A DNA stretch of 64,000 bases from Apostichopus japonicus (lineage: Eukaryota; Echinodermata; Holothuroidea; Aspidochirotida; Stichopodidae). The stretch covers positions 6,302,001 to 6,366,000 of the forward strand of contig NC_092562.1 of the NCBI RefSeq assembly GCF_037975245.1. Reading direction: 5' to 3'. This document shows positions 1 to 64,000 of the stretch, piece after piece. The notes beneath the pieces are model-generated. The model had not been told where the DNA came from, searched no databases, and was given only the letters and a program-made list of their open reading frames with translations. Position 1 is the first letter of the stretch; each line of letters begins with the position of its first letter. The translations under genes and the position numbers were made by a program.

Positions 1-420
1 AAAATATCCAGTTAAGTGATACAGCAAATCCGTAGTGCGTATTGAAAGTTATAACACTTGGCGACGATTAAAACATGCAAGAACCTTTATGGACGGGCTG
101 TAGGCAGATGCGATTTGAATTCTCTCGAGTATCATAGAGTCTTGGAGAGCACCCCCCCCCACCACCCCTTAGGATACATGTTAAAGTTTAGACGTCAAAT
201 AATGAGTTTTCCACATATATTTAGACTATAAATTAGGTCTATCTTAGGTCTCAAAGTAAGGTTGTGCTAATAATTTGAATGTTAAGAAATATAAAAGTGT
301 TTTCGCGACTGAATCTTTTGTCCAATTGACGATGTAGAGGAAGAGGGGCGCGCATACCCCTGCCCACCCCTTTTTTGCACATCACTGTTCCTTTACTAAT
401 GTTATACACTATGATCTTAC

Positions 421-554
421 CAGGCGTAACTTCTTGTTTTTGTGTTGTTTAACAGCAATTATTATAAGGACCAAACTGAGGGCTATTGTGGCGATGATGA
501 CAATTACGAAGAATATGACGGAACCACCGCCTGCTTGAGAATTCTGTCGTGTAC
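421..554 (-). CDS. Gene A transmembrane exon
   Basis: Acceptor TTTTTTATCTCAG precedes 554 (phase 1) and donor GTAAGA follows 421 (phase 0). The exon encodes a short Gly-rich juxtamembrane linker (NSQAGGGS), about 20 strongly hydrophobic residues (core VIFFVIVIIATIALSLVLII) and a basic stop-transfer stretch KQHKNKKLR. This fits a single-pass type I helix with its C-terminus in the cytoplasm. If the donor were not used, translation would end three residues later. The gene B copy at 33194 has the same length, phases and basic tail. Confidence 0.85.
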
Positions 555-3500
555 CTGAGATAAAAAATATATGGATGATACCACTGAAAGTTGAATTTAT
601 AATGCATGAAAGTAACCACGTTAACATTCACTATCAAACTTGAATATGACATAACAAGACAATGATCTGCTAATCACCTTTAAAGCAGTAGGTGGGCAAA
701 AGTTTAAATAAATCTGAATGGGGGTGATGCGTGATCCATAGTGCGTCTACAACAAGAAAGGCAACAGACGGACGTTGGTTTTCGATATGTTTATCAAACA
801 GAATTAACCTTCATTTGTGTCTTGAATATCGAAATGCACGAAAGGGTCTAAATCTGCAGAAAGATGTGGAGGGTAGGCAATTTACACGACTGTGGGCTTA
901 GAATGGGCATGGCAGCAGGTTCCTTCTAGTGAGTATCGAGGCTTCGGTTCCCGTTGCTGCCAATATTGCATAGTCGTAACTTGACGAATAAGTGGCAGCT
1001 ATCAATTGAGAGGTAACTTTAACCTAATGAGAGCTTCTACTTGTCATAGTCGTTGGTGGGAATGGAGAGTTTCAGGTCATTGGGGCATCGATATGTGGCT
1101 AAGTATTCACCTAAACGTGGCTCGCTATGAACGTCTTGTTTATCCAAATTTGAAATGCATCATTAAATAAATTGAAAATAAAGTTACAGTCTCGAAAGTG
1201 TGTATTACAAATATGTAAGTATTTACAAGAAATTAGCAGCAGTACGAAAATGCTTGTTAAACCGAACAGCATTCCCTGAACGAGAAACATTAAAATCAGA
1301 TGGCTTGTAAAGGGCTTCTCATCGTGGCGCTCTTCGACATCTTCAACTTCCAAGAGATACGCCCTATATCTTACCTGACTCCAAATGTCTGATTGGGTGA
1401 GGAACACTCTCAGCTATTTCGTTGCCACTTCTGTCGATTGCAATAACCCGCACAGCTGTCACATTAATGACCTCGAATGCGGAAAGAGAAAACTTTCTTG
1501 TGCTTGGTTCGAGCTTTGGTGATATATCAAACCAATCATCCATTCCGTGGTATTGAACCTGCACAAATAACCCCTCTATCGGATTTCTGTCATCCACATA
1601 CCAGGAGAGGGTGAAATTTTCAGGGAAAGATGAAGACTGGAAAACCAAGATTGTAGTTACTGAAAATTGAACAAATTAATAAAGATATAGCAGTATACAA
1701 CCAGGGAGTAGCCATGATGGCACCAGTGAGACATCCCTCATTCAACACTGTAACATGATCATAGCCCACATTGAGGGCCGATGGAGTCAGATGTAGATTT
1801 CTGAAAACGGCATTACATTTTATCAAACTATATTTATGAATTACTCCTGGATTGTTTCAACAAATCATTGTTAATTATATCAGATTTTATTACAACCTTG
1901 TCGCGCGCACTTTTTTCATGATACAGTATATCGTTTAACCAGCAAATCTAAAGTTGACAACAACAAAAACACAAAACACCAACAAAAATGAAAGAAAGAA
2001 ACTGTTTCAGTCATTGCATTCTTTCGAAACGTAATTGCTTGTGAAAGCAAATATTCGAAGTTTGTTGTCTGTGTTCCTATCCACCAGATAGAATTCTTAA
2101 AATCACAAGGGTTTATGTTTCGAATAATTACATAACGGATTTGTTAAATGATGTCATTGTTTTGTGCTTGTGCGATAATTTACCCATATCTAACTACTGT
2201 TATATAAATCTCAAATTAAGGCGACACCGTTAACAACATTGTCTAGCAAACCCAAGTGTATTTCTTCACAACGAGACCTTGTTATTGAGTAATAATTATC
2301 ATTACTATTCTGCACGTTTCGTTACTCAAGCACGTTTAATACAAGGAAAACCATCAAAGGATGGGAAATACTTCCTTGCAGGTGCTGGCGATATACTAAA
2401 AGTAGTATATATATACGAGACAATTTTAAGCTTGTTTCTGTTCATACTTCCAAACTTTAAATCGCAAAGAACTATAATTTATACTTCAACTGTGAGCGGA
2501 AGTGAAACTTCAAGCAATAACATGATATATTATTGAAGCTGACAAAGAAATGATAAGAAATATAGTCTTGCCATTCGTTTGGGTAGAGGTACTTCTTTGG
2601 GCTGTTACAGGGAGGTTTGGTGATGAATCAGTGATGATGGTCGTTTCTGGTGGAATAAGAGTAACAGGATGCGGTTGACTGATCGAATTCTTTTTCGCAT
2701 AGATTAATGATTCGCTCATTCACAGCTGTGCAATGTTATTATCTTCAATTAAGACTCTTAATGAGAAATATAGGTAGCACGTGTGAATAATTTAGAAGAA
2801 GTTAAATAGAAACTAAAGACATGAAAATTGGGGATAGATTACATTAAAAGACACTTGTTAACTTCTATGCTAATATCAGGTTATGTAAGTGAAAGCTCAT
2901 AAAAGAAAGATTCTATAGGTGGAAATTCAACTGCCTAAGCCTGGGACGAGTGTAGTTACGCAATACTCTTACCTTCTAGCGGGTTGTTGCAAAAGCTGTA
3001 ATCACAAAAACATGCTTTACCGGTCGTAGTAAGCATAAAATCAAGACCCACATAGTCAGCTGACGTTACACATGGGTCTGCATTTAATTGATCAGCACTT
3101 TTGCAACCTCTTTCCAAAAGGAATACGGGGTTACCTACTGCCAAATAAGAAAACGTTAATATAAAGGAAGGTAAAAGGCAAATAGTAAAGTGACATCATT
3201 ACATGTTCTGCTCGTTTCAGTACGGATACATAAGACAAAAAGATGTGAAAGATAATCAAAAGCAACCATAACCTTTACCGTTTATAATGGATATGTTTAA
3301 TTGTAGATAGTTCATGTCTACATTGGGTTTCAAACGGCAAGGAGAATGTAAGGAATACAATAAACATATTACACAAAAATGTACCTTCAATGAATATTTG
3401 AATGTTGACATAACTGCAAATATCTCCGTTACTACAAGTCTCTGTTCCAATCCGTCCAGTTTCACAATCTCTACCACTACAAGCGAAACAGGTTAGAGTT

Positions 3501-6500
3501 TCTGCAAATACAAATATAAACAATGACGACATGTTAAGTTCGTTGTGCTCGATATTTTAAATGGATACAGAACGTTTAGCTATTTGCTTGAACTGGCATT
3601 TGATAAAATACGTTGTTACATAATCCTATAACATACATTTCTAAAGTGTCTCATTCGAGGTAACAAATGGCCTATAATTCAGAGAATGACATAATTACGG
3701 TGAAAAAAAATCACTAATTGCTGAACGCTTTCATCAGAAATTTATTAAGAAGCAGTTATGTTGGTAGTTGCTGAAAAGCAAAGATTCGTGGTAGGAATAC
3801 CTGGTGCCTCGAAGCTCGTAGATGGGAGGGTGATTTTAGAATCAGTAAATGTGGTTGTTTGTAACGAGTTCATAGTTGTTGTAGAGACAACTGCTGGTTT
3901 GGAACTCGTAGAAGGCAGGTTTGGTGATGAATCAGTTATAATAGTAGTTTCTGATGGAATAAGAGAAGAAGGTTGCGGATGACTAATCGAATTCCTATCC
4001 GCATGGATTAATGTTAAGCTTATTCACAGCTGTAAAATATCATTATATTCAATTTAGACGTTTTATGCAAAGATAGGTAGCCCGTGCCAATAATTTAGAA
4101 AACAAGTTCAATAGAAAACGGAGGACATGAAAATTGAGGAAATTTAACATTAAATAAAACCCTTCGTTTTCTCTATAATAATATCAGATAATGTAAGTAA
4201 AAGCTCATAACAGAAAGATTCTATAGGTGGAAATTCAACTGCCTAAGCTCGGGATGAGTGTAGTTACGCAATACTCTTACCTTCTAGCGGGTTGTTGCAA
4301 AAGCTGTAATCACAAAAACATGCTTCACCGGTCGTAGTAAGCATAAAATCAAGACCCACATAGTCAGCTGACGTAACACATGGGTCTGCATTAAATTGAT
4401 TAGCACTTTTGCAACCTCTTTCCAAAAGGAATACGGGGTTACCTACTGCCAAATTAAGAAAACGTTAATATAAAGGAAGGTAAAAGGCAAATAGAAAAGT
4501 GACATCATTACATGTTCTGCTCGTTTCAGTACGGATACATAAGACAAAAAGATGTGAAAGATAATCAAAAGCAACCACAACCTTTACCGTTTATATTGGA
4601 TATGTTAAAATGTGGATAATTCATTTCTACATTGGGTTTCAAACGGCAAGGAGAATGTAATGAATACAATGAACATATTACAAAAAAATGTACCTTCAAT
4701 GAATATTTGAATGTTGACATAACTGCAAATATCTCCGTTACTACAAGTCTCTGTTCCAATCCGTCCAGTTTCACAATCTCTACCACTACAAGCGAAACAG
4801 GTTAGAGTTTCTGCAAATACAAATATAAACAATGACGACATGTTAAGTTCGTTGTGCTCGATATTTTAAATGGATATAGAACGTTTGGCTATTTGCATGA
4901 ACTGGTAATTGATATGATACGAGGTTATGGATTAATATGAATTTAGAAGAAAAATCGGTTAAACTATGGTTTCTAAAAATATTCATGAAGTAGGTTGAGG
5001 AACTTGAAAACAAATGGTTCACGTAAAATTGATATGAATTGTTTAAAGGGTGTGAAGACTCGCGCACAAAGAAAAGTCTCATGCCGGTAATCTGACTTAG
5101 TTTCGAATGAAGTGTAGCAGAAGTGTTAGACACAACCATCGATCCCAGAAAATACACACACAGCTTGCTTCCGTCGGTAATTAGACACTAGTAGTCAATA
5201 CATACAGCTACCGTCAATACCCACAGCACACTGTACATAGCAGCGATGGAAATCTCAGGTCTAGATAAAAGATAACAAGGTATCACGTTTCATTACTGTC
5301 TGCATTTTTTAGCGACAAGGAGAAAACTTCACTTGCAAGCAACGGAAAGTTAACTTTTTTAGAGCACGGCACGCGGTTTGGGGCGAGTCTTCAATGCCTT
5401 TAAGTTAATGGACACTGACGTTTTGTGATAGCAACATAGTTATTTGATTTAATGCAATGCTGCAAAGGCGTTGGTGGAATAACTATATCATGTGAATAAT
5501 ACAACTAGCACTGAAAAGTAAAATTCAAACATTAATGACTTCAGAAGGTGGAAAACGCAAAAGTAAGTATTTTAAATAAATGATATTTATGCTAGTCGGT
5601 AATACAGTATTATAGGTACGTTTCAGAACGATCATTCTTGTCACGATGATGGGTTATTAAAAAATGCATTTCATTAATTATATCGGATATGAAATTAATG
5701 CAAACATACGCAATGCCTGCTTTATGGACATAGTACACGCAGTCACATTATTTCTCTGTTTGAGATTATCTGTGGTAGAGTTGGAATTGTGAAGGATTAC
5801 CAAACAATGTTGTTGCAATACTGCTGTGTAAAGAGAGTTAATACCTCAATATTTCGGTTTATTTATTAAACAGCTTTCTTGAATCATAGTTTGTATTCGC
5901 AAATAATTGAAGATTCTTATTTGGATATTTGAGAACATTTTAGCATAGACGTTTAAGTAATGAGATATATTACAATCATTTCAAGTGTCACAAATAACGA
6001 ATTATTAGAACAAAGATATCGTATCCAACGACCTTACTTTCAGGGCCTTTAATTATTATCAGATACGAATGCCAATGCTCGCAATTCTTACGTGTGACAC
6101 ATTGTACATGTGTTAACGGAATACCCGTGCAGACTAGGATCAATAATTCCGAAACGTTTCTGTGTTTGAACATAATCGCATACCTGGCGTTGACTGGGAT
6201 TGTGAAGAACTGTCAAACAATGTAGTTGCAGCAGCTCTAGATAACGGAGAATGGGTGGTCCTTTCTGTTGGTTGAAAAAAATATGAATTTATCATATGTA
6301 AAATCCTCTAAAATCTTATAGCTCATTAAAATTTCTAATTCGGATACTTCAGAACTTTCTAAATCAAGACAATTCACAAATGACTTTAAGTGGAAATTGG
6401 AAAGTTATTGTTTTAGAGAAAATACTAAATACCTGTTGTTTTCTGGGATTGTGAAGAACTCTCAAACAATGTAGTTGCAGCAGAGCTAGGTAAAGGAGAA

Positions 6501-9500
6501 GTGGTGGCCCTTTCTGTTGGTTTAAAACAAAATTATCATATGTAAAATCCTCTAAAATCTTATAGCTCATTAAATGTTCTATTTCGTATACTTTAGAACT
6601 TTCTAAATAAAAACAATCCACAAATGACTTTAAGTGGACATTGGAAAACATTGTTCTAGAGAAAATACTTAAATACCTGATGTTGTCTGGGATTTTGAAG
6701 AACTGTCAAACAATGTAGTTGCAGCAGAGCTAGATAAAGGAGAAGTGGTGGTCCTTTCTGTTGGTTTAAAAAAATATGAATTTATCATGTAACATCTTCC
6801 AAAATCCTATGGTCAATACAATTTCTAATTCGGATACTTCAGAGCTTTCTAAATAAGTGGATATTTATTTTTCAAGAGAAAATACTTAAATACCTGTTGT
6901 TGTCTGGTATGGTGAAGAACTGTCAAACAATGTAGTTGCAGCAGAGCTAGATAAAGGTGAAGTGGTGGCCCTATCTGTTGGTTTTAAAATAAATATTAAT
7001 TTATCATATGTAAAATCCTCTAATATCTTATAGCTCATTAAATGTTCTATTTCGGTTACTTCAGAACTTTCTAAATGTAAACAATACACACATGACTTTG
7101 AGTGGACATTGAAAAACTATTTTATAGAGAAAATACTAAATACCTGTTCTTTTCTGGGATTGTGAAGAACTCTCAAACAATGTAGTTGCAGCAGAGCTAG
7201 GTAAAGGAGAAGTGGTGGCCCTTTCTGTTGGTTTAAAACAAAATTATCATATGTAAAATCCTCTAAAATCTTATAGCTCATTGAATGTTCTATTTTGGAT
7301 TCTTCAGGACTTTCTAAATAAAAACAATCCACACATGACTTTAAGTGGACATTGGAAATATATTGTTCTAGAGAAAATACTTAAATACCTGTTGTTGTCT
7401 GGGATTTTGAAGAACTGTCAAACAATGTAGTTGCAGCAGAGCTGGATAAAAGAGAAGTGGTGGTCCTTTCTGTTGGTTTAAAAAAAATATGAATTTATCA
7501 TGTAACATCTTCCAAAATCTTATGGTCAATTACAATTTCTAATTCGGATACTTCAGAACTTTCTAAATAAGTGGATATTTATTTTTCAAGAGAAAATACT
7601 TAAATACCTGTTGTTGTCTGGTATGGTGAAGAACTGTCAAACAATGTAGTTGCAGCAGAGCTAGATAAAGGTGAAGTGGTGGCCCTATCTGTTGGTTTTA
7701 AAATAAATATTAATTTATCATATGTAAAATCCTCTAATATCTTATAGCTCATTAAATGTTCTATTTCGGTTACTTCAGAACTTTCTAAATGTTAACAATA
7801 CACACATGACTTTGAGTGGACATTGAAAAACTATTTTATAGAGAAAATACTAAATACCTGTTCTTTTCTGGGATTGTGAAGAACTCTCGAACAATGTAGT
7901 TGCAGCAGAGCTAGGTAAAGGAGAAGTGGTGGCCCTTTCTGTTGGTTTAAAACAAAATTATCATATGTAAAATCCTCTAAAATCTTATAGCTCATTGAAT
8001 GTTCTATTTTGGATTCTTCAGGACTTTCTAAATAAAAACAATCCACACATGACTTTAAGTGGACATTGGAAATATATTGTTCTAGAGAAAATACTTAAAT
8101 ACCTGTTGTTGTCTGGGATTTTGAAGAACTGTCAAACAATGTAGTTGCAGCAGAGCTGGATAAAAGAGAAGTGGTGGTCCTTTCTGTTGGTTTAAAAAAA
8201 ATATGAATTTATCATGTAACATCTTCCAAAATCTTATGGTCAATTACAATTTCTAATTCGGATACTTCAGAACTTTCTAAATAAGTGGATATTTATTTTT
8301 CAAGAGAAAATACTTAAATACCTGTTGTTGTCTGGTATGGTGAAGAACTGTCAAACAATGTAGTTGCAGCAGAGCTAGATAAAGGTGAAGTGGTGGCCCT
8401 ATCTGTTGGTTTTAAAATAAATATTAATTTATCATATGTAAAATCCTCTAATATCTTATAGCTCATTAAATGTTCTATTTCGGTTACTTCAGAACTTTCT
8501 TAATGTAAACAATAAACACATGACTTTGAGTGGACATTGAAAAACTATTTTATAGAGAAAATACTAAATACCTGTTGTTTTCTGGGATTGTGAAGAACTC
8601 TCAAACAATGTAGTTGCAGCAGAGCTAGGTAAAGGAGAAGTGGTGGCCCTTTCTGTTGGTTTAAAACAAAATTATCATATGTAAAATCCTCTAAAATCTT
8701 ATAGCTCATTAAATGTTCTATTTCGTATACTTTAGAACTTTCTAAATAAAAACAATCCACAAATGACTTTAAGTGGACATTGGAAATATATTGTTCTAGA
8801 GAAAATACTTAAATACCTGATGTTGTCTGGGATTTTGAAGAACTGTCAAACAATGTAGTTGCAGCAGAGCTAGATAAAGGAGAAGTGGTGGTCCTTTCTG
8901 TTGGTTTAAAAAAATATGAATTTATCATGTAACATCTTCCAAAATCCTATGGTCAATACAATTTCTAATTCGGATACTTCAGAGCTTTCTAAATAAGTGG
9001 ATATTTATTTTTCAAGAGAAAATACTTAAATACCTGTTGTTGTCTGGGATTTTGAAGAACTGTCAAACAATGTAGTTACAGCAGAGCTGGATAAAGGAGA
9101 AGTGGTGGCCCTTTCTGTTGGTTTTAAAATAAATATTAATTTATCATATTTAAAATCCTCTAATATCTTATAGCTCATTAAATGTTCTATTTCGGTTACT
9201 TCAGAACTTTCTAAATGTAAACAATACACACATGACTTTGAGTGGACATTGAAAAACTATTTTATAGAGAAAATACTAAATACCTGTTGTTGTCTGGGAT
9301 TGTAAAGAACTGTCAAACACTGTAGTTGCCGCAGAGCTAGGTAAAGGAGTAGTGGTGGTCCATTCTGTTGTTTTAAAAAAATATGAATTTATCATGTAAC
9401 ATCTTCCAAAATCCTATGGTCAATACAATTTCTAATTCGGATACTTCAGAGCTTTCTAAATAAGTGGATATTTATTTTTCAAGAGAAAATACTTAAATAC

Positions 9501-12500
9501 CTGTTGTTGTCTGGTATGGTGAAGAACTGTCAAACAATGTAGTTGCAGCAGAGCTAGATAAAGGTGAAGTGGTGGCCCTATCTGTTGGTTTTAAAATAAA
9601 TATTAATTTATCATATGTAAAATCCTCTAATATCTTATAGCTCATTAAATGTTCTATTTCGGTTACTTCAGAACTTTCTAAATGTAAACAATACACACAT
9701 GACTTTGAGTGGACATTGAAAAACTATTTTATAGAGAAAATACTAAATACCTGTTGTTTTCTGGGATTGTGAAGAACTCTCAAACAATGTAGTTGCAGCA
9801 GAGCTAGGTAAAGGAGAAGTGGTGGCCCTTTCTGTTGGTTTAAAACAAAATTATCATATGTAAAATCCTCTAAAATCTTATAGCTCATTGAATGTTCTAT
9901 TTTGGATTCTTCAGGACTTTCTAAATAAAAACAATCCACACATGACTTTAAGTGGACATTGGAAATATATTGTTCTAGAGAAAATACTTAAATACCTGTT
10001 GTTGTCTGGGATTTTGAAGAACTGTCAAACAATGTAGTTGCAGCAGAGCTGGATAAAAGAGAAGTGGTGGTCCTTTCTGTTGGTTTAAAAAAAATATGAA
10101 TTTATCATGTAACATCTTCCAAAATCTTATGGTCAATTACAATTTCTAATTCGGATACTTCAGAACTTTCTAAATAAGTGGATATTTATTTTTCAAGAGA
10201 AAATACTTAAATACCTGTTGTTGTCTGGTATGGTGAAGAACTGTCAAACAATGTAGTTGCAGCAGAGCTAGATAAAGGTGAAGTGGTGGCCCTATCTGTT
10301 GGTTTTAAAATAAATATTAATTTATCATATGTAAAATCCTCTAATATCTTATAGCTCATTAAATGTTCTATTTCGGTTACTTCAGAACTTTCTAAATGTA
10401 AACAATAAACACATGACTTTGAGTGGACATTGAAAAACTATTTTATAGAGAAAATACTAAATACCTGTTCTTTTCTGGGATTGTGAAGAACTCTCAAACA
10501 ATGTAGTTGCAGCAGAGCTAGGTAAAGGAGAAGTGGTGGCCCTTTCTGTTGGTTTAAAACAAAATTATCATATGTAAAATCCTCTAAAATCGTATAGCTC
10601 ATTAAATGTTCTATTTCGTATACTTTAGAACTTTCTAAATAAAAACAATCCACAAATGACTTTAAGTGGACATTGGAAAATATAGTTCTAGAGAAAATAC
10701 TTAAATACCTGATGTTGTCTGGGATTTTGAAGAACTGTCAAACAATGTAGTTACAGCAGAGCTGGATAAAGGAGAAGTGGTGGCCCTTTCTGTTGGTTTT
10801 AAAATAAATATTAATTTATCATATTTAAAATCCTCTAATATCTTATAGCTCATTAAATGTTCTATTTCGGTTACTTCAGAACTTTCTAAATGTAAACAAT
10901 ACACACATGACTTTGAGTGGACATTGAAAAACTATTTTATAGAGAAAATACTAAATACCTGTTGTTTTCTGGGATTGTAAAGAACTGTCAAACACTGTAG
11001 TTGCCGCAGAGCTAGGTAAAGGAGTAGTTGTGGTCCTTTCTGTTGTTTTAAAAAAATATGAATTTATCATGTAACATCTTCCAAAATCCTATGGTCAATA
11101 CAATTTCTAATTCGGATACTTCAGAGCTTTCTAAATAAGTGGATATTTATTTTTCAAGAGAAAATACTTAAATACCTGTTGTTGTCTGGTATGGTGAAGA
11201 ACTGTCAAACAATGTAGTTGCAGCAGAGCTAGATAAATGTGAAGTGGTGGCCCTATCTGTTGGTTTTAAAATAAATATTAATTTATCATATGTAAAATCC
11301 TCTAATATCTTATAGCTCATTAAATGTTCTATTTCGGTTACTTCAGAACTTTCTAAATGTAAACAATACACACATGACTTTGAGTGGACATTGAAAAACT
11401 ATTTTATAGAGAAAATACTAAATACCTGTTCTTTTCTGGTATGGTGAAGAACTCTCAAACAATGTAGTTGCAGCAGAGCTAGGTAAAGGAGAAGTGGTGG
11501 CTCTTTCTGTTGGTTTAAAACAAAATTATCATATGTAAAATCCTCTAAAATCGTATAGCTCATTAAATGTTCTATTTCGTATACTTTAGAACTTTCTAAA
11601 TAAAAACAATCCACAAATGACTTTAAGTGGACATTGGAAAATATAGTTCTAGAGAAAATACTTAAATACCTGATGTTGTCTGGGATTTTGAAGAACTGTC
11701 AAACAATGTAGTTACAGCAGAGCTGGATTAAGGAGAAGTGGTGGCCCTTTCTGTTGGTTTTAAAATAAATATTAATTTATCATATGTAAAATCCTCTAAT
11801 ATCTTATAGCTCATTAAATGTTCTATTTCGGTTACTTCAGAACTTTCTAAATGTAAACAATACACACATGACTTTGAGTGGACATTGAAAAACTATTTTA
11901 TAGAGAAAATACTAAATACCTGTTGTTTTCTGGGATTGTGAAGAACTCTCAAACAATGTAGTTGCAGCAGAGCTAGGTAAAGGAGAAGTGGTGGCCCTTT
12001 CTGTTGGTTTAAAACAAAATTATCATATGTAAAATCCTCTAAAATCTTATAGCTCATTGAATGTTCTATTTTGGATTCTTCAGGACTTTCTAAATAAAAA
12101 CAATCCACACATGACTTTAAGTGGACATTGGAAATATATTGTTCTAGAGAAAATACTTAAATACCTGTTGTTGTCTGGGATTTTGAAGAACTGTCAAACA
12201 ATGTAGTTGCAGCAGAGCTGGATAAAAGAGAAGTGGTGGTCCTTTCTGTTGGTTTAAAAAAAATATGAATTTATCATGTAACATCTTCCAAAATCTTATG
12301 GTCAATTACAATTTCTAATTCGGATACTTCAGAACTTTCTAAATAAGTGGATATTTATTTTTCAAGAGAAAATACTTAAATACCTGTTGTTGTCTGGTAT
12401 GGTGAAGAACTGTCAAACAATGTAGTTGCAGCAGAGCTAGATAAAGGTGAAGTGGTGGCCCTATCTGTTGGTTTTAAAATAAATATTAATTTATCATATG

Positions 12501-15500
12501 TAAAATCCTCTAATATCTTATAGCTCATTAAATGTTCTATTTCGGTTACTTCAGAACTTTCTAAATGTAAACAATAAACACATGACTTTGAGTGGACATT
12601 GAAAAACTATTTTATAGAGAAAATACTAAATACCTGTTGTTTTCTGGGATTGTGAAGAACTCTCAAACAATGTAGTTGCAGCAGAGCTAGGTAAAGGAGA
12701 AGTGGTGGCTCTTTCTGTTGGTTTAAAACAAAATTATCATATGTAAAATCCTCTAAAATCGTATAGCTCATTAAATGTTCTATTTCGTATACTTTAGAAC
12801 TTTCTAAATAAAAACAATCCACAAATGACTTTAAGTGGACATTGGAAAATATAGTTCTAGAGAAAATACTTAAATACCTGATGTTGTCTGGGATTTTGAA
12901 GAACTGTCAAACAATGTAGTTACAGCAGAGCTGGATAAAGGAGAAGTGGTGGCCCTTTCTGTTGGTTTTAAAATAAATATTAATTTATCATATTTAAAAT
13001 CCTCTAATATCTTATAGCTCATTAAATGTTTTATTTCGGTTACTTCAGAACTTTCTAAATGTAAACAATACACACATGACTTTGAGTGGACATTGAAAAA
13101 CTATTTTATAGAGAAAATACTAAATACCTGTTGTTTTCTGGGATTGTAAAGAACTGTCAAACACTGTAGTTGCCGCAGAGCTAGGTAAAGGAGTAGTGGT
13201 GGTCCTTTCTGTTGTTTTAAACAAATTTTGAATTTATCATGTTACATCTTCTAAATTCTTATGGTCCATTAAAATTTCTTATTCGGATACTTCAGAACTT
13301 ACTAAATAAAAGCAATCCACAAATGTCTTTTAGTGGACATTGGATTTTTTTTGAGAAAATACTATATATCTTTTGTTTTCTGGGATTGTGAAGAACTGTC
13401 AAACACTGTAGTTGCAGCAGAGCTAGGTAAGGGAGTAGTGGTGGTCCTTTCTGTTGTTTTAAACAAAATTTGAATTCATCATGTTACATCTTCTAAATTC
13501 TTATGGTCCATTACCATTTCTTATTTGGATACTTCAGAACTTTCTAAATAAGTGGATATTTATTTTTCTAGAGAAAATAATTTAATACCTTTTGTTGTCA
13601 GGGATTGTGAAGAACTGTCAAACAATGTAGTGGCAGCAGAGGTAGGTAAAGGGGAAATGGTGGTTCTTTCTGTTGGTTTAAAAAAATACGATTTATCATA
13701 AAACATCCTATAAATTTTTATGATCCATTAAAATGTCTAATTCGGGTACTTCAGAACTTCCTAAATAAAAACAATCCACAAATGACTTTAAGTGGACATT
13801 GAAAAACTATGTTATATAGAAAATACTAAATACCTGTTGTTTTCTGGGATTGTGAAGAACTGTCAAACAATGTAGTTGCAGCAGAGCTAGGTAAAGGAGA
13901 AGTGGTGGCCCTTTCTGTTGGTTTAAAGAAAAATATGAATTTATCATGTAAAATCCTCTAAAATCTTATGGTCCATTAAAATTTCTGATTCGGATACTTC
14001 AGAACCTACTAAATAAAAACAATCCACAAATGTCTTTTAGTGGACATATGGATTTTTTTTTCTCGAGAATGTACTATATACCTGTTGTTTTCTGGGATTG
14101 TGAAGAACTGTCAAACACTGTAGTTGCCGCAGAGCTAGGTAAGGGAGTATTGGTGGTCCGTTCTGTTGGTTTAAACCAAAAATATGAATTTATCATGTTA
14201 CATCTTCTAAATTCTTATGGTCCATTAAAATTTCTTATTCGGATACTTCAGAACTTACTAAATAAAAGCAATCCACAAATGTCTTTTAGTGGACATTGGA
14301 TTTTTTTTGAGAAAATACTATATATCTGTTGTTTTCTGGGATTGTGAAGAACTGTCAAACACTGTAGTTGCAGCAGAGCTAGGTAAAGGAGTAGTGGTGG
14401 TCCCTTCTGTTGTTTTAAACAAAATTTGAATTTATCATGTTACATCTTCTAAATTCTTATGGTCCATTACCATTTCTTATTTGGATACTTCAGAACTTTC
14501 TAAATAAGTGGATATTTATTTTTCTAGAGAAAATAATTTAATACCTTTTGTTGTCAGGGATTGTGAAGAACTGTCAAACAATGTAGTGGCAGCAGAGGTA
14601 GGTAAAGGGGAAATGGTGGTTCTTTCTGTTAGTTTAAAAAAAATACGATTTATCATAAAACATCCTATAAATTTTTATGGTCCATTAAAATGTCTAATTC
14701 GGGTACTTCAGAACTTCCTAAATAAAAACAATCCACAAATGACTTTAAGTGGACATTGAAAAACTATGTTATATAGAAAATACTAAATACCTGTTGTTTT
14801 CTGGGATTGTGAAGAACTGTCAAACAATGTAGTTGCAGCAGAGCTAGGTAAAGGAGAAGTGGTGGCCCTTTCTGTTGGTTTAAAGAAAAATATGAATTTA
14901 TCATGTAAAATCCTCTAAAATCTTATGGTCCATTAAAATTTCTGATTCGGATACTTCAGAACCTACTAAATAAAAACAATCCACAAATGTCTTTTAGTGG
15001 ACATATGGATTTTTTTTCTCGAGAATGTACTATATACCTGTTGTTTTCTGGGATTGTGAAGAACTGTCAAACACTGTAGTTGCCGCAGAGCTAGGTAAGG
15101 GAGTATTGGTGGTCCGTTCTGTTGGTTTAAACCAAAAATATGAATTTATCATGTTACATCTTCTAAATTCTTATGGTCCATTAAAATTTCTTATTCGGAT
15201 ACTTCAGAACTTACTAAATAAAAGCAATCCACAAATGTCTTTTAGTGGACATTGGATTTTTTTGAGAAAATACTATATATCTGTTGTTTTCTGGGATTGT
15301 GAAGAACTGTCAAACACTGTAGTTGCAGCAGAGCTAGGTAAAGGAGTAGTGGTGGTCCCTTCTGTTGTTTTAAACAAAATTTGAATTTATCATGTTACAT
15401 CTTCTAAATTCTTATGGTCCATTACCATTTCTTATTTGGATACTTCAGAACTTTCTAAATAAGTGGATATTTATTTTTCTAGAGAAAATAATTTAATACC

Positions 15501-18500
15501 TTTTGTTGTCAGGGATTGTGAAGAACTGTCAAACAATGTAGTGGCAGCAGAGGTAGGTAAAGGGGAAATGGTGGTTCTTTCTGTTGGTTTAAAAAAATAC
15601 GATTTATCATAAAACATCCTATAAATTTTTATGGTCCATTAAAATGTCTAATTCGGGTACTTCAGAACTTCCTAAATAAAAACAATCCACAAATGACTTT
15701 AAGTGGACATTGAAAAACTATGTTATATAGAAAATACTAAATACCTGTTGTTTTCTGGGATTGTGAAGAACTGTCAAACAATGTAGTTGCAGCAGAGCTA
15801 GGTAAAGGAGAAGTGGTGACCCTTTCTGTTGGTTTAAAGAAAAATATGAATTTATCATGTAAAATCCTCTAAAACCTTATGGTCCATTAAAATTTCTGAT
15901 TCGGATACTTCAGAACCTACTAAATAAAAACAATCCACAAATGTCTTTTAGTGGACATATGGATTTTTTTTTCTCGAGAATGTACTATATACCTGTTGTT
16001 TTCTGGGATTGTGAAGAACTGTCAAACACTGTAGTTGCCGCAGAGCTAGGTAAGGGAGTATTGGTGGTCCGTTCTGTTGGTTTAAACCAAAAATATGAAT
16101 TTATCATGTTACATCTTCTAAATTCTTATGGTCCATTAAAATTTCTCATTCGGATACTTCAGAACTTACTAAATAAAAGCAATCCACAAATGTCTTTTAG
16201 TGGACATTGGATTTTTTTTGAGAAAATACTATATATCTGTTGTTTTCTGGGATTGTGAAGAACTGTCAAACACTGTAGTTGCAGCAGAGCTAGGTAAAGG
16301 AGTAGTGGTGGTCCCTTCTGTTGTTTTAAACAAAATTTGAATTTATCATGTTACATCTTCTAAATTCTTATGGTCCATTACCATTTCTTATTTGGATACT
16401 TCAGAACTTTCTAAATAAGTGGATATTTATTTTTCTAGAGAAAATAATTTAATACCTTTTGTTGTCAGGGATTGTGAAGAACTGTCAAACAATGTAGTGG
16501 CAGCAGAGGTAGGTAAAGGGGAAATGGTGGTTCTTTTTGTTTGTTTAAAAAAATACGATTTATCATAAAACATCCTATAAATTTTTATGGTCCATTAAAA
16601 TGTCTAATTCGGGTACTTCAGAACTTCCTAAATAAAAACAATCCACAAATGACTTTAAGTGGACATTGAAAAACTATGTTATATAGAAAATACTAAATAC
16701 CTGTTGTTTTCTGGGATTGTGAAGAACTGTCAAACAATGTAGTTACAGCAGAGCTGGATAAAGGAGAAGTGGTGGTCCTTTCTGTTGGTTTAAAAAAAAT
16801 ATGAATTTATCATGTAACATCTTCCAAAATCCTATGGTCAATTACAATTTCTAATTCGGATACTTCAGAACCTACTAAATAAGTGGATATTTATTTTTCA
16901 AGAGAAAATACTTAAATACCTGTTGTTGTCTGGTATGGTGAAGAACTCTCAAACAATGTAGTTGCAGCAGAGCTAGGTAAAGGAGAAGTGGTGGCCCTTT
17001 CTGTTGGTTTAAAAAAATTATCATATGTAAAATCCTCTAAAATCTTATAGCTCATTAAATGTTCTATTCGTATACTTTAGAACTTTCTCAATAAAAACAA
17101 TCCACAAATGACTTTAAGTGGACATTGGAAAATATTGTTCTAGAGAAAATACTTAAATACCTGATGTTGTCTGGGATTGTGAAGAACTGTCAAACAATGT
17201 AGTTGCAGCAGAGCTGGATAAAGGAGAAGTGGTGGTCCTTTCTGTTGGTTTAAACAAAAATATGAATTTATCATATGTAAAATCCTCTCAAATCTTATGG
17301 TCCATGACAATTTCTTATTCGGATACTTCAGAACTTTCTAAATAAGTGGCTATTAATTTTCCTAGAGAAAATACTTTAATACCTTTTGTTGTCTGGGATT
17401 GTGAAGAACTGTCAAACAATGTAGTTGCAGCAGAGCTAGGTAAAAGAGAAGTGGTGCTCCTTTCTGTTGGTTTAAACAAAAATTTCAATTTATCATGTAA
17501 CATGCTCGAAAATTTTATAGCCCATTGAATATTCTAATTCGGATACTTCAGAACTTTCTAAGTAAAAACAATCCACAAATGACTTTAAGTGAACATTGAA
17601 AAGATATTTTTATAGAGAAAATACTTTATACCTTTTGTTGTATGGGATTGTGAAGAACTGTCAAACAATGTAGTTGCAGCAGAGCTAGGTAAAGGAGAAG
17701 CGGTGGTTCTCTCTGTTGGATTAAACAAAAATATCAATTTATCATGTAACATGCTCGAAAATTTTATAGCCCATTGAATATTCTAAATCGGATACTTTAG
17801 AACTTCCTAAATAAGTGGATATTTATTTTCCTAGAGAAAATACTTTAATACCTTTTGTTGTCTTTAATTGGACATTGGAAATTTATTTTTCTCGAGAAAA
17901 TACTTTGTACCTTTTGTTGTATGGGATTGTGAAGAACTGTCAAACAATGTAGTTGCAGCAGAGCTAGGTAAAGGAGAAGTGGTGGTCCTTTCCGTTGGTT
18001 TAAACAAAAATATGAATTTATCATATGTAAAATCCTCTAAAATCTGATGGTCCATGACAATTTCTTATTCGGATACTTCAGAACTTTCTAAATAAGTGGA
18101 TATTTATTTTCCTAGAGAAAATTCTTTAATACCTTTTGTTGTCTGGGATTGTGAAGAACTGTCAAACAATGTAGTTACAGCAGAGCTGGATAAAGGAGAA
18201 GTGGTGGTCCTTTCTGTTGGTTTAAAAAAAATATGAATTTATCATGTAACATCTTCCAAAATCCTATGGTCAATTACAATTTCTAATTCGGATACTTCAG
18301 AACCTACTAAATAAGTGGATATTTATTTTTCAAGAGAAAATACTTAAATACCTGTTGTTTTCTGGTATGGTGAAGAACTGTCAAACAATGTAGTTGCAGC
18401 AGAGCTAGGAAAAAGAGAAGTGGTGGTCCTTTCTGTTGGTTTAAACAAAAATTTCAATTTATCATGTAACATGCTCGAAAATTTTATAGCCCATTGAATA

Positions 18501-21500
18501 TTCTAAATCGGATACTTCAGAACTTTCTAAGTAAAAACAATCCACAAATGACTTTAAGTGGACATTGAAAAGATATTTTTATAGAGAAAATACTTTATAC
18601 CTTTTGTTGTATGGGATTGTGAAGAACTGTCAAACAATGTAGTTGCAGCAGAGCTAGGTAAAGGAGAAGCGGTGGTTCTCTCTGTTGGATTAAACAAAAA
18701 TATCAATTTATCATGTAACATGCTCGAAAATTTTATAGCCCATTGAATATTCTAAATCGGATACTTCAGAACTTCCTAAATAAAAACAATCCACAAATGA
18801 CTTTAAGTGGACATTGAAAAGATGTTTTTATTAAGAAAATACTTTATACCTTTTGTTGTCAGGGATTGTGAAGAACTGTCAAACAATGTAGTTGCAGCAG
18901 AGCTAGGTAAAGGAGAAGTGGTGGTCCTTTCTGTTGGTTTAAACAAAAATATGAATTTATCATATGTAAAATCCTCTCAAATCTTATGGTCCATGACAAT
19001 TTCTTATTCGGATACTTCAGAACTTTCTAAATAAGTGGATATTTATTTTCCTAGAGAAAATACTTTAATACCTTTTGTTGTCTGGGATTGTGAAGAACTG
19101 TCAAACAATTTAGCTGCAGCAGAGCTAGGTAAAGGAGAAGTGGTGGTCCTTTCTGTTGGTTTGAACAAAATATGAATTTATCATAAAACATCCTCTAAAT
19201 GCTTATGGTCCATTAAAATTTCTAATTCGGATACTTCAGAACTTCCTAAATAAAAACAATTCACAAATGTCTTTATGTGGACATTGGAAATCTATTTTTC
19301 TCGAGAAAATACTTTATACCTTTTGTTGTCAGGGATTGTGAAGAACTGTCATACAATGTAGTTGCAGCAGAGCTAGGTAAAGGAGAAGTGGTGGTCCTTT
19401 CTGTTGGTTTAAACAAAAATATGAATTTATCATATGTAAAATCCTCTCAAATCTTATGGTCCATGACAATTTCTTATTCGGATACTTCAGAACTTTCTAA
19501 ATAAGTGGCTATTAATTTTCCTAGAGAAAATACTTTAATACCTTTTGTTGTCTGGGATTGTGAAGAACTGTCAAACAATGTAGTTGCAGCAGAGCTAGGT
19601 AAAAGAGAAGTGGTGCTCCTTTCTGTTGGTTTAAACAAAAATTTCAATTTATCATGTAACATGCTCGAAAATTTTATAGCCCATTGAATATTCTAAATCG
19701 GATACTTCAGAACTTTCTAAGTAAAAACAATCCACAAATGACTTTAAGTGAACATTGAAAAGATATTTTTATAGAGAAAATACTTTATACCTTTTGTTGT
19801 ATGGGATTGTGAAGAACTGTCAAACAATGTAGTTGCAGCAGAGCTAGGTAAAGGAGAAGCGGTGGTTCTCTCTGTTGGATTAAACAAAAATATCAATTTA
19901 TCATGTAACATGCTCGAAAATTTTATAGCCCATTGAATATTCTAAATCGGATACTTCAGAACTTCCTAAATAAAAACAATCCACAAATGACTTTAAGTGG
20001 ACATTGAAAAGATGTTTTTATTAAGAAAATACTTTATACCTGTTGTTGTCAGGGATTGTGAAGAACTGTCATACAATGTAGTTGCAGCAGAGCTAGGTAA
20101 AGGAGAAGTGGTGGTCCTTTCTGTTGGTTTAAACAAAAATATGAATTTATCATATGTAAAATCCTCTAAAATCTTATGGTACATGACAATTTCTTATTCG
20201 GAAACTTCAGAACTTTCTAAATAAGTGGATATTTATTTTCCTACTGAAAATACTTTAATACCTTTTGTTGTCTTTAATTGGACATTGGAAATTTATTTTT
20301 CTAGAGAAAATACTTTGTACCTTTTGTTGTATGGGATTGTGAAGAACTGTCAAACAATGTAGTTGCAGCAGAGCTAGGTAAAGGAGAAGTGGTGGTCCTT
20401 TCCGTTGGTTTAAACAAAAATATGAATTTATCATATGTAAAATCCTCTAAAATCTGATGGTCCATGACAATTTCTTATTCGGATACTTCAGAACTTTCTA
20501 AATAAGTGGATATTTATTTTCCTAGAGAAAATTCTTTAATACCTTTTGTTGTCTGGGATTGTGAAGAACTGTCAAACAATGTAGTTGCAGCAGAGCTAGG
20601 TAAAGGAGAAGTGGTGGTCCTTTCTGTTGGTTTAAACAAAAATATGAATTTATCATATGTAAAATCCTCTAAAATCTTATGGTACATGACAATTTCTTAT
20701 TCGGATACTTCAGAACTTTCTAAATAAGTGGATATTTATTTTCCTAGAGAATATAATTTAATACCTTTTGTTGTCTTTAATTGGACATTGGAAATTTATT
20801 TTTCTCGAGAAAATACTTTATACCTTTTGTTGTATGGGATTGTGAAGAACTGTCAAACAATGTAGTTGCAGCAGAGCTAGGTAAAGGAGAAGTGGTGGTC
20901 CTTTCTGTTGGTTTAAACAAAAATATGAATTTATCATATGTAAAATCCCCTAAAATCTTATCAGGTTAGTTTAGTAGAAAAAAGGATCAGGAGGGACACT
21001 TAAGTCCTTATGGTCCATGACAATTTCTTATTCGGATACTTCAGAACTTTCTAAATAAGTGGATATTTATTTTCCTACAGAAAATACTTTAATACCTTTT
21101 GTTGTCTTTAATTGGACATTGGAAATTTATTTTTCTAGAGAAAATACTTTATACCTTTTGTTGTATGGGATTGTGAAGAACTGTCAAACAATGTAGTTGC
21201 AGCAGAGCTAGGTAAAGGAGATGTGGTGATTCTCTCTGTTGGTTTAAACAAAAATATCAATTTATCATGTAACATGCTCGAAAATTTTATAGCCCATTGA
21301 ATATTCTAAATCGGATACTTCAGAACTTTCTAAGTAAAAACAATCCACAAATGACTTTAAGTGGACATTGAAAAGATATTTTTATAGAGAAAATACTTAA
21401 ATACCTGTTGTTGTCTGGGGTTGTGAAGAACTGTCAAACAATGTAGTAGCAGCAGAGCTGGATAAAGGAGAAGCGGTGGTATTTTCTGTTGGTTTAAAAA

Positions 21501-24500
21501 AATGAATTTATCCTTTAACATCCTTTAAAATCATATAGTACATTAAATTAATAATTCGGATCATTTTTATTATTATTATTATTTATTATTATAAGCAGTA
21601 CCGCTCTAAAATGTTTTTCATTTGAGATTCTCACTTAAACCGTCTTGATGGCGACATATTACACGCTTAGGCTGACATTATAGTCACTATACACACCACA
21701 GTTGGGTCCTGTGAAGCCCTCAGGACAGATGCAATGCAGCGGGTTGCTAATACATGTCCCTCCATTTTGGCAAATGTCGGGATCAATTCGACAAAAATCT
21801 GCATGAAAAGAACAAAGAATAGAGAGTTCCTCAGTCATTTTAACCATTTAGCACAATAACATAAATATTGACTAATGGGCAATTACACTGTCTCTCATTT
21901 ATACCAAAAGTAGTCTCGTGATGATTCCAGTGTCCGATAAAGATAGAAGTCACACCACACGATATTTCTATACTGGTTTCAGCTCCTTTTAAAGTTAAGT
22001 CTTTTGGGGCCTCTTGGAAGTTTTCCTGTAGCCCTGAAGTCATCCATGTTCAAAGTTGACTTGATAACACGACCTGTCTTCATGTCTTAAGATACAATGT
22101 TGTTTAATGTTTAATTTCACTAGTAAAATATAACTATAGACAAATGGTAATACGTTAAGGGTTTTGCCTATTGATAGCACTATGGCACATGTTTTGTTCC
22201 AATAACAGATCTTTCTACTTTGGTGTATCATCCGAAACAGCTTTTGCGTACTTTGATATTCGCAGTGTTCTCTAGCTATAACCGAATTGACGATATTTGT
22301 GTTTGTTTCTTCAATCTATAGGTTGACCTCTCCATATCTACCCAGGGCCTCCTCACACATGGGCGGCGATCATGGGGGGGGGGACGGGGGGGACATGTCC
22401 CCCCCAATATTTTTGTTGGGGGGGATATAGTATCTAATATCCCCCCCAATATTTGGTGGCATAGTTTTTTTTTAAGCATATGTTTTGTATTTTTTTATGA
22501 TATCGCTAGTAATTTCAAAATAGAAAATGCTTAGATGCAACTTAAAAGGCCTGGGAAGTGCCATTTCCAGCAATCTGGGAGGCATTTTCGGCCAAAATTT
22601 TCTTTTGCGCTTCGCGCCAACTTATGGTGGCGCTACGCTTAGATGGTCTGGGTACAAGCTTTGCCCCTCCCTTGGCAAATTCCTCACAAGGCGCCTGTTT
22701 AACCGTGTCACAATTTGTTACTATATATGACCGAAAGTAGTTTTTACTTTTTTTCGAAATGAATAGCTAGACGGACCGCATCCGTAATGAAAGTTGGTTG
22801 GAATCTTGTGTATGAGTGTAAGTACGTACAATCACACATATGATCCACATCGATATGGGTTCACTGGGTTTCCATTTGGCCTGTTTCCTACAAGATTTCT
22901 AACCGCAGGTGCTTAGCCAAGGGAGGGGGGGGGGGGTGAAGGGTGGAGACCGCCCTCCCCCTAGAGCATATTTTTTGGGTATTTTCTATGATATCAAAGT
23001 TTTATAGTAGCCGTTATAAGAGGTTTCAATATTTTTACACCAATAATTTAACTGTGTCTGCATTTTCGAAAATTCTTTGAACAACATTCTTCATCATTCT
23101 TCCCTCTACTCGTGCAATTTTGACCGGTCTGTTAGGGGTTGAGGCAAGGGCGGCGGAACCGGGGGGCACAGGGGGCACGTGCCCCCCCCCACTTTTCCTC
23201 AGGTTAAAAATGTGCCCTTTTCTACATAAAAATTGAGGTGTCTCAAGTTAGCAAGAGGCCAGGGAACCAGAATGAACACTCGGGAAGGGCCGTTTCCGGC
23301 CATCTGAGGGGTTTGTAAAACCAAAAATTTTCTTGGACGCTCCGCGCCAACCAATGGTGGCGCTCCGCTCGCTATTTCGAATGGAAAAAAATTGTGAAGA
23401 TATTAACAAGAAATAAACTCTAATTCGGAAGATTCCTACATTAGCAACTAGCATGATTTCACCTAATTTTGTCTCAAAAGAAAACTTGTTCCTTGTTTCC
23501 CAATTTGCACATTGGATATTGCAGTGCTAGTATGGATATTTTCATTGGGGGGGGGGGGATGGAATTTGATGGAGTGATGTGTATACGCAAATAAATAAGA
23601 GTTATAAAGGGTACTAAATATAAGGCTGCATCAGTCCAATCGAATTTCTGCAAAGTGCCCTTTGATGTCGGTGCCCCCCCCCCCAGATTGAAAGTGCTTC
23701 CGCCGCCCTTAGGTTGAGGGGGGTTTTCTATATTGGTTGTCCATAGATTAAATTTTGTGCAACATTATGGGTATGTTTTGAAGTGAATTTATTATTCAAA
23801 TTCTGAACAAATATTGGGCTTAAAACCTTGAAAAGTGGGGCTGACGGGTATTAAGGGGCGTTACGTAGAATACCTACAAAAGCAATGATCCACAGGAGAT
23901 GCAATGAGGTCGAACATGATATGTGACTGGTGACAATCTTGAAAAAAGGTATGATGAATGAAGAAAAAAATCTATTAGGTAAAACTTGGTTCTCAGGCAA
24001 AAGTGTACATCTGGTTGGTCATTTTCAAGCCCGAGAAGTGCCATTTCCAGTGATCTGGGGGGCTATCAAAACCAAAAAATTTCTTGTACGCTGCGCGCCA
24101 ACCAATGGTGGCGCTCCGCTTTGATAGTAATTCGCCTGCATCCAAGCAAATGTCCCCCCCCCCCAATATTTGAAACAGATCGCCGCCCCTGTCCTCACAT
24201 TACTATAATTGAAAACATCCACCGATACACACAGAGAACACAGTAACTGCTGTTACTCTTAAAGTTTTGTACCGCAGTAAGAACTGGATCGTGCTATAAA
24301 TCGATAGCATGTGCTATTAGGATTACAATAAGAACTGAGGATATGTGTACTTCCAACAAATCCAGTTGTTGGGATTTATTGGGATGATACATATCCTCAG
24401 TTCTTACTGTAAACCTAATAGCACATGCTACCGATTTATCAGATTTTTCAGCACGATCCAGTATTTACTGTGGTACAAAACTTTAAGATTTACAGTAGTT

Positions 24501-24750
24501 ACTGTAATCTATGTGTGAAACGGCTGAAACATCTGAATCTCTATGTCAATGTAACAACTGACATGTGTAAATAACATGAATCACGACGTATTACGAGAGT
24601 CTGTGATCGAGCTAAAAAAGACTGTAGTATACTCCGCCATTGCCACAACAAAACTCTCAAAATAGTGCACTTACCTATAATTTGGCCGGATACACATTGG
24701 TAAACAAGGAGACATAAGAACGGGAGGTAACATGCTTTCCGCGATTTCAT
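421..24750 (-). CDS. Gene A: EGF / mucin-array / double Ly6 / FN3 transmembrane protein (3' end outside window)
   Basis: Inferred multi-exon gene read from 24750 leftward. Exon order: signal peptide (24675-24750), EGF (21697-21798), up to 64 mucin-like exons (6184-21485), Ly6-a (4694-4810 and 4281-4445), stalk (3801-3950), Ly6-b (3385-3501 and 2973-3137), FN3-like (1375-1659), transmembrane (421-554). A possible alternative last exon lies at 2510-2646. All extracellular introns are phase 1. The transmembrane exon ends in phase 0 at GTAAGA, so a cytoplasmic exon must lie left of the window. With every array exon used, the ectodomain would exceed 2,000 residues, about 1,730 of them mucin-like. 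The protein is presumably a heavily O-glycosylated surface receptor or adhesin. I do not recognise a named gene with this architecture. Intron 1 carries a hAT-like insertion absent from gene B. Five array exons look defective (four lack a donor, one has a stop). Confidence 0.75.
1375..1659 (-). CDS. Gene A fibronectin type III-like exon
   Basis: A single 285-bp, 95-codon exon. Acceptor TTCAATTTTCAG precedes 1659 and donor GTAAGA follows 1375, both phase 1. The fold is suggested by alternating beta-strand pattern: FTLSWYV (strand B with the typical Trp), GLFVQVQYHG (strand C), and VTAVRVIAIDRSGNE, which resembles the F-strand and FG loop 'V.V.A.n..G' of FN3 and cytokine-receptor domains. Possible N-glycosylation sites are NFT and NVT. 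It lies directly before the transmembrane exon, so it is the membrane-proximal domain. The classic F-strand Tyr is absent, so the FN3 call is by pattern only. The gene B copy at 34112-34396 is nearly identical. Confidence 0.65.
2510..2646 (-). CDS. Gene A putative alternative last exon with GPI-signal-like tail
   Basis: A phase-1 acceptor (TTACTCTTATTCCACCAG) opens a Ser/Thr/Pro-rich stretch starting ETTIITDSSPNLP, homologous to the stalk exon at 3801-3950. It then runs through STSTQTNGKT into about 16 hydrophobic residues (IFLIISLSASIIYHVIA) and a TGA stop. A small-residue site followed by a short C-terminal hydrophobic tail with no basic stop-transfer is the pattern of a GPI-attachment signal. 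Inclusion would give a protein ending after the second Ly6 domain, without FN3 or transmembrane exons. An internal donor (AGAA|GTACCT, phase 1) could instead make it a short internal exon. Which applies is unknown. Confidence 0.45.
2973..3501 (-). CDS. Gene A second Ly6/uPAR-like domain (exons 3385-3501 and 2973-3137)
   Basis: Two phase 1-1 exons of 117 and 165 bp together give a 94-residue cysteine-rich module. It opens with TLTCFACSGRDC, typical of the Ly6/uPAR/three-finger start LxCxxC. It has further Cys at ETC, DIC, GC and PC, and ends ACFCDYSFCNN. The terminal Cys-Asn is the hallmark that closes Ly6/uPAR domains. Splice sites: TTTGCAG / GTACAT for the first exon, TTGGCAG / GTAAGA for the second. 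The split after the first finger region is also seen in vertebrate uPAR-type genes. It follows the stalk exon at 3801-3950 and is about 95 percent identical by eye to the domain at 4281-4810. Confidence 0.8.
3801..3950 (-). CDS. Gene A Ser/Thr/Pro stalk exon between Ly6 domains
   Basis: A 150-bp, 50-codon phase 1-1 exon. The polypyrimidine acceptor TTCTTCTCTTATTCCATCAG precedes 3950; the donor CCAG|GTATTC follows 3801. The product begins ETTIITDSSPNLPSTSS and continues with VVSTTTMNSLQTTTF; over 40 percent is Ser/Thr. It probably forms an extended O-glycosylated spacer between the two Ly6/uPAR domains. Its first 13 residues match the putative alternative last exon at 2510-2646, so the two descend from one exon. 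The gene B equivalent is 36435-36584. Confidence 0.7.
4281..4810 (-). CDS. Gene A first Ly6/uPAR-like domain (exons 4694-4810 and 4281-4445)
   Basis: Same two-exon structure as the second domain: 117 bp (acceptor ATTTGCAG, donor GTACAT) and 165 bp (acceptor TTTGGCAG, donor GTAAGA), all phase 1. Key features are TLTCFACSGRDC at the start, CSNGDIC in the middle, RGCKS and DPCVTS, and the closing CFCDYSFCNN. It directly follows the mucin array in transcript order, so it is the first globular module below the mucin rod. High identity with the domain at 2973-3501, in exons and flanking introns, shows that Ly6 plus intron duplicated locally before the gene pair split, since both genes carry both copies. 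Confidence 0.8.
4860..6180. other. Intron between the Ly6-a exon and the mucin array, with a decayed array unit
   Basis: No exon is supported here. Around 5775-5830 a degraded array unit is visible (GTGAAGGATTACCAAACAAT then TTGCAATACTGC). Gene B has the equivalent relic at 38105-38160, so this unit died before the duplication. The rest is AT-rich unique sequence shared with 37380-38500. Confidence 0.6.
7144..12714 (-). repeat. Three-unit (714 bp) higher-order repeat in array A
   Basis: Exons at 7144, 7858 and 8572 are spaced exactly 714 bp apart, as are 9751/10465 and 11920/12634. Each block contains three subtypes: one reading LFESSSQSQ, one reading LFDSSSKSQ, and one DRATTSPL...SSSPYQ. 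Larger spacings of 1675 bp (9034 to 10709, 9284 to 10959) and 2169 bp (9751 to 11920, 10959 to 13128) show that whole groups of blocks were later duplicated. Confidence 0.8.
13589..16781 (-). repeat. Four-unit (about 955 bp) higher-order repeat in array A
   Basis: Exons at 13589, 14545, 15500 and 16456 recur every 955-956 bp, as do 14082/15038/15993 and 13370/14326/15281/16237. Adjacent copies are almost identical across introns as well as exons, so this amplification is recent. One of every four exons has lost its GT donor (GTAT changed to ATAT), and the defect was copied with the block. Confidence 0.8.
17383..21235 (-). repeat. 2159-bp higher-order repeat and truncated-unit subfamily in array A
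   Basis: The exons at 17383 and 17632 recur at 19542 and 19791 (2159 bp). This part also holds four internally deleted units (near 17852, 20262, 20765 and 21096). In these the first about 11 bp of exon sequence jump straight into spacer (TTGTCTTTAATTGGACATTGG), leaving two donors in tandem but no exon between. The shared breakpoint shows a single deletion that later spread by array turnover. Confidence 0.75.
21486..22357. other. Introns around the gene A EGF exon
   Basis: Apart from the EGF exon, this stretch holds an (ATT)n tract at about 21568-21598 and AT-rich sequence closely matching gene B at 49505-50725. I see no other exon. The right end, TCCTCACA at 22350-22357, is the target-site duplication of the hAT-like insertion. 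Confidence 0.6.
21697..21798 (-). CDS. Gene A EGF-like exon
   Basis: A 102-bp, 34-codon phase 1-1 exon with six cysteines in EGF spacing. The acceptor TTTTCATGCAG precedes 21798. Motifs in order: CRIDPDIC, QNGGTC, PLHCICPEGFTG, and a last Cys. NGGTC and the CxC...G(F)TG pattern are diagnostic of EGF-like modules. The donor is GTGTGT, weaker than consensus but identical in gene B, which supports its use. It is the N-terminal folded domain, above the mucin array. No calcium-binding DxDE start is visible. Confidence 0.8.
22358..24191. mobile_element. hAT-like nonautonomous transposon with 8-bp TSD, intron 1 of gene A
   Basis: The ends are CATGGGCGGCGATC and its near-complement GATCGCCGCCCCTG, flanked by direct repeats TCCTCACA (22350-22357 and 24192-24199). 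Eight-bp duplications and short C-A...T-G inverted ends fit the hAT superfamily. The orthologous site in gene B (about 50720) reads GGCCTCCTCACGTTACTA without the element, a clear empty site, so insertion came after the gene duplication. No transposase frame is visible. Internal G/C runs and three related subterminal modules (CGCCAAC.. TGGTGGCGCT near 22615, 23345, 24095) suggest a composite of related elements. A second element is nested at 23145-23711. Confidence 0.75.
23145..23711. mobile_element. Nested hAT-like MITE with 8-bp TSD
   Basis: The 567-bp element has ends CAAGGGCGGCGGAA and TTCCGCCGCCCTTA, nearly perfect inverted repeats, and is flanked by GGTTGAGG at 23137-23144 and 23712-23719. 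It lies wholly within the element at 22358-24191 and must be younger than it. It contains G-runs and C-runs just inside each end and no coding capacity. Confidence 0.75.
24227..24516. mobile_element. Foldback MITE in intron 1 of gene A
   Basis: A long, imperfect inverted repeat: the left arm (AAAGTTTTGTACCGCAGTAA ... GATCGTGCT ... AGCATGTGCTATTAGG ... CTGAGGATATGTGTA) is mirrored by the right arm ending GGTACAAAACTTTAAG...TTACTGTAATCTATGTGT. The arms are over 100 bp each with a loop of about 30 bp. The same element sits at 50757-51046 in gene B, so it predates the duplication. It should form a long hairpin in RNA. Confidence 0.7.
24675..24750 (-). CDS. Gene A signal-peptide exon with start codon
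   Basis: A 76-bp exon from ATG at 24750 to donor GTAAGT just below 24675, ending in phase 1. The product begins MKSRKACYLPFLCLLVYQCV followed by SGQ: a positively charged start, a hydrophobic core and a small-residue cleavage region, i.e. a secretory signal peptide. The gene B exon at 51204-51279 differs by one residue. There is no other in-frame ATG nearby. Promoter elements upstream cannot be assigned with confidence. Confidence 0.85.
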
Positions 24751-25012
24751 TCTTCTAGATCGAACTTACTGAGTTTAAGAGAGAAGAATAGTGAATCCTT
24801 GTGGATGTGAACCTGCTTTTAGTTTGTTATAATGGTGTAAACATATAATGGCATTTACAACACCGAACTATGACAACCTTCGCATATATCGGAGTTTTCA
24901 TTATAACTATCAATACTATCCATAGTACTATCCAATTTTGACCTTCATTTGACAAAATAAAAGATCTTCATGGTTTACTGAACAAAATTATATGCATGGT
25001 TACGACAATTTT

Positions 25013-25079
<67 letters not shown>
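25013..25079. repeat. (TA)n microsatellite
   Basis: Nearly pure TA dinucleotides. It directly borders the 3' end of the LINE fragment at 25093-25293 and is absent from the equivalent part of copy B. Confidence 0.9.
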
Positions 25080-25082
<3 letters not shown>

Positions 25083-25092
25083 TAATAATAAT

Positions 25093-25293
25093 ATATGCAT
25101 TTATATAGCCCTAATTTTTAACATTCAAAAGCGCTTATCAAGGAAAAATCCAACCAGTTGGGTCAATCAAAATAAGCTAGCTTATACAGATATGTTTTTA
25201 ACTCTTTCTTGAAAGCATCCAGGGTCAAGGAGTCGATACACATCAATTCCACCGGAAGTGAATTCCACAACCGAGGTCCTTTGTAGGCAAAAG
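25093..25293 (-). mobile_element. 3' fragment of a CR1/L2-type LINE
   Basis: The minus strand encodes AFAYKGPRLWNSLPVELM ... LDAFKKELKTYL and stops at 25163. This is the typical extreme C-terminus of CR1/L2-clade reverse transcriptase proteins (K.R.WN.LP..L....S...FK..LK.yL). The following 3' UTR contains the TTTATATAGC / AAGCGC motif also seen at the 3' end of the LINE at 54887. Present only in copy A, flanked by TA tracts on both sides. Confidence 0.7.
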
Positions 25294-25308
25294 CCCTATT
25301 GCCTAACG

Positions 25309-25469
<161 letters not shown>

Positions 25470-26379
25470 CTTTTTTAACCAAACTAAAAATTTGTATACA
25501 ATAACAATAAGTATAGAAAATTAAAAACATACAGTGAGTGTATACTATATTACCCTATCTACTGTACCCACACAGGGTTCCTACGTATATAATGGTTGTT
25601 GTTTGTTTGGACTCACGTAACTTAAGTATTGTTTGCAAAAATTTGAGGGGGAATCCCGGAAATAATTGTGCAAGAATCACTATTTGTAAAGATTTCGTCG
25701 TTAACGTAGAATACGTAGAACTGAAGAGAAATATGCAGCGAATTAGTGAACTAAATGAATCTTTCCATAAAATTATTGGCTTTTACGTTTGAGGGTGACT
25801 TGTTTGATTTCTATGTAACCAGTTTGAGTAACGCATAATGACATTTCTTGCTCGAAGGTATTTACTACAAATTGGTTTTATTGCCCCGACTTCCGATTAT
25901 AGGGCCCATATTTGATGATTTAAATAGGCCTTCAACATTGCATGGGCCATTTGAAGAACTTTGTTGAACTGGCCGCTTTATTACTGCTGTTGGTGGGGCC
26001 GACGGCCGAGATAGATGAATAAGCTATTGACTATTAAAGTACTGGTGACACGCAAACACAACAAGTACACATCGCTAGACCACCGATAACAATCCTATAC
26101 AAACCTTGAAGATTGCCTTGAAGATTGTTAACATCAATCAAGTTGAAATTTGAAAGAATAAAACGTCATTTCTACTCCTCATTGCGGGCTCATGTCGTAT
26201 TCATTTTTGATGACTTGCAGTGTTTCAGCGCATAAGTACATGAAAGTTGTCACTTCTGCGCAGTGTAGTTTAACCATCGATCTCTTGCCAACTGTTAAGA
26301 AAATCATATCTGTCCCCTATACCCGCCCAAAGCTGAAACAGAGCGCTCTGAAGCAGAAGTGACAGAGAAGACATTGATG

Positions 26380-26460
26380 AAGACGAGTTCTCCATGTCGA
26401 AGTTATTCAGCCCTACAAGTTTGAGCCAGAAACAAATTAATCTGAGTCAAAATTAATTTA
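26380..26460 (+). pseudogene. Relic of a protein-coding exon (copy A)
   Basis: A short frame reading IQPYKFEPET then a stop, in a stretch homologous to 52740-52960. The QPYxFEPE motif recalls the segment upstream of the cysteine cluster in P2X7-like C-terminal-domain proteins of invertebrates. That match is from memory and weak. Frameshifts and stops on both sides mark it as dead or as part of a transposon. Confidence 0.2.
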
Positions 26461-26866
26461 ATATACTACTTTACAAAGCCAACAACTAGTCTTTAGACCT
26501 AGTTACCTACGCCTAGGTAGGCTATGGCGTCAGCGCCCGGGGGGATACTGCGCCTGCGATGTAGGCCTAGTAGCCTAGACCTACTTTCCTTTGGCCGCCA
26601 TGAAAGTTATCATATGTCTAGCGTATTGATAGTAATGATGTAGTACGGTGAAGGTTGTTGAACGCCAGTCCTATGAGATGTTAAGTCTAACCTAGTTGCA
26701 CAGACCCAATCTGACATTTACAATCATACTGACATTACACCGCTGCTCACTGTGCTAGTACTAGGACTAAGATGTCATGTGTCAGTGTAACAGTTAGTGG
26801 TCAAATCAGAAGAGCACTCACTGTATCGTGTTGCCCTCATTTTCACAAACAAATATTCCTCTTCAG

Positions 26867-27000
26867 GAAAAGCAAAAAAGGTGCCCTGATTTCTCAGAGG
26901 TCGAAACACTGACTTTGGTGGAGTTTGTCTCAACTCACAAGGCACTGCTCTTTAACACTGGAGCCAAGGGCTCCACTAAATACAAGAAGGTGAAGGAAAG
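26867..27000 (+). CDS. Possible exon with Myb/SANT-like DNA-binding segment
   Basis: An open stretch on the plus strand after acceptor TATTCCTCTTCAG and before donor AAAG|GTTTGT. It reads EKQKRCPDFSEVETLTLVEF then STHKALLFNTGAKGSTKYKKVKER. The pattern (P.F...E...L...V..h...LF) resembles the first half of Myb/SANT-like domains found in NAIF1-type proteins and Harbinger transposon accessory proteins. A second small exon may lie at 27070-27108 (acceptor TTTTTGCAG, donor GTCAGT), but its phase fits only if a different donor (AAG|GTGAAG) is used. No upstream or downstream gene body is visible, so this may be a fragment. Confidence 0.35.
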
Positions 27001-27855
27001 GTTTGTGAATTCCACAGCAATCATTTTGTGTTCAAATTGCTTGTATTTGTTTTTGTTTTGTTTTTGCAGCTACATCTAAGGCCAAAGCCTACAAAGCTCC
27101 CAAGACAGGTCAGTTTATATAACACGTTAAAGTACACAGGACGTACCTTGCTCCCCATATCAATGTTGCAGTACAACATTTAATGGACGGCAGGCAGGGG
27201 GGGGGGCAAGGGTTGTCTATTTGTCGGTTTGCTAGCTAATGCCTATTTGTCCAATCATTTTTGTTGAGGAATGTAATTTTAGGGGTTTGCAAGAGGGAGC
27301 CTCTAAATTAAAAGGCCATAAGCACTTTATGATGTAACTATTGATGTTTCCTCCTCAACAATATGGGTGATTCCTCCATGACAGGGGCAGCATTTTCTGA
27401 CAGAGGGCTATAGTAATAATAAAACTTCATAAAATCAAAATACTTTTAGAAGTTAAACTGATATATTGTTATATTGTTATGGCATGTGGAGGTCCTCCGG
27501 TACTGGAAGATCTATGAGAAGTTTCTGGGGGTGCTGGGGTGCCGGTTTCATATCAAATTACAAAATATTTCAAAGTCTTGATACCTGTTTGCTGATGAAT
27601 TTCGGAAAACAATTGGCGCACAATCTGTCTGGCGGGGCTTGCAAATTTTGATTGAAGTTTGTAGAATCTATGGACTCGTTAAAAGCTCTGACGAAATTTA
27701 TTCTGCTCAAATTTTTTAACGACAGATAACTCAATAAAAATAAGGAATATAGATATGAAAATTGCATAGAACTGTGTCATTTTCACTGAGCTCTTAGTGC
27801 AGTAAGCTGGAAAGGTCATAGTTTAAATTTGGCAAACAAGCACTGAGACTTTCTT
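27001..27855. other. Intergenic stretch
   Basis: Apart from the possible small exon at 27070-27108 I see only unique AT-rich sequence and a G-run near 27197. No gene or transposon end is supported. Confidence 0.5.
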
Positions 27856-30420
27856 GTGCATGCTGCTGTTGCACCTCTAACTTCTTACCCTACACCCATT
27901 CAGCATGGTACTTTCAAATATGATCGTACTTCGAGATACAAGGGTCACATCAGTTGCACAACCTCTAATGTCATCTTTCTGATCTCTTGTAGAGTTTGCG
28001 GCATCAGGTATGTTGGTGAAACCAAACCCATTCGGCGTATCTGCTCACGTGACCAAACTTTTCTTAATAAGGCCGTTGAACTGCTTGATTTCTTCCTCAA
28101 AAGGGGATACCCGCACCGAATACTGAACTACCACCTCAAACGGGTTCTGTCTCTACAACGATCTAGTCTCCTAACCTATCGTTGCAAATCTGATTATGAT
28201 AGACTACCCCTCTTCGTCACTTACCACCCCTCCCTTCGCCCCTTTTCAATGAAATCAAACATGCTTGGGGCACTCTAGGTTCCGAACCCACAATAGCTAA
28301 ACTTTTCAAAGCCCCCCCCCCCCCTGTCATAGCCTATAGACAACCACGTAACATCCGATCAGTGCTGGTTCGGCTAATCTCGCCCCACCCAGTATGGGCC
28401 TGATAGTGGCAACATCCCCTGTAACAAACCTAGATGCTTGGTGTGCACACAACTCGACCCCTCCCCCGCTTTACTCCACCGGGCCTCAGGAACCACTCTG
28501 AGACCTGGTAGATTTGGTTGCGACTCAGCCAATGTCACCTACCTCCTGTATACTTGCAAGTGCCCCCAGGTCACCTATATTGGCGAAACCAGCACTAAGT
28601 TCACACTCCGGCATGGGCGGCGATCCTGGGGGGGGGGGATGGGGGAATATATCCCCCCCCATGAAAATGGGTGGAGGGGATGTAATACACCATATCCCCC
28701 CCACCAAATGCCAGGATAATAATATTTTCATGCCTACATTTATGCATCATCGTGAATGTACGGCTCTTTTTTAGCTTCATTTCTCGCCTACCATAAGCGA
28801 TCTTTTCAAATAAAGCGTCTTTATAAAGCAAGAATAGTTGACTGTAGGCTTCATTGGGTCTATGACAACAAAATGTATTATTGCGCTCACGGTATTGATA
28901 TAGTACATATACGCACCCTCATAGTATTCATATCAACGAGTTAAATGAATCTGGAGGATTCATGTCAATTGGGCGCGCGTACCATGCATGGAGGGTCATG
29001 TGATGTGTTCCAGGTGGTACCAAACTGATATTTCTCTGTAGCAGTGCGAAAATAGTGTTAGTGACTTCGTGAAAGATTTGCACCAAGACGGATCGAACAT
29101 GGGAAGTAACGGTGTAAGAAGGTACTGGTACTTCAGGCCTACGAAATAGTGCTAATATGCTAACGTTAGACATGCTGGCACAGAACAAGTACAGATACAT
29201 TGGGAAATGCCGATATCTGAATTGTATTTCAAGGGTGAGCGTTTGGTGCTGTGGGGAAAAGTTTAGTTCAGTGCAACCACGGAATTCTCCATGGAACAGA
29301 GCCTAGTGCTGCTCAGCCGGAATATAGCTATCACGTTAGGCTACAGGCACGGTTATTGATAGGTAACGGGTGTCGTCTGCTGCTCTAAGCACGCATACAC
29401 ATTTACGTACTAGTTGGGTGAAATCATCATGCTTAAAGGGGAGAGTAAAATATTAGTACCGCCCTGGAACACATCACATGACCCTCTATGCATGGTACGC
29501 GCGTTCACGCGTATTTACTGTGTGATAGTTTACCCAGATTCCTTTACAGGTACCTCGATGATTCATTATAGACCCTATAGTAGGCCTACACACGTACATG
29601 TTCCCTCGAACAGCTGAGAATTTCATGTTACCAGGGTAATGATTAATACACGTTTCACCTGGATGCCTTAGCAATCGGTACCTAGGAATGTAACTATGTG
29701 TAATTGTGTATTGCATGTGTATAGGCCTATAATAGCCTGCATGAGGCCCTTTTCTTCATCGAATAATATAAAAGAGATCTCGAACATTCTATCGTAGCGC
29801 CTGAAACAAGATTGACAGGGGCAAGTTTCCCAAAATAACACCCAAAATTTAAAAAAAAAGTATTTTGGATCCTGATTATGAGATATTTCGGATATGATAT
29901 CCCTATTTTAAAGTTGGGTATATGCCGCTTGGAAACCTCGGTAAGTGCCGTTTCCGGCCATCTAGAGGGTTTGTAAATCCCAAAATTTTCTTGTACGCTT
30001 CGCGCCAACTCATGGTGGCGGTACGCTTAGATAGTCAACAAGGTCATATCCCCCCCCCCCCCCCACTCGGAAATACGGATCGCCGCCCATGCACTCCGGT
30101 TCAATAACCACAAACTAAGTATCCGCAAAAATAACCCAGGTTTCCCTGTTGCTGAACACTCTAATCTCCCAAAATCACAGCTTATCTGACCTCAAATTTG
30201 CCATTCTCTACGGCTTCTTCAAAACTGCTCATGGAAGAAGCAACCGGGAACTAAAAACCATCTTACGCCTCTACACACACAGCAATGGGCCCAACAGAGA
30301 TCTCTCTTTGATGACTATACATGCTAAGCTAAATACCAATAAGGTCTAGTTTCTCCCGTTTCATTACTGCAACTGAAGAAGAGCCGTGTTAACGCTCGAA
30401 ATATTTTGTAATTTTATATA
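27856..30420 (+). mobile_element. Penelope-like element, tandem partial copies, split by a hAT-like insertion
   Basis: The plus strand from 27856 carries a GIY-YIG-type segment (SNVIFLISCRVCGIRYVGET), joined near 28055 to a reverse-transcriptase thumb segment (FFLKRGYPHRILNYHLKR ... SLLTYR ... VTYHPSLRPF) and then, after a frameshift near 28275, a second GIY-YIG segment (CDSANVTYLLYTCKC ... YIGET). The order GIY-YIG, thumb, GIY-YIG fits the partial tandem arrangement typical of Penelope-like elements. The second GIY-YIG frame is broken at 28611 by a 1480-bp insertion and resumes at 30100 as FNNHKLSIRKNN. The frame decays after 30150. A stem-loop (GAGCCGTGTTAACGCTC) at about 30382 lies in the 3' UTR. 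Non-functional. Confidence 0.75.
28612..30091. mobile_element. hAT-like nonautonomous element inside the Penelope-like element
   Basis: The 1480-bp insertion has ends CATGGGCGGCGATC and GATCGCCGCCCATG, a perfect 14-bp inverted repeat, and is flanked by CACTCCGG at 28604-28611 and 30092-30099. It shares termini, G/C runs and the subterminal module (CGCGCCAACTCATGGTGGCG near 30000) with the element at 22358. Removing it and one target copy restores the GIY-YIG frame. It contains an internal inverted repeat (28970-29020 versus 29456-29510). No transposase is visible. Confidence 0.8.
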
Positions 30421-31624
30421 ATATATATATAAGCTACATGTTTGTCATTACTATAGTGGGTTAAACATGTGTTCTTCCCATTTGCTACATTTTGTATCAG
30501 CCTCTGCAGGATCTTCTCACCCTAACAGATGTGACGTCAAGATTACAACATCAACTATAATTAAAAAGTCATTCGTCCGAACTAGTCTCAACTATCTTTC
30601 AGTCAGCACTGTTTTGTGCCACGCTTGGGCAGCTACAAAATGAAAATGTCATATATATCAGCATACAATCCGAAACTTTCTTCAGTAAGAAAACGTTAAC
30701 ATCAACGATGACATTACAAAAGATTAATAGAAACTTAAAATGTTGTTTAATCTATAACTAAAGATCACATCGAGAATCACATCTGTAATAAGGACAATTA
30801 TGTAATATTAAAAGTAGACATAATAATCCTTTAAAGCATAAATTGAATAGGTGGGTCTTTACAGCATATAGGATTACAAATGTTGAAAGGGAAGATCGGG
30901 GAAGACAAAGAAAATGCCAATGTCATAAAATAACGTAAACCATAACTTCATTACAACAATAATTACGAACCGAAAAACATTGGACTCGTCATTTTGACCA
31001 AGCCATGCTTATATTCACTTTACACAAATTTTAGAATTAGCACCCTTCCACCAATCAACCTAAAGACCCCGGTCATGATCTAATCTACGACCATTTTATC
31101 GCGGGTTTTACACGTAAACCAACCACTATCGTTAAAACATCTTCGTTGCATGCAATGTCATAGCATGATAATATATGAAAGCAAACACCATATCACTTAA
31201 ATTAAAAGTTACTTGTAACAAGCTTATTGGGAAATAATCAATAATCAAAGCTGCATTTTACGTTAGGTTGTAACTTTGTCCTACTTTTACCAAGCTGTAT
31301 GATATTTATACAGAAATGAGCGGCCCTCACTCTGAGGGATGCAAGTGACTAAACCATTCAGCTGCTCGTAACATGTGGTAAACATCATTACACCAAACGT
31401 TAAACTTGAAATATACAAAGTCTTTCATAAACTTAAAAAAATGTATTTTATAAGAGTATGTATTATTTTAATAAACCCTTAAAAAGTAATAATATATTAA
31501 AAGTACATTTCTAAGGGCTATCAATGTTGAAATAAGTTCACCAATACGTCTTCGTATCGGCGCCCTCTATTTTCATTATGCCGTAATCGCTGTATTCTCC
31601 ACATCATTGCTTTACACCAAGAAG
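30421..31624. other. Probable 3' UTR and flank of gene B
   Basis: AT-rich unique sequence downstream (minus strand) of the putative gene B stop codon at 31625. I see no reliable polyadenylation signal that fixes the transcript end; an ATTAAA on the minus strand near 30745 is one candidate. A short TA tract at 30420-30431 borders the Penelope-like element. Confidence 0.4.
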
Positions 31625-31672
31625 CTAAGGTTCTGGTTTCCCGTTAGTCTCAATGTCACTGTACACAGTTTC
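31625..31672 (-). CDS. Gene B putative cytoplasmic-tail last exon with ITIM-like motif
   Basis: On the minus strand a strong polypyrimidine acceptor (ATTCCTCCTTTCCCACTAG) precedes 31672 and opens ETVYSDIETNGKPEP followed by TAG. The upstream transmembrane exon ends in phase 0 and this exon starts in phase 0, so the join is in frame: ...KKLRQ then ETVYSDI. TVYSDI fits the broad ITIM pattern (I/V/L/S/T)xYxx(I/L/V), which recruits SH2-domain phosphatases in immune receptors when phosphorylated. The tail would be only about 25 residues. The exon is short, so the case rests on acceptor quality, phase match and position. Gene A's equivalent lies outside the window. Confidence 0.5.
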   Translation of the reverse strand, partial: ETVYSDIETNGKPEP

Positions 31673-32486
31673 CTAGTGGGAAAGGAGGAATTAAATATCA
31701 GTTTCTTCATAGAAACATTTATTGTTCTGTTTTTGGTGTAACCAAGACTTGTAAGTTACTCCTTACTTTTGACCATGCATGGTCCAAATCTCTTGTGGTG
31801 AAATCTACTCTAGAAATATGTATCAGAAAATCCATAAATAAGAAAGGAACTTTTTGGTGTGATATTTATTAGGTTATTTCCCAGTACTAGCTGTTTATTG
31901 AAACCTCAAGGTGAAAGGTCTGGGATAAAATTAGGAGGGGGGGGGGGGGCAAGTGCCTTCTTACCCGTCCCACGTAGTACCACTTACGACTCTTACCATG
32001 TCAGACGTTGAAAAGCTGAGAATTCTGAGGTGTCAGAATATGTTATAGCTACAAACATTTGCTGCTTTTCAGACTTAAGTTGAAAGATTCTTTCGATAAT
32101 GATTGAAAATGCCCACTTTCAGTAATGTCTGTTTGTACACGAAACCAACGTTTTATACAAATGCTCCAAAGAACTTGCAAGGAGGTACGTAGAACCACGC
32201 AGTCTGCATAACTGAACGAAACACGAGTTTTCTACGCATGGGCCCTTTTAATCCTCACCTATCTGACTGCTCTTTCAGTCCAGTATCTTTGAATAATTAT
32301 ACCTTGCGTGTAGTGATATCAATCAGGGATCAGTACTGCACAAAATACGTCATTATTTCTTTTTTAAAACCGAGTTTATTTGACAGGTCATTTTTACAAA
32401 TAACATATTAACAAAAATGGCATGTAACTTATTATTTTCAAGGTTAAATATATCACAAAGCGATTTGAAATTGAGCGATCTTGTGA

Positions 32487-32550
<64 letters not shown>

Positions 32551-35500
32551 TCTCGTTTTATTTGTGCCAAACAGGCCAAAAAAGCGGGTAATTTCTTGTC
32601 GGCTAGTAACGTTTTTAATAACTTGTTGTGTATTATCCAACAGTTTTATTGAATTTTCCAAGATATGTTAGCAGGTTTAAAAAATCATTCATGGCATCAT
32701 CATGTTGTTAATTCAAAATATCCAGTTAAGTGATCCAGCAATTCGTAGTGCGTATTGAAAGTTATAACACTTGGCGACGAATAAAACATGCAAGAACCTT
32801 TATGGACGGGCAGAGGCGATTTTGAATTCTCTCGTGTATCATAGAGTCTTTGAGAGCCCCAGTGGCGGAGCGTCCATACAGTCAGGGAGGCGGATGCCCC
32901 CTGACGGATTCAAATGGACTGCTGGCGCCCTTTTCAGTTTTTTACCACTTTTTAATTATTCGCGATTATTGACTTTTTTATTGCGCTCTCATCTACCTTT
33001 TGACATTGGCACATTTGGCGATGACACCTAAGGTTGTGCTAATAATTTGAATGTTAAGCAAAATAAACGTGTTTTCGCGGCTGAATCTTTTGTCCAATTG
33101 ACGATGTAGAAGAGGAGGGGGCGCGCATGCCCCTGCCCACCCCATTTTCGCACATCACTGTTCCTATGCTAATATTATACACTATTTTCTTACCTGGCGT
33201 AACTTCTTGTTTTTGTGTTGGTTTACAACAATTATTATAAGGACCAAACTAATGGCTATTGTGGCGATGATGACAATTACGAAGAATATGACGGAACCAC
33301 CGCCTGCTTGAGAATTCTGTCGTGTACCTGAGATAAAAAATATATGGATGATACCACTGAAAGTTGAATGTATAATGCATGAAAGTAACCCCGTTAACAT
33401 TCAGTATTAAACTTGAATATGACATAAGAAGACATGATCTGCTAATCACATTTAAAGCAGTAGGTGGGCAAAAGTTTAAATAAATCTGAATGGGAGGGTG
33501 ATGCGTGATCCAAAGTGCGTCTACAACAAGAAAACGTTGGTTCTCGATATGTTTATCAAACAGAATTACCCTTTATTTGTGTCTTGGATATCGAAATGCA
33601 CGAATGGTTCTAAATCTGCAGAAAGATGTGGAGGGTATGCAATTTACACGACTGTGGGCTTAGAATAGGCATGGTACCAGGTTCCTTCTAGTGAGTATCG
33701 GTGCTTCGGTTCTCGTTGCTGCCAATATCGCATAGTCGTAACTTGACAAATAAGTGGCAGCTATCAATTGAGAGGTAGCTATAACCTATTGAGAGCTTCT
33801 ACGTGTCATAGTCGTTGGTGGGAATGGAGAGTTTCAGGTCATTGGGGCATCGACATGTGGCTAAGTATGCACCCAAACGTGGCTTGCTATGAACGTCTTG
33901 TTTATCCAAATTTGAAATGCATCATTAAATAAATTGAAAATAAAGTTACAGTTTCGAAAGTGTGCATTACAAATATGTAAGTATTTACAAGAAATTAAAC
34001 GAACAGCATTCCCTGAACGAGAAACATTAAAATCAGATGGCTTGTGAAGGGCTTCTCATCGTGGCGCTCTTCTACATCTTCAACTTCCAAGAGATACGCC
34101 CTATATCTTACCTGACTCCAAATGTCTGATTGGGTGAGGAACACTCTCGGCTATTTCGTTGCCACTTCTGTCGATTGCAATAACCCTCACAGCTGTCACA
34201 TTAATGACCTCGAATGCGGAAAGAGAAAACTTTCTTGTGCTTGGTTCGAGCTTTGGTGATATATCAAACCAATCATCCATTCCGTGGTATTGAACCTGCA
34301 CAAATAACCCCTCTATCGGATTTCTGCCACCCACATACCAGGAGAGGGTGAAATTGTCAAGGAACGATGTAGACTGGAAAACCAAGATTGTAGTTACTGA
34401 AATTGAACAAAGTAAAAAAGATATATTGCAGTATACAACCAGGGAGTAGCCATGATGACACCAGTGAGACATCCCTCATTCAACACTGTACATGATCCAA
34501 TCCAAATTGAGGGCCTATGGAGTCAAATGTAGATTTCTGAAAACGGCATTATATTTTATCAAACTATATTTATGAATTACTCCTGGATTGTTTCAACAAA
34601 TAATCGTTAATTATATCAGATTTTATTACAACCTTGTCGCGCGCACTTTTTCATGATACAGTTTATCGTTTCACCAGCAAATCTAAAATTAAAAACTGCA
34701 CAACAAAAACACAAAACACCAACAAAAATGAAAGAAAGAAACTGTTTCAGTCATAGTATTCTTTAGAAACGTAATTGCTTGTGAAAGCAAATATTCGAAG
34801 TTTGTTGTCTGTGCTCCTATCCACCAGAAAGAATTTTTAAAATCCCAAGGGTTTATGTTTCGAATAATTACATAACGGATTTGTTAAATGATGTCATTGT
34901 TTTGTGCGATAATTATTATCATTCTGAACATTTCATTACTCAAGTACGTTTACCATTAATATCAATTAGCAAATAGTACAAGGGAAACCATCAAAGGAGG
35001 GGAAATACTTCCTTGCAAGTGCTGGCGATATACTAAAAGTAGTACATATATACGAGACAAGTTTAAGCTTGTTTCTGTTCATACTTCCAAACTTCAACTC
35101 GAAAAGAAGTGTAATTATTCTTCAGCTGTGAGAGGAAATGAAATTTCAAAAAAATAACATGAAATATTATCTCAGCTGACAATAAAAGGATAAGAAATAT
35201 AGTCTTGCCATTCTTTTGGGTAGAGGTACTTCTTTGGGCTGTTACAGTGAGGTTTGGTGATGAATCAGTGATGATGGTCGTTTCTGGTGGAATAAGAGTA
35301 ACAGGTTGCGGTTGACGGATCGAATTCTTTTTCGCATGGATAAATAATTCGCTCAATCACAGCTGTGCAATGTTATCATATTCAATTAAGACTCTTAATG
35401 AGAAATATATATATGTGTGAATAATTTAGAAGAAGTTAAATAGAAACGAAGATATGAACATTGAGGATAGATTACATTAAATAAAATCCTTCTTAACTTC

Positions 35501-38500
35501 TATGCTAATATTGGGTTATGTAAGTGAAAGCTCATAACAGAAAGATTCTATAGGTGGAAATTCAACTGCCTAAGCTCGGGATGAGCGTAGTTACGCAATC
35601 TCTTACCTTCTAGCGGGTTGTTGCAAAAGCTGTAATCACAAAAACATGCTTCACCGGTCGTATTAAGCGGAAAATCAAGACCCACATAGTCCGCTGACGT
35701 AACACATAGGTCTGCATTAAATTGATTAGCACTTTTGCAACCTCTTTCCAAAAGGAATACGGGCGTACCTACTGCCAAATCAAGAAAACGTTAATATAAA
35801 GGAAGGTAAAAGGCAAATAGAAAAGTGACATCATTACATGTTCTGCTCGTTTCAGTACGGATACATAGGACAAAAAGATGTGAAAGATAATCAAAAGCAA
35901 CGATAACCTTTACCGTTTATCATGGATATGTTAAATTGTAGATAGTTCATGTCTACATTTGGTCTCAAACGGCAAGGAGAATGTCATAAATATAATGAAC
36001 ATATTACAAAAAATGTACCTTCATCGAAAACTTGTATGTTGATAAAACTGCAGATATCTCCGTTACTACAAGTCTCTGTTCCAATCCGTCCAGTTTCACA
36101 ATCTTTACCACTACAAGCGAAACAGGTTAGAGTGTCTGCGAAAACAAATATAAACAATCACGACATTTTAAGTACTTTGTGCTCGATATTTTAAATGGAT
36201 ACAGAACGTTTAGCTATTTTCTTGAACTGGCATTTAATATGATACGTTGTAAAATCATCTTGTAACATAAATTTCTCAAGTGTCTCATTCGAGGTAACAA
36301 GTTGGCTATAAATCATAGAATGAGATAATTACGGGTTTAAGAATCACTAATTGCTGTACGTTTTGATCAGAAACTTATTTAAGAAGCAGTTATGTTGGTA
36401 GTTGCTGCAAAAGAAAGATTCGTGGTAGGAATACCTGGTGCCTCGAAGCTCGTAGATGGGAGGGTGATTTTAGAATCAGTAAATGTGGTAGTTTGTAACG
36501 AGTTCATAGTTGTTGTAGAGACAACTGCTGGTTCAGAACTCGTAGAAGGGAGGTTTGGTGATGAGTCAGTAATGACAGTCGTTTCTGATGGAATGAGAGA
36601 AACAGGTTGCAGATGAATAAATCAAATTCTTTTCCGCATGGATTAATGTTTAGCTTATTCACAGCTGTGTAATGTTCTCATATTCATTTAAGACGTAAAT
36701 GATAGGTAGTGAAGGAAGTGAAAGCTCATAACAGAAAGATTCTATAGGTGGAAATTCAACTGTCTAAGCTCGGGATGAGCGTAGTTACGCAATCTCTTAC
36801 CTTCTAGCGGGTTGTTGCAAAAGCTGTAATCACAAAAACATGCTTCACCGGTCGTATTAAGCGGAAAATCAAGACCCACATAGTCCTCTGACTTAACACA
36901 TGGGTCTGCATTTAATTTATCAGTACTTTTGCAACCTCTCTCCAAAAGGAATACGGGGTTACCTTCTGCCAATCAAGAAAACGTTAATATAAAGGAAGGT
37001 AAAAGGCAAATAGAAAAGTGACATCATTACATGTTCTGCTCGTTTCAGTAAGGATACATATGAAATAGAAATGTAAAAGTTAATCACAGGCAACCATAAT
37101 CTTTATCGTTTATAATGGATATGTTTAATTGTAGATAGTTCATGTCTACATTGGGTCTCAAACGGCAAGGAGAATGTAATGAATACAATGAACATACTAC
37201 AAAAAACATGTACCTTCAATGAATATTTGAATGTTGACATAACTGCAAATATCTCCGTTACTACAAGTCTCTGTTCCAATCCGTCCAGTTTGACAATCTT
37301 TACCACTACAAGCGAAACAGGTTAGAGCTTCTGCAAATACAAATATAAACAATCACGAAATGCCAAGTACCTTGTGTTTATATTTTAAATGTGTACAGGA
37401 CGTTTGGCTATTTGCATGAACTGGCAATGGATATGATACGTTGTTATGGATTAATATGAATTTAGAAGAAAAAATCGGTTGAACTATGGTTTCTAATAAT
37501 ATTCATGAAGTAGGTTGAGGAACTTGAAAACAAAATATTCATGTACAATTGATATGAATTGTTTATAGGGTGTGAAGACTCGCGCACAAAGAAACGTCTC
37601 ATGCCGGTAATCTGAGTAATCTGACCTACTTTTGATGGGGTGTAACAGAAGTGTTAGACACCACAATCGATCCCAGAAAATACACACACAGCTTGCTATC
37701 GACACTAGTACAGTGTATACATATTCAAGCCTTTAATTTTAATGGACACTGACGTTTTGTGATAGCAACATAGTTATTTGAGTTAATGGAATGCTGCAAA
37801 GGCGTTGGTGGAATAACACTATCATATGAATAATACAACTAGCACTGAAAAATAAAATTCAAACATTAATGACTTCAGAAGGTGGAAAACGTATACGGCA
37901 AAAGTAATTATGTTAAATAAATGATAATTATGCCAGTCAGTAATAAAGGACGATCCTTCTTGTCATGATGATAAGTTATTAAACATAATAAAAAAAAAAA
38001 TTTGGGATACAAATTTAATGCAAACATTCGCAATGCCTCCCTTTTATGGACATAGTACACGCAGTTACATTATTTCTCTGTTTGAGATTATCTGTTGTAA
38101 AGTTTGAACTGTGAAGGATTACCAAACCATGTTGTTGCAATACTGATGTGTAAAGAGAGGTTTTACCTCAATCTTTCGGTTTATTTATTAAACATCTTTC
38201 TTGAATCATAGTTTGTATTCGCAAATCCTTGTAGATTCTTATTTGGATATCTGAGAACGTTTTAGCATAAGCTATGAAAGTAATTATATATATTACAATC
38301 ATTTCCAGTATCACAAATTCCGAATTATCACAACAAAGATAACACATCCAGGGACCTTACTTTCAGGACCTTTATTTATGATCAGATACGGTAGCCTATG
38401 CTGGCAATTCTTACGTGTGACAAATTGTACATGTGTTAACGGGATACCTGTGCAGACTGGGATTAATAATTACGAAACGTTTCTGTGAGTGAACATAGTT

Positions 38501-41500
38501 GCATACCTGGTGTTGACTGGGAGTGTGAAGGACTGTCAAACAATGTAGTCCATTAAAATTTCGAATTCGGATACTTCAGAACTTTCTAAACTAAACCAAT
38601 CCACAAATGGCTTTGAGTGGACATTGGATATTTATTTTTCTAGATAAAATACTTAAATACCTGTTGTTGTCTGGGATTGTGAAGAACTGCCAAAAAATGT
38701 CGTTGCAGAAGAGCTAGATAAAAGAGAAGTGTTGGTCCTTTCTGTTGGGTTAAACAAAAATATTAATTGGGTTATCATGTAACATCCTCTAAAATCTTAT
38801 GGTCCATTAAAATTTCTAACTCGAATACTTCAGAACTTTCTAAATTAACCCAATCCACAAATGTTTTTAAGTGGACATTGGAAATTTATTTTTCTAGATA
38901 AAATACTTAAATACCTGTTGTTGTCTGGGATTGTGAAGAACTGTCAAACAATGTAGTTGCAACAGAGCTAGGTAACGGAGAAGTGCTCCTTTCTGTTGGT
39001 TTAAACAAAACTATGAATTTATCACGTAACATGATCGAAAATCTTATGGTCCATTAAAATTTCTAATTCGGATACTTCAGATATTCTAAATAAAAACAAT
39101 CCACGAATGGAAATTTATTTTTCTAGAGAAAATACTTAAATACCTGTTGATATATGGGATTGTAAAGAAGGGCCAAACAATGTAGTTGCAGCAGAGCTAG
39201 GTAAAGGAGAAGTGGTGGTCCTTTCTGTTGGTTTATACAAAATATGAAATTATCATGTAACATCCTCGAAAGTATTATGGTCCATTAAAATGTCTAATTC
39301 AGATACTTCAGAACATTCTAAATGAAACCAATCCACAAATGTCTTTATGTGGATATTGGAAATTTATTTTCTAGAGAAAATACTTAAATACCTGTTGTTG
39401 TCTGGGATTGTGAAGAACTGCCAAACAATGTCGTTGCAGCAGAGCTAGATAAAAGAGAAGTGGTGGTCCTTTCTGTTGGTTTAAACAAAAATATGATTTG
39501 GGTTATCATGTAACATCCTCTAAAATCTTATGGTCCATTAAAATATCTAATCCGGATACTTAAGAACAATCTAAATGAAATCAATCCACAAATGTCTTTA
39601 TGTGGATGTTGGAAATTTATTTTTCTAGAGAAAGTACTTGAATACCTGTTGTTGTCTGAGATTGTGAAGAACTGCCAAACAATGTAGTTGCAGCAGAGCT
39701 AGATAAAGGAGAAGTGGTGGTCCTTTCTGTTGGTTTAAACAAAAGTATAAATTTATCATGTAACATCCTCAAAAATCTTATGGTCCATAAAATGTCTTAT
39801 TCGGATACTTCAGAAAAATCTAAATAAATCAATCCACAAAAGTCTTTATGTGGATATTGGAAATTTTTATTTCTAGAGAAAGTACTTGAATACCTGTTGT
39901 TGTCTGGGATTGTGAAGAACTGCCAAACAATGTAGTTGCAGCAGAGCTAGATAAAGGAGAAGTGGTGGTCCTTTCTGTTGGTTTAAACAAAAGTATAAAT
40001 TTATCATGTAACATCCTCGAAAATCTTATGGTCCATAAAATGTCTTATTCGGATACTTCAGAAAAATCTAAATAAATCAATCCACAAAAGTCTTTATGTG
40101 GATATTGGAAATTTATATTTCTAGAGAAAGTACTTGAATACCTGTTGTTGTCTGGGATTGTGAAGAACTGCCAAACAATGTAGTTGCAGCAGAGCTAGAT
40201 AAAGGAGAAGCGGTGGCCCTTTCTGTTGGTTTAAACAAAAGTATAAATTTATCATGTAACATCCTCAAAAATCTTATGGTCCATAAAATGTCTTATTCGG
40301 ATACTTCAGAAAAATCTAAATAAATCAATCCACAAAAGTCTTTATGTGGATATTGGAAATCTATATTTCTAGAGAAAGTACTTGAATACCTGTTGTTGTC
40401 TGGGATTGTGAAGAACTGCCAAACAATGTAGTTGCAGCAGAGCTAGATAAGGGAGAAGTGGTGCTCCTTTCTGTTGATTTAAACAAAAATATGAAATTTA
40501 TCACGTAATATCCTCTAAAATGTTATGGTCAATTAAAATTTCTAATTCGGATACTACAGATATTCTAAATTAAAACAATCCACGAATGGAAATTTATTTT
40601 TCTAGAGAAAATACTTAAATACCTGTTGATGTCTGGGGGTGTGAAGAAGGGCCAAACAATGTAGTTGCAGCAAAGCTAGGTAAAGGAGAAGTGGTGCTCC
40701 TTTCTGTTGGTTTAAACAAAAAATATGAATTTAGCATGTAACATCCTCGAAAATCTTATGGTCCATTAAAATTTCTAATTCGGATACTTCAGATATTCTA
40801 AATAAAAACAATCCACGAATGGAAATTTATTTTTCTAGAGAAAATACTTAAATACCTGTTGATATATGGGATTATAAAGAAGGGCCAAACAATGTAGTTG
40901 CAGCAGAGCTAGGTAAAGGAGAAGTGGTGGTCCTTTCTGTTGGTTTATACAAAATATGAAATTATCATGTAACATCCTCGAAAGTATTATGGTCCATTAA
41001 AATGTCTAATTCAGATACTTCAGAACATTCTAAATGAAACCAATCCACAAATGTCTTTATGTGGATATTGGAAATTTATTTTCTAGAGAAAATACTTAAA
41101 TACCTGTTGTTGTCTGGGATTGTGAAGAACTGCCAAACAATGTCGTTGCAGCAGAGCTAGATAAAAGAGAAGTGGTGGTCCTTTCTGTTGGTTTAAACAA
41201 AAATATGAATTGGGTTATCATGTAACATCCTCTAAAATCTTATGGTCCATTAAAATATCTAATCCGGATACTTAAGAACAATCTAAATGAAATCAATCCA
41301 CAAATGTCTTTATGTGGATGTTGGAAATTTATTTTTCTAGAGAAAGTACTTGAATACCTGTTGTTGTCTGGGATTGTGAAGAACTGCCAAACAATGTAGT
41401 TGCAGCAGAGCTAGATAAAGGAGAAGTGGTGCTCCTTTCTGTTGGTTTAAACAAAAGTATAAATTTATCATGTAACATCCTCAAAAATCTTATGGTCCAT

Positions 41501-44500
41501 TAAAATGTCTAATTCGGATACTTAAGAACTTTCTAAATTAAATCAATCTACAAATGTCTTTAAGTGGATATTGGATATTTATTTTCTTACAGAAAGTACT
41601 TGAATACCTGTTGATGTCTGGGATTGTGAAGAACTGCCAAACAATGTAGTTGCAGCAGAGCTAGGTAAAAGAGAAGTGGTGCTCCTTCCTGTTGGTTAAA
41701 ACAAAAATATGAATTTATCATGTAACGTCCTATAAAATCTTATGGTCCATTTAAATGTCTAATTCGGATACTATAGAACATTCTAAATAAAGACAATCCA
41801 CAATTGTCTTTAAGTAGACATTGGACATTAACTTTTCTAGAGCAAGTACTTGAATACCTGTTGTTGTCTGGGATTGTGAAGAACTGCCAAACAATGTAGT
41901 TGCAGCAGAGCTAGGTAAAAGAGAAGTGGTGCTCCTTTCTGTTGGTTAAAACAAAAATATGAATTTATTATGTAACATCCTCGAAAATCTTATGATCCAT
42001 TAAAATGTCTAATTCGGATACTTCAGAACTTTCTAAATTAAACCAATCTACAAATGTCTTTAAGTAGACATTGGATATTTATTTTCCTACAGAAAGTACT
42101 TGAATACCTGTTGTTGTCTGGGATTGTGAAGAACTGCCAAACAATGTAGTTGCAGCAGAGCTAGGTAAAGGAGAACTGGTGGTCCTTTCTGTTAATTTAA
42201 ACAAAAATATGAATTTATCATGTAACATCCTCTAACATCTGATAGATCATTAAAATGTCTAATTCGAATACTTCAGAACATTCTAAATACATATAATCCA
42301 CAAATGTCTTTAAGTAGACATTGGAAATGTATTTTCCTACAGAAAATACTTGAATACCTGTTGTTGTCTGGGATTGTGAAGAACTGCCAAACAATGTAGT
42401 TGCAGCAGAGCTAGGTAAAAGAGAAGTGGTGCTCCTTTCTGTTGGTTAAAACAAAAATATGAATTTATCATGTAACGTCCTATAAAATCTTATGGTCCAT
42501 TTAAATGTCTTATTCGGATACTATAGAACATTGTAAATAAAGACAATCCACAATTGTCTTTAAGTAGACATTGGACATTAACTTTTCTAGAGCAAGTACT
42601 TGAATACCTGTTGTTGTCTGAGATTGTGAAGAACTGCCAAACAATGTAGTTGCAGCAGAGCTAGATAAGGGAGAAGTGGTGCTCCTTTCTGTTGATTTAA
42701 ACAAAAATATGAAATTTATCACGTAATATCCTCTAAAATGTTATGGTCAATTAAAATTTCTAATTCGGATACTACAGATATTCTAAATTAAAACAATCCA
42801 CGAATGGAAATTTATTTTTCTAGAGAAAATACTTAAATACCTGTTGATGTCTGGGGGTGTGAAGAAGGGCCAAACAATGTAGTTGCAGCAAAGCTAGGTA
42901 AAGGAGAAGTGGTGCTCCTTTCTGTTGGTTAAAACAAAAAATATGAATTTAGCATGTAACATCCTCGAAAATCTTATGGTCCATTAAAATGTCTAATTCG
43001 GATACTTCAGAACTTTCTAAATTAAACCAATCTACAAATGTCTTTAAGTGGATATTGGATATTTATTTTCCTACAGAAAGTACTTGAATACCTGTTGATG
43101 TCCGAGCTTGTGAAGAACTGCCAAACAATGTAGTTGCAGCAGAGCTAGGTAAAAGAGAAGTGGTGCTCCTTTCTGTTGGTTAAAACAAAAATATGAATTT
43201 ATCATGTAACGTCCTATAAAATCTTATGGTCCATTTAAATGTCTAATTCGGATACTATAGAACATTGTAAATAAAGACAATCCACAATTGTCTTTAAGTA
43301 GACATTGGACATTAACTTTTCTAGAGCAAGTACTTGAATACCTGTTGTTGTCTGGGATTGTGAAGAACTGCCAAACAATGTAGTTGCAGCAGAGCTAGGT
43401 AAAAGAGAAGTGGTGCTCCTTTCTGTTGGTTTAAACAAAAATATAAATTTATTATGTAACATCCTCGAAAATCTGATGGTACATTAAAATGTCTAATTCG
43501 GATACTACAGAACATTCTAAATAAAACCAATCCACAAATGTCTTTAACTAAGTGGACATTGGAAATATATTTTTCTCGAGAAATTACTTAAACACCTGTT
43601 GTTGTCTGAGATTGTGAAGAACTACCTAACAATGTAGTTGTAGCACTGCTGGATAAAGGAGACGTAGTTGTCTTTTCTGTTAGTTTTTACAATTATATGA
43701 ACATACCTGACATCAGCTCTCATAAAAGTCATAGTTCACCTGGATTTCTTTCTTGATACTTCAGACCATTTCAATTTTTTTTAATTCCGTAATGTGTTTG
43801 TTAGTAAACATTGTAATTGCATTTAAAAAGTCAACAATGGGATTGTGAAGAACTGTACACTGTGAAAACATAACGTAAATTTTACTGCTAAAAGACTGGC
43901 AGCAATTCTGCCAACAAATGTCTGTTCAATTTACGGTAATTATTCCAATTACTGTAAAATTATTTACCATTTTTAATCGTAAAAGTTTCATCATACCGTA
44001 CAATTAGAGTGTACTGTAAACAATTTTCAATATTTGAAATGTATCCGTAAATGTAACAGGCCTTTGTTGGCAGAATTGTCGCCAGTCTTTTTACTGTGAA
44101 ATGTACCATAACTGTTTTTACTGTAAACTGATGGTTAATATGAGTACATTATCATAATTATTAATTCATCTTTGAACAATACACTGAGGCATTCTGACAT
44201 GTCACTGTACAAATACACCATTCTCTACAGTACATATACCAAAACATCAATAGTGAAATAAAGATCAAATTTGTAGAAGAAGATTGAAGCAAAATAGGGG
44301 AAATAGAACAGTAAAATATTTTGACATCCAAATGTATGAAGTTCAAACATCAAACCACGAATCTTTTATGTAGTTGGAAATTAAAAGTTTATTGATTAGA
44401 GCTGTGGTGTGTTATAATCCTGCACTGCATTGATGAGATGGAGGACTTTTGGATTAATAGAATGCCTTCTCCTCTACGTTGCTTGCGCCTTGTTGCCTCT

Positions 44501-47500
44501 GTCTGGGTGGGTGTTGAACAGACATCTGAAAGTAACAGTAAAAGGTAACAGTAAACAACCTACTTAAAAACTAAGAAACTAATTCAATTAAAATCTTCTA
44601 TTGGCTTTGAATGTTTTCAACTTCTAATTCCCTTTATAAACTCCCGGCTCACTTCTGCAAGCGAAGAGAGCAGTGCACTGGTGAAGAGATGAAACAAAAG
44701 CTTACACACCTAACACAATGTTTCATAAGGTAAACAATTGTTGTCAAAGAAACTTCAGGAAGCCTATGAAATTTTGCTGCATAGCTCTATGCAATCAACC
44801 AATAGTTGACGTCATTTTAAAGGTTAAGAACCAGAATCCCACATGCCTCAATAATTCCCTTGCGAGAATGTGAAGCAGCATTTACTTTTGATTTTCACTA
44901 TTTCATCTTTGTCTCCAGAACAACAGTATGGATCATATTTTCACCTAAGGCAATCTTAATACTATCTAGTTGACATATTCGACACACTTCCATTTCTTGA
45001 GCTGTCCTGACTAAGAGGTTTTAGACTTTGACCTCTGCTGACCTCAAATGTTGATTGATCTCAATGATGTAAGGTAGGGATCATGTACTCACCAATGACA
45101 ATCTATATTACACTTTTGTTTAACCAAGGTGTACTTCTAAATATCTATTTACTACGTTTTCAAGACTGACCTCAAACGACATTTAACCGTCACGAAAAAC
45201 AAGAGGGATCATCTATTCTTCAATTGTGAATATACGGTGTTTACAACTTTTGCAGACTTTGATCTCTGTAGATCTCAAATGACCTTTGACCTCCATGAAA
45301 AAGAATATGATCATCTACTTAGTGCCAAGAGTAACCTAGTAACAAAATTAAACCAACTTTCAATTTTTTAGATCATGTTATCAAGTTATCATGTTAACAT
45401 GTTAACAAGATTTTCAGACTCCTGTTGACCTCGAATGACCTTTTGACCCCCATGAACCGGAATGCAAAGCTGCATTGTGTTACCTACATAATATTATATG
45501 AATGTGAAATACTGTAGGTATAGCCTGGATGAACTTCAATCTAAATAGTACAACAAAAGGCATTGAGATGTGAGACACAATATTGGAAAAAGCTGATGAC
45601 GGAAAAGGACACTTATAGTGACCTCTACTAGAGACAACATGGATCTTAGGCTTCTCAATGTGGTACACCTACATACCAAATATAATATCAATCCAAGCTA
45701 CGTTTCTTGAGATATGCTTGCAAGATTTCCACAATTTGACCCCTTGTAACACCAAATGACCTTTGACCTCCACCAAAGGTAAAAGGCTTCTTGTACTTAA
45801 TGGGGTCCAACTACACATGGTCCAAATATGAGATATGCTTCTCTTTGAGATATCGTGTTTACAAGCTGGGCGTCACAAATGCACTTACACATGCGCGCGC
45901 ACACACACGCCATCATGAATGCAAAGGTTACGATTTTCATTGAAACCAAAAAAAAAACAGGGTTCTTGTACTCAATAAGAGTAATGCACATACAGTGCCA
46001 CCTTAGAATTTCAGGCAATGTTTACTTTTTGAGTTATCATGTTTACAAGGAGGTGTAACATACACATGCAAACACCATCACATAGATTCCTTTGGCGTTT
46101 AGCAAGAAATCAAAAGTGCAGAAATTATAAATATTACATAGAATCACTTTTACTTTTTATGAACTACATTTCATGAACATATGGGAGCTAATATACAGGA
46201 AAATGTACCACAATTTTTGTTTTTGATATTTTTTTACCGGTTTCCCAATTTTTTTTAAGTACTGTATGGGTTGTTGCCTTGAAAGAAAGAACTGAATAGG
46301 GCCTACTTAAACTTACAGGTCTAATTTAGGCCTCTTCTACTTCTAGCTAGCCTATGTCATTCTGCCTCGCCGAGAGCATTTGCCTAGGTAAAGGAATCGC
46401 GAAGTAGCCTGACAATAATAGTCAGTTTTGTGGCTGAAATGCACGAAGTTGGTGACAACCATCATACTAATTACTGGGTAATGTTGGTCACAACTATCGT
46501 TTGACTAGGCCTATATGGAGTAGCGTAGGCAAAACGAAACGTATGCCCTGCTTATGCCTACTGATTAGTGTAACCGACCTCTACCTCCTCACTTGAAATG
46601 TCGTCCAAAACGTTGGCAATGTAGAAGTTGTTTTACCACTCCTGATTTTTTCTACTATGCCTTAGCTAGCTTTAAACTAAGCTGATAGTGTTAACTGATA
46701 CTGAGTGCTTCATGTTACCGTTACATTTATGCCTAGGTTAGGCCTTCCCATTGACCTGTTCTGCACGGTGATAGGCTACCGACATACAGTTTCCAACAAC
46801 AGTGCTATTACGATCAATTAAGCTAGGCGTAGACTTGTGGTGATTTAAGCAGTCTTTAAACGAATAGTCTTTTGTTCACGTAAATAATATTGATTATCTG
46901 AGTAGTTTTCGCAACATATCATACACACATAGCAACTTCAGAAAGCTGTTAAATTCTCACCTCCTACCGCTTGCAAAAGTAGTAGTAGCCCTTTTTGGAT
47001 CGTGTAATACATTAACGTGTACCATGTGCAGTACAATTCCCGATAACAATCGACGTTACACATCTTGTCAGAGAAGAACGTGACACAGGTGTCAGACAAC
47101 ACTTGTTCACTTGAAAATCCAATGAAAAAGCGCACAGCCTCATACTGCAATGCACATGCGCTAATCTGTACGCCGGGAGCAGCCATATGAAGGCAATATA
47201 CAGTTTCTACTGTTACGATCGCGAAGTTACAGTAGTAGCGCGCGTTAATAATGGTCGAACTAACAGGCGCTTACTGTAATTGTTGGGAACAGCGTTTTGC
47301 TGTAACATTCTACAGTAAAATACTGTAAAATTCGCTTTTATTTTTTACAGTGTAAGTTGTTGGAGCAGAGCTGGTTAAAGGAGAAGTGGTGGCCCTCCCT
47401 GCTGGTTTAAACAAACACAATGTTGTGAGTGGACATTGTAAATGGGTTTTTTCTTAGAAAATAAAAGAAAACCTGTTGTTGACTGGATTTGTGAAGAACT

Positions 47501-48045
47501 GTCAAACAATATTGTCGCAGCAGGGCTGGATAAAGGAGAGTTGGTGGTTCTTTCTGTTGGTTTAAACTAAAATATGAATAAACCTTTCATCATCTCTGGT
47601 AAAGTCGTAGATCATTGGAATTTCTCTCTGTTATACTCGATAACACTTCAACGTAAACAATCTAAAATGTCTCTGTTAGTAAATATTGTAATTGCATATG
47701 GTGTTCTCGAAAATAATAGACACCTGTTGTTGACTGGAACTGTGAAGAACTGTCAAACAATGTAATTAAAGCAGAGCTGAATAAAGGAAAAGTGGTGGTC
47801 CTTTCTAGTGGTTTAAACGTCTATATGAATTTATATAGTAACATCCTTTAAAATCATATAGTCCATTGAATTTCTGATTAGGATTCTTTATAACTTTCCA
47901 AATGAAAACAAATCCGCAAATTCATGTAAGTGAACTTTGGGAAAAGTAACGATTATTGATATATCTGGAAATGTTCGACCGGCTAGATGAACGTTGACAT
48001 CTTTTGCTCTGTTCCGTTAATTTAGATACTGAACACCAATACACA

Positions 48046-48124
<79 letters not shown>

Positions 48125-51100
48125 GTAGAATATGAGACTTCAACAAGCACAGTAAGAATTATACAAAGCTGTATGTTCCAATATTTCGCCGGTTAAGGCT
48201 TTGTCAAGGAATGAGATGCAAACTACCGACTCCGTGTATATAAGTAAAAACTTTATCACCAATAAAATAAAATCAATAAAACTTCATGGTCAACCATTCG
48301 TTAATGGTCTTCGGCAGTGACCAATAATCATTTAACGAAGGATATTGTCTACCGATACGAGACGTTTAAATTTTTCTATTAGTATTATAACACTTACCTT
48401 GACCAGATGCTTTAGAAAACAGAATGAAATATGCAATTAAAGTATCAATAAATCTGAAAATTGACAAATTCAATGTTAGCATCAAAAATTAAGGTTATGG
48501 CATAACGACAAGTTGTAAAATGGATTACTCCTGTTGCGTGGGCATTGACAATACCCGGTATAGGTATCGACACGCTTCAAAGGACCACAAAGGCATGTAT
48601 ACAAGTAGTCAAATATAGAAATATTTACATTGTAGCATACATATGTTTCACGTTAAGGGGTATGACACATGCTTGCCACAGACACAGACACGCACACCCA
48701 GTCCCACACAAACATACACACAGACACAAACAGGAGAACAACAAAAGATACGGAATAACACATTATTTTATTAATTTTGTCTGATATGAAAGTAATGCAA
48801 ACATTCGCAATGCCTCTGTTTATGGTTAATACCTCTATATCTTTAGGTTAATTTAAGAAAAATATATCTTGAATCATAGCTTTTATTCGTAATTTATTGA
48901 AGGTTCCTATTTGGATACCTAAGAACATTTCAGCATAGAGGTTTAAGTAATGAGCTATATTACAATCCTTTCCAGTGTCACAATACCGAATTATCAGAAC
49001 AAAGATAACATATCCAACGACCTTATGTTGAGGACCTTTAATTATGATCAGATACGAATGCCAATGCTCGCAATTCTTACGAAGGTGAAATTGTACATGT
49101 ATTTTCAATTCTGTCATATTCGAAATAACTAAGTAAGTGGATTTTTTTTCTCGAGAAAATGCTAAAATACCTGTTGTTGACTGGAATATTGAAAAACTGT
49201 CAAACATTGTTGTTGCAGACTTGCTGGATTAAGGAGAAGTGGTGGTTCTTTCTCTTGGCTTAAACAAATATATATATAAATATACCTTGCAACAACTGTC
49301 GTGAAGTCGTAGTTCATTGGAATTTCTTTCTTTGATACTTCAGAACATTTCAATTTAAAAATTCCGGAATGTTTTTGTTAGTGGACATAATTGCATTTAA
49401 CATTTTTTGAAAATAACAAATACCTGTTGTTGACTGGGGTTGTGAAGAACTATCAAACAATGTAGTAGCAGCAGAGCTGGATAAAGGAGAAGTGGTGGTA
49501 ACTTCTGTTGGTTTAAAAAAAAAATATCTTGTAACATCCTTTAAAATCATATATTACGTTAAATTTTTAAATCGGGTTATTGTTATTGTTATTATTATAA
49601 TTATAATTATAATTATTATTATATTTTAAACCATGAATATGAATCTTGCATCATCCTTTATTAAGTCACATGCTACAAATTCTTTCTTTAATCTTTCCTG
49701 CATAGCCTGCAGTATGCAATCTGTAGATGAAAGTAATATCACTCTAGACATATCACTCTAGACACGCTTCTATGACCTTCTATGAGCTTCTATAATTTTG
49801 GGATTCTTCAACCTTCCAAACGTACTGTATCTGCAAAGTTTCCATTTTAAGGACCATTGATTTAATACAATGATAAAGGAACATAACTATATATTAACCA
49901 GTGCCGCTCTTAAGTGTTTCTTATTTGAGATTCTCACTGAATCCTTATTAAGGGCGATATACTACACGATTATATACTACACGATTATGCTGACATTATA
50001 GTAACCACACACCACATCGGAGTCCTGTGACGCCCTCAGGACAGATGCAATGCAGCGGGTTGTTCACACATGTCCCTCCATTTTCGCAATATTTCCCAGA
50101 TCCACACAAATCTGCATGAAAAGAACAAAGAATAGAGAGTTAACTGTTTAGCACAATAACATAAATATGGACTTATGAGCAATTACACTGTCTTTCATTT
50201 ATACCAAAAGTAGGCTCGTGATGGTTCCAGTGTCCGATAAATATGGAAGTCACCACACGATATTTCTATACTAGTTTCAGCTCCTTTTAATGTTAAGTCT
50301 TGTAGGGCCTCTTGGAAGTTTCCCTGTAGCCCTGAATCATCCATGTTCAAAGTTGACTCTCTTGTTTGTCACAGTCCAATTTATGGAATAACGAAACCCT
50401 AAAAGTCTTCAGCGACAGTACATTTCCAGACATTTCTAGATAACACGACCTGTTCATGTCTTAAGATACAAAGTTGTTTAATGTTTATTTCACTAGTAAA
50501 ATTAACTATTGACAAATGGTAATACGTTAAAGGTTTTGCCTTGATAGCATTATGGCACCTATTTTGTTCCCATAACAGATCTTTCTACTTTGATATATCA
50601 TCCGAAACAGCTTTTGCGTACTTTGATATTCGCAATGGTCTCTAGCTATAACCGAATTTACGATATTTATGTTTGCTTCTTTCATCTATAGATTGACCTC
50701 TCCATATCTACCCAGGGCCTCCTCACGTTACTATAATTGAAAACATCCACCCGATACACACAGAGAACACAGTTACTGCTGTAATTCTTAAAGTTTTGTA
50801 CCGCAGTTAAAACTGGATCGTGCTATAAATCGATAGCATGTGCTATTAGGATTACATTAAGAACTGAGGATATGTGTAATTCCAACAAATCCAGTTGTTG
50901 GGATTTATTGGGATGACACATATCCTCAGTTCTTACTGTAAACCTAATAGCACATACTACCGATTTGTCAGATTTTTCAGCACGATCCAGTATTTACTGT
51001 GGTACAATACTTTAAGATTTACAGTAGTTACTGTAATCTATGTGTGAAACGGCTGAAACATCTGAATCTATATGTCAATGTATCAACTGAAATGTGTAAA

Positions 51101-51279
51101 TGACATGAATCACGACGTATTACGAGAGTCTGTGATCGAGCTAAAAAATACTGTAGTATACTCCGCCATTGCCACAACAAAACTCTCAAAATAGTGCACT
51201 TACCTACAATTTGGCCGGATACACATTGGTAAACAAGGAGACATAAGAACGGGAGGTAACATGCTTTCCGCGATTTCAT
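31625..51279 (-). CDS. Gene B: paralogous EGF / mucin-array / double Ly6 / FN3 receptor with ITIM-like tail
   Basis: Complete candidate paralogue of gene A. Exons in transcript order: signal peptide 51204-51279; EGF 50013-50111; about 25 mucin-like exons between 49504 and 38661; Ly6-a 37214-37330 and 36801-36965; stalk 36435-36584; Ly6-b 36019-36135 and 35607-35771; FN3-like 34112-34396; transmembrane 33194-33327; cytoplasmic tail 31625-31672. A possible alternative terminal exon is 35063-35283. Phases are 1-1 throughout the ectodomain and 0 after the transmembrane exon. The predicted protein is about 1,100 residues, roughly half of gene A because the array is shorter. One array exon (49171-49251) has an in-frame TAA, and one unit is split by a 3.5-kb TIR element at 43858. 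Expression and true exon use need cDNA. Confidence 0.75.
32490..32552. repeat. (TA)n(TG)n(TA)n microsatellite
   Basis: Compound dinucleotide repeat in the last intron of gene B. Confidence 0.9.
32866..33028. mobile_element. Fragment with hAT-like terminus in the last intron of gene B
   Basis: The sequence from CAGTGGCGGAGCGTCC, with the inner complementary pair GTCAGGGAGGCGGATG / GCCCCCTGAC, is absent from the aligned position in copy A (about 150-260). The start resembles the CAGNGGCGG termini of hAT elements. No matching right end or target duplication could be confirmed. Confidence 0.4.
33194..33327 (-). CDS. Gene B transmembrane exon
   Basis: 134 bp, phase 1 in and phase 0 out, with the same acceptor (TTTATCTCAG) and donor (GTAAGA) as gene A. 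It encodes NSQAGGGS, a hydrophobic helix with core IATIAISLVLIIIVV, and NQHKNKKLRQ. The basic residues after the helix set the C-terminus inside the cell. Differences from gene A are conservative within the helix. It is followed by the tail exon at 31625-31672. Confidence 0.85.
34112..34396 (-). CDS. Gene B fibronectin type III-like exon
   Basis: A 285-bp phase 1-1 exon, equivalent to 1375-1659 in gene A. The acceptor TTCAATTTCAG precedes VTTILVFQST; the donor GTAAGA follows HLESG. Strand-like segments FTLSWYVGG, GLFVQVQYHG and VTAVRVIAIDRSGNE are conserved, with only a handful of substitutions, including loss of two Asp before NPIEG. This single module sits next to the membrane. Confidence 0.65.
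35063..35283 (-). CDS. Gene B counterpart of the alternative last exon, tail frame altered
   Basis: It has the same acceptor and start (ETTIITDSSPNL) as gene A 2510-2646, and the hydrophobic stretch IFLILLLSAEIIFHVIF. A single extra T in a T-run near 35150 shifts the frame past the gene A stop, so about 26 more residues, partly charged (FRVEVWKYEQKQA), follow before the stop at 35063. A GPI signal should end in the hydrophobic run, so this version is probably not a GPI signal; it could be an odd transmembrane end or a dead exon. Confidence 0.4.
35607..36135 (-). CDS. Gene B second Ly6/uPAR-like domain (exons 36019-36135 and 35607-35771)
   Basis: Exons of 117 and 165 bp, phase 1-1, with acceptors GCAG and GGCAG and donors GTACAT and GTAAGA. 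The opening TLTCFACSGKDC and closing CFCDYSFCNN are conserved. The first exon ends differently from gene A (NIQVFDE region), so this finger has diverged. All cysteines of the gene A domain are present. Confidence 0.8.
36435..36584 (-). CDS. Gene B Ser/Thr/Pro stalk exon
   Basis: 150 bp, phase 1-1, equivalent to 3801-3950. It begins ETTVITDSSPNLPSTSS and includes VVSTTTMNSLQTTTF. Likely an O-glycosylated spacer between the Ly6 domains. Confidence 0.7.
36801..37330 (-). CDS. Gene B first Ly6/uPAR-like domain (exons 37214-37330 and 36801-36965)
   Basis: 117-bp and 165-bp phase 1-1 exons. Starts with ALTCFACSGKDC and closes with CFCDYSFCNN; cysteine pattern as in gene A. The second exon has more substitutions than its neighbours (STDKLNADPCVKSEDYV), so the two Ly6 copies of gene B differ from each other more than those of gene A. 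Confidence 0.8.
37380..38506. other. Intron between the Ly6-a exon and the array, gene B
   Basis: Counterpart of 4860-6180. Contains the decayed unit at 38105-38160 and otherwise AT-rich unique sequence. A truncated unit at 38507-38550 runs from its donor directly into spacer (TGTAGTCCATTAAAATTTC). Confidence 0.6.
43907..44093. repeat. Foldback inverted repeat
   Basis: CTGGCAGCAATTCTGCCAAC at about 43907 is mirrored by GTTGGCAGAATTGTCGCCAG at about 44074, with AT-rich sequence rich in TTACTGTAAA between. It looks like a small MITE within the left end of the 3.5-kb element. Confidence 0.6.
44389..47186 (-). CDS. Candidate two-exon gene inside the TIR element (exons 46961-47186 and 44389-44525)
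   Basis: Exon 1 runs from ATG at 47186 (MAAPGVQISACALQYEAVRF ...) to donor GTGAGA below 46961, phase 1. It has several cysteines (SDTCVTFFSDKMCNVDCYRE) and ends QKGLLLLLQAVG. The last exon has acceptor GTTACTTTCAG, phase 1, and reads DVCSTPTQTEATRRKQRRGE to a stop at 44389; the stop overlaps an AATAAA signal. Phases match, giving about 120 residues. I recognise no family. It may be a captured host gene fragment, a transposon gene, or chance. No middle exon was identified in the 2.4-kb intron. Confidence 0.35.
45010..46060. repeat. Degenerate tandem repeat with TGACCTTTGACCTCC core
   Basis: Recurring blocks near 45030, 45165, 45265, 45425 and 45735 share GACCTC...AAATGACCTTTGACCTCCA then a motif like AGGCTTCTTGTACTCAAT and TTATCATGTTTACAAG. 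Period is irregular, roughly 100-300 bp. Such blocks occur as dispersed repeats in many marine invertebrate genomes; this comes from memory. Not coding. Confidence 0.55.
48050..48121. repeat. (TA)n microsatellite
   Basis: Pure TA repeat in an intron of the gene B array. Confidence 0.9.
48122..48245 (-). mobile_element. Probable 3' end of a Penelope-like element
   Basis: On the minus strand, TTGACAAAGCCTTAACCGGC then GAAATATTGGAACATACAGC resembles the 3' UTR that follows the GIY-YIG domain in Penelope-like elements (compare GAGCCGTGTTAACGCTCGAA at 30382). Only the tail is present, next to a TA tract, which is a common insertion site. Confidence 0.45.
50013..50111 (-). CDS. Gene B EGF-like exon
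   Basis: A 99-bp, 33-codon phase 1-1 exon, one codon shorter than in gene A. Acceptor TTTTCATGCAG; donor GTGTGT as in gene A. Reads DLCGSGKYCENGGTC ... NPLHCICPEGVTG with a final RC. Six cysteines are kept while the first loop (GSGKY versus RIDPDI) is fully changed, the most diverged part of the pair outside the array. Confidence 0.8.
50757..51046. mobile_element. Foldback MITE in intron 1 of gene B
   Basis: Counterpart of 24227-24516, with the same arms and loop and a few substitutions. Presence in both genes dates the insertion before the duplication. Confidence 0.7.
51204..51279 (-). CDS. Gene B signal-peptide exon with start codon
   Basis: 76 bp from ATG at 51279 to donor GTAAGT below 51204, phase 1. 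Identical to gene A over MKSRKACYLPFLCLLVYQCV and SGQI, differing at the last full residue (V for I). Such conservation beside a fast-changing array suggests selection on secretion. Confidence 0.85.
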
Positions 51280-52739
51280 TCTTCTGAATCGAACTTACTG
51301 AGTTTAAGAGAGAAGACTATTGAATCCTTGTGGATGTGAATCTCCTTTTAGTTTGTTATAATGGTGTAAAGATATTATGGAACTTACAACATCGAACTAT
51401 GACAACCTACGCATACATTGGGGGAGTTTTCATTACAACTATCAATACTATCCATAGTACTATCCCATCTTGAGCTTTCATTTGACAAAAGAAAAGATCT
51501 TCATGGTTTACTGCACACAATTATATGCGTGGTTAACGATAATTGTTCGGAACACAGCCATATCATATGTATAGATATACACTGTTTTCTTTGAACGTGG
51601 TTGAAAGGAATAAGCGCCCACTCAACCTATTTTTATTTTTTTTTTTGTATTTGGTTGAATTTGTATTGGTTTACCTTCTGATTTTACACTGTTACTGTAC
51701 TTAGTTGAATGCACTTTGTCCCAACCATTGTTCTGTCTTGGAAGAGCAATGTTTGATATTTGACATCTCTAGAGGTCCTCGTGTGGCACTATCGGGCTTT
51801 CTCTGTTAAAAACAAAGTTACGTTTGAATTCCTTATTTTAATGGGTTATCGAGGCAGAACTTTAATAACTGTACTGCTACTTCTTTTACCATTTATCGGC
51901 TCAAAGTCATGTTTGTAAGACATATTGGATGGGTGAAAGGGCGAAGACAATAGCTGTGAATTTGTATACAATAACAATAAGTATATAAAATTAAACATAT
52001 AAGTGAGTGTATAATATCTCACCCTACCTACTGTTCCCACACAGGGTTCCTAGATAATAGTTGTTGTTCGTTTGGACTCACGTTACTTTAAGTATTGTTT
52101 GTAAAACTGTGAGGTTGAATCCCGGAAAGAATTGTGCAACAAAATGTTTTTTTAAAGATTTCGTCGTTAAACGTAGAATACGTAGAACTCCAGTGAAATA
52201 TGCAGCGAATAAGTGAACTAAATTAATCTTTTCATAAAATGTTTGGCATTCACGTTTGAGGGTGACCTGTTTTATTTCTATGTTACCAGTTTGAGTAACA
52301 CATAATGACATTCCTGCTCAGAGGCATTTACTACCAATTGGTTTTATTGGGCCCGACTTCCGATTGTAGGGCCCATTTAATGATTGAAATGGGCCTTCAA
52401 CATTGCATGGGCCACTTGAAGAACGTTATCGAACAGGCCGCTTTATAACTGCTGTTGGTGGGGCCGACGGCCTAGATAGATGAATAAGCTACATACACAA
52501 AACCTACACATCGCTAGACCACCGATAACCATTCTCCACAAACCTTGAAGGTTGCCATTGTTGACATCAATCAAGTTGAAATTTAAAAGAATCTAACTTC
52601 ATTTGCGGGCTCATTTCCTATTCATTTTTGATGACTTGCAGTGTTTCAGCGCAGAAGTACATGCAAGTTGTCACTACTGCGTAGTGTAGTTTAACCATCG
52701 ATCTTTTGCCAACTGTTAAGGAAATCATAGCTGTCCTCT

Positions 52740-52960
52740 ATTTCCCGCTCGAAGTTGAAGCAGAGAGCTCTGAAGCAGATGAGATTAGCAAAAGTGACGG
52801 AGAAGACATCGATGAAGACGAGTTCCCCACGCAGAAGATATTCAGCCCTACAAGTTTGAGCCAGAAACATATGAATATGAGTTGATAGAGACGAAGCTGA
52901 AGGAGATGGCAATGACGCAATACCCAATCGTTTGGAGAATTTGTACTGGTACGTACCAAA
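52740..52960 (+). pseudogene. Relic of an acidic protein-coding exon (copy B)
   Basis: Frames on the plus strand contain an acidic run (SDGEDIDEDEF), QPYKFEPETYEYELIE in a second frame, and RDEAEGDGNDAIPNRLENLY in a third, next to a donor-like TG|GTACGT. The pieces fit one ancestral exon broken by small indels. QPYxFEPE followed by RLEN.YW recalls the region before the Cys cluster in P2X7-like C-terminal-domain proteins, from memory only. Copy A has a worse-preserved version at 26380. Confidence 0.25.
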
Positions 52961-53202
52961 CGATACAGTATTAACTCGATATGTAGGTCTCATCGCTTTC
53001 TCTAATCTTTTGCAATACGTTGAGTTATGAGTTCCTCCCAAACTTGATTATCAAGCTTTTGCAATAGACAATCTGCACTGATTACCATTTCGACATAAAT
53101 TGTTTCCTGCTCGATCGACGTAACATGCGTTGGTACTAGTTATGCTACGTTAGCTAAACAACTGTGTTTCATTGACTTGTACTACTACTAGGCTATTACT
53201 GT

Positions 53203-53523
53203 GTACGTTCATAGTCATACATGTACATTGGGTAGGCCATGGTTCCAGGCCAAAAAAGGACACTATGAAGAGATTGTGTCATTTGATGACGGCTATACTA
53301 CAAACTATGTAGATAGAGCATTTAAACGGTCAGAACATGCCCTGAATAACCAACATTTGTACGTTCATAGTCATACATGTACATTGGGATGGCCATGGTT
53401 CCAGGCCAAAAAAAAAGACACTATGAATAGATTGTGGCATTTGATGACGGCTATTCTACAAACTATGTATATAGATAAAGCATTAGAACGGTCAGGACAT
53501 GCCCTGAATAACCAACATTTGAA
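53203..53523 (+). repeat. Tandem duplication of a 155-bp unit
   Basis: TACGTTCATAGTCATACATG starts at 53203 and again near 53358; both copies continue through GGCCATGGTTCCAGGCCAAA to CCTGAATAACCAACATTTG. The repeat is open on the plus strand (PWFQAKKGHYEE ... HALNNQHL). The source protein is not recognised; a transposon origin is possible. Confidence 0.75.
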
Positions 53524-53935
53524 AGAAAAAAGTTAGGTGGATTTTCATTACACTGTAGCTTGTAAATGGAAAGAACAATTTTAGGCTTCCTCGATCTTGT
53601 CAGCCGTTCCTTTGTTGTGATTTTTTTGCATCTCAGTTAACTAAGACTGCATGATGAGGGGATTTACTTCCAATTAATCCTCCATTAAATGATATTTCTT
53701 AATACAAAATACAACTGTCACTGTACGACTTGAAAGAATGCAATTCGCTCTATGGATAATTTTGGAATCGATGGGATATTTCGTATGAGCCTTTTCTTGT
53801 TATTACACATGCATTTAATTTGTTTCCTTAAACATATCCAATGGAAAAGACGGACAGAAAAGAAGGAGTATGTTACAGTAGGTCAATTACTAGAATTATT
53901 TGATGTTTTTAGATAAATCGGAACTTGTCAAGTAA

Positions 53936-54870
53936 ATGTATCGGAAGTTGCTGCAATGTGAAGATATATATGTCAAAATTAATTTAATATATATTTTGTA
54001 TTTTTCTGTGACAGTATCAAGAAAAAAGAGATTGTGTAATAAGTTACTAGTTGTAAGTCTAGAACTATATAGACCTATTAGTCTCCTTAAAATTGACTAC
54101 AAGATAGGAGCAACAGTATTGGCTAACCGGTTAAAACGGGTCGTCGACAATACTGTTGGGGATAACCAGACTGGTTTTACGAAAATAAGTTTATTGTGGA
54201 AAACATTCTTTTTGTGCTGGACCTGATCGATCACATTACCACAAATAACATTCCGGGTCTTCTGTTTTTTATTGATTTTGAAAAAGCTTTTGATTGTATC
54301 GATTGGAATTTTATTGACTACACTCTTATTTATTTCAACTTTGGGAACAGTTTTCGATGGTGGGTCAAAACACTCTCACTCTATACTTGCAGTTTTTCCT
54401 GTTTTCTAAAAAATGGTAATTCGACAGGTTTCTTCTCTATTCAGAGAGGAGTAAGGCAAGGTTGTCCCCTTAGCCCGTACCTCTTTATTCTATGTGCAGA
54501 TATTTTAGCTAGAACAAATATTTTTGACTCAATCAAGCTTGGTGATCAAAATATTTGGCCGGGAAATTAAAGTACTGCAGTATGCCGACCCCTATCTTCT
54601 TAGAGGGTACCCGCAACAGCACTGTTAAGGTGCTGAATACCTTAGAGAATTTTTGAATAGCATCAGGTCTCAAAATTAATTTCAACAAGTCCAAGTTTCT
54701 TTCCCTGGGTCTTTTCATTTCAAATAATCCAGCTCATGTCAGTGAATTTAATATTTTGATTACTAACGCTCCCATTAGGTATCTCTGTATCAACTTTACT
54801 CACAATGGTGACGATCTCTTTCGCTTAAACTATGAGCAGTTTAGAAAACGGTGTCGAGGAACAACAAGAT
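53936..54870 (+). mobile_element. L1/Tx1-type LINE reverse transcriptase, 5' part, degenerate
   Basis: Reverse-transcriptase blocks on the plus strand: YRPISLLKIDYKIGATVLAN, LKRVVDNTVGDNQTGF, a frameshift near 54195, then LLFFIDFEKAFDCIDWNF and GVRQGCPLSPYLFILCADIL. After about 54575 the frame is lost. The catalytic YADD block is only a trace (QYADPY near 54578). The element is cut by the LINE at 54887-56945 and its C-terminal part may resume at 57050. Confidence 0.75.
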
Positions 54871-54886
54871 CACCCTGTCAATATTA

Positions 54887-56945
54887 AGTAAAATTTATAT
54901 AGCGCATAATCAGCAAAGCTGCTCAAAGCGCTTTACAAATGTAAAACCTAAAAACAAATAGTAACAAAAACCAAAATATTAAATATATAGAACCAATAAG
55001 GCAAGAAAAATGTAAAGGCCAAAAGCAACAAAATGAAAAACACACGTACTAAACGATACTAAAAACTAAAACGCATATAGTCCGAAACAATTTCAGAAGT
55101 ATGTTAAAGTAAAATAGATTAAATCATAGTCTATGTTTAAGTATAAATAAGTATGAGAAACTATAGTACAGTAAGACAATTTTTGTAAATGCCTAAAACA
55201 GATAGTAATAAACAATCAATACTAAACGATAAAAAATAGAACCCTAAACGTAGTAAATAAATACCAAAAATAAATTATAAAAAAATGTTAAGAATTAAGT
55301 AAGTAGTTCCAAATCTATGCATAATAAAAGTTAAAACACAGTCTATTACACAGTAAAAGCTAGTCAGCGAGTCACTCTAAAATAATATGTTTTCAAAGCA
55401 GTTTTAAAAGTGGTAAGAGAACTGCATACACGCACAGAGTTCGGTAAGGAATTCCATAATCTGGGAGCGCTGACTGAGAAGGCTCTGTCGCCGGTCTTGT
55501 ATCTTGCTCTCTTCTTCTTGAGCAATTCTTGTGATGATGACCGTATGGTTCTGCTAGGTTTGTACGGTGTAAGGAGACAAGACAGGTAGTAGGGTGCGAG
55601 ACCGTGCAGAGCTTTGTAAGAGAGTCTAGGTTAATTTTAAACTTCACTCGAAAATCTATTGGTAGCCAATGCAGTGATTCCAGTAGTGGTGTGACATGGT
55701 CTCTTTTTCTTTTCTTACACACTATACGAGCAGCATTTTTTTTAACCATTTCCAGCTTGCGAGTTGTAGAGATGGGGAGTCCAAACAGCAGGCTATTTAC
55801 ATAATCCAGACGGGACGTGATGATAGCGTTGACCAATGTAGCAGTGGCATCACGAGTCAGGAATGGGCGGATATGTGATATCTGGCGGAGATGCTAGTAG
55901 CACGTCCTAACAACACTGTTAATAATGGGAATCATGCCTAATTCTGAGTCTAAAACAGCTCCTCTGTTACGGGCTGATACACTTGCAGCAATCTTTGTAG
56001 TTCCTATCGTAATTTTTGTGATGTTTGACAGAAGCTTCTTTGTACTTCTTTTACAGATAATTATAAATTCGGTTTTAGCATCATTCAATTTTAGATGGTT
56101 GTCTGTCATCCATTCTCGTATTTCTGAGATCGCACTCTCCAGTCGACGTAGCACAGTATCCGCATCCTTTGGATCACATGAAACATATAACTGTGTGTCG
56201 TCAGCATATATGTTAATTCCGTGTTTCTCTACAATTGCGAACATTGGAGATGTATACAATGGATACATGTATGGGCCCAATACAGAAGTCCTTACTAGCT
56301 GAAGACTTGACATTTATTTCAACTCACTGGGTACGTTGTTTCAAATAAGACACAAGCCAAGAATGGGCGGTACTTGTGACTGTAAACGATTCAGTAATAT
56401 GTTGTAGTAACAGATCTTGATTTATAGTGTCAAACGCTGCACTTTGATCAAGCATCACTAAGAACACGCAATGATTTCTGTCCAAGGCACATTGTAAGTC
56501 ATTGGTTATTTTAACAAGTGCAGTCTCAGTACTGTGATGCTTCCTGTATGCTGACTGATTTTGTTCATACAAGATAGTGACATACAAGTCATTCCGCTCC
56601 ATATGTTCATATAGTTGCCTCACAACCACTTTCTCAACTAGCTTAGACACGTAAGGAAAATTGCTGACCGGTCGGTAGTTCTTGTAATCCCCGCGATCGA
56701 GCGTGGGTTTCTTAACAATTGGTGTAACAGAGGCAGACTTAAGCGACAGAGGAACACATGATGACCCAAGAGATATATTCACTAGGCGAGTGAGTATGGG
56801 AAGTATACAGTCTAGTATTTCCTTTAATAGAGATGTAGGTATTGGGTCTAAGCTGCTCGTCTTGGAATTGCCAGACATGATAATCTTTCTCACCTCTTCG
56901 TCCGTCTAGCAATTGTAAATTGTCTAGCAATTGTAAATTGTCACA
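54887..56945 (-). mobile_element. CR1/L2-type LINE, 5'-truncated, nested in another LINE
   Basis: The minus strand encodes reverse-transcriptase blocks in order: SSLDPIPTSLLKEILD, NYRPVSNFPYVSKLVEKVV, QSAYRKHHSTETALVK, LDQSAAFDTINQDLLL (56893 to 56324); then, after a frameshift, SVLGPYMYPLYTSP and YADDTQLYVSCD (56313 to 55894); then ITSRLDYVNSLLFGLP and VTPLLESLHWLPIDFRVKFK (55836 to 55393). SVLGP, YADDTQLY and SRLDY..SLL are typical of the CR1/L2 group. The 3' UTR ends near 54887 with AAGCGCTTTGAGCAGC and ATGCGCTATATAAATTTTAC. A TCTAGCAATTGTAAATTG duplication abuts the 5' end (56908-56945). Frameshifts make it inactive. Confidence 0.8.
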
Positions 56946-57049
56946 AGTGGACTATCCTCGCCTTATAGACTGTATTTCACTCCCACCTAAAGCCTGCTGT
57001 AAATGGAGCATTACTTTGACTTCTCTCATGACGATTGGTTAGTTATATC

Positions 57050-57540
57050 TTAGGTGCCTCCCCGTACGCTTTCTGAAGCAAAAATACAATATTTCCAATT
57101 CAGATTCTTACACCGCATCTTAGGAACCAAACTGCTTTTAAATTTAATGAAAATATCGGCTTCTCCGCTCAGTACATTTTGTAATACTGAAGAGGAAACT
57201 ATTGAGCATTTATTCTGGTCCTGTCATGTGACGTCTAATTTCCTTTTAGATTCCAAACAGAAATTATTTGGTAGACAGTCTATCTGCTCAAAATAAGATA
57301 TTTTCTTCGGTAAACTGGTAACAGGTTACGACCCATTGAATTTTGTTATCCTTCACATCACATACTTTATCTTCAACTGTAAACAAAACAATGTTAAGCC
57401 TGACTGTGACAATTTCTTCTATAAAATGAAATTCATTCTTAACGTTTAGAAGCACATTGCCTCGAAGCGAAACTCTACTAGCTCTGCTCGTAGAAAATAC
57501 ATGGCATTAAGGACTTGTTTTCTCATTCAATCAATGAACT
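57050..57540 (+). mobile_element. L1/Tx1-type LINE, C-terminal part
   Basis: Plus strand, from 57054: KIQYFQFRFLHRILGTKLLL then SPLSTFCNTEEETIEHLFWS and CHVTSNF. The C.FC..EEETIEHLFW.C motif is the conserved Zn-knuckle-like C-terminus of L1/Tx1-type ORF2. It probably belongs to the same element as 53936-54870, separated by the nested LINE. Frame ends at 57296 with decayed sequence after it. Confidence 0.7.
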
Positions 57541-57654
57541 TTGCAACTCTTGACTTTACCTCTGCTTTTCATTGACCTTACTGTTACATTGATGTAGTAG
57601 CATTGACAATCTCTGCTGTTTTTCGCTGGTTTATTCCTCACTGTGCTTTGTTTT

Positions 57655-57790
57655 ACTTGTGTGTGGGTGTTTATGTTCGTACGTACGTGTTTGTATGCAT
57701 GTGTGTCTCTGTATTTGTACCTTTGTATGTGCATGTGTGGGTATTTGTATGTGTTTATGTACCTTTTGCACGTGTGTAAGCGTGAGTTTC
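57655..57790. repeat. TG-rich simple sequence
   Basis: Degenerate (TG)n with GTACGTACGTG and TGTGTG runs; the Cys/Val/Cys-rich reading frame across it is an artefact. Confidence 0.7.
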
Positions 57791-58079
57791 GTATTCACTG
57801 AAGGTTTGTTTTTCTGGATGTGTATACATAAATTTCGGTATAAGAGGAGAAGAAGAAATACTCAATTCAGAATCAATTTTTGCATTATGTTAATAATTCC
57901 TTTGTATCATTCAAATGACATACCTATGTCGTTATCAGAACTCTAAATATAATCGATGTACCATATACATGTTTAATAATCGTGAATAAATGAGATGGAA
58001 AAAATAATAATAATAATAATAACATTAAGTTAAAAAGAAACAAATGTTCGTTTCATGACACCAAAAAGGACCTTTCCTT

Positions 58080-60160
58080 TATCAATAATGCAAAGAATCT
58101 CTTAGCAGTTTAATTTCTTTGTGCTTTTTGTTATTGACAAGTATATACATTTCAATACTCAAGAAAAATGAAAGCTTATGCTTGAAAATATCATAACTTG
58201 GAACGCTTTTGTTAATTCTGCAAAGGTAAATATAATATTTGGCATAAAAAATTGTCAGGCTATACCATTTCATTTGTTCTCTTAATCATAACCTCATTAC
58301 CAAAACACACGTGTTCGTACTCAACTACAACTTTTGAATTAAAGATTTCAAGATATATTTTATTCCAAATATCTCCAAATGCGCTACAGCGCCAGATTAG
58401 TAAAGGTGGTCTAAAGTTTCAGTAGACTCGCCACAAAAAGTGCAACTTGGTCGTCAATTATGTTAATTTTACTAAGAAAACTATTTGTAGCAATGATACG
58501 ATGGATAAACTTGTACTGAAAGCTTCTTAATTAAGTATCTCTAATCTTGCTACAAGAAACAATTGCGCTAACATTACCTGCTGACTACATGGTTGCTTTG
58601 GCAGCTGCAATTAATATCTGGATGGTACCCACGTACGTGGGATAGAATGTATAATCCCATTCAGCTTTGTAAAGGGTAAGCCTGGACAATTAAATTTGGC
58701 AATAAAAGCAGTATAAGACAAAGGCCTGCCAGACATGTCATACAAATTCCGGACATAGAGCACATTTGAATTAAAACCCTTCCTGTACCAAACTACTTCA
58801 TTATTAATCTTAATAAACTGTTGTTCCAGATAATCTGATCACCGTAATTCGCCAACGGGGTTTCATAAGTGAGATCGCGCCAGGCACAACAGCAGTTGCG
58901 AATAAACTCGTGTTTAACCTTCTTAGAAATATCATTTCCCTTGAAATTACAGCTAAAAAGAAAATCCTTACCAACGTGTTTCAAAAAGAAGTCGAAAAGG
59001 ACTTTCCAATGGCCAAAATTATGATCTGTGTATCTTTTAATCCAAGTGATTTTCATACTTTTCATAAAATCGTGCACGTTGATCATATTTAAGCCGCTTT
59101 CTTCCTGTGGCTGCATTAACATTTTCCGTTTTATATCTTACCGCCATTTCCTTTCCAAATAAAGTCAGACAGTACACTGTTTAATTCCTTTAGAAAAGAA
59201 TCTGGTGGGTTAGGCAGAACAGAGAAGAGGAAAACAAGTTGTGACAAAGAAAGCAAAACTTTTTATAAGAACAATTTTGCCATAGGGATTCAGATCACGG
59301 GGAGACCACATATTCAGGATATGTTTCAAACGTGACAGTTTTGGTAAATAATTTAAGGGGAAAAGGTCACTTCTATTACTTGTAAGTTTTATACCAAGAA
59401 CCTTAATAGGACCATCTATAAAGGGAATAATATAAGCACTCTGACCATGAACATTCTGATTATGAGCACCGATAGGAAGAATGTTTGACTTTCCGAAGTT
59501 GACCTTCGGACCAGAAGCTTGTTTTAAGTTCGATTAGGATCTCAACAACTCTCTCTAAAACACAACCGTCACTGTTCAGAAAAATAGTTGTATCATCTGC
59601 ATACATGGACAATTTAAAAGAATAATTCAGGTCAAAATTTCTTTTATATGTTAAAGAGCAACATAATCTATGCATTCTGGTGAAATTTGCATTGAATTCC
59701 TATTGACAGTTGAAATTATCTGATACTCTACCAAAAGTGAACTTGAAGCAAACAGGTGTGATGTCATAGTTGCACACTGACAAATATATTTTTTTCTTTT
59801 TCTTTTTTCAGTCTATTGATTTGACCTTGGTTTGTATAGGGTTATTAGTTTGTCTAAAGGGGATGTGAAATTTATAAAATACCAATACCCATGGTACTTT
59901 CACATTATGAATGCATCCAATTGTGAAGTATTAATTATACGTAACTTTTAAAGGAAAACAAAACATTATGTATCAGGGTACAACTAAGCCCATCATTAAT
60001 ATTAGAAAACCACGTGATAAGATACTTCTTTTGATTCCTCTCCCTAAATACATCAACTAAATGAAAACCTTGTATACCATTCCATCCAAACGACCATATG
60101 AGTCTATGTTTAACTGACAACGTGTTGTTGTTATTTCTTTTCCCTAAAACTTTCATCAAA
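58080..60160 (-). mobile_element. L1/Tx1-type LINE remnant
   Basis: Reading right to left on the minus strand: an endonuclease-like piece (GFHLVDVFRERNQKKYLITW at about 60090-60000), a reverse-transcriptase piece with YADDTTIFLNSDG (about 59600), a region reading GLNMINVHDFMKSMKITWIK (about 59080), and a C-terminal CTFCGESTETLDHLY (about 58420). The order and spacing fit one collapsed element of about 2 kb with large deletions and many frameshifts. Opposite in strand to the LINE at 53936-57540. Confidence 0.7.
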
Positions 60161-61380
60161 AGACATTTTGATTATAAGAAAGTTAATGACAGATATTAGT
60201 ATATGAATTAAAAAAATTAAACTTACCTTTTTGTAGGTTTCTTCTTAACTTTATTAGTTGCAAAGATCAGCCAATCCTGATCTTATTAAATGTGTCACTG
60301 GAAAGAAATGCAAGTCTGATCTTAACGATAGACAAAGTAATTTAGTGTAGTGATTTTTACTTCTTACAACTAAATCAGAGTGGCCAAACCATATGTGTAA
60401 CAACAGTGTAAGAAACTCTAAAGTTCCTCACTCCTATGTTCAATGTAAGGTATGGTAGACATATGTCTAAACAATAGCAAAATAGAACATAGCAAAAAAA
60501 TAAGTAATATATAGCAAGTCAATCTGACTAGGCCTAATATTTCACCCATGTTTGGGAAAGAACGAAAGTCATTGTTGTTTCAGATCAGCTCAAAATTACA
60601 ACAACAACAAAAAATTACAAAATGTGGTTCCTACCTCCTACGAAAACTATCCACCAGTTTGTGATGTGATGTTTCTCCTAAATTATTTAGTAAATTGTTA
60701 TTAAATAAGCAATATAAGCAAAATATTTTCTCTGTCAGATGTTAAATACGACTTGTGCGAAGCTCTTGATAGCAAAAAGATAAAAATTGAAGAGCACCTG
60801 TCCTGGCATGGATCGCATGTTAAGGGGCTACGTTGTCTGAAATAGCGCATTTTACCTCTTACAATCATTCGCAGATAATAAATAAATACAAATGCAGCGT
60901 GCCGCAAGGTTCCATCATAGGACCATTCTGAACTGCCAAATTAAAATGAATGACAAATGTTTGCAAACTCTGATACTAACAATGTACATTCAAACAAACC
61001 CCCTGTGCTACAATATCGAGCAAATTGACAAGTGGCTATGTTTAAAAACTGCTTTGCCCACAATGAAAAGTCCTTCATTCACCAAATTGTCCACATGCTA
61101 CACAGAATTACACAGTCACAGTAATACACAAGACAGTAACTCCCATATCCCACTTTTCCGTAGTAGCTTTCATCAAGAAAGACTCTTATATTGCTGTACA
61201 AAATCTTCCGTATCTGGATGGAAGTAAGCAATGGCTAGGGATGGAGGCTCAGAAACTTGCCCAATATCTTGTCAGAGTTTCTCTCATTTTGAGCATGACT
61301 GAAGCAGAACATCCACCATTTCATTCAAAACAGTTTTACATAGTCAGAAAGAAGAATGCAATGCTGCATAAGTTATACAC
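60161..61380. other. Intergenic stretch without supported gene
   Basis: AT-rich. An open plus-strand frame of 111 codons (60892-61227) shows no recognisable motif, no splice sites that would extend it and no codon pattern I can defend, so I leave it uncalled. Confidence 0.5.
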
Positions 61381-61382
61381 TC

Positions 61383-61450
61383 TTAAAACACCTGGGTCAT
61401 ATTCATGACCCAAACGCAGGGTCGATGGTCTTATAACCCAATTTGGGTTG
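61383..61450. repeat. Short palindrome, possible MITE end
   Basis: CCTGGGTCATATTCATGACCCA is nearly self-complementary, and TTATAACCCAATTTGGGTTGTA follows as a second inverted pair. The preceding CACTCTTAAAA may be a TIR. No partner end was found. Confidence 0.35.
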
Positions 61451-61799
61451 TACCATACACTAAGCTGACCTAATGCTAAGTCCGAAATTGACTTTCAACA
61501 ATGAGTCAAAATAATATTGCACTATGATTGGTCAACATTATAGGAATATGAGTGCATCATTTCAGATCAGCCAATTAACGAACACACATTGACCGTCTGA
61601 TAATATTGGCCCTGCGCGCGCGCCATAGACAACTTGGCTGTAGGACAAGTTTGCTGACAGAGCGAACATGATCAGAAGCACAGATGGATTCGTTTGTGAA
61701 AGATAAATTAGAAGAATGGGGCTTGATGGAATGGGCTTATTCATTCCAAGGTATGGTATCATGTGCAAATTTCTTTTTTATATGTAATTAAATTTCAAG

Positions 61800-63080
61800 A
61801 AGTGCTGACGTAGCATACGAAGACATAACGTAAGGCTAAGTCGGTGACTGAATTCGTAGTCGTACTAGCCTACGGCCTAACGTTAAGCCATAACATAGGC
61901 TAGGCCTAACGTAGGCATGGCCTGTAAACATTACACTATCTGGTTAGGCTAAGTAGTTTCTTTAAAATATTGAGATTATGTATATATGTACGAAACCTCT
62001 ACTAGGCTTTAGTATCCGGTATACAAATCCACAATCCTGATATGAATATTAGGCCCCTAATGGTTGAAATTGTAAAATATGGAGCTAATTTACAGAAAGT
62101 TCTGTCCAAGTTGTTAAACGGACCCGTTTAGCCTAGTCGCTGCCAGTTAGCCTACGTACAAAAAATGCAAAGTTTTCGATAGGACTAAGAAGTAAGATGT
62201 CAATATATCCTATAGGGCCTAGGCCTATTACTACCGTTAGGATCGCCCGTGGATAGACCCATGGACTTGCACGGAGACCAAACATTATTCCATATTCTTA
62301 CATTTGCCGAACTGTATATTTAAAATAAATATGACGATGCACAAAGTTCTGCATAAGTAAGCATTGTTGACGATGCATAATTAAGCATTGTTGTGCCAAG
62401 TTTGCTGAGTAAATATGATTAGGCCCCTAGGCTAGGCCTATTTGCGATCATGAGGATGACGGCTAGATTTGGACAGGCTAATGGGGTGTTTTTTTTTTGT
62501 ACACATAGGGGCAGCTACTGTAGTGTGAAGCATTTAGCCTAACGTTAGGCCTAGGCCCTACTGCGTATAGTGTTATAGGTCTAACGTTAGATATGGAACA
62601 AGCACCTGTGAACAAGAGTTTTTACCAGAATTTTAGGGTTAGGCCTAAATAACAAAAATAGCTTAGGCCTAGTCCTAGTTAAATAGCTAATGTTACATCT
62701 GATTAAGCAGTAAGTGTACTAACATACTGTAGTCTATCTGACTTCCGAACGAAAGGCAAAGAAGACCAAAAAAGAGGCAGAACTTGGAATAAATTTACAA
62801 CAATTTCATTTGAAAATTTCTTGGCAATGAAAATTTTGAATTATCATACAAAATAACATTTAGGCCTAGCCTAGAATGTTATAGGCCTATGCTAGGTCTA
62901 TTTGGTCAAGATGTGAAAAAACAGCCTGTTTTGCATATATTATGGTTAAAAATAAGTAGCCCTAGCAGATCTTATTTGTTCATATTGCTTTTTGAGCACG
63001 TTGTTATACGGTAATATTGGAACGTATTGTTAGGTAGCCTAGGTGTATATGCAGTATTCGGGCACCTTATGATACCCTAC
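61800..63080. repeat. TAGGCCTA / AACGTTA-rich region
   Basis: Short palindromic words (TAGGCCTA, CCTAGG, TAACGTTA) recur many times without a fixed period. Similar but smaller patches lie at 26500-26600, 46310-46760 and 53150. Looks like diffuse simple-sequence composition rather than a tandem array. Confidence 0.5.
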
Positions 63081-64000
63081 GATAAATACTTGTATATAAA
63101 TTCTACAAATTAAGTATGTACAGTTAAGCAGGGGCGGGGGGGGGGGTGTTGTAACAAGTACTGTAAGTAGCACGGGGTGCCTGTAACTGTGCACTTTTCA
63201 GCTAAATTGCTTCAACATTCATTGAAAATATTCAGATTATGATGCCAGCACCAGACAAACCTCAATCTATATAGGGCCTGGCATAATCGTCAGGGTTCGA
63301 AATATGTGGTAGTTCAGTAGGCTGTAGCAGAGTGTAGCCCTAGACAACCAAATATACGTTGGACTACCACAACTGTCAGAACACTTAGTAGCAGTAGTCC
63401 GATGGGCTACCAAAATTTCCCAATTTGAAAGCTTTTATCTGTGATAAGTTGTTTTCACCCACACTAACAATGTGTAAATCTTTTCCATAGCAATACTGTA
63501 TATTGTATATACCTTTTATCATCATTGTGTAAAAAATTATACAGGAAAAAATCTTCACAGTCCAAGTCTGGGCACAAAAAAATGCTTTCTGTGCAGATTT
63601 GTCACATATTTCATCCTTTTTCAGATTAATCTTGACTTTGAAGTCATCAAGCCAAAGTGTGGGGACAAATTGTTCCTGTTATGGACACCTGCACTCGCTA
63701 GGAACCTACTGCATTATGCTGACAAGCAAAATGGTTGGTCTTGACACCTGGGGATTGATCAAGACAGCAGTCAACTATCAGGTAACTAAGGTGCAATAAC
63801 TTAACCCAGGTAAAATGCATGTGAACTGTTTTCATGTGACACTGCCAGTGATGTGTCACTGGGCCCCGGCTGAGCTTCAACTCAGTCAGGGGAAATAATG
63901 AAAATGGTGTGTATTTGGAGGAGGGGGTCAGTCAGGGGATTAAGGTGGCCAGTCAGATAACAGAATAGTGTCAAGTATTATGCTTGATTGCCATGTGTCA
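63081..64000. other. Right-edge sequence with one possible exon
   Basis: A stretch from 63625 (after CATCCTTTTTCAG) to 63780 (before GTAACTAAG) has good splice-like borders on the plus strand. One frame reads INLDFEVIKPKCGDKLFLLW but stops inside; another is open throughout. I cannot identify a product. Otherwise unique sequence, with a G-run near 63131. Confidence 0.25.

Follow-up and report, generated by a model that had tools for sequence, protein, structure and literature searches.

The window analysed here, 64,000 nucleotides of the genome of the sea cucumber Apostichopus japonicus, holds two related genes on its minus strand, A and B, whose features are collected in Table 1. The mitochondrial contig of this genome translates well under the echinoderm code, and its gene order, as deduced from the open frames, is that of echinoids and holothuroids. 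Gene A runs from a putative signal peptide and an EGF exon into a long array of short mucin-like exons, followed by two Ly6-like modules with a Ser/Thr linker, a GPI-like terminal exon, an FN3-like exon and a predicted transmembrane (TM) exon; its internal exons are all phase 1-1. Gene B is a tandem paralog with 25 array exons. Just outside the window lies another, gene C, with 41 array exons, every one of them intact, and ten Ly6-like modules; the five core exons of C that were checked for phase and splice sites agree with those of A and B. Two further neighbours, D and E, are diverged, with Ly6-like, FN3-like and TM exons still intact. In paralog E the whole stalk lies in one exon, 3,942 nt long and phase 1-1, which consists of intronless 84-bp repeats. 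The original prediction had picked out the 64-unit array of gene A correctly, but the other exons of that gene had escaped it, as had the array of gene B, the clustering of the genes and the giant-exon paralog E.

Table 1. Features of genes A and B, with positions numbered from the first nucleotide of the window
Gene	Feature	Position	Strand	Pfam
A	Exon 1: ATG, signal-peptide-like MKSRKACYLPFLCLLVYQCVSGQII (by eye), donor gtaagt, phase 1	24675..24750	-	
A	EGF exon, phase 1-1	21697..21798	-	PF00008
A	Mucin-like array: 64 81-bp exons, introns 138-250 bp, 56/64 intact	6184..21485	-	
A	4-unit higher-order repeat in array, holds the 4 AT-donor exons	13370..16781	-	
A	Decayed stray unit outside array: stop, no GT donor	5771..5851	-	
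A	Ly6-like module 1, first exon, phase 1-1	4694..4810	-	
A	Ly6-like module 1, second exon, phase 1-1	4281..4445	-	
A	Ser/Thr linker exon, phase 1-1	3801..3950	-	
A	Ly6-like module 2, first exon	3385..3501	-	
A	Ly6-like module 2, second exon	2973..3137	-	
A	Ser/Thr exon with hydrophobic, GPI-signal-like tail and stop (TIFLIISLSASIIYHVIA*), by eye	2510..2646	-	
A	Conserved 95-residue exon, FN3-like at most (weak paralog match), phase 1-1	1375..1659	-	
A	Putative transmembrane exon (SVIFFVIVIIATIALSLVLIIIAVKQHKNKK), acceptor in phase 1, perhaps a further donor at 420	409..554	-	
B	Putative signal-peptide exon	51204..51279	-	
B	EGF exon, phase 1-1	50013..50111	-	PF00008
B	Four diverged mucin-like units, AG and GT 4/4, open 3/4	47473..49504	-	
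B	Array of 21 mucin-like exons	38661..43676	-	
B	Ly6-like module 1 (37214-37330 + 36801-36965)	36801..37330	-	
B	Ser/Thr linker exon	36435..36584	-	
B	Ly6-like module 2 (36019-36135 + 35607-35771)	35607..36135	-	
B	Counterpart of GPI-like exon, stop 28 codons further on, tail extended	35063..35283	-	
B	FN3-like exon, phase 1-1	34112..34396	-	
B	Putative transmembrane exon	33182..33327	-	

The domain labels differ in standing. The EGF exons score 37.1 bits (A) and 30.3 bits (B) against PF00008, for which the cut-off is 21.5. The Ly6-like module of gene A falls below the Pfam cut-offs (QVR, 19.4 versus 27.3; UPAR_LY6, 13.7 versus 24.8); one module of paralog E exceeds that for QVR, at 28.5, and one module each of D and E scores below cut-off. 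The Fibronectin type III models of Pfam leave the gene A exon unmatched and give the paralogs at best 16.2 against a cut-off of 39, so that "FN3-like" is a working label only. The hydrophobic N-terminus, TM exon and GPI-like tail were read by eye.

A scan of the window with the 81-base exon consensus, at a threshold of at least 45/81 matches, finds 90 places on the minus strand, of which 64 fall within 6184-21485, from a first unit at 21405-21485 to a last at 6184-6264. The units are spaced 239 bp apart on average and measure 217-331 bp, mainly 217-222 or 241-250 bp. All 64 predicted copies of the exon-like unit, 81 bp long and phase 1-1, are thus recovered, at exactly the predicted boundaries. 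Read as G plus exon, a gene A unit encodes 27 residues, and Ser and Thr together make up 49%, 52% and 51% of the array peptides of A, B and C. By itself an open frame says little, since 8% of random draws of 27 codons, made at the base composition of the introns, are open; none of 20,000 such draws was both open and endowed with at least 13 Ser+Thr. A chance repeat or a wrong strand is ruled out by the best plus-strand score, 36/81, and a tRNA or structured-RNA origin of the unit by ARAGORN and Rfam, which returned no gene and no match in the window.

Does every repeat carry its own acceptor and donor, as had been claimed? Most do: 56 of the 64 gene A units combine AG and GT with a frame that is open. 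Four donors read AT instead of GT (16237, 15281, 14326, 13370), three acceptors are other than AG (20321, 17911, 16456), and a stop lies in one unit (11670), exon 41 of 64, so that the product would be truncated unless that exon is skipped. The impaired variants have themselves been duplicated, the AT donor to four copies and a GG acceptor to two. Gene B has 23 of 25 units intact, with stops in exons 2 and 16; within its 21-unit array one exon is 78 bp long, in-frame, and another has a stop at 40856. A constitutively spliced message of either gene would therefore be truncated before the anchor. One might think, then, that A and B are copies in partial or complete decay and that gene C alone is functional. 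The one array stop in A and the two in B fit such a history, as does gene B's GPI-like exon, in which the stop position is lost and the C-terminal tail extended. Every core exon of A and B, however, is open with its splice dinucleotides intact, and we consider decay of these two genes unlikely.

The array units undergo concerted evolution. Whole units are on average 0.87 identical within the A array, 0.80 within B and 0.90 within C. The best match of A units is 0.982 within A versus 0.943 to C, and for only two of the 64 does the best partner lie in C. Adjacent gene A units have a mean identity of 0.874 (lag 1), with none of 63 pairs at 0.97 or above; at lag 4, 11 successive units match with a mean identity of 0.993, forming a higher-order repeat. 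These blocks of about 99% identity point to recent unequal exchange. Gain and loss of units by unequal crossing-over, as originally proposed, finds backing in the higher-order blocks and in the copy numbers of the paralogs (64, 25 and 41), and array length may change when introns within one array cross over in this way. Of course, assembly is known to be hazardous where long arrays contain 99% blocks, and a single assembly was examined, so that the count of 64 might reflect a repeat collapsed or expanded in assembly. The published assembly is built from PacBio HiFi reads, with a contig N50 of 17.2 Mb, and neighbouring units differ, as the lag 1 values show, so the repeat is not monotone; an artefact of this kind seems very improbable.

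Are the units exons, or an intronic satellite? In the latter case a mucin exon and its introns would have been duplicated and expanded as non-coding DNA that is skipped in messages, and the exon features would reflect youth and homogenisation. The comparison draws on 130 units (A 64, B 25, C 41) that pass a threshold of 60/81 matches, which leaves out a relic at 38507-38587 (50/81) and the stray unit at 5771-5851. Measured on 32 representatives of 95% clusters, divergence is 0.135 in exons and 0.274 in introns, a ratio of 0.49 (0.40-0.65), and the exon value lies below those of all 40 overlapping same-size intron windows (0.267-0.307). Distinct indels number 0 in exons, where 8.9 are expected, versus 16 in 146 intron columns (P 1.4e-4, or 0.0014 with the in-frame 78-bp exon of gene B counted), and no array exon has a frame-breaking indel. 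A test for amino-acid purifying selection on the repeats finds no synonymous excess: in five comparisons, made within arrays or between them, pN/pS comes to 1.22-2.01, and every interval spans 1. The variant types (77 missense, 27 synonymous, 2 stop) are as under neutral expectation, and the test for a shortage of stops in array exons was not significant (P 0.27). In the core exons, too, pN/pS falls no more than moderately short of 1 (A-C 0.46, A-B 0.80, B-C 0.87, with EGF left out of A-B and A-C because of a one-codon length difference). Donor position +5 is G in 2 of 130 units, so that the array donors look weak, and GT conservation, at 0.969, ranks fourth among intron dinucleotides (median 0.838) and is not uniquely high.

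The missing synonymous excess, the weak donors, the strong homogenisation and the 8 of 64 impaired units, some of them amplified, are all congenial to an intronic satellite. Yet exon and intron are homogenised jointly, and still the exon diverges half as fast. Four gene B units at only 66-75% identity to the nearest other unit keep acceptors and donors in 4/4; gene C is intact throughout; and the two stray units beyond the arrays have decayed. We therefore regard the satellite as quite unlikely. The original reading of the repeats as functional exons gains from their intact, phase 1-1 flanking exons with AG/GT, from the homologous arrays of 25 and 41, from the divergence ratio and from the indels; purifying selection on the peptide itself is not borne out.

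It seems probable, from these features of the sequence, that the gene is real and that its array encodes the stalk of a modular sea cucumber mucin, predicted to be anchored in the membrane. If most units are spliced in, the stalk would reach up to about 1,700 O-glycosylated residues, with the EGF domain at its distal end and the Ly6-like modules close to the membrane. The protein would end with the GPI-like exon or, if that exon is skipped, with the FN3-like and TM exons. The 8 impaired units may be tolerated because skipping any one of them preserves the frame.

How unusual is such a gene? Classic vertebrate mucins are membrane proteins whose Ser/Thr/Pro-rich tandem repeats form a VNTR in one large exon. 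Paralog E follows that design, whereas A, B and C give each repeat its own exon. Phase-compatible exons are gained and lost in tandem in LPA kringle IV, titin PEVK and tenascin-X, which are folded domains or a muscle spring, unlike a mucin stalk. Davis and co-workers are said, going by a 1988 Mol Cell Biol title, to have described transcribed tandem exons encoding 81-base repeats in Schistosoma; these belong to micro-exon-type schistosome genes, and we take the equal exon length to be coincidence. Together with SmPoMuc mucins and spider silk genes, they mean that repeat-exon organisation as such is already known.

The claim that this array is unlike other mucins was accordingly overstated. According to the SmPoMuc report (PMC2576457), the repeat exon of these Schistosoma mansoni mucins is duplicated in tandem with introns that are homogenised by concerted evolution; a 27-bp exon lies in genomic repeats of about 1 kb, in up to about 20 copies, and transcript variation is demonstrated. 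In A, B and C, too, the repeat peptide is encoded by an exon that has multiplied in tandem along with its introns, and the systems share a mucin-type secreted protein (a predicted one in the sea cucumber), tandem exon-plus-intron duplication, length differing between loci and an in-frame exon length. This likeness is one of organisation only, and we claim no sequence homology. The sea cucumber genes differ in their 81-bp exon in about 240 bp, their 25, 41 and 64 copies, their phylum, and their EGF, Ly6-like and anchor exons. For spider silk genes such as Flag and Argiope MaSp2, two papers (PMC9779670, PMC3522626) describe repetitive coding units bounded by iterated, homogenised introns, higher-order alternating units, and a gene cluster whose paralogs follow either a single-long-exon design or an iterated exon-intron pattern. 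The silk genes resemble the present locus in having both exon designs in one cluster and higher-order units; they encode silk, not mucin, and their introns average 97.6% identity within a gene, unlike the whole-unit values given above. We found no published description of the locus in the open-licence literature, and in the part of a Holothuria glaberrima genome preprint available (PMC13228809) the words mucin and Ly6 do not occur.

One can speculate further. BLASTP finds no homology between the 27-residue repeat of A and the 28-residue repeat of E, and common ancestry of the two peptides was dropped. Conceivably, though we hold this only tentatively, the EGF/stalk/Ly6/anchor architecture built its stalk twice, as an exonic satellite made up of skippable mini-exons (25 in B, 41 in C, 64 in A) and as an intronless 84-bp minisatellite exon (E). 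Stalk length in A, B and C might be set by unequal exchange and by in-frame skipping in each cell; with an optional GPI/TM switch and a fast-changing distal EGF, the product might be a receptor whose reach can be tuned, acting in recognition or in a surface coat.

Why do some repeat proteins use one exon, and others an exon per repeat? The question is usually approached across distant genes. Here both designs occupy the same protein position in related genes within about 150 kb, so that mutation, homogenisation and splicing under the two become directly comparable. The locus is also relevant to the question of how coding DNA can undergo satellite-like dynamics and keep its frame, since all units are phase 1-1 and even impaired units have been amplified.

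Is the array the tandem exon series that it was taken to be? The original prediction put 64 copies of an 81-bp exon at 6184..21485, and an exon-consensus scan of the window finds 64 units there (a unit being one 27-residue mucin-like exon with its intron), all on the minus strand and in agreement to the base; on the plus strand the scan gave zero units. The units belong to gene A, a predicted mucin-like gene in which 56 of the 64 are intact and array exon 41 carries a stop codon. On the 3' side of the array, gene A continues with two Ly6-like modules, each split over two exons, and with a Ser/Thr linker exon; then come a terminal exon whose tail resembles a GPI signal, a conserved exon of 95 residues and, last, a transmembrane exon. 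In gene A and its paralog B, all internal exons outside the arrays have AG/GT borders, a length that is a multiple of three, and phase 1-1. The Ly6 label draws on weak Pfam scores in gene A, below the cut-off, and on the single module of a diverged relative, E, that exceeds it (28.5 vs 27.3). The conserved exon of A and its paralogs has no Pfam score for FN3 at the cut-off, and 'FN3-like' is a working name only. Elsewhere in the window are ORFs that by eye resemble reverse-transcriptase fragments of non-LTR retrotransposons, at 54166-54567 (+) and 55396-56905 (-).

Features of the array genes, their relatives and a lone unit (unprefixed positions refer to the window; C2 is contig NC_092562.1)
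Feature	Gene	Position	Strand	Remarks
Signal-peptide-like exon	A	24675-24750	minus	upstream of array
EGF exon	A	21697-21798	minus	upstream of array; Pfam EGF 37.1 bits, cut-off 21.5
Whole gene	B	51279 to 33182		inside window
EGF exon	B	50013-50111		
GPI-like exon	B	35063-35283		
Whole gene	C	C2:6295400-6266322		outside window
EGF exon	C	C2:6293752-6293850		
Ten Ly6-like modules (20 exons)	C	C2:6279986-6268856		outside window; two modules in A and B
Diverged relatives	D, E	within C2:6366001-6413000		
Stalk exon	E	C2:6405407-6401466		single 3,942-nt phase 1-1 exon; intronless 84-bp mucin repeats
Lone unit		about 5088-5168 of segment C5:3148500-3158400		different chromosome from array genes

The exon order of gene A is repeated in paralogs B and C. 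Gene B has 21 + 4 array units (23 of 25 intact, with stops in array exons 2 and 16), while all 41 units of gene C are intact; in the latter a second module type of the same family, the Ly6-like, is also expanded in tandem. The GPI-like exon of gene B lacks the stop that A and C have at this place, and its frame extends by 28 residues, which would spoil the putative C-terminal GPI signal. Relative D has EGF, Ly6-like, FN3-like and TM exons. Relative E runs from EGF through its giant repeat exon to Ly6-like modules, FN3-like and TM exons. The giant exon, for which tandem-repeat detection gives one row with 18.0 and one with 25.0 copies of 84 bp, occupies the position held by the exon array in A, B and C; BLASTP detects no similarity between its 28-residue repeat and the 27-residue one in A. 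A DNA search of the genome with an array segment (671.6 Mb, 35 contigs), in which the best candidates were scored and gene C was missed, gives a lower bound: among the matches listed are A, B and at least one further place, a single mucin-exon-like unit on contig C5 with 65/81 matches, its acceptor intact and its donor lost. Contig C29 holds several COX1-like pieces with TGA codons (14745-31219), apparently mitochondrial DNA, or a copy thereof, outside the mitochondrial contig C35, which reads open with the echinoderm code.

Units of gene A have a mean identity of 0.866, hardly lower than that of adjacent pairs (0.874); the highest values come at lag 4, and ordered series of 11, 7, 6, 6 and more units are repeated with an identity of 0.99, a pattern of block-wise unequal exchange. 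The closest relative lies outside gene C for 62 of the 64. Impaired units were duplicated too: four units of the 4-unit blocks share an AT donor, and two units share a GG acceptor. Because the array is phase 1-1, skipping an impaired unit leaves the frame unharmed; the stops in A exon 41 and B exons 2 and 16 predict one of three outcomes: exons that are always skipped, truncated products that lack an anchor, or decay.

What kind of constraint do the units show? Over the three genes 120 of 130 are fully intact, with a GT donor in 126 and an AG acceptor in 126 as extracted, or 127 if a 78-bp exon of B is read three bases in. Even the four oldest-looking units, in gene B (<=75% identity to any other), keep AG and GT in 4/4. 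The exon:intron ratio of nucleotide diversity is 0.56 for all units; among 32 cluster representatives the divergence ratio is 0.49 (0.40-0.65), exon divergence is below that of every one of 40 overlapping equal-length intron windows, and the exon is the less diverged in 410/496 pairs. There are no distinct indels in the exon vs 16 across 146 intron columns. However, pN/pS is 1.2-2.0, with every interval spanning 1, and missense, synonymous and stop variants occur in neutral proportions with zero excess of synonymous change, which counts against a simple coding reading. Taken together, the slower divergence, lack of exon indels and lack of synonymous preference indicate constraint on the entire exon, acting on its length, its frame and its nucleotide sequence. 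Such constraint would fit freely exchangeable mucin-stalk residues plus constraint on splicing signals; it is not proof of translation.

The earlier reading is supported in part, but the uniqueness among mucins claimed for this arrangement is not. The schistosome SmPoMuc mucins have a 27-bp exon in tandem genomic repeats of ~1 kb, up to ~20 copies, under concerted evolution (PMC2576457), and the gene A array works like these repeat-exon mucins. It also works like silk genes, which have iterated homogenised introns and of which one cluster mixes single-exon and iterated-intron paralogs (PMC9779670), as here. The general idea is thus already known. The searches, of open-licence papers, turned up no echinoderm cluster of membrane-mucin genes in which arrays of 64, 41 and 25 mini-exons stand next to a paralog with one giant exon.

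The EGF domain, finally, is strongly divergent in its first half among A, B and C and nearly identical in its second. Between B and C the domain has 12.5 nonsynonymous and 2.5 synonymous changes. This pattern may point to selection on the distal tip.
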